Shown one piece after another: positions 1 through 23,898 of a stretch of DNA of 23,898 nt. Position 1 is the first letter of the stretch; every line of letters begins with the position of its first letter. The notes beneath the pieces were generated by a model. That model was not told the origin of the DNA. It searched no databases and worked only from the letters and a program-made list of their open reading frames with translations. The stretch covers positions 1 through 23,898 of the forward strand of contig JABSRS010000002.1 in the NCBI GenBank assembly GCA_013214885.1, given 5' to 3'. Both the position numbers and the translations under genes were made by a program. This DNA comes from Gammaproteobacteria bacterium. Lineage in GTDB: Bacteria > Pseudomonadota > Gammaproteobacteria > Enterobacterales > Psychrobiaceae.

Positions 1-296
1 ATTTTAAACAGCAGCTCGACCCATAACAACGAGCCGGAATATTAACCCACTTCAGATATGCATTCTCGCGAGATAAAGCTTGGTTAGATCAATTAAAGCC
101 GCGTTACGTCGATGATATACTGTTGGCGCAGCGTGAGCGATTATGTCGTCTGGTTAATCAACAACATGGCGAAATATTTGTCTGTGGTAATGCCTTAAGT
201 TTGGGCGGTTCGGTTAAAAAAGCACTTAGTGATATTTTAATTGAGCATTATCAAACCTTGCTTGATAATTCCCGATTGCATTTTGATTTGTATTAA
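1..296 (+). pseudogene. C-terminal fragment of a CysJ/CPR-type flavoprotein reductase with in-frame stop
   Basis: Reading the frame that ends at the TAA at 294-296, about 90 codons without interruption give the end of an NADPH-dependent diflavin reductase of the sulfite-reductase alpha / cytochrome P450 reductase family. Visible landmarks are the AFSRD motif that precedes the NADPH site, IFVCGNALSLGGSVKKAL (the VCGDA-type pyridine-nucleotide motif), and a C-terminal Tyr in DLY, matching the DVY end of CysJ whose aromatic residue stacks on FAD. Upstream the frame is broken by TAA at 24-26, but the seven codons before it (FKQQLDP) still fit the family, where this position usually holds Tyr (YVKEG in CysJ). 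No Met codon follows the stop, so the fragment is not a restarted gene. It is either a nonsense-mutated gene or a sequence error; only 23 bases lie upstream of the stop. The electron acceptor cannot be named. Confidence 0.55.
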
Positions 297-357
297 GTCA
301 GCTGACCAAAAATTCGTGTTACAATCGCTTTTTTTTAATGGAAATGATGCTCCAATA

Positions 358-1725
358 ATGAGTGGTTTAAATTCAATAGAAAAACGTGCTGCTATTTCAC
401 TCGCTTTAGTGTTTAGCTTGCGTATGCTTGGTCTATTTATGATCATGCCTGTGTTTGCTATTTATGGCCAAGAGCTTAAGGGATACTCACCAATATGGGT
501 TGGTATTGCCATTGGAGCCTATGGCTTAACTCAGGCTTTATTGCAAATTCCGATGGGCATGCTCTCTGATCGATACGGTCGCAAGCCAATTATTATCATT
601 GGCCTCCTGATTTTCTGTGTCGGTAGCATTGTCGCTGGATTGTCAGATTCGGTTTATGGCGTCACATTAGGGCGAGCCATTCAAGGCATGGGCGCGATCG
701 CGAGTACGGTCTTGGCTCTAGCAGCTGATGTAACACGCGATGAGCAACGGCCAAAAGTCATGGCGACAATCGGGATGTGCATTGGACTATCATTTGCTAT
801 CTCACTGATTGTTGGTCCAATATTAGTTGCCAGTGTCGGCTTGTCAGGCTTATTCAACTTAACCGCAGTCTTAGCCTTGTTAGGAATTCTCGTGGTGCTA
901 TTTATTGCGCCAAACGTCGTTAGTAAAGCCCCTAAAGGTGATACCCGCGCTGCACCAGAATTAATTGGCGCCATGCTTAAAGATCCACAACTAAGACGAT
1001 TGGATGTCGGGATTTTTGTGTTGCACCTGGTTATAACATCGGTATTTGTGGTGCTACCACTGATGTTACTTAAGCTTGATTTTGCCACGCCAGATCATTG
1101 GCAGCTTTATTTTCCGACTTTGTTATTGTCGTTTATTTTGATGGTGCCGTTGATTATCATCGGTGCAAAAAACCAAAATATGCGCCAAATTTATCGTTTA
1201 TCATTATTGCTGCTCGCCGTCTCATTAACCATGATGTACTTCCTTCAAGATTCATTAATCGGTATTTTTATTGCCGTGGTGATCTTCTTTTCAGCCTTTA
1301 ATTATCTCGAAGCTTCATTGCCGTCACTGATCGCAAAATTTGCCCCAGCCGGCAAAAAAGGCACCGCGATGGGTATTTACTCATCAAGCCAATTCTTCGG
1401 GGCTTTTTGTGGTGGTATTCTAGGCGGAGCTTGCTATCAATGGTTTGGATTATCTGGCGTATTTTTGACGTCGACCACGTTAGTTTTACTGTGGTGGTTG
1501 TATACTAGTGGCATGGTTAATCCTGAAGTGTTAAAAACATATACTTTAGATGCCAATGTTAGCGACCAAAAAAGTGCTGAAACGATGGCTGAACACTTGA
1601 TGTCATTGTCAGGCGTGACAGAAGCTATTGTTATTTATGATGACAAGGCAGCCTATTTGAAAGTTGACGCCAAGTTATTTGATTTGAGTAATGCACGTGC
1701 TGTGTTACTCTCTACCACCAGTTAA
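358..1725 (+). CDS. yajR: MFS transporter, YajR family
   Basis: A 455-residue inner-membrane major facilitator protein with about 12 hydrophobic segments. The MFS motif A is present as GMLSDRYGRKP at residues 67-77, and the N-terminal FSLRMLGLFMIMPVFAIYG is very close to E. coli YajR (FSLRMLGMFMVLPVLTTYG). After the last membrane segment, residues about 390-455 form the soluble C-terminal YAM domain typical of YajR (pattern ending SGVTEAIVIYDDKAAYLKVD). YajR is a proton-driven drug/metabolite exporter whose natural substrate is unsettled. The frame is open upstream to 241, but those codons overlap the flavoprotein and lack homology; I chose the ATG at 358 because it aligns with family N-termini (MSGLNSIEKRAA). 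It lies 27 bp before ssb on the same strand, so co-transcription is likely. Confidence 0.88.
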   Translation: MSGLNSIEKRAAISLALVFSLRMLGLFMIMPVFAIYGQELKGYSPIWVGIAIGAYGLTQALLQIPMGMLSDRYGRKPIIIIGLLIFCVGSIVAGLSDSVYGVTLGRAIQGMGAIASTVLALAADVTRDEQRPKVMATIGMCIGLSFAISLIVGPILVASVGLSGLFNLTAVLALLGILVVLFIAPNVVSKAPKGDTRAAPELIGAMLKDPQLRRLDVGIFVLHLVITSVFVVLPLMLLKLDFATPDHWQLYFPTLLLSFILMVPLIIIGAKNQNMRQIYRLSLLLLAVSLTMMYFLQDSLIGIFIAVVIFFSAFNYLEASLPSLIAKFAPAGKKGTAMGIYSSSQFFGAFCGGILGGACYQWFGLSGVFLTSTTLVLLWWLYTSGMVNPEVLKTYTLDANVSDQKSAETMAEHLMSLSGVTEAIVIYDDKAAYLKVDAKLFDLSNARAVLLSTTS

Positions 1726-1752
1726 AAAGCAAACAAATTTTAGGAGAAATGC

Positions 1753-2382
1753 ATGGCCACTAAAGGCGTGAATAAAGTAATAATAGTGGGCAATTTGGGT
1801 CAAGATCCTGAAGTTCGCTACATGCCTAATGGCGGTGCTGTTGCAAACATTACAGTTGCAACGAGTGAATCATGGAAAGACAAGCAAACCGGTGAAAACA
1901 GAGAAAAAACTGAGTGGCACCGTATTGCAATCTTTGGCAAGTTAGCTGAAGTTGCTGGTGAGTATTTACGTAAAGGTTCGCAAGTTTATATCGAAGGTCA
2001 ATTGCAAACGCGTAAATGGAAAGACCAAAGTGGCCAAGACCGTTACACTACTGAAATAGTAGTACAGGGTTTTAATGGCACGATGCAAATGCTTGGTGGT
2101 CGTCAAGGCGGTGGTCAAGCACAGCAACAAGGTGGCTTCCAGCAGCAAAATGCTCCACAGCAAAGTGCGCCGCAACAACAGCAAGCTCCAGCACAACAGC
2201 AGGGTGGCTTCGGTGGTCAGCAACAAGGTGGTTTCCAGCAGCCAGCACCACAGCAAAGTGCACCGCAACAAGGTGGATTCCAGCAGCAAAGTACGCCGCA
2301 ACAAGCACCACAGCAAGCAGCACAACAGCCTGCTAAAGCACCAGATTTAGACGATGGTTGGGATGACGATATCCCGTTCTAG
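1753..2382 (+). CDS. ssb: Single-stranded DNA-binding protein SSB
   Basis: Binds single-stranded DNA during replication, recombination and repair, and recruits partner enzymes through its C-terminal tip. The 209-residue product has a canonical OB-fold (residues 1-110, starting [20 protein letters not shown], with the family W-K-D and EWHRI segments), a long Gln/Gly/Pro/Ala-rich disordered linker (about 115-195) and the acidic tip DDDIPF that docks RecQ, PriA, Exo I and others. A strong ribosome-binding site (TTAGGAGAA) precedes the ATG. The linker is longer and more Gln-rich than in E. coli (178 aa) and contains near-repeated QQGGFQQ blocks. The gene follows yajR closely and is closed by a strong terminator at 2434-2455. 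Confidence 0.98.
2122..2330 (+). repeat. Degenerate coding repeats in the SSB linker
   Basis: Three near-identical 24-bp blocks of the form CARCAACAAGGTGGNTTCCAGCAG (starts about 2122, 2218 and 2263) each encode QQGGFQQ, separated by Gln/Ala/Pro codons that also repeat as APQQSAPQQ. The nucleotide similarity, including at synonymous positions, suggests tandem or near-tandem duplication within the disordered linker, a stretch expected to vary in length among strains. Confidence 0.7.
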
Positions 2383-2433
2383 GCTGCCGCTTTTTAAAAG
2401 TGTAAAGACGTTATCATTACGATAACCTAAGAG

Positions 2434-2455
2434 CCCCGCCTAGCGGGGTTTTTTT
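2434..2455 (+). terminator. Rho-independent terminator of ssb
   Basis: Perfect GC-rich stem CCCCGC (2434-2439) / GCGGGG (2443-2448) with a CTA loop, followed by seven T residues at 2449-2455. It lies about 50 bp after the ssb stop. A smaller hairpin, GTTATC/GATAAC at 2410-2426, sits between the stop codon and this terminator. Confidence 0.93.
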
Positions 2456-3007
2456 ATGCCTGGATTTTGGTTATTTCGTACCCTGAACTTTTGTAAAGTT
2501 TAGTAAGTTTTTAATGGACTATGAAGTAGTCTCAGCGTCCTCTCAACCAGCTAAAGTCTCAGACGATATAGCGTCAGTATCGGGAGAGGGTGATTCTATA
2601 ACCTTTGTTAACCCTTAAGCAAAATAAGAACAAATAGCGGATAGTGTGTTAATCAAACCTACAATCATTTCTGCTATAACGAAGATCTAACTTCTGTGGT
2701 TCTTCACAAATAATGATAAATGTGTCACTGAATGAGAAAACTCAACACAATTGTTTTTAATACTTAAGCTGTAAGTGCCGTCATTACAGGTTGCATTAGT
2801 AAAGCTAACTTTTGCGAGAAGCTGTCATTAGAAAGTGCGTTGACCATTTGAACTCACAACACACAACAGACGCTCGGGTTTTTTTACCTAAAGCGTTATG
2901 GGGCACAAAGCGCCATAGAAATAGTTGTGCCAATGTTGGTTTAGGGATTAGGTTTTGTATGGGAAATGGCGGTGTAAATATCCTATTTAAGTATACCGAC
3001 GTCGCAT
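2456..3007. other. Gene-poor stretch between ssb and the GyrI-like gene
   Basis: About 550 bp without a convincing gene. On the plus strand an ATG-started 34-codon frame (2514-2618, low-complexity Ser/Asp/Gly-rich product) lacks a Shine-Dalgarno sequence. A TTG-started 67-codon frame (2812-3015) begins just after a stop, overlaps the 3' end of the minus-strand gene and resembles nothing I know. There are two modest inverted repeats: ACGCT/AGCGT with an inner GGT/ACC and a T-rich loop (2870-2896), and GGCACAA/TTGTGCC (2902-2931). The stretch could be decayed coding sequence left by turnover of the adjacent accessory genes; that is inference. Confidence 0.5.
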
Positions 3008-3640
3008 TTATTTAGCTTGAAACCTTAATACTGTTTTAAGATTTTCAGGCACAACCTTGCGAAAATCTGACAGATATATTTCTCTATGTACCTTCGAAAT
3101 ACGTACAAGCCCTGCACCTTTTTCAAATTCCTCCATTCTATCAAAGCTAGCTGATTCATCATCAAATGAGCCTAAATGGAGCATTTGAACACAGCGTCCC
3201 TCAGATATACGTTCAAAATTGAGTTGTTCTAACAGTAGATTATTTTTCTTCTTTTTCGCTACTTCCAGCATTTCCTCATAGAAGCTATCATCAACAAAGT
3301 CAGGTTGACGTATCATCAGCTTGTACACGAGATCCTCTTTGTTAATAATACCTTTAAAATTAGCTATCACTTCGTCATTGATACTCCAAACACCTTCTAA
3401 TGGATACACTGTGAAATCAAAATACCCTTTGGGTTGGACATCCATTTTCTTTGGCATCATTTTTATCGTGTACGCCAAAGAGTATAAAGCGCCTATATAA
3501 TCTGTGAATATACTATCAGCAGGACTTCCTTCCCCTTGTATTGTTATGAATTTGAGTTGTGGGACATCGATTATTTCGGGTTGATTCTTAGGGAGGTAAA
3601 GATCTTTCTCTTTTTTTCTCCATTCATGTTTATTTTGCAT
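3008..3640 (-). CDS. GyrI-like domain protein (COG4832 type)
   Basis: A 210-residue soluble protein of the GyrI-like small-molecule-binding superfamily (SHS2/AraC-effector fold). Family landmarks are the N-terminal IDVPQLKFITIQGEGSP (22-40), the central YPLEGVW (79-85), GRCVQMLHLGSFDDE (148-162) and the C-terminal HREIYLSDFRKV (185-196). The fold binds small hydrophobic or cationic molecules; some stand-alone members (YtkR7 of the yatakemycin cluster, Listeria lin2189) are reported to hydrolyse cyclopropane-bearing DNA alkylators. The start ATG overlaps the last 11 bp of the upstream AlkD-like gene, and its Shine-Dalgarno (AAGGA) lies inside that gene, so translational coupling is likely. Which ligand or reaction this member handles cannot be read from the sequence. 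No DNA-binding domain is present, so it is not an AraC/MerR regulator. Confidence 0.85.
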   Translation of the reverse strand: MQNKHEWRKKEKDLYLPKNQPEIIDVPQLKFITIQGEGSPADSIFTDYIGALYSLAYTIKMMPKKMDVQPKGYFDFTVYPLEGVWSINDEVIANFKGIINKEDLVYKLMIRQPDFVDDSFYEEMLEVAKKKKNNLLLEQLNFERISEGRCVQMLHLGSFDDESASFDRMEEFEKGAGLVRISKVHREIYLSDFRKVVPENLKTVLRFQAK

Positions 3641-4394
3641 AACCTTCCTTTGCTATAGCTAGTACCCTTTTTCGAGTGTCAGTATCCATTTTCTCAATTG
3701 CATACCTTATAGTTGGGCGTGTCATTTTTTTGAAATTATTTTGAATATACTCAATAACTGCCCCCTCGTGCTGTAGTGACGTTACTTTCAGCAGCCAGCC
3801 AACACTTTTTTGAACAAATTCATCTCCATCACCAATCAACAAATCGCAATTTTTAAAGACAAGTTCTTTATCTAGATTATACGTAGATTTACCCATTTTT
3901 CTTTTTATAAATTTCACCCAAACAACATTACTGGCACGTCTGCACCATGGCACTTTCGAATGTGCCCAATGTTGGGTTTTTTCAATCAAATGGGGTCGAG
4001 ACAGAAGAAATTGATAAATAGTTTTTATACACAAATCATCAACGAGAGCCCAATTTGTTGCATAGTTTTCTAACCAGAATTCGAAACGTAACAATAAATC
4101 TTCATCATAGTTATTTTTGACAAATTTATTAATCAAACCGAATGCTAGCAATACCTCTTCAGTAAACACTGCCGTTCTTAACAGAGACTCAGTTAAAGAA
4201 AGAGTTTCGATTGCTGTCAGTTCAGTATGTTCAGATTGAAAGTCAGCAATTATTAACTTTATATCAGGGGCTGTAGCACCAATAAGGTTGACTCCGTTTG
4301 GAAAGTATCGGCGACTGGCCTCAGCCTTATCAGTAGTGCTGACATTTTTCAGCGCATCTTTTAATCGTTTTAAATATATTTCATGATCGTTCAT
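3630..4394 (-). CDS. AlkD-like DNA alkylation repair protein (HEAT-repeat glycosylase)
   Basis: A 254-residue all-helical protein of the DNA alkylation repair family (AlkD/AlkC-like HEAT repeats). The W-x3-D catalytic signature of Bacillus cereus AlkD is present as W115 and D119 (NWALVDDLC). R153 (CRRASN) and W200 (SVGWLLK) are positioned like AlkD R148 and W187, so the protein looks catalytically complete. AlkD glycosylases excise positively charged or bulky N3/N7-alkylated purines without flipping the base. The end of the gene overlaps the GyrI-like gene by 11 bp, forming a two-gene unit. The start at 4394 has no obvious Shine-Dalgarno. Compared with its flanks the pair is AT-rich and isolated between gene-poor stretches, which is compatible with horizontal acquisition. 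Confidence 0.85.
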   Translation of the reverse strand: MNDHEIYLKRLKDALKNVSTTDKAEASRRYFPNGVNLIGATAPDIKLIIADFQSEHTELTAIETLSLTESLLRTAVFTEEVLLAFGLINKFVKNNYDEDLLLRFEFWLENYATNWALVDDLCIKTIYQFLLSRPHLIEKTQHWAHSKVPWCRRASNVVWVKFIKRKMGKSTYNLDKELVFKNCDLLIGDGDEFVQKSVGWLLKVTSLQHEGAVIEYIQNNFKKMTRPTIRYAIEKMDTDTRKRVLAIAKEGYAK

Positions 4395-4703
4395 AATATA
4401 ATGATACCGCGATTACGGGCAGCTTTACAGCGATTAGAAAATGTACGGTGACCTTAAGAGGTGGAAACGATAACCAAATAGAGATCTATCTCACTTTTGC
4501 GCGTTAGCGAGATAGAAATTAAAAGTTCAGTGTCCCAAATTGGTTGTATATCGCCCCTTGGCTATGATGTCGTATCGGTAACCTAATTAACCGCTACCAG
4601 GCTCGTCCGATACCTGTGATATACATCTAATGTCGTAAATCAGATGAATATTAATGAAGTCAGCCTACACCTTTATGCCTGCGGCAGTTATGACGCCAGC
4701 AGG
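4395..4703. other. Gene-free stretch with inverted repeats
   Basis: About 310 bp between the AlkD-like gene and the phosphodiesterase gene, with no credible ORF. It holds several perfect inverted repeats: TCTATCTC (4485-4492) / GAGATAGA (4509-4516); GTATCGG (4572-4578) / CCGATAC (4607-4613) with an inner GGTA/TACC; CATCT (4624-4628) / AGATG (4642-4646); and the hairpin at 4678-4703 listed separately. None is followed by a T tract on the plus strand. It could contain the promoter of the alkD-like unit, a structured RNA or mobile-element scars; I cannot decide. Confidence 0.45.
4678..4703 (-). terminator. Hairpin directly after the phosphodiesterase stop codon
   Basis: On the minus strand the TGA at 4706-4704 is followed at once by a GC-rich stem: CCTGC-GGC (4678-4685) pairs with GCC-A-GCAGG (4695-4703), eight pairs with one bulged A and a 9-nt loop. 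No U tract follows, so it is either a weak terminator or a 3'-end stabilising hairpin. Confidence 0.4.
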
Positions 4704-5429
4704 TCAGGTCGAGATCAATTTAAAATCATGATTGCTTAGAATATATTCAACGTTGGCATCAATGGCCATTTGCGCTTCTTCCTTGGTTTCCGGGAGATAG
4801 GCTAACACCTTGGCTCCATATTGATTATAACGATTAATGAATTTTTCTTGGAGCAGCGAATAGCCCTTAAAAAATGGTGGGATCGAATATATTTTTGCGG
4901 GACGAATGCCCCCTAAAAATGGCATTCTAAATAAAATTGAAAATCCAGCCCTTTTACATTCATTTTCACTGGCAAAGCAATTTGCCTCGGGGAATATCTT
5001 AAGCAGTGCTTTTTGTTGGGAGGAAGACCAAAGTAAAAAAATAGTTTTCTCTAGATTAATTTTACAATGGGATAATAATTTTATCACTTCAAAACCAGTT
5101 TCAGGCTTAATATCGAAGACATGTCCTACTTGATTAAATTCTAAAATAAACTGATCCAAAAAAAGCAGTGGAGATCCTTTGTTAAGTTTTACTTTTTTAA
5201 GTTGTTCACGCGTACTATTTGAAACATTTATCTCTATTGCGTCAGGTCGGTTGAGGATTTGGTCATGGCACAGCACAATATGGCCATCTCTAGTGGCCCG
5301 TAGATCTGTCTCTAAATAATGAAATCCAGCCTCAACGCCTGCCTGAAATGAGGCCAGGGTATTTTCATCCGCATGTTGACAGAGGCCGCGATGACTTATC
5401 CATTTTATATTGTCTTTATTAATGCTCAT
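4704..5429 (-). CDS. Glycerophosphodiester phosphodiesterase family protein
   Basis: Hydrolyses glycerophosphodiesters to an alcohol and glycerol-3-phosphate; this member has no signal peptide and should be cytoplasmic (UgpQ-like rather than periplasmic GlpQ). The catalytic set is visible: H13-R14-G15 (ISHRG), E22-N23, the metal ligands E40 and D42 (LETDLRATRDG) and the second catalytic H55 (VLCHD). The length of 241 residues matches cytoplasmic GDPDs. A GTG start at 5441 would add four residues, but the ATG at 5429 has a GAG-containing ribosome-binding sequence at suitable distance and is preferred. It is divergent from the CapA-domain gene across about 290 bp, and no ugp/glp transport genes accompany it. 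Confidence 0.85.
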   Translation of the reverse strand: MSINKDNIKWISHRGLCQHADENTLASFQAGVEAGFHYLETDLRATRDGHIVLCHDQILNRPDAIEINVSNSTREQLKKVKLNKGSPLLFLDQFILEFNQVGHVFDIKPETGFEVIKLLSHCKINLEKTIFLLWSSSQQKALLKIFPEANCFASENECKRAGFSILFRMPFLGGIRPAKIYSIPPFFKGYSLLQEKFINRYNQYGAKVLAYLPETKEEAQMAIDANVEYILSNHDFKLIST

Positions 5430-5620
5430 TTGTGCTCTCACTTACTTTATTGCACTTAAGGACCGAAGATACTTTAGTTTTGTGGCATAAGCACCGCTCA
5501 TTATCTTCTTATTATAAGTCAGGTATCTATATTAGAGCGATGACAGCTAAAAATAGTTGGCTTGCTAAGCTTCACTTGGCCCATAGTCACCAATATCCGC
5601 ATCCATATTCACTCAATACT

Positions 5621-5630
5621 GGTTATAACC
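5621..5630. promoter_or_regulatory. Perfect palindrome GGTTATAACC in the divergent intergenic region
   Basis: A 10-bp perfect palindrome about 90 bp upstream of the CapA-domain start and 190 bp upstream of the phosphodiesterase start. Its TATAACC arm is shared with the palindrome upstream of the TonB-receptor gene, but here the arms overlap instead of being 3 bp apart. A regulator site is possible; a chance occurrence cannot be excluded. Confidence 0.25.
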
Positions 5631-5718
5631 TAGGGCTATGCTTGGTCGAAATAAAGCTATTGTGTTTGCTTAAATTGTCATGCTAGTTTAGATCTAATTT
5701 ATTTAATTTGTGGCCGTT

Positions 5719-7788
5719 ATGAAACAACTATTGGTATTAACATTGTGTCTTGTTCTTAGCTTTTCGACTAGTGCTGGTTCGGGAGTTACCCTGGTAGGTG
5801 TTGTTCTTGATGAGGCGGATAAACCTTTGCCTAATGTGACCGCATCGGTGCTGGGGGTGGCAGCTACTACTGATAAAAATGGCCATTATTTACTGACAGT
5901 AGAAAGCGCCGACATTTATCAAATTAGCCTTAAATCACCTGGTTATTATCAAGCATTGCAAACGTTTAGTCATTTCGAATTAACTCAACCTGATACCAGT
6001 CAGCTAGTGATCGGTGATATCGAGTTAGTCAAAAAGATTAAAGGCCGAACCTTGTTAGCCTTTGGTGGCGATGTCATGATGGGGCGGCGTTACAGTTCCC
6101 CTTATTTCAATAATCAACCTTTGATCACCAAAGGGCAAGAGTCAGCTGATACTAAGGCAATTGTCAAACATGTTAAGCCTTATATGTCATTGGCAGACTT
6201 TGCGGTGGTGAACTTGGAAACCCAAATAGCAGTGGAGGTACCTTCCCAGCGAGCTCCAAAATCAGTGACCTTTTTTTCGCCACCACAAACGTTATCGGCA
6301 CTCAAGTGGGCGGGCATCGATTATGTCAGCTTAGGTAACAATCATACTTTTGATTATATGGATCAGGGATTAAAATCGTCGCTGGCTTATCTTAACAACA
6401 GTGGACTGGCTTATTCTGGTGCCGGGCTTAATCAACAACAAGCACTAGCACCTTATCGAGTGAGCCTAAACGGTCAAGGTTTCTCGATGTTAGGTTTTGT
6501 CGGTTGGCAGGGTAATTTCAGCCCCAATCAAACGGCGGCTGCGGATAAAGGCGGCGCGGCACATGGTTCGCTCAAAAATATTACCACTGCGGTTGAAAAG
6601 GAAGTGCTGGCTGGCCAAGCCACGGTAGTGCAATATCATGGTAGTCAAGAATATGCGCCAGAGCCAACCTTAGTTACCGAGCAACGATTAAAATCGGCGA
6701 TCGATAGTGGAGCCGATCTCGCGGTTGCCCACCACCCTCATGTCACGCAGGGTTTTGAGGTTTATAATGACAAATTAATCGCTTATTCGATGGGTAATTT
6801 CATTTTTGATCAGTATTTTTATTCGACTCCTCATTCTTTTATCTTATATGTCTGGATGGACGGCGAAAAGTTTCATCGTGCTGAAATCATTCCAATTTAT
6901 TTAAAAGGTTATAAACCAACTCCTGCGACTGGTATGCACCGCTTTACGGTACTCAAAAGATTACGACAGTTATCGAAAAAACGTGGTGTTAACATTTATC
7001 CTTCTGGGGGGCACGGCGTGATTACCGCGCGGAGTTCAAAGCAAAATACTAGCAGTGAATTACAAATTACTGCTAAAGGTAGTGCCAAGATTATGGCGCT
7101 TTATCGCAGTGATTGGAACCAACAGTTATCGGCAATTAAGACTGATGATCGAGCACTGTCTTATCGTCTTGGGGTAAATTTGGTTAATGGTTCAGACTTT
7201 GAAAGTTACGACAGCTTTGACTCGAAAGAGCGAGGCTGGAATGTCGACCAAAACAGCTTTGCAATTAGTCAGCAAAAATCATTTAGTGGTAAACATGCAA
7301 TGAAAACGATCTTACCAGTTCAGGCCTGTGATATCTTCGCCATGACTAACTTTAGACGCGTTTATAAGTCGGGTAACCCGATGACGGTGGCACTGCGGGT
7401 TAATGCGAGTCACAACAGTCAAATTAAGGTTTATTGGCAGGGACGTGGCAAGAAAGATAAATTTAAACACGCCCTTAGCCATGGTAAAAAACATTTGCTC
7501 AAGACCATTAGTGTCGCTGGTAACAACGCTTGGCAAGTGATTGAAGTACCTTTTAATTCACCGCGGATCGGCTATAAAAGTATTCGGATGATGGTTGAGA
7601 TAACGAATCAGGACCCTAACCAACAAAATACCGTATTTATTGATGACGTAGCATTTATTGAGTGGCAGTCGGCATATAGCACTGTCGATCGTTTGCCAAT
7701 TATTAACGGTTTAACATCACAGGCGTCACATATCGAATTTAATCGCCCATTGTTGGTGGGCGAAACCGTTGGCCTCATTTATCGCTAA
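5719..7788 (+). CDS. Secreted CapA/PGA-cap domain protein with CarboxypepD_reg and C-terminal CBM-like domain
   Basis: A 689-residue exported protein. Domains in order: signal peptide (1 to about 20, MKQLLVLTLCLVLSFSTSAG); a carboxypeptidase-regulatory-like beta-sandwich (about 24-95); a CapA-type poly-gamma-glutamate biosynthesis/metallophosphoesterase-like domain (about 111-375) with FGGDVMMGRR (115-124), NLET (165-168), SLGNNHTFDY (204-213), H307, AHHPHVTQGFE (337-347) and SMGNFIFD (357-364); and a C-terminal jelly-roll region (about 470-640) resembling carbohydrate-binding modules. CapA/PgsA proteins take part in poly-gamma-glutamate capsule synthesis, but no capB/capC ligase genes are present, so a hydrolytic or wall-associated role is equally possible. 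A GTG at 5710 is in frame; the ATG at 5719 gives the cleaner signal peptide. Neither has a strong Shine-Dalgarno. It is convergent with the LysR gene. Confidence 0.85.
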   Translation: MKQLLVLTLCLVLSFSTSAGSGVTLVGVVLDEADKPLPNVTASVLGVAATTDKNGHYLLTVESADIYQISLKSPGYYQALQTFSHFELTQPDTSQLVIGDIELVKKIKGRTLLAFGGDVMMGRRYSSPYFNNQPLITKGQESADTKAIVKHVKPYMSLADFAVVNLETQIAVEVPSQRAPKSVTFFSPPQTLSALKWAGIDYVSLGNNHTFDYMDQGLKSSLAYLNNSGLAYSGAGLNQQQALAPYRVSLNGQGFSMLGFVGWQGNFSPNQTAAADKGGAAHGSLKNITTAVEKEVLAGQATVVQYHGSQEYAPEPTLVTEQRLKSAIDSGADLAVAHHPHVTQGFEVYNDKLIAYSMGNFIFDQYFYSTPHSFILYVWMDGEKFHRAEIIPIYLKGYKPTPATGMHRFTVLKRLRQLSKKRGVNIYPSGGHGVITARSSKQNTSSELQITAKGSAKIMALYRSDWNQQLSAIKTDDRALSYRLGVNLVNGSDFESYDSFDSKERGWNVDQNSFAISQQKSFSGKHAMKTILPVQACDIFAMTNFRRVYKSGNPMTVALRVNASHNSQIKVYWQGRGKKDKFKHALSHGKKHLLKTISVAGNNAWQVIEVPFNSPRIGYKSIRMMVEITNQDPNQQNTVFIDDVAFIEWQSAYSTVDRLPIINGLTSQASHIEFNRPLLVGETVGLIYR

Positions 7789-7800
7789 TAAGGGTATCGC

Positions 7801-7827
7801 TAATCAGGTAATAGCTATTATTGATTA
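7801..7827. terminator. AT-rich hairpin between convergent genes
   Basis: TAATCA (7801-7806) and TGATTA (7822-7827) enclose the perfect palindrome TAATAGCTATTA (7809-7820), giving a two-part stem that overlaps the LysR stop codon. It could act as a weak bidirectional terminator for the CapA-domain gene and the LysR gene, but it lacks GC pairs. Confidence 0.3.
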
Positions 7828-8712
7828 AGTTGGTTGCTCGCTAAGCTGGTTGACTATCTGGAGGAAATCAACAGCGGTGAGGGATAGGGCTTTATCTTCA
7901 ATATAGAGTGCTTTTAGGTTGAAATTCAAGGCGGGTTCAATGGTGGCAATGGCAACATTGTCACTCATGTTCCCTTGTGCGGTGTACTGGTCAATCACAC
8001 AAACTCCCATTTCTTGAGCGACCAAACGCGCTGCTAAAAAGTAGGTTTGAACCTTAATATTGGTATTAACCGCGATATCATCTTCGGCTAAACGACTCCA
8101 AATTAAATCACCGAGCGGGCCACTATCCCAGATCCCGATTACTTCATGGCTTTCCAACTGATCTAAGGTAATTGAAGTTGGTCGATGTGAAAATAAATCA
8201 ATTGGATACATCATCACTAACTGCGACTCGCAAATTGTCTGTTGTGTTACCCCTGGCAATGGCGGAGGTGAAAACATCAGTGCGAAGTCTATTTTATGTT
8301 CTAGCAATGCTTGCTGAACTTCATCGTTATGCATGGTTTGCAGGTTGATGTTGACATGAGGATGCTTTTTTTTATACATTGCGACGGCCTCTGGGATCAG
8401 GTTAAAACCCAATGCTGGAGTGAGTCCGATATTGATATTCCCCGTTTTTATTTTCTTTAAATTTATTGCTGAATTTCTCACAGACCTTATTTGTTTATAA
8501 ACCTTGTCGACCTCGCTAAATAACATCTGGGCTTCTCGGGTTGGGGTCAATCGACCCTTTACCCGATCAAACAGGGCAAAGCCGAGTTGCAGTTCGGCAT
8601 GGGCCAATACCTTGCTAACAGACGGCTGAGAAACATGTAAAAAGTTAGCGGCATTAGTAATTGAGCCTGTGACATAAATGGCGTGAAATACTTCGATATG
8701 ACGTAAGCGCAT
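7825..8712 (-). CDS. LysR-family transcriptional regulator (opine-regulator-like N-terminus)
   Basis: A 295-residue LysR-type regulator. The winged helix-turn-helix occupies residues 1-60 (SITNAANFLHVSQPSVSKVL, then LFDRVKGRLTPT), and the periplasmic-binding-protein-like effector domain about 90-290 (TGNINIGLTPALGFNLIPEA). The N-terminal wording (RHIEVFHAI, HAELQLGFALF) resembles the group that includes opine regulators NocR/OccR and LysR proteins found next to D-amino-acid deacylases; this subgroup placement is from memory. It is divergent from the TonB-receptor gene over 359 bp containing a perfect palindrome, the usual layout for autoregulation plus control of the neighbour. The ATG at 8712 has AGGA 8 nt upstream. 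The effector is unknown; a D-amino acid or N-acyl amino acid would suit the locus. Confidence 0.9.
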   Translation of the reverse strand: MRLRHIEVFHAIYVTGSITNAANFLHVSQPSVSKVLAHAELQLGFALFDRVKGRLTPTREAQMLFSEVDKVYKQIRSVRNSAINLKKIKTGNINIGLTPALGFNLIPEAVAMYKKKHPHVNINLQTMHNDEVQQALLEHKIDFALMFSPPPLPGVTQQTICESQLVMMYPIDLFSHRPTSITLDQLESHEVIGIWDSGPLGDLIWSRLAEDDIAVNTNIKVQTYFLAARLVAQEMGVCVIDQYTAQGNMSDNVAIATIEPALNFNLKALYIEDKALSLTAVDFLQIVNQLSEQPT

Positions 8713-9071
8713 AATAAGAGTCCTGTGATGAAAATAATAATGCCGACTATGACCACTGAATTGAATAATCGCTGAGAAATTTTTGGCGCGACGGTATACC
8801 TAGGATCATTGGTCATGGCTATCAAGATAACATCGCTAATAGCCATTGTATTTTAATATAAATTTAACATGATATAACCCAAGGTTATAGTATTGTAATA
8901 AAGGGGTAATTGTTTTTGATATTGAACCATGTCAAAACTATAACCGAAGTTTAATTGTTGCTGTATTAAGTTGTTGTGTTACAAAAATGTTTTTAATTAG
9001 TCATTTGTAAACTTAAAAAATACTGCGGCAAGATAGTATCTATTCTAATAAATATAACAACAGAGGCAGCT
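8713..9071. promoter_or_regulatory. Divergent regulatory region between LysR and TonB-receptor genes
   Basis: 359 bp without genes, AT-rich, expected to carry both divergent promoters. Its clearest element is the palindrome at 8873-8889, with a degenerate second copy at 8939-8955, 66 bp (about six helical turns) centre to centre. I cannot place -35/-10 hexamers with confidence. Confidence 0.6.
8873..8889. promoter_or_regulatory. Perfect 7-3-7 palindrome, candidate LysR operator
   Basis: TATAACC-CAA-GGTTATA is a perfect inverted repeat of LysR-box type (ATAAC...GTTAT with dyad symmetry) in the lysR/TonB-receptor intergenic region. A second site at 8939-8955 keeps the left arm TATAACC and a 3-bp spacer, with a degraded right arm (GTTTAAT), like the strong recognition site plus weaker activation site seen at many LysR targets. 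Confidence 0.6.
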
Positions 9072-11918
9072 ATGACTGTGAGATATATGAAAACTACATT
9101 AACCCCGAAATTTAAGTTAAAACACCTTAGCATTTGTGTCTTAGCCGCATTATCATCACAGCTGGTTAGCGCCGCAGAAACTGATAAAGAAAAATCCATT
9201 GAACGTATTACGGTGACGGGCTCGAATATTAAACGGGCCGCTGATGTCGGGTCATTACCTATCACCGCCTTAAGCGAGCAGGATATTGAAAATACCGCAG
9301 CGATGACTGGTGATGAACTATTGCGGTCGATCCCACAAATCGGTGAAGTTAACTTTGGCGGAGCGACTGGTAATGGTGGCGTTAATGACGCCCGTGGTGA
9401 TGTTTCATCGATCAACTTACGTGGTGTCGGCTCTGGTAATACGTTAACTCTGTTAAATGGTCGTCGTTTAGTGACTCACCCTGGCACCCAGTCAGAAAAT
9501 TTTGTGCCTGTTTCTACTGTCAATGCCAATACCTTACCTGTTTCTGGTTTGCGCTCACTGGAAGTTTTAAGAGATGGTGCTGCAGCAATTTACGGTTCTG
9601 ATGCTGTCGCTGGTGTGGTTAATTATCTGTTAAAAGATGATTATACTGGTTCTCGGGTCAGCTTATCTTATGGTGGTTCAGAAGGTACACCACTTGATGA
9701 AACCACCTTTAGTTATTTAACTGGTTTTGATTTCAACGAAGATAAGACTCACATCACCGCCTCTTTTACTTATTACAAGCGCAATGGCATGATGGCGAGT
9801 GAGCGAGCATATTCAGCTAGCCACGATCTAAGAAATTATCCTGGACTACCAGAGGCGTTTGTTGGCGATACTCAGTTGGATAATCGTTCGACGGCAACCC
9901 CTTGGGGCGATTTTAGTTCTGATACCCTCGGCAGATTCCATTTGCAACCAGATACCGAATCGGGTTGTGTCGTAGCGTTAGACGGCGGGATTTGTGCCGA
10001 CAGTGGTAGTTATCCCCGTGATCAACGTTTCGACCGTGGGACAACCCGGTCATTGGTTTCTGATGTTAATCGACTCAATTTCTATAGTTACATAACCCAT
10101 CAGATAAGCCCTGATTTAGAATTTTTCTCCGAACTAACGTATTACACCGCCGAGGCTAAAAGAACTCGCGAGCAAACGCATAACTTGAGTGCCCAACGCT
10201 TTAAAATTTCAGCTGATGCCGCTTTTAATCCATTTAATGAACAGGTCAGTTTGCGTAGCTACCGTGCTATTGATACAGGTCCTCGTAATATCGAAGTTGA
10301 TGATGACAGTTACCGGATCTTGGGTGGTTTAAAGGGGGAGTGGGGTAATTGGTATTGGGAAACTGCGGCATTTTATACTGCAGCTAAAACTAACGATCGG
10401 GCTAATCGGATCCAGGCTAGCGCATTCCAGGCGGCTATTAATAATACTGATGCGGCTTTAGCATATAACATCTTTACCGGTGGTGATATCAATAACCCTA
10501 ATAGCGGTGACAGCACCCTAAACCCGCAAAGTGTTATCGATCAGTTTATGGTTAATGTCTCACGTGATTCTAAAACCAGTTTGGCATCGGTTGACTTTAA
10601 GGTCAGTAATGGTGAGTTATGGAGTTTACCTGCTGGTGACGTCGGGGTTGCAATTGGTGTTGAATTTAGACATGAAACATTTGAAGATGACCGTGATGAT
10701 CTGTTAGATGGTCGTCATCCATTTGTTGACCAGGTAACTGGCGTACAGCTATCAGGCAGTGATGTGCTTGGGAGCAGCCCAACACCAGATTCAAAAGCAG
10801 ATCGCGATGTCAGCTCTGCCTTTGTTGAATTTTTGGTGCCACTAGTCGATGCTGGTGATCACTACGTTGAAATGCAGTTAGCGGCTAGGTATGAGAATTT
10901 CTCTGATGTCGGGGATGCGCTAAAACCAAAAGTTGCTCTATATTGGGAGACGTCAGAATGGTTAAGCTTACGCGCTTCATATGCTGGAGGTTTCCGTGCT
11001 CCAGGTTTACCTCAGGTATCAGCAGAAGGCGTGCCACGCTCAAATAACTTATATGATCCAGTACTCGATGATAGCTATGGCATTGTTGATATTCGCAGTG
11101 GTAATACCAATCTTAAACCTGAGGATGATACTAATACCTCATTTGGTTTTGTACTTGAGCCATTAGATGACCTAACTATCACTATGGATGTGTGGAAAAT
11201 TAAACAAAAAGATTTAGTAGGGATATTGCCTGGTTCTTCTCATCTGTTGTATGACTCATTGTTACGCAGTGAAGGTTCGAGCAACAAGGCAGTGATCCGC
11301 GATGCCACTACCAATGAAGTAATACAAATTAACAATGATTATTTGAACCTTGGGGTAAGAAATATCGCAGGGATAGATTTTAGTCTGATTTATGATTGGG
11401 AAACTAACTTTGGTGATTGGGAATTTACCTTAAACGCTGCTAAATTAACTAAATTTGAACAAGAAGCCGATGCTATTTCCGCTAAGCTGTTGGTGGCTCA
11501 GGCTGCGGGTAATTCAGCGGTTCCTAGCGACAGAACAGTTGCTGGCGCTGGTGATTTGATTAAGCAAAATGGTCGCCCAGAATTACGAGCGCGCGCCTCG
11601 CTAAACTGGCGCTACAATCAATGGGGCGCAGGAATTAGCTCTAAGTATGTTAGTGAGGTAATAGATACCAGCACTACCGCTAAGGTTGATGGTGAGATAA
11701 TAACCCTACCAGTGGCGAGCTATACTACCGTTAACTTGCATGCTGATTATCGATTTGAAGGCGATGGTTGGTTAAAGCGTAGCAAGATCCGCTTTGGAGT
11801 ACGAAATATTGGTGATAAAGAACCACCATTAGCGGATCAATTAGCTCATGGTTATTTCGGTTCACTACACTCAAATCGAGGTCGCTACTTTTATATTAGA
11901 ATGAGTAAGAAATTCTAA
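9072..11918 (+). CDS. TonB-dependent outer-membrane receptor
   Basis: A 948-residue outer-membrane transporter driven by TonB-ExbBD. It has a signal peptide (1 to about 34, ending LVSAA), a TonB-box-like segment (IERITVTGSNIKR, 43-55), a plug domain (about 57-190; LRGVGSGNTLTLLNGRRL and EVLRDGAAAIYGSDAVAGVVN are typical) and a long 22-strand barrel ending in the terminal Phe expected of a BAM substrate (MSKKF). The family imports siderophores, vitamins, sugars and peptides; the ITVTGSNIKR type is greatly expanded in Alteromonadales and often sits beside hydrolases for its substrate. Here it precedes a carboxypeptidase/D-aminoacylase lipoprotein, so a peptide or N-acyl amino acid substrate is inferred. 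The ATG at 9072 follows AGAGG; an in-frame ATG at 9087 is an alternative. A terminator follows at 11949-11974. Confidence 0.93.
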   Translation: MTVRYMKTTLTPKFKLKHLSICVLAALSSQLVSAAETDKEKSIERITVTGSNIKRAADVGSLPITALSEQDIENTAAMTGDELLRSIPQIGEVNFGGATGNGGVNDARGDVSSINLRGVGSGNTLTLLNGRRLVTHPGTQSENFVPVSTVNANTLPVSGLRSLEVLRDGAAAIYGSDAVAGVVNYLLKDDYTGSRVSLSYGGSEGTPLDETTFSYLTGFDFNEDKTHITASFTYYKRNGMMASERAYSASHDLRNYPGLPEAFVGDTQLDNRSTATPWGDFSSDTLGRFHLQPDTESGCVVALDGGICADSGSYPRDQRFDRGTTRSLVSDVNRLNFYSYITHQISPDLEFFSELTYYTAEAKRTREQTHNLSAQRFKISADAAFNPFNEQVSLRSYRAIDTGPRNIEVDDDSYRILGGLKGEWGNWYWETAAFYTAAKTNDRANRIQASAFQAAINNTDAALAYNIFTGGDINNPNSGDSTLNPQSVIDQFMVNVSRDSKTSLASVDFKVSNGELWSLPAGDVGVAIGVEFRHETFEDDRDDLLDGRHPFVDQVTGVQLSGSDVLGSSPTPDSKADRDVSSAFVEFLVPLVDAGDHYVEMQLAARYENFSDVGDALKPKVALYWETSEWLSLRASYAGGFRAPGLPQVSAEGVPRSNNLYDPVLDDSYGIVDIRSGNTNLKPEDDTNTSFGFVLEPLDDLTITMDVWKIKQKDLVGILPGSSHLLYDSLLRSEGSSNKAVIRDATTNEVIQINNDYLNLGVRNIAGIDFSLIYDWETNFGDWEFTLNAAKLTKFEQEADAISAKLLVAQAAGNSAVPSDRTVAGAGDLIKQNGRPELRARASLNWRYNQWGAGISSKYVSEVIDTSTTAKVDGEIITLPVASYTTVNLHADYRFEGDGWLKRSKIRFGVRNIGDKEPPLADQLAHGYFGSLHSNRGRYFYIRMSKKF

Positions 11919-11948
11919 TTATTGAGCGCAATTAAACTTAACTGTTCC

Positions 11949-11974
11949 AAGGCTCGATATATTCGAGCCTTTTT
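11949..11974 (+). terminator. Rho-independent terminator after the TonB-receptor gene
   Basis: AAGGCTCGA (11949-11957) pairs with TCGAGCCTT (11963-11971) around a TATAT loop, with T residues running to 11974. It separates the receptor from the fusion lipoprotein 36 bp later, so read-through or a separate promoter would be needed for the latter. Confidence 0.85.
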
Positions 11975-12010
11975 GTTATACCAATTTTATTATTATGACA
12001 GGAAAAAATT

Positions 12011-14653
12011 ATGCGATACCTATCAATTCTAATCGCCTTACTCTTGGTTGGTTGTAACAACCTTTCGAATGCTGACAACTCATGTCAGCAACCTGATTTA
12101 AATATCGAGTATGACTTTGACAATGCACGGGTGAATGAGTGTCGGCGGATCAGCGATAATCTGATCGTCATTACTATTACTCCAGAAAATAGCCCGATCA
12201 ATAATAGTCCGTGGTATGCGTTTAAGGCATCCTCATTGACTGAAAAAACTATCGAGGTGGTGATTAATTATCGTGGTGGCGATCATCGCTATCAACCAAA
12301 ATTAACCTTGGACGGTAATAATTGGCAAGCGATCGAGCATCAAGCTGACAAAGACTCGGTGCGCTTTAATTTGTCGCTGAGCAGCAAACCAGTCACTGTT
12401 GCCGCGCAAGAAATCATTACCAATGATGATTATCGGCAGTGGATGCAGCAATTAGCACGACATGACTCGGTCAGTTATACCACACTGGGGCTGTCGACCC
12501 AGCAACGCGAGATTGGCCAGCTTGAAATCACTGGTCAAGGTAATGAATGGTTGGTTATTTTGGGGCGACAACACCCACCTGAAGTGACTGGGGCTTTGGC
12601 GTTGTTGCCATTTGTTGAATATTTGCTGCAAGATAACGCACAGACTCGGGCATTTAGGCAGCGTTTTAATATCTTGGTTATTCCAGATCTAAACCCCGAT
12701 GGCGTTGCGTTGGGTAATTGGCGCCATAATGCCAACGGTGTTGATTTAAATCGAGACTGGAAAGAGTTTAAGCAAATTGAATCATGGTTAGTTAGAGACA
12801 AGCTAGTGTCAATTACTCAGCAGGGTGGCAAAATAGTTTATGCCGTTGATTTCCATTCGACCCGCCACAATGTCTTTTACACGATGCCTGGGGATTATGG
12901 GTTAAGTCCTGCACTACTTTCACAGCAGTGGTTAGGTAACTTGGCTCAGCAGGCCGCTCCTTTTGTAGTAACCCAAAAACCAGGTAATAATCCAGATAAA
13001 GGGGTCTTTAAACAATACATCGCCGATGCATTTGGGGCCCATGCTATTACCTATGAAATGGGCGATCATACCGATCGTACGGTCATCACCGATATTGCAA
13101 ACCAAGCCAGTGAAACTCTAATGGCCACTTTATTAGCGACCCCTGCTGCTGCGTTCGAAAAAACTATGCCGTTGTCAGTTGATCTGTTAATAAGTGCGAG
13201 CAAGGTATTTGTCGGAGATGGCAGTGCTGGCAAGGCCCTCGACATTGGGATTTGCGGTGAATTGATATGCGCAATTAGCGAGCGCGGTGAGGTTGATTAT
13301 CAGGCCGCACGCCGAATAACTAGTGAAGATTTAATCGTTAGCCCAGGTTTTATCGATGCTCATACCCATAGTCTACAAGAGCTACTGAGTAAGGATGAAA
13401 ATGCCAATCTTAATTATCTGACCCAGGGTGTCACAACCGTGGTCAATGGTAACGATGGCAGTGGTCCAGTCGATATAAAGGCAATGACTCAGCGTTTATT
13501 AAATAACGGCATCGGCACTAATACGGCATTACTAGTTGGTCATGGCAGCATTAGAAAGCAAGTGTTGGGCTTGGCCGAACGCCATGCCAAGACTGATGAA
13601 ATTAAACAAATGCAGGCACTGACTGAGCAGGCGATGAGTGATGGTGCTATTGGATTGTCGAGCGGGCTCTATTATGTGCCTGGTATCTTTGCTGATACTG
13701 CTGAAGTGGTGGCATTGGCAAAAGTTGCGGCTAAATATAATGGCATATATGACACTCACTTACGCGATGAAAGTACCTTCAATATTGGATTTGGTGAAGC
13801 CGTTGCCGAGGCCATCGAAATTGCTAAGCAGGCAGATATTCATTTACACATCGCCCATATCAAAGCATTAGGGGTTGATGTGTGGGGGCAAAGTGTCCCG
13901 ATCATCAAACAGATTGAAGCCGGGCAACAGCAGGGCGTTAGTATTTCAGCCGATCAATACCCATGGCAGGCTTCTGGTACTCATTTACGCAGTGCAGTAG
14001 TCCCTAAATGGGTCATGGCTGATTCAATAACAGCCTTCCATCAACGATTAAATGATCCGAAATTGTTACCGAAAATTCGCGCTGAGATTATTGAGAATAT
14101 TCGCCGCCGCGGTGGTGCTGAGGCTTTACTGTTTACTGTTAGCGACGATCTGGCTCTGGTAGGAAACACGTTAGAACAAGTGGCCAAATTACGTCAGCAA
14201 TCAGTAGTTGAAACGGTGATTGAGTTAGTCCAGGGCAATAAGATCAGAGTTGCCTCGTTTAATATGTCGGCGACTGATATTGAAAACTTCATGGTCAAGC
14301 CTTGGGTTGTTACTTCATCTGACGGTACCGATGGCCATCCCAGAAAGTATGCCAGTTTCCCTAAGAAATATCGCCAATATGTGGTTGAAAAAAAGCTGTT
14401 GTCGTTAGCTCAGTTTATAATGCAAAGCAGTGCAAAGACTGCGCAAGTCCTTAAACTTAAAAAACGCGGTCTGTTGGCTGTTGGAAACTATGCCGATATC
14501 GTGATGTTTAACCCTGATAAATTTAGCGATCAAGCAACTTTCAGTCAATGGAACACCCTGTCACAAGGCGTTGAATACGTGATGGTCAATGGTCAGATTG
14601 CTATCGATGGTGGAAAATTTAACAATGTGTTTAATGGCAAGGTAGTTAAATAA
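12011..14653 (+). CDS. Lipoprotein fusing M14 zinc carboxypeptidase and D-aminoacylase (N-acyl-D-amino-acid deacylase)
   Basis: An 880-residue two-enzyme lipoprotein. The lipobox ends at C15 (LLLVGC), so it is membrane-anchored and probably periplasmic. Residues about 135-380 are an M14-type metallocarboxypeptidase: Zn ligands H188 and E191 (RQHPPE), H282 (DFHSTRH); NPDG (228-231), R238 and GVDLNRDW (243-250); catalytic E349 (TYEMGDH). Residues about 388-880 are an amidohydrolase-superfamily D-aminoacylase: H451/H453 (GFIDAHTHS), H583 (DTHLRDES), H616 (HIAHIKALG), D771 (SSDGTDG) and a C-terminal return of the composite beta-domain. The conserved Cys of the GNCG motif is Asp482 here (GNDG). 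M14 enzymes include MpaA, which cuts the gamma-D-Glu-DAP bond of muropeptides; the deacylase would free a D-amino acid from an N-acyl group. Sequential action on one peptide is inferred. Substrates are untested; the domain calls are firm. Confidence 0.92.
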   Translation: MRYLSILIALLLVGCNNLSNADNSCQQPDLNIEYDFDNARVNECRRISDNLIVITITPENSPINNSPWYAFKASSLTEKTIEVVINYRGGDHRYQPKLTLDGNNWQAIEHQADKDSVRFNLSLSSKPVTVAAQEIITNDDYRQWMQQLARHDSVSYTTLGLSTQQREIGQLEITGQGNEWLVILGRQHPPEVTGALALLPFVEYLLQDNAQTRAFRQRFNILVIPDLNPDGVALGNWRHNANGVDLNRDWKEFKQIESWLVRDKLVSITQQGGKIVYAVDFHSTRHNVFYTMPGDYGLSPALLSQQWLGNLAQQAAPFVVTQKPGNNPDKGVFKQYIADAFGAHAITYEMGDHTDRTVITDIANQASETLMATLLATPAAAFEKTMPLSVDLLISASKVFVGDGSAGKALDIGICGELICAISERGEVDYQAARRITSEDLIVSPGFIDAHTHSLQELLSKDENANLNYLTQGVTTVVNGNDGSGPVDIKAMTQRLLNNGIGTNTALLVGHGSIRKQVLGLAERHAKTDEIKQMQALTEQAMSDGAIGLSSGLYYVPGIFADTAEVVALAKVAAKYNGIYDTHLRDESTFNIGFGEAVAEAIEIAKQADIHLHIAHIKALGVDVWGQSVPIIKQIEAGQQQGVSISADQYPWQASGTHLRSAVVPKWVMADSITAFHQRLNDPKLLPKIRAEIIENIRRRGGAEALLFTVSDDLALVGNTLEQVAKLRQQSVVETVIELVQGNKIRVASFNMSATDIENFMVKPWVVTSSDGTDGHPRKYASFPKKYRQYVVEKKLLSLAQFIMQSSAKTAQVLKLKKRGLLAVGNYADIVMFNPDKFSDQATFSQWNTLSQGVEYVMVNGQIAIDGGKFNNVFNGKVVK

Positions 14654-14680
14654 TTTAGAAAATACAGATAAAACACATAT

Positions 14681-14718
14681 AAAAGGCCCCAACACTCATC
14701 GAGTTTTGGGGCCTTTTT
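14681..14718. terminator. Bidirectional terminator between the fusion lipoprotein and gltS
   Basis: AAAAGGCCCCAA (14681-14692) pairs perfectly with TTGGGGCCTTTT (14706-14717); after one mismatch, ACTC (14694-14697) pairs with GAGT (14701-14704) around a 3-nt loop. The flanking A and T tracts make it functional on both strands, suiting the convergent genes. Confidence 0.95.
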
Positions 14719-14733
14719 ATCGGTCGATATCGT

Positions 14734-15936
14734 TTAGCTAATAAAGCTCAAATAAAACTGAATAACCAAGGCGTTGGTTATATCAATAAAGAATGCGCCA
14801 ACTAGCGGTACCACTAAAAATGCCTGTGGCGAAGGACCATGACGAGCAACCAACGCTTCCATATTAGCCACCGCTGTCGGTGTTGCCCCTAAGCCAAAAC
14901 CACAATGTCCGCCAGCCATAATCGCTGCATTATAATTTTTACCCATTATTCTAAAGGTAATAAAATAAGCGAACAGCATCAGCACTATGGCTTGAGCCAA
15001 GATAATCATAACCATTGGTCCAGCTAAGTTAGCCAGTTCCCATACTTTTAACGACATCAGTGCCATCGCCAAGAAGATCGACAGTGCCATCGTGCCCCAC
15101 AAGTCGATGCAGGCACGGCTAATTGAATACAACTTAGAAAAATCACATAGATTGGTTGCTACTACGCCAAAAAGTAATGGCATTAAAAACGATGGTAACA
15201 CTAAGCCCGCAGACTTTAGTGCGGTATAAGCTAGGTCACCAGCAACCATACAAGTCAAAATAACAAATAGGGTTTCCATCATTTTTTTCGGAGTCACTAA
15301 ATCGTGATCTTCTGGATTAAAAGTGACGGTGTCATCTAATTCTTCGTGGAATTCATCGGCTTTTAAATTGTAGCGTTTGATTAATCGTTTGCTAACAGGT
15401 CCACCAACTAGTCCACCTAAAACCAGCCCCATGGTGGCAGCTGCCATGGCTAGTTCGAATATCCCACCAGGCATATTGTATTGTTCGATAAATAAATCGG
15501 CATAAGTAGCACCATTGCCATGACCTCCTGATAAGGTAACTGATCCAGCAATTAACCCCAATATTGGATCCATGCCACTGGCCATCGCCAGAGATATACC
15601 TAACGCATTTTGGATAAATAAATAACCCGTTGCCACTGCCAAAAATAACACCACTTTTGGGCCGCCTTTAAGCAATAACTTAAAACTTGCTCCAAGACCA
15701 ACTGTGGTGAAAAAGATCGTCATCAATGGGCCTTTAAGACTCATATCAAAGATAACGTGAAAATTAAACCAGCTGTGTGCCAGTGCTGCCAGCAACGAAA
15801 AAACGATGCCTCCAACAACCGGCTCTGGAATATTATTATTGCGTAAAAATGCAATTTTGCTGTTACAGAAGTAACCTGCAAAAAGAATTAATAGTGCAAC
15901 TAGTAATGTTTCGATAATGCCAACTTCAATATCCAT
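14734..15936 (-). CDS. gltS: Sodium/glutamate symporter, ESS family
   Basis: A 400-residue inner-membrane protein matching GltS in length (E. coli 401) and in its two inverted five-helix halves. Each half carries the re-entrant-loop signature: SGGHGNGATYAD (136-147) and AGGHCGFGLGATPTAVAN (341-358), separated by a hydrophilic cytoplasmic loop (about 185-218). GltS imports glutamate with Na+; the E. coli protein accepts both L- and D-glutamate. The gene follows the PLP decarboxylase by 54 bp on the same strand, so uptake and decarboxylation are probably co-expressed, and it ends at a shared bidirectional terminator. An AGAGGA ribosome-binding sequence lies somewhat far (about 12 nt) from the ATG. 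Other ESS substrates cannot be excluded. Confidence 0.93.
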   Translation of the reverse strand: MDIEVGIIETLLVALLILFAGYFCNSKIAFLRNNNIPEPVVGGIVFSLLAALAHSWFNFHVIFDMSLKGPLMTIFFTTVGLGASFKLLLKGGPKVVLFLAVATGYLFIQNALGISLAMASGMDPILGLIAGSVTLSGGHGNGATYADLFIEQYNMPGGIFELAMAAATMGLVLGGLVGGPVSKRLIKRYNLKADEFHEELDDTVTFNPEDHDLVTPKKMMETLFVILTCMVAGDLAYTALKSAGLVLPSFLMPLLFGVVATNLCDFSKLYSISRACIDLWGTMALSIFLAMALMSLKVWELANLAGPMVMIILAQAIVLMLFAYFITFRIMGKNYNAAIMAGGHCGFGLGATPTAVANMEALVARHGPSPQAFLVVPLVGAFFIDITNALVIQFYLSFIS

Positions 15937-15990
15937 GGTAGGTCATGTTCCTCTTGTTATTATTATTTGGGGTGGGACCAATCGAAGCCG

Positions 15991-17298
15991 TTACAAATGA
16001 TGGTTGTAACGGCATGGGAATGACATTTTGCTCAAGACATCTTGTAGTGTGTCAGCCTGGCGGATGCATTTTATAGTTAAGTGGTCCTCAATACCAGACA
16101 CCGCATAAACTGCCACCCGAGGTAGACTATTATAATCAAAATGATTACTGAAATAATAACCACCAGTATCATGAACGATTACATAATCGTTAGGCTGTAA
16201 CTTTGGTAGGGGGCGGTCGACGCAAATTAAATCACCAGCGAAACAGCATGGCCCGGCAACGTCTGTGACGACTACATCTGATATGGCCGCGGTTCTTTGC
16301 TGACCGTTGCTTAAGTAGCCAGTAACCCGAATTGGCCACGACTTAGGTAAAAATGCGGTGCGAGTGATAATTTGTGCCCCGGCATGGGTGGTGGCAATAT
16401 GGCGGCCACCAGAGGTTTTGGTGTATTCGACGCGAGTGATAATGAAACCATTCTTGGCCACGATAGCCCGACCAAATTCTGTTTTTACCTGATATTTACC
16501 ACTAAATAAAGTCGGTACTGCTGCCGCTAATACGGCTGCATATTCTTTAAACGAGGGGGTGATTTTATCCGAGCTAAAATTAACAGGTAAACCACCACCA
16601 ATATCTAAACGAATAATTTGTTGATGACCGATGCTGTCATTTATTTGCTCGGCCAATTGGGTCAGGGCAGCAACGCCATTGGCCATTAATTCGAGCGAAC
16701 AGCCTTGTGAACCACTGTGGGTATGTAGACTATTTAACCAAGGACGCTGTTGATAAATATTGATTAAATCTTGTTTGTTATTGCCATCAGCCAAGGCATA
16801 ACCAAACTTTGAGGTTGCCGTTGCAGTGCTGGTGGAACTTATCTCGCCACCACCGATTTGCGGATTTATCCGAAAACCGATCACCGATTTAGATGCTGGA
16901 AACTCAAGCATTAACTGATCTATCCGCGCTAGTTCTTGCAAGTTATCGATATTGAGCGAGATGTCGTTTTTAATGCAAGTGCGCAAGTCGTCAAGTGTTT
17001 TAGCTGGTGAGTCGTAAATAATTTCATGAGCTTTAAACCCAGCAGCTAATGCAATAGTTAACTCCCCAGGGCTGGCCACTTCTGCTCCCATACCATATTG
17101 ACGTAAGGCACTGAGCACTGCTACTAACGCGTTAGCCTTAACCGCAAAGGTATGATAAAAATTATCAGGAAATGCAGCATATAGATTGTTTACCGTTTCC
17201 TTTAATGCATCAAAATCCATGATGCCAATTGCGGTTAACCTATCGTCGATGATCTGAATATCGAGTGCTTTTTTTATTATCTGGTCTTTTCTGGTCAT
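15991..17298 (-). CDS. Fold-III PLP decarboxylase, DAP-decarboxylase-like; candidate (D-)glutamate decarboxylase
   Basis: A 435-residue alanine-racemase-fold (group IV) PLP decarboxylase. It has the Schiff-base K54 (FAVKAN), the cofactor-stacking H194 (HTHSGSQ), a Gly-rich phosphate site (DIGGGLP, 232-238), EFGR (274-277, for the usual EPGR), a C-terminal active-site Cys (GPCCFAGD, 349-356) and Y381 (DTGGYYF). In ODC (CD) and DAPDC (CES) the residue after the Cys is acidic and binds the substrate's distal amine; here it is F353. That argues against ornithine, lysine or DAP and for a side chain without an amine. DAPDC acts on the D-centre of meso-DAP, Salmonella DokD on D-Orn/D-Lys, and BtrK on a gamma-glutamyl-ACP, so D-Glu to GABA is chemically plausible. 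It is probably in an operon with gltS. It is not the biosynthetic lysA by context. The ATG has GAAAG about 8 nt upstream. Confidence 0.85.
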   Translation of the reverse strand: MTRKDQIIKKALDIQIIDDRLTAIGIMDFDALKETVNNLYAAFPDNFYHTFAVKANALVAVLSALRQYGMGAEVASPGELTIALAAGFKAHEIIYDSPAKTLDDLRTCIKNDISLNIDNLQELARIDQLMLEFPASKSVIGFRINPQIGGGEISSTSTATATSKFGYALADGNNKQDLINIYQQRPWLNSLHTHSGSQGCSLELMANGVAALTQLAEQINDSIGHQQIIRLDIGGGLPVNFSSDKITPSFKEYAAVLAAAVPTLFSGKYQVKTEFGRAIVAKNGFIITRVEYTKTSGGRHIATTHAGAQIITRTAFLPKSWPIRVTGYLSNGQQRTAAISDVVVTDVAGPCCFAGDLICVDRPLPKLQPNDYVIVHDTGGYYFSNHFDYNSLPRVAVYAVSGIEDHLTIKCIRQADTLQDVLSKMSFPCRYNHHL

Positions 17299-17783
17299 AT
17301 GACTTTCTTTCTATAGTTTATATGCTTAGTCAGTGCCTATTTGCCCTGACTGGATGAGTTCACAAAAATCCTTTATCAAAATAAATAGCTTATTTTAGCT
17401 TGGGGTAGTTTGTGATACCCGTGAGTGTTTATCGCTAGCGACCGCGAGATGAGCCTAGTTATAACCACGGTTAAAACACCGTTCATCATCATTCTTGTTC
17501 TTCTGAGATTGTGATCGTAGGGGCGGGCTAGTTTTTGAGCTGATAGGCTGCTTAAATGTGGTTAAAACTGGTAACTTCCAAGATTTAATATTCATAGTTG
17601 ACTCCGCTTAGTTGACTACTTATTTGTAACAAAGCCACAATCATTTTGTAATTGATAAAAATTCGTAGTGCTATAACCTTTAGCTATGCTCTAAATAAAG
17701 CTATAAAATTCAGAGTTCTATGATGTTGAAGATGTTGGTTACTCAAAACTAATTGCAATGCTGAATAATCACAATCGATTTGA
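17299..17783. promoter_or_regulatory. Leader/regulatory region upstream of the decarboxylase-gltS unit
   Basis: 485 bp between two minus-strand genes. It holds the 46-codon ORF at 17455-17595. Between that ORF and the decarboxylase lie three inverted repeats: GGGTA/TACCC (17403-17420), AAAATAA/TTATTTT (17378-17396) and AGTCAG/CTGACT (17328-17351). Upstream of the small ORF are TATAACC-TTT-AGCTAT (17672-17687), which resembles the left arm of the palindrome at 8873, and two TTTGTAA direct repeats 22 bp apart (17623, 17645), similar to half of the inverted repeat at 18759. These are candidate binding sites for the two LysR proteins. Confidence 0.4.
17455..17595 (-). CDS. Small unrecognised ORF (46 aa) upstream of the decarboxylase
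   Basis: An ATG-started frame of 46 residues (begins MNIKSWKLPVLTTFKQPISS, ends FNRGYN, stop TAG) preceded by GGAG with 6-nt spacing, one of the better Shine-Dalgarno sequences in the window. The product is polar and basic with one Cys, has no signal peptide or membrane segment, and matches no family I know. It lies between the second LysR gene and the decarboxylase, whose start is 156 bp downstream. It could be a leader peptide, a small regulatory protein or a chance frame. Confidence 0.4.
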   Translation of the reverse strand: MNIKSWKLPVLTTFKQPISSKTSPPLRSQSQKNKNDDERCFNRGYN

Positions 17784-18725
17784 TTATGACTTGTCAGCTC
17801 GATTAATTGATTGGCGTAGGCACTGGTTAAAGATATTGATGATCAGTTCGTTGGGATTTTTTTTGCGATGGATCGCTTTAAAGGTATTAGTGTAGCCGTA
17901 GGTTTGTTCGAACAGTGGGCGCATTTGATCTTGAAGTTTGAGATTGGTAACAAGATGATGAGGTAAGATCCCCAAATAATGACCGCTGAGGATTAGTGTT
18001 GCGCGAGCCTCCTGATGATGAGCTTTGGCTTGGATATTCCATAACTTCATATCTGGGTGTGCTTCGCGTCCAGGCATTAGACGTGGCGATTCGACAAACT
18101 TATATTGTTGTAATTTTTGTGGGTTGATATCTGATTGCACAACGTTATAAAGCGGGTGGCCGCTGGCGCAATAGAGTAGCATCTGCTCGTCGAATAATGG
18201 CAAAATTTCTAGTTCAGGGTAATCGTGAGGTAGCACCGTAATACCGACATCTATTTGCTTGCTCAGTACCGCAGTGGTCACTTCATCCGAGCCCATGGAG
18301 CTGATTTGAACTTTGACATCTGGTGCAAACGTTGAAAAGTTATCAATGGCGGCGACAATGCAAGAGTTGTGAGCACTAAGCATATGCTCGGCAAATCCAA
18401 GATGAAGTCGGCCAAAAATCTTGCTGTGTGAGCGATTTACCTGATTGCGAAACTGGTCGATTGCAGCTAACAGAGTCAGCGTCGCGTCAAAAACCACTTT
18501 GCCTTGTTCGGTCAGACTAAATCCAGCCCGACCACGTTGACAAAGCCGCATGTCGAGACGTTTTTCCAGATCAGCTATATAGTTAGAAATAGTCGAGTTG
18601 GCTAGATTGAGCTCGATTTCAGCGGCACTAAAGCCTCCAGCATCAACCACGGTTTTAAACACTCTTAATAAGCGTAAATCGACGTCGGCTAACTGACCTG
18701 GTATTGCGGCTTTTTTTAGTCCCAT
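17784..18725 (-). CDS. LysR-family transcriptional regulator
   Basis: A 313-residue LysR regulator with an N-terminal extension of about 14 residues before the winged HTH (residues 15-73: LRLLRVFKTVVDAGGFSAAE, then STISNYIADLEKRLDMRLCQ) and an effector-binding domain (about 105-300, GRLHLGFAEHMLSAH). It is divergent from the class III aminotransferase gene over 169 bp that contain a perfect 9-8-9 inverted repeat, so it most likely controls the aminotransferase-gabD unit. By position it could also control the decarboxylase-gltS unit downstream. The coinducer is unknown; GABA or glutamate would fit the neighbours. It is only distantly similar to the LysR at 7825, so the two are not a recent duplication. 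Confidence 0.9.
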   Translation of the reverse strand: MGLKKAAIPGQLADVDLRLLRVFKTVVDAGGFSAAEIELNLANSTISNYIADLEKRLDMRLCQRGRAGFSLTEQGKVVFDATLTLLAAIDQFRNQVNRSHSKIFGRLHLGFAEHMLSAHNSCIVAAIDNFSTFAPDVKVQISSMGSDEVTTAVLSKQIDVGITVLPHDYPELEILPLFDEQMLLYCASGHPLYNVVQSDINPQKLQQYKFVESPRLMPGREAHPDMKLWNIQAKAHHQEARATLILSGHYLGILPHHLVTNLKLQDQMRPLFEQTYGYTNTFKAIHRKKNPNELIINIFNQCLRQSINRADKS

Positions 18726-18758
18726 TTTCTACTCATAAACTGGTAAATTTTCAATAGT

Positions 18759-18784
18759 ATTACATTTAAATATCCAAATGTAAT
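18759..18784. promoter_or_regulatory. Perfect 9-8-9 inverted repeat, candidate LysR operator
   Basis: ATTACATTT (18759-18767) and AAATGTAAT (18776-18784) are exact inverse complements, separated by 8 bp, with arm centres 17 bp apart. The element sits 34 bp from the LysR start and 110 bp from the aminotransferase start, where a LysR recognition/activation site is expected. It is too AT-rich and has no T tract in the right place to be a terminator. Confidence 0.6.
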
Positions 18785-18894
18785 CCCACTGAAGTGATTA
18801 TATAAACAAATGAATTAATCCGCTATTGTTTGTTCATTACAACAATAATCGCTGCCAGTTAGGCGTGATACAGCCATTTAAAGAGAGGCAACGT

Positions 18895-20247
18895 ATGAGC
18901 TCAATCATCTATCCGACCACTAATCTTCAACATATTGAAACTCTGACTCTGGAGCGTGGCCAGGGAGTATATGTTTATGATAACAATGGTAAAAAGTATC
19001 TGGAAGCACTAGCTGGACTGTGGTGTACTTCTTTGGGTCATAACAATCGTGAGCTGATTGAAGCTGCCACAGAGCAAATGAGTAAGCTGTCATACTCACA
19101 TATGTTTGGCGGCAAGACTCATCAGGTTGGGATTGATTTGGCTGAAAAAATTTCGGCGATGGTGCCAGTGTCAGATGCTAAAGTATTCTTTGGTAACTCT
19201 GGCAGCGATGCTAATGATAGCCACATAAAAATGCTGCGCTATTACTTTAATGCCATAGGTAAGCCGCAAAAATATAAAATCATTGCCCGTGAACGCTCAT
19301 ATCATGGGGTCACCGTGGCGGCTGCGTCATTAACAGGCTTGCCGCCAAACCACACTCATTTCGATCTGCCATTTGAAGCACTCGGAGTACTTAGAACCGA
19401 TGCGCCCCATTATTATCGCAACGCTAAGCCAGGTGAGAGTGAAAGTGAATTTGTCGAGCGCATTACCAATAATCTTGAGCAGCTTATTTTGCGTGAGGGA
19501 GCTGACACTATTGCTGCTTTTATTATTGAACCAATTACAGGGGCCAGCGGTGTAATTGTGCCTCCCAATGGTTATCATGAGAAGGTTCAGGCGATTCTTA
19601 ATAAATACGATATTCTGTTATGGGCCGACGAAGTGATCACTGGTTTTGGTCGAACTGGTAATGATTTTGGTTGCACAACTGTTGGTATCGTTCAGCCAGA
19701 TATGATGACGCTTGCTAAGCAACTTTCATCGGCTTATATGCCAATTAGTGCCTCGGTGATCCGGGGGGATATGTATCAGGCGATGATCGAACCCAGTGTT
19801 AAAGTTGGCGTATTTGGTCATGGTTATACCTACTCTGGCCATCCTGTTGCCTGTGCAGTAGCCTTGAAGACATTAGAGATTTACCAACGTGATAACATCT
19901 TTGGCCATGCGGCTAAAGTCGGGGCATACATGCAACAGCGGTTGGCGCAATTTAATGATCATCCATTGGTGGGGGTAGTGCGAGGCGCCGGGATGATTGG
20001 GGCAATTGAATTGGTGGCAAATAAGTCTACAGGTCAGGCGTTTAAGGATGGTAATGTCGGAGCTTATGCGATGCAAGCATGCCAAAATAATGGCATGATC
20101 ACGCGTGCGGTGGCTGGATCGTCGTTAGCCTTTTGCCCGCCATTGATAGTTACAGAGTCGCAAATTGATGAAATGGTTGAAAAGACCGCTAAATCACTTG
20201 ATCAAACTTTAGATTTTGTAATCAAACATAATCTACTGGTCAACTAA
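18895..20247 (+). CDS. Class III omega-aminotransferase (candidate GABA:pyruvate transaminase)
   Basis: A 450-residue PLP fold-I class III aminotransferase. Features are GNSGSDAND (100-108, phosphate site), SYHGVT (135-140), D245 in LLWADEVITGFGRTG (binds the pyridine N) and the Schiff-base K275 (MTLAKQLSSAYMPIS). The sequence is of the polyamine/omega-amino-acid:pyruvate type (SpuC, plant GABA-TP, Vibrio and Chromobacterium omega-transaminases) rather than the E. coli GabT type. Followed by gabD, it most probably converts GABA to succinate semialdehyde with pyruvate or a similar acceptor; beta-alanine or putrescine are alternatives. The frame is open to 18826, but the ATG at 18895 has a strong AGAGAGG ribosome-binding site and fits family N-termini. 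It shares an intergenic region with the divergent LysR. Confidence 0.9.
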   Translation: MSSIIYPTTNLQHIETLTLERGQGVYVYDNNGKKYLEALAGLWCTSLGHNNRELIEAATEQMSKLSYSHMFGGKTHQVGIDLAEKISAMVPVSDAKVFFGNSGSDANDSHIKMLRYYFNAIGKPQKYKIIARERSYHGVTVAAASLTGLPPNHTHFDLPFEALGVLRTDAPHYYRNAKPGESESEFVERITNNLEQLILREGADTIAAFIIEPITGASGVIVPPNGYHEKVQAILNKYDILLWADEVITGFGRTGNDFGCTTVGIVQPDMMTLAKQLSSAYMPISASVIRGDMYQAMIEPSVKVGVFGHGYTYSGHPVACAVALKTLEIYQRDNIFGHAAKVGAYMQQRLAQFNDHPLVGVVRGAGMIGAIELVANKSTGQAFKDGNVGAYAMQACQNNGMITRAVAGSSLAFCPPLIVTESQIDEMVEKTAKSLDQTLDFVIKHNLLVN

Positions 20248-20263
20248 GCCTAATACTATTTGG

Positions 20264-20297
20264 CAAATACAAGGAAAGTTAATCTTCCTTATATTTG
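20264..20297 (+). other. Intercistronic hairpin between aminotransferase and gabD
   Basis: CAAATA-C-AAGGAA (20264-20276) and TTCCTT-A-TATTTG (20285-20297) form a 12-bp stem with a single C/A mismatch and an 8-nt loop. No U tract follows. It lies 17 bp after the aminotransferase stop and 39 bp before the gabD start, and could act as an mRNA-stabilising element, processing site or partial attenuator. Confidence 0.65.
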
Positions 20298-20336
20298 ATA
20301 CTCAATAGCACAGATGAATTTTGTTGGAAGCTAATA

Positions 20337-21791
20337 ATGCATAAATTAAAAGATAGTCAATTATTAAAATGTTGTTCTTATATCAATGGTAGCTGGCATA
20401 GCAGCGATTCACAATTTGATGTGTTAAACCCAGCCAGTGGCGCTGTGGTTGCGGTGGTAAGTAATGCTGGTGCGCCAGAAACTGAATTAGCGGTTAGATC
20501 GGCCAAAGCGGCTTTAGCAATGTGGTCGGCTAAATCTGCCAATGAACGTGCAGTGTTAATGCGGAAATGGTTTGACCTGATGATGGAAAACCAAGATGAT
20601 CTAAGTCGAATTCTCACCTTGGAACAGGGCAAGCCGTTAGGCGAAGCTAAAGGTGAAATAGCTTATGGCGCCGCATTTATTGAATGGTTTGCCGAAGAGG
20701 GTAAGCGTGTTTATGGTGATATTATTCCATCAGCTGCAGGTGATAAGCGGATCCTGGTCTTTAAACAGCCCGTCGGGGTGGTGGCTTCAATTACGCCCTG
20801 GAATTTCCCCAATGCGATGATTGCAAGAAAAGCCGCTGCTGCTCTGGCCGCTGGTTGTACTTTTGTAGTTCGCCCTGCGGCTCAAACGCCACTGTCAGCT
20901 TTGGCTATGGCTGAATTAGCTGAGCGTGCGGGGATCCCTGCGGGGGTCTTTAATGTCGTGGTTGGTGAAGATGCTCGAGGGATGGGCAAAGTGTTAACTC
21001 AACATCCTGATGTCGCTAAATTTACGTTTACTGGCTCTACCGCTGTCGGAAAATCTTTAATCGCTCAGTGTGCTTCTACCGTTAAAAAGGTATCAATGGA
21101 ACTAGGTGGCAACGCGCCATTTATTGTATTTGATGATGCTGATATTGATGCTGCGGTTCAAGGTGCTATTGATTCAAAGTATCGTAACGCTGGACAGACT
21201 TGCGTTTGTACTAATCGGATCTTTGTCCAACAAGATGTATTGGAACAGTTTACTGATAAATTTACGATGGCGGTGGCTAAACTTACTATTGGCAACGGCT
21301 TGGATGGTGCGCAAATTGGGCCAATGATCACCAGTTCAGCGGTATCTGATGTTGAAAAGCTGGTGGCGGATTCAATTGCTGCTGGGGCAACAGTAATCTT
21401 TGGTGGTAAGCGAGACCCTGCTGGAGAGAACTTCTATCAGCCAACAATTTTAACCAATGTTACTAATGATATGCCTATTGCCGCCAATGAAATTTTTGGC
21501 CCCGTGTCACCAATCATTAGCTTTACCGATGAGGCGGAGGTGATTGCTTTAGCCAACAGCACTGAATATGGCTTGGCATCATATTTCTATTCTCGAGATA
21601 TCGGTCGAATTTGGCGAGTATCTGAAAGATTAGAATTTGGTATGGTCGGGGTTAACGAGGGAATTATTTCTAATCCCGCCGCACCATTTGGTGGCATAAA
21701 ACAATCAGGCAGTGGTCGTGAAGGTTCTAAGTATGGTTTGGATGACTACCTAGAAATAAAATATGTCTGTATTGGCGGCTTGAACAAGTAA
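20337..21791 (+). CDS. gabD: Succinate-semialdehyde dehydrogenase GabD
   Basis: Oxidises succinate semialdehyde to succinate with NAD(P)+, the last step of GABA breakdown; cytoplasmic tetramer. The 484 residues align along their whole length with E. coli GabD (482). Catalytic N156 (PWNF), E255 (MELGG) and C289 (GQTCVC) are present, with C291 giving the redox-switch Cys pair known in SSADH. R164 (MIARK) and R283 (KYRNAGQ) appear to match the arginines that bind the substrate carboxylate, which supports succinate semialdehyde over other aldehydes. An oddity is that the near-invariant Lys of the KPA..TP cofactor motif is R179 (VVRPAAQTP). The in-frame TTG at 20295 lies in the hairpin; the ATG at 20337 has GGAAG 6 nt upstream and is the start. 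It is probably co-transcribed with the aminotransferase (89-bp gap). Confidence 0.95.
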   Translation: MHKLKDSQLLKCCSYINGSWHSSDSQFDVLNPASGAVVAVVSNAGAPETELAVRSAKAALAMWSAKSANERAVLMRKWFDLMMENQDDLSRILTLEQGKPLGEAKGEIAYGAAFIEWFAEEGKRVYGDIIPSAAGDKRILVFKQPVGVVASITPWNFPNAMIARKAAAALAAGCTFVVRPAAQTPLSALAMAELAERAGIPAGVFNVVVGEDARGMGKVLTQHPDVAKFTFTGSTAVGKSLIAQCASTVKKVSMELGGNAPFIVFDDADIDAAVQGAIDSKYRNAGQTCVCTNRIFVQQDVLEQFTDKFTMAVAKLTIGNGLDGAQIGPMITSSAVSDVEKLVADSIAAGATVIFGGKRDPAGENFYQPTILTNVTNDMPIAANEIFGPVSPIISFTDEAEVIALANSTEYGLASYFYSRDIGRIWRVSERLEFGMVGVNEGIISNPAAPFGGIKQSGSGREGSKYGLDDYLEIKYVCIGGLNK

Positions 21792-21857
21792 TGCTGTTTG
21801 GGGAGATCGCTCTAAATATGTTAAAAGCTCCCTAAATATCACAGTTAATCGAAATAA

Positions 21858-21872
21858 CGCTACACTGTAGCG
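21858..21872 (+). promoter_or_regulatory. Perfect hairpin abutting the ygfX-like start codon
   Basis: CGCTAC-ACT-GTAGCG is a perfect 6-bp inverted repeat that ends directly at the ATG (21873). No Shine-Dalgarno is visible. It may be an operator at the transcription start (TACACT at 21861-21866 could serve as a -10, implying a leaderless mRNA) or an RNA hairpin that limits translation. Confidence 0.4.
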
Positions 21873-22310
21873 ATGATAAAAAATTATCCGCTCTATAGTG
21901 CTAACGTATCGTCATCGCCATTAATGGTGGCGGTGTATCGCTACGTTGCATTATCAATTGTTGGCATCTTAGCGTTGGTGTTATGGCTGTCGCAAGTACT
22001 GCCTGTGGCCATCGTGATAAGCTCTGTAGTGAACTATTTGTTGTTTGAATACAGTTTACGCTGGTTAAATGTCGATTTAAAAGAGCTCTGTTTTAATGAT
22101 GTTGCTTTGATTGTTGTTCGTCAATCCAATGACTGCTTTAGTGGCGAAATAACCGATAATAGCTTAGTGTGTGATTGGTTTTGTCTGCTGATGATTAAAA
22201 AGCATGGTCAAAGCGGCTGGCGTTGGCAAATTATTTGGCGTGACATGATTGACGATAATGCCTACCGTCGCTTATCTCGAGTGGTTCGTATTAAGCGACG
22301 ATTGATTTGA
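21873..22310 (+). CDS. YgfX-like small membrane protein
   Basis: A 145-residue protein with two adjacent hydrophobic segments (about 22-42 and 44-62) and a soluble C-terminal half. The layout and the tail pattern (SGWRWQIIWRDMIDDNAYRRLSR) resemble YgfX/CptA (E. coli LWLAADSMDEAEWRDLRRIL), a partner of SdhE (YgfY) once described as a toxin of a toxin-antitoxin pair that affects FtsZ and MreB. In many gammaproteobacteria ygfX follows sdhE directly and lies near nadB; here nadB is present (convergent, 4-bp gap) but no sdhE lies upstream, where gabD is found instead. Similarity is judged by eye only. No ribosome-binding site is visible and a perfect hairpin touches the start codon. Confidence 0.65.
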   Translation: MIKNYPLYSANVSSSPLMVAVYRYVALSIVGILALVLWLSQVLPVAIVISSVVNYLLFEYSLRWLNVDLKELCFNDVALIVVRQSNDCFSGEITDNSLVCDWFCLLMIKKHGQSGWRWQIIWRDMIDDNAYRRLSRVVRIKRRLI

Positions 22311-22314
22311 TTAT

Positions 22315-23898
22315 TTATTGGATAAAATTAGCTGGTGTTAATATCGACGGTTTGCTTACCGGTAGCTGCTCTGGATAATCAAGATTGTAATGCAGGCCAA
22401 TGCTTTCTTTACGTGATATCGCACAAGCGATAATGAGTTCAGCCACTTGGACTAAATTTCTCAGCTCAAGTAAGTTATTTGAAACCTTGAAATTCTTGTA
22501 ATAGTCACGGATTTCTTGTTGTAATAATTGCACTCGATGGTTGGCCCGTTCGAGGCGCTTATTGGTCCGGACAATCCCAACGTAATCCCACATAAATAAT
22601 CGTAACTCATGCCAATTATGCTGAATAACTACTTCTTCGTCTGAGTCGCATACTTGCGATTCATCCCATGCTGGAATGGTAATATCACCCAATGGTTGAT
22701 TAAGTTGCTTGTCGATATGCTTGGCAGCAGCCTGAGCAAAAACCAGGCACTCGAGTAACGAGTTACTCGCCATACGATTGGCGCCGTGCAAGCCGGTATA
22801 GGCAACTTCGCCAATGGCATACAGCCCTGCAATATCGGTGGCGCCGTGCTTATCGGTGACCACGCCGCCGCAAGTGTAATGAGCTGCGGGGACTATTGGC
22901 ATCGGTTCTTTGGTAATGTCGATACCAAAATCGAGGCAATGGCGATAAATCGTTGGAAAGTGCTTGATGATGAATTCATCGGTCTTGTGGCTAATATCTA
23001 GATACAAACAGTCAACGCCAAGTCGTTTCATTTCATAATCAATGGCTCTGGCGACAACGTCACGGGGGGCTAATTCACCGCGCGAGTCAAAGTCATCCAT
23101 AAAGCGTGAACCGTCAGGGCGCTGGAGATAGGCCCCTTCACCACGTAGTGCTTCTGATAGTAAAAAATTATTCGATTGCGGGTGATATAAACTGGTGGGG
23201 TGAAACTGATTAAATTCTAGATTAGCCACTCGGCAGCCTGCGCGCCAAGCCATGGCAATACCGTCGCCGCTAGCGACATCAGGATTGCTGGTATATTGAT
23301 AAACTTTACTTGCTCCACCCGTGGCCAGTGCAATATTGGTCGCCTTAATCGTTTCAACACTTTCGGTGTGACGATTCCACACATAAGCCCCAATAGCTTG
23401 TGACTTGTTGTCATGAAGGTGGGTAATAATATCAATCGCGTTGTAGCGTTCTAAAATCTGAATGTTTGGATGCTGCAGAACTTGCGCTTGCAAGGTGGTT
23501 TGTACTTCCTTGCCAGTGGCGTCTGCCGCGTGAAGGATCCTGCGATGGCTGTGACCACCTTCCTGGGTTAAATGGTAACGTTGCTCACCTTTTATCGATG
23601 TTTCCTGGTCAAAATCTGCCCCACATTCGATCAGCCATTCTAACGATGATTTTGCCCGCTGAGCAGTCATTTCAACCACCGAGCGATCGCATAAATTAGC
23701 ACCCGCTATTAACGTATCATTGACGTGTGATTCAATACTGTCTTTTTTGTCAAAGACAGCCGCTATACCGCCTTGGGCATAAAATGTTGAGCCGTCATTA
23801 AGCAATGCTTTACTAAGGACCATGACTTTAGCATGCCGTGCAGTTTGTAATGCTAACGTTAAGCCTGCAGCACCGCTGCCAATGACTAGCAAATCACA
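22315..23898 (-). CDS. nadB: L-aspartate oxidase NadB (N-terminus outside the window)
   Basis: A flavoenzyme that oxidises L-aspartate to iminoaspartate with O2 or fumarate, the first step of de novo NAD synthesis with NadA; cytoplasmic. The visible 527 codons cover nearly the whole protein (usual length about 535-540). The frame stays open to the window edge: the codon at 23892 is TTG within CDLLVIGSG and is not the start, so perhaps 5-12 residues are missing. Motifs: the dinucleotide-binding IGSGAAGL, the [11 protein letters not shown] loop, [14 protein letters not shown] and LRGEGAYL of the active site, [13 protein letters not shown], and [16 protein letters not shown], all typical of the succinate dehydrogenase/NadB family. 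It lacks the extra features of FrdA/SdhA and is clearly NadB. The 3' end lies 4 bp from the convergent ygfX-like gene, with no terminator hairpin between them. Confidence 0.96.

Follow-up and report, generated by a model that had tools for sequence, protein, structure and literature searches.

The genes dgcN and dgcA are known D-glutamate (D-Glu) genes, and their route leads to L-Glu. They adjoin the gene for the LysR-type regulator DgcR, which reportedly responds to D-Glu. The strain studied for DgcR and DgcN is said to be Pseudoalteromonas sp. CF6-2. D-Glu and D-Ala are described as basic parts of peptidoglycan, itself counted as part of the ocean's refractory dissolved organic matter (PMC10845958). 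The locus analyzed here resembles the DgcR-DgcN-DgcA clusters of Pseudoalteromonas (sp. CF6-2, P. donghaensis) in having a LysR regulator with a predicted box, a TonB receptor, a D-aminoacylase, an M14 peptidase (whose type differs in CF6-2 and P. donghaensis) and a transporter (NhaC or GltS). It lacks, however, the L-Glu-forming DgcN and DgcA and has a fold-III decarboxylase (DC) in their place.

Several described enzymes are related to DC or to the pathway proposed below. LysA shares with DC the fold, the PLP lysine, the catalytic cysteine and both distal-carboxylate arginines, but DC has Phe for the distal-amine glutamate, is 25% identical to the LysA of its own genome and is not a lysine gene. 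DokD (D-ornithine/D-lysine decarboxylase) also has fold III and, according to its PDB name, acts at a D centre; DokD-family proteins, however, carry Asp both at Cys+1 and in the column of DC Arg313. BtrK, named L-glutamyl-[BtrI] decarboxylase in the PDB, combines fold III with a glutamyl substrate, but this is a carrier-bound L-glutamyl group in antibiotic making, and BtrK was found only at rank 33 of the fold matches (20% identity). The GABA shunt (fold-I GadB, GabT, GabD) has the same end route, an aminotransferase and a succinate-semialdehyde dehydrogenase (SSADH), whereas GABA would here come from D-Glu via a fold-III enzyme. Engineered E315X variants of the T. maritima diaminopimelate decarboxylase (TmDAPDC) have lost the same glutamate as DC and are described as accepting D-amino acids with only a carboxylate; they are, however, man-made, and D-Glu was taken weakly, by E315Q only (PMC8277567). 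No natural D-Glu decarboxylase was found in the literature searched.

Gene content and proposed pathway

The window, i.e., the whole stretch of DNA that was analyzed, has 23,898 nt and represents positions 1-23,898 of contig JABSRS010000002.1 from a Gammaproteobacteria bacterium (Enterobacterales; Psychrobiaceae; assembly GCA_013214885.1). A preliminary description had assigned eight genes to the locus, and all of them were found in place by open reading frame and domain profile matches. It had also stated that no unrelated gene intervenes; the sole extra ORF of at least 100 aa is a 140-aa antisense ORF at 8993-9415. Its gene set was probably incomplete, since a likely member had been overlooked, the gene for a CapA-like protein (PGA_cap; 5710..7788, forward strand; PF09587, 187.6 bits).

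Probably, the locus is a regulon of this marine bacterium for D-Glu acquisition and catabolism under a DgcR-type LysR regulator, in which D-Glu is freed, imported and decarboxylated to GABA. What is apparent at the sequence level is the gene set, the kinship of LysR1 to DgcR, three DgcR-type boxes and the exchange of DC for dgcN-dgcA. Together, the TonB receptor and the exported lipoprotein with its M14 and D-aminoacylase parts would handle the intake of glutamyl compounds and the liberation of D-Glu, which GltS would bring into the cell. DC would strip the alpha-carboxyl group at the D centre (D-Glu to GABA and CO2). The class-III aminotransferase (AT) would convert GABA to succinate semialdehyde, which GabD would convert to succinate. 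A large NAD-glutamate dehydrogenase (NAD-GDH), encoded beside DC in many relatives, may deaminate the L-Glu from GABA transamination. The preliminary description had proposed the same course, from release outside the cytoplasm to succinate. It gains support from the DgcR-type regulator and boxes, the exchange of dgcN-dgcA for DC, the retention of carboxylate-binding residues together with the loss of amine-binding ones, and GABA transaminases as partners of DC in further lineages.

DC probably founds a natural D-Glu decarboxylase family (Gamma- and Alphaproteobacteria, Actinobacteria) and with it a second D-Glu route, via GABA to succinate, that shares its regulator with the DgcN-DgcA route and substitutes for it. 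If so, a new enzyme activity, natural decarboxylation of D-Glu, would be added to those known. It would account for the use of D-Glu by alteromonads in which dgcN-dgcA is missing from the dgcR locus. Many database entries labeled diaminopimelate decarboxylase would then have to be corrected, and an enzyme for producing GABA from D-Glu would be provided.

Proposed uptake and release

The TonB-dependent outer-membrane receptor (9072..11918, forward; PF00593, PF07715) shares 40% identity with its P. donghaensis counterpart, whose gene adjoins dgcNA. The adjacent gene (12011..14653, forward; PF00246, PF07969) codes for a fusion lipoprotein with a lipobox (LLLVGC, identified by eye) at its start. 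An N-terminal M14 metallocarboxypeptidase part, split off at about residue 385, is followed by a D-aminoacylase-type amidohydrolase part. The latter matches D-aminoacylase (PDB 1m7j, 1e-50) and N-acyl-D-Glu deacylase (3gip, 4e-42) and is 46% identical to its counterpart beside dgcNA; against NF006560 it scores 179 bits, below the NCBIfam cut-off of 340. The preliminary description had put forward peptidoglycan stem peptides as a possible D-Glu source, by analogy with the M14 enzyme MpaA, which cuts gamma-D-Glu-DAP. The M14 domain matches PDB 4a37 (2e-16), its best structures being other M14 carboxypeptidases. The sodium/glutamate symporter GltS (14734..15936, reverse) scores 444.5 bits against TIGR00210 (cut-off 310.75). 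CapA has an N-terminus which, judged by eye, resembles an export signal, and homologs occur in 7 of 61 DC loci and 2 of 14 dgcN loci. It is a probable extra member of the regulon.

These 61 DC loci and 14 dgcN loci made up a neighbor survey, with partner genes detected by tblastn. Near DC, GltS was found in 27 loci, LysR1 and TonB in 29 each, M14 in 24 and D-aminoacylase in 18; NAD-GDH is near DC in 19/61 loci and gamma-glutamyltranspeptidase in 9/61. By our own reckoning, chance alone would place a single-copy gene within a given 20 kb of a 4-Mb genome with a frequency of about 1/200. The clustering of partners around DC exceeds chance, many of the 61 loci being mutually related. The genes do recur together in relatives. 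AT-GabD adjoins DC in few of them. None of the tested partners was seen by tblastn in 12 of the 61 loci, some of which are short. Two Actinobacteria have the arrangement DC-NhaC-D-aminoacylase, and in Embleya, DC lies beside an M55 D-aminopeptidase.

The regulator and its predicted boxes

LysR1 (7825..8712, reverse) is 59% identical to P. donghaensis DgcR over 291 aa; for LysR1 homologs from Colwellia DC loci, identity to DgcR reaches 74%. Among 295 genomes, 65 dgcR-type genes were found; within 6 kb, 44 have dgcN, 13 have DC, none has both and 8 have neither. As the compared genomes are mutually related, independent exchange events are fewer than these counts. A dgcR gene is present in 14 of 15 DC genomes. 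None of the 61 DC loci contains dgcN-dgcA, while a dgcN homolog is present somewhere in the genome in 16 of 49 DC genomes. At the sequence level, DC thus takes the place of dgcN-dgcA next to a regulator of one type. In two named Pseudoalteromonas records, TonB, D-aminoacylase, M14 and NhaC genes lie beside dgcR-dgcN-dgcA. The 14 dgcN loci contain TonB (8), NhaC (8), D-aminoacylase (7) and M14 of either type (up to 7).

A DgcR-box matrix was trained on 17 sites, exclusively from dgcNA-type loci. In the window, it detects three sites of 19-22 bits, and the next site scores 7.6. The first (5625..5639, 21.4 bits) is 70 bp upstream of CapA. The second (8874..8888), between LysR1 and TonB, is an exact palindrome and the best site of the window (22.4 bits). 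The third (17673..17687, 19.4 bits) is 374 bp upstream of the DC start codon. Shuffled windows contain strong sites at an average of at most 0.01 per window, the highest score in any of 200 shuffles being 22.0. When one mismatch is allowed, the palindrome as such is no rarity (3 occurrences in the window against 1.22 expected); the three sites are set apart only by the full matrix. There is no genome-wide palindrome excess, because exact copies occur at 13 places in the window's own genome compared to 11 for a control pattern; one of the 13 lies in the window, and four others were scored (best 14.8 and 13.0).

Promoters of 300 bases were taken from 27 of 62 available loci (the 61 loci and the window), hand-picked as alteromonad-type; the DC box of the window falls outside this stretch. 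Relative to 300-base pieces drawn at random from these loci, 26 of the 27 DC promoters are above the 95th percentile (12.9) and 3 above the 99th (25.4), a weak comparison because the random pieces contain real boxes. A DgcR-type box precedes CapA in 6 of 78 loci and NAD-GDH in 14 of 78, often in an intergenic region common with DC. With LysR1 and three predicted boxes ahead of genes, the locus qualifies as a predicted DgcR regulon.

The decarboxylase

DC (15991..17298, reverse; PF02784, PF00278) is a PLP-dependent decarboxylase of fold III and the proposed D-Glu decarboxylase. It scores 240.2 bits against TIGR01048 (lysA; cut-off 297.9), while another gene of the same genome scores 533.4. DC is therefore excluded as LysA, including the earlier concern that it might be the sole lysA. 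DokD is likewise excluded (NF052544, 95.2 bits; cut-off 700), and DokD-type residues are absent. By sequence, DC belongs to a distinct subfamily that extends across Gamma- and Alphaproteobacteria and Actinobacteria.

Fold-III PLP decarboxylases are marked by the PLP lysine, a His, a GGG loop, E-x-GR and a catalytic Cys in GPxCxxxD. These marks are kept in DC, as K54, H194, G234-236, E274/G276/R277, C352 and D356 are invariant among 177 aligned members. TmDAPDC residues R285 and R249 correspond to Arg313 and Arg277, both of which are Arg in 177/177 members. The column of E315 is occupied by Phe353 in 176 of 177 members and by Tyr in one. E315 of TmDAPDC is reported to recognize the distal amine, and the arginines the distal carboxylate (PMC8277567). 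As judged from the alignment, the DC active site keeps both distal-carboxylate arginines and has lost the glutamate for the distal amine of DAP. Phe353 alone cannot account for D-Glu use because engineered TmDAPDC E315F was reported to be inactive on D-Glu (PMC8277567). We infer the activity and stereochemistry of DC. Fold-III enzymes exist for L centres as well as D centres.

The proposed GABA branch

AT (18826..20247, forward) scores 622.7 bits against NF004767 (PRK06105 subfamily; cut-off 517), and we propose that it fills the place of the GABA transaminase. The genome of the window (88.9% complete) has no match to TIGR00700 (GabT). When this genome is included, 41 of 50 DC genomes have a TIGR00700 GABA transaminase. 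GabD (20295..21791, forward) exceeds the TIGR01780 cut-off for SSADH (682.6 bits; cut-off 646.35) and is below that of the stricter PRK11241 equivalog (708; cut-off 828). The gabD adjoining gabT in relatives is 76-84% identical to it in 18 of 20 regions. LysR2 (17784..18725, reverse; PF00126/PF03466), divergent from AT-GabD, is distantly similar (28-35% identity) to the LysR beside gabD-gabT of relatives.

Five of the 61 DC loci (L013, L033, L047, L050, L052), representing three classes, encode a GABA transaminase no farther than 10 kb from DC. GabT or AT is nearby in 7 of 61 DC loci and 0 of 14 dgcN loci, a difference that small numbers could give. The matrix scan of the window revealed no DgcR box before AT or GabD. 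This, together with their rare linkage to DC, speaks against the proposed pathway. In L009, a 92% relative, AT-GabD is not beside DC, and gabD-gabT is on another contig. The gabT regions of 20 of the 41 gabT genomes (hand-picked alteromonad-type genomes and that of L009) were scanned, and the two best sites per region contain none of at least 14 bits before gabT or gabD. In four regions (L113, L114, L115, L124), a site of 20.5-21.6 precedes a neighboring CapA; L125 has 12.3 before CapA and 19.4 beyond LysR. A search of the window's own genome for fold-I GadB gave one homolog (G000:C92), presumably PanP-like.

Alternative functions of the decarboxylase

DC might be a fold-III racemase that converts D-Glu to L-Glu in one step, equivalent to DgcN-DgcA, and passes L-Glu to NAD-GDH. 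DC indeed replaces an L-Glu-forming gene pair, alanine racemase shares the fold, and NAD-GDH beside DC, in some loci behind a DgcR-type box, would suit a D-Glu to L-Glu enzyme equally well. We consider a racemase improbable. All 177 members keep the cysteine of decarboxylases, and sequence and fold comparisons both place decarboxylases nearest to DC, led by DAPDC and DokD; GABA transaminases beside DC in three classes would be left unexplained. Moreover, the 14 dgcN loci, whose route also yields L-Glu, showed no GDH. It is about equally improbable that DC is an L-Glu decarboxylase of an ordinary GABA shunt, with the D-aminoacylase neighbors acting on other compounds. GltS and NAD-GDH handle L-Glu, gamma-glutamyltranspeptidase is among the neighbors, and BtrK has the same fold. 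This does not fit with a DgcR-type regulator and boxes, with the exclusion of dgcN beside the same regulator, or with D-aminoacylase or D-aminopeptidase partners that extend to Actinobacteria; the DC sequence is also nearest to DAPDC, which acts at a D centre.

Decarboxylation of D-Glu to GABA is also to be weighed against other substrates. Two arginines without an acid would suit any omega-carboxylate, and PRK06105 aminotransferases are broad, so that DC might act on D-Asp (yielding beta-alanine) or D-2-aminoadipate, and the omega-aminotransferase on the resulting product. The SSADH-type dehydrogenase above its subfamily cut-off, the equivalog GABA transaminases of relatives, GltS and a regulator resembling that of D-Glu genes make this very unlikely. 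Least likely of all is a second or diverged DAP, ornithine or lysine decarboxylase of polyamine or lysine metabolism. The relatives of DC are mostly named diaminopimelate decarboxylase in the sources, but DC is below the lysA cut-off with a real LysA elsewhere, is far below that of DokD and has lost the acid that binds the distal amine.

Locus and genome

All genes on which the preliminary description built its route from D-glutamate via GABA to succinate were recovered at their positions. This reading of the locus stands, stronger than when it was written, and is extended by a CapA-like protein and a DgcR-type regulon. The CapA-like (PGA_cap) protein, encoded at 5710-7788 and overlooked previously, is likely the ninth member of the locus. 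For the fold-III PLP decarboxylase (DC; 15991-17298, minus strand), we infer the reaction itself, the D preference and the source of D-glutamate. Phrase searches of a literature collection with most subscription journals outside its scope yielded no paper on a D-glutamate decarboxylase. The window is one contig of a genome (601 contigs) that is 88.9% complete; among named relatives, the closest is a genome from a metagenome that carries the label Psychrobiaceae, and its DC is 92% identical. After the cluster, region 21873-23898 codes for a CptA-like protein of a toxin-component family (PF07254; 28.3 bits against a cut-off of 27.3) and, named by eye, a NadB-like enzyme.

The DC subfamily and its substrate pocket

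The genome codes for four fold-III decarboxylases. DC was rejected as lysA, scoring 239.9-240.2 bits on the lysA model (cut-off 297.9) versus 533.4 for a gene on another contig. Among the best 40 of 265 plasmid records, DC relatives form two groups with a gap between them: five actinobacterial records have 45.7-52.0% identity, the remaining 35 at most 30.3%. A scan of named genomes resulted in 53 loci, of which 51 (L009-L059) belong to the DC subfamily at 46% identity or more; the last two (21-23%) were left out. Hosts are gammaproteobacteria (Colwellia, Thalassotalea, Pseudoalteromonas, Aliiglaciecola, Alteromonas, Woeseiaceae and others), alphaproteobacteria (Ruegeria and others) and also Nocardiopsis, Leucobacter, Brevibacterium, Streptomyces and [Zimmermannella] bifida. 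Another fold-III decarboxylase of the window's genome (400 aa; L066:1471-2673, contig G000:C4) is encoded by a gene overlapping one that, by eye, resembles an AstE/AspA-type deacylase. A fold-I group II decarboxylase, which we take to be PanP-like, is found at G000:C92, L062 and L107.

In the alignment to PDB structures, R249, R285 and E315 of Thermotoga maritima diaminopimelate decarboxylase (DAPDC) are opposite Arg277, Arg313 and Phe353 of DC. In the T. maritima enzyme, the distal amine of DAP is recognized by E315 and the distal carboxylate is bound by R285/R249 (PMC8277567). Across 177 DC proteins (that of the window, 56 from loci, 120 from databases), Arg277, Arg313 and Cys352 never vary; position 353 holds Phe in 176 and Tyr in the remaining one. 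Proteins of the DokD family, which use distal-amine substrates, differ in having one Asp directly behind the Cys and another in the alignment column of Arg313. Thus, the DC pocket looks fitted to a side chain that terminates in a carboxylate and lacks an amine. Caution is advised, because among engineered T. maritima variants D-glutamate was used weakly, and only by E315Q, not by E315F (PMC8277567). His305, Pro318 and Arg324 are invariant in DC, differ in the LysA and DokD proteins compared, and may shorten the pocket. The AlphaFold model (mean pLDDT 78.8, pTM 0.81; low-confidence loops 311-321, 353-355 and 384-392) has DAPDC and DokD as best fold matches, with BtrK at rank 33.

Relation to dgcR-dgcN-dgcA

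DgcN-DgcA convert D-glutamate to L-glutamate (PMC10845958). A Pseudoalteromonas donghaensis plasmid and strain CF6-2 share the order TonB, amidohydrolase, M14, NhaC, dgcR, dgcN, dgcA. The P. donghaensis DgcR is 59% identical to LysR1 of the window (7825-8712, minus strand) and up to 74% to its homologs at Colwellia DC loci; the amidohydrolase part (46%) and TonB (40%) are also related to those of the window, but the M14 protein is of another type.

DC would take the place of dgcN-dgcA. Among 295 genomes from the same family as a Colwellia genome, an even sample of a larger group, 65 have a gene of the dgcR type (42-72% identical), 15 have DC and 65 have dgcN. Within 6 kb, the 65 dgcR-type genes have dgcN beside them in 44 cases, DC in 13, both in none and neither in eight; these are not independent events, since the genomes are related. 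Fourteen of the 15 DC genomes contain dgcR, and one also has dgcN, 9.4 kb from DC. A dgcN homolog exists somewhere in 16 of 49 DC genomes of all groups, which argues against strict exclusion at the genome level. The dgcR-type genes found with neither DC nor dgcN within 6 kb (L074-L078, L084-L086; L075 has a short dgcN-like ORF, 37% identical) may represent either a third D-glutamate route or an enzyme encoded elsewhere.

Screening promoters for palindromes revealed ATAAC-N5-GTTAT, which precedes DC in 20 of 27 promoters and dgcN in 9 of 14 (shuffled sets, at most 2); with one mismatch allowed, the counts are 26 of 27 and 13 of 14. A 19-base matrix was built only from 17 sites of dgcNA-type loci, 14 before dgcN and three before TonB. 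It detects three strong sites in the window: 8874-8888 between LysR1 and TonB (22.4 bits), 5625-5639 before CapA (21.4 bits) and 17673-17687 before DC (19.4 bits), against 7.6 bits for the fourth-best. Sites scoring this high averaged 0, 0.005 and 0.01 per window, respectively, over 200 shuffles of the window, in which the highest single score was 22.0. In 78 loci (51 DC loci of named genomes and 27 others, five of these also with DC), sites of at least 14 bits within 450 bp precede TonB in 37, DC in 33, NhaC in 21, NAD-glutamate dehydrogenase (NAD-GDH) in 14, dgcN in 14, LysR1 in 11, CapA in 6, GltS in 4, M14 in 4 and an unlabelled ORF in 13, where one box can serve a divergent pair such as DC/GDH or LysR1/TonB. 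By the same measure, none of the 78 loci has a box before GabT, the PRK06105-type aminotransferase or GabD.

Proposed release and uptake of D-glutamate

In 61 DC loci (51, five plasmid records and five genome stretches; tblastn, 1e-25), many of them related to one another, the neighbors include LysR1 (29), TonB (29), GltS (27), M14 (24), NAD-GDH (19), D-aminoacylase (18), an NhaC-type transporter (16), gamma-glutamyltranspeptidase (9), CapA (7), GABA transaminase (5), a GabD-like protein (5, the L034 copy just 30% identical), the PRK06105 aminotransferase (2) and a TAXI receptor (2). Neither dgcN nor dgcA was detected in any of the 61 at this threshold, and 12 have none of the tested partners. 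The counts are lower bounds because some loci are short. The acquisition genes recur in part at 14 dgcN loci: TonB in 8, NhaC in 8, D-aminoacylase in 7, CapA in 2, GltS in 1, and M14 of the window's type in 4 and of the Pseudoalteromonas type in 3.

DC, an NhaC-type transporter and D-aminoacylase are encoded consecutively in [Zimmermannella] and Leucobacter and, preceded by M14, in two Woeseiaceae, and in Embleya an M55 D-aminopeptidase (L070:10296-11126) immediately follows DC, then an amino-acid permease. Such partners beyond the alteromonads tie DC to D-amino-acid release in distant groups. The NhaC-type transporter, in or adjoining the cluster in L011, L014, L018, L019, L037, L059, L044 and L045, is a candidate carrier of D-glutamate or N-acyl-D-glutamate. 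Gamma-glutamyltranspeptidase close to DC (L027, L028, L034, L035, L041, L067) suggests gamma-glutamyl compounds as a source.

Proposed route from D-glutamate to GABA

Five loci encode a GABA transaminase no more than 10 kb from DC: in Nocardiopsis (L047), Marinibacterium (L033), P. denitrificans (L013) and Brevibacterium (L052) it exceeds the TIGR00700 cut-off, and that of L050 was assigned by 94% identity to the L047 protein. L047 and L050 have gabT-gabD-DC on one strand, and in Marinibacterium DC-GDH lies opposite gabD-gabT. P. denitrificans has DC-GltS, a LysR, gabD, gabT and CapA. The window has genes of the same kinds adjoining one another, but in another order: its PRK06105 aminotransferase, in the place of GabT, and its GabD, 78% identical to that of L013, are upstream of DC, not beyond GltS. 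The adjacent NAD-GDH is compatible with GABA formation because GABA transamination yields L-glutamate. It is also compatible with the much less likely alternative that DC is a one-step racemase supplying L-glutamate to this enzyme.

A TIGR00700 match occurs in 41 of 50 genomes (49 with DC, plus that of the window), and none was found in the latter, which is 88.9% complete. In 20 gabT regions from relatives, gabD always adjoins gabT and 18 have a LysR2-like gene. This grouping sets the GABA genes apart from DC in most relatives, where they are probably GABA-induced; their position beside DC in the window is an exception. The CapA-like gene, which one idea links to poly-gamma-glutamate, adjoins gabT-gabD in L113, L114, L115, L124 and L125; the box before it scores 20.5-21.6 bits in the first four and 12.3 bits in L125.
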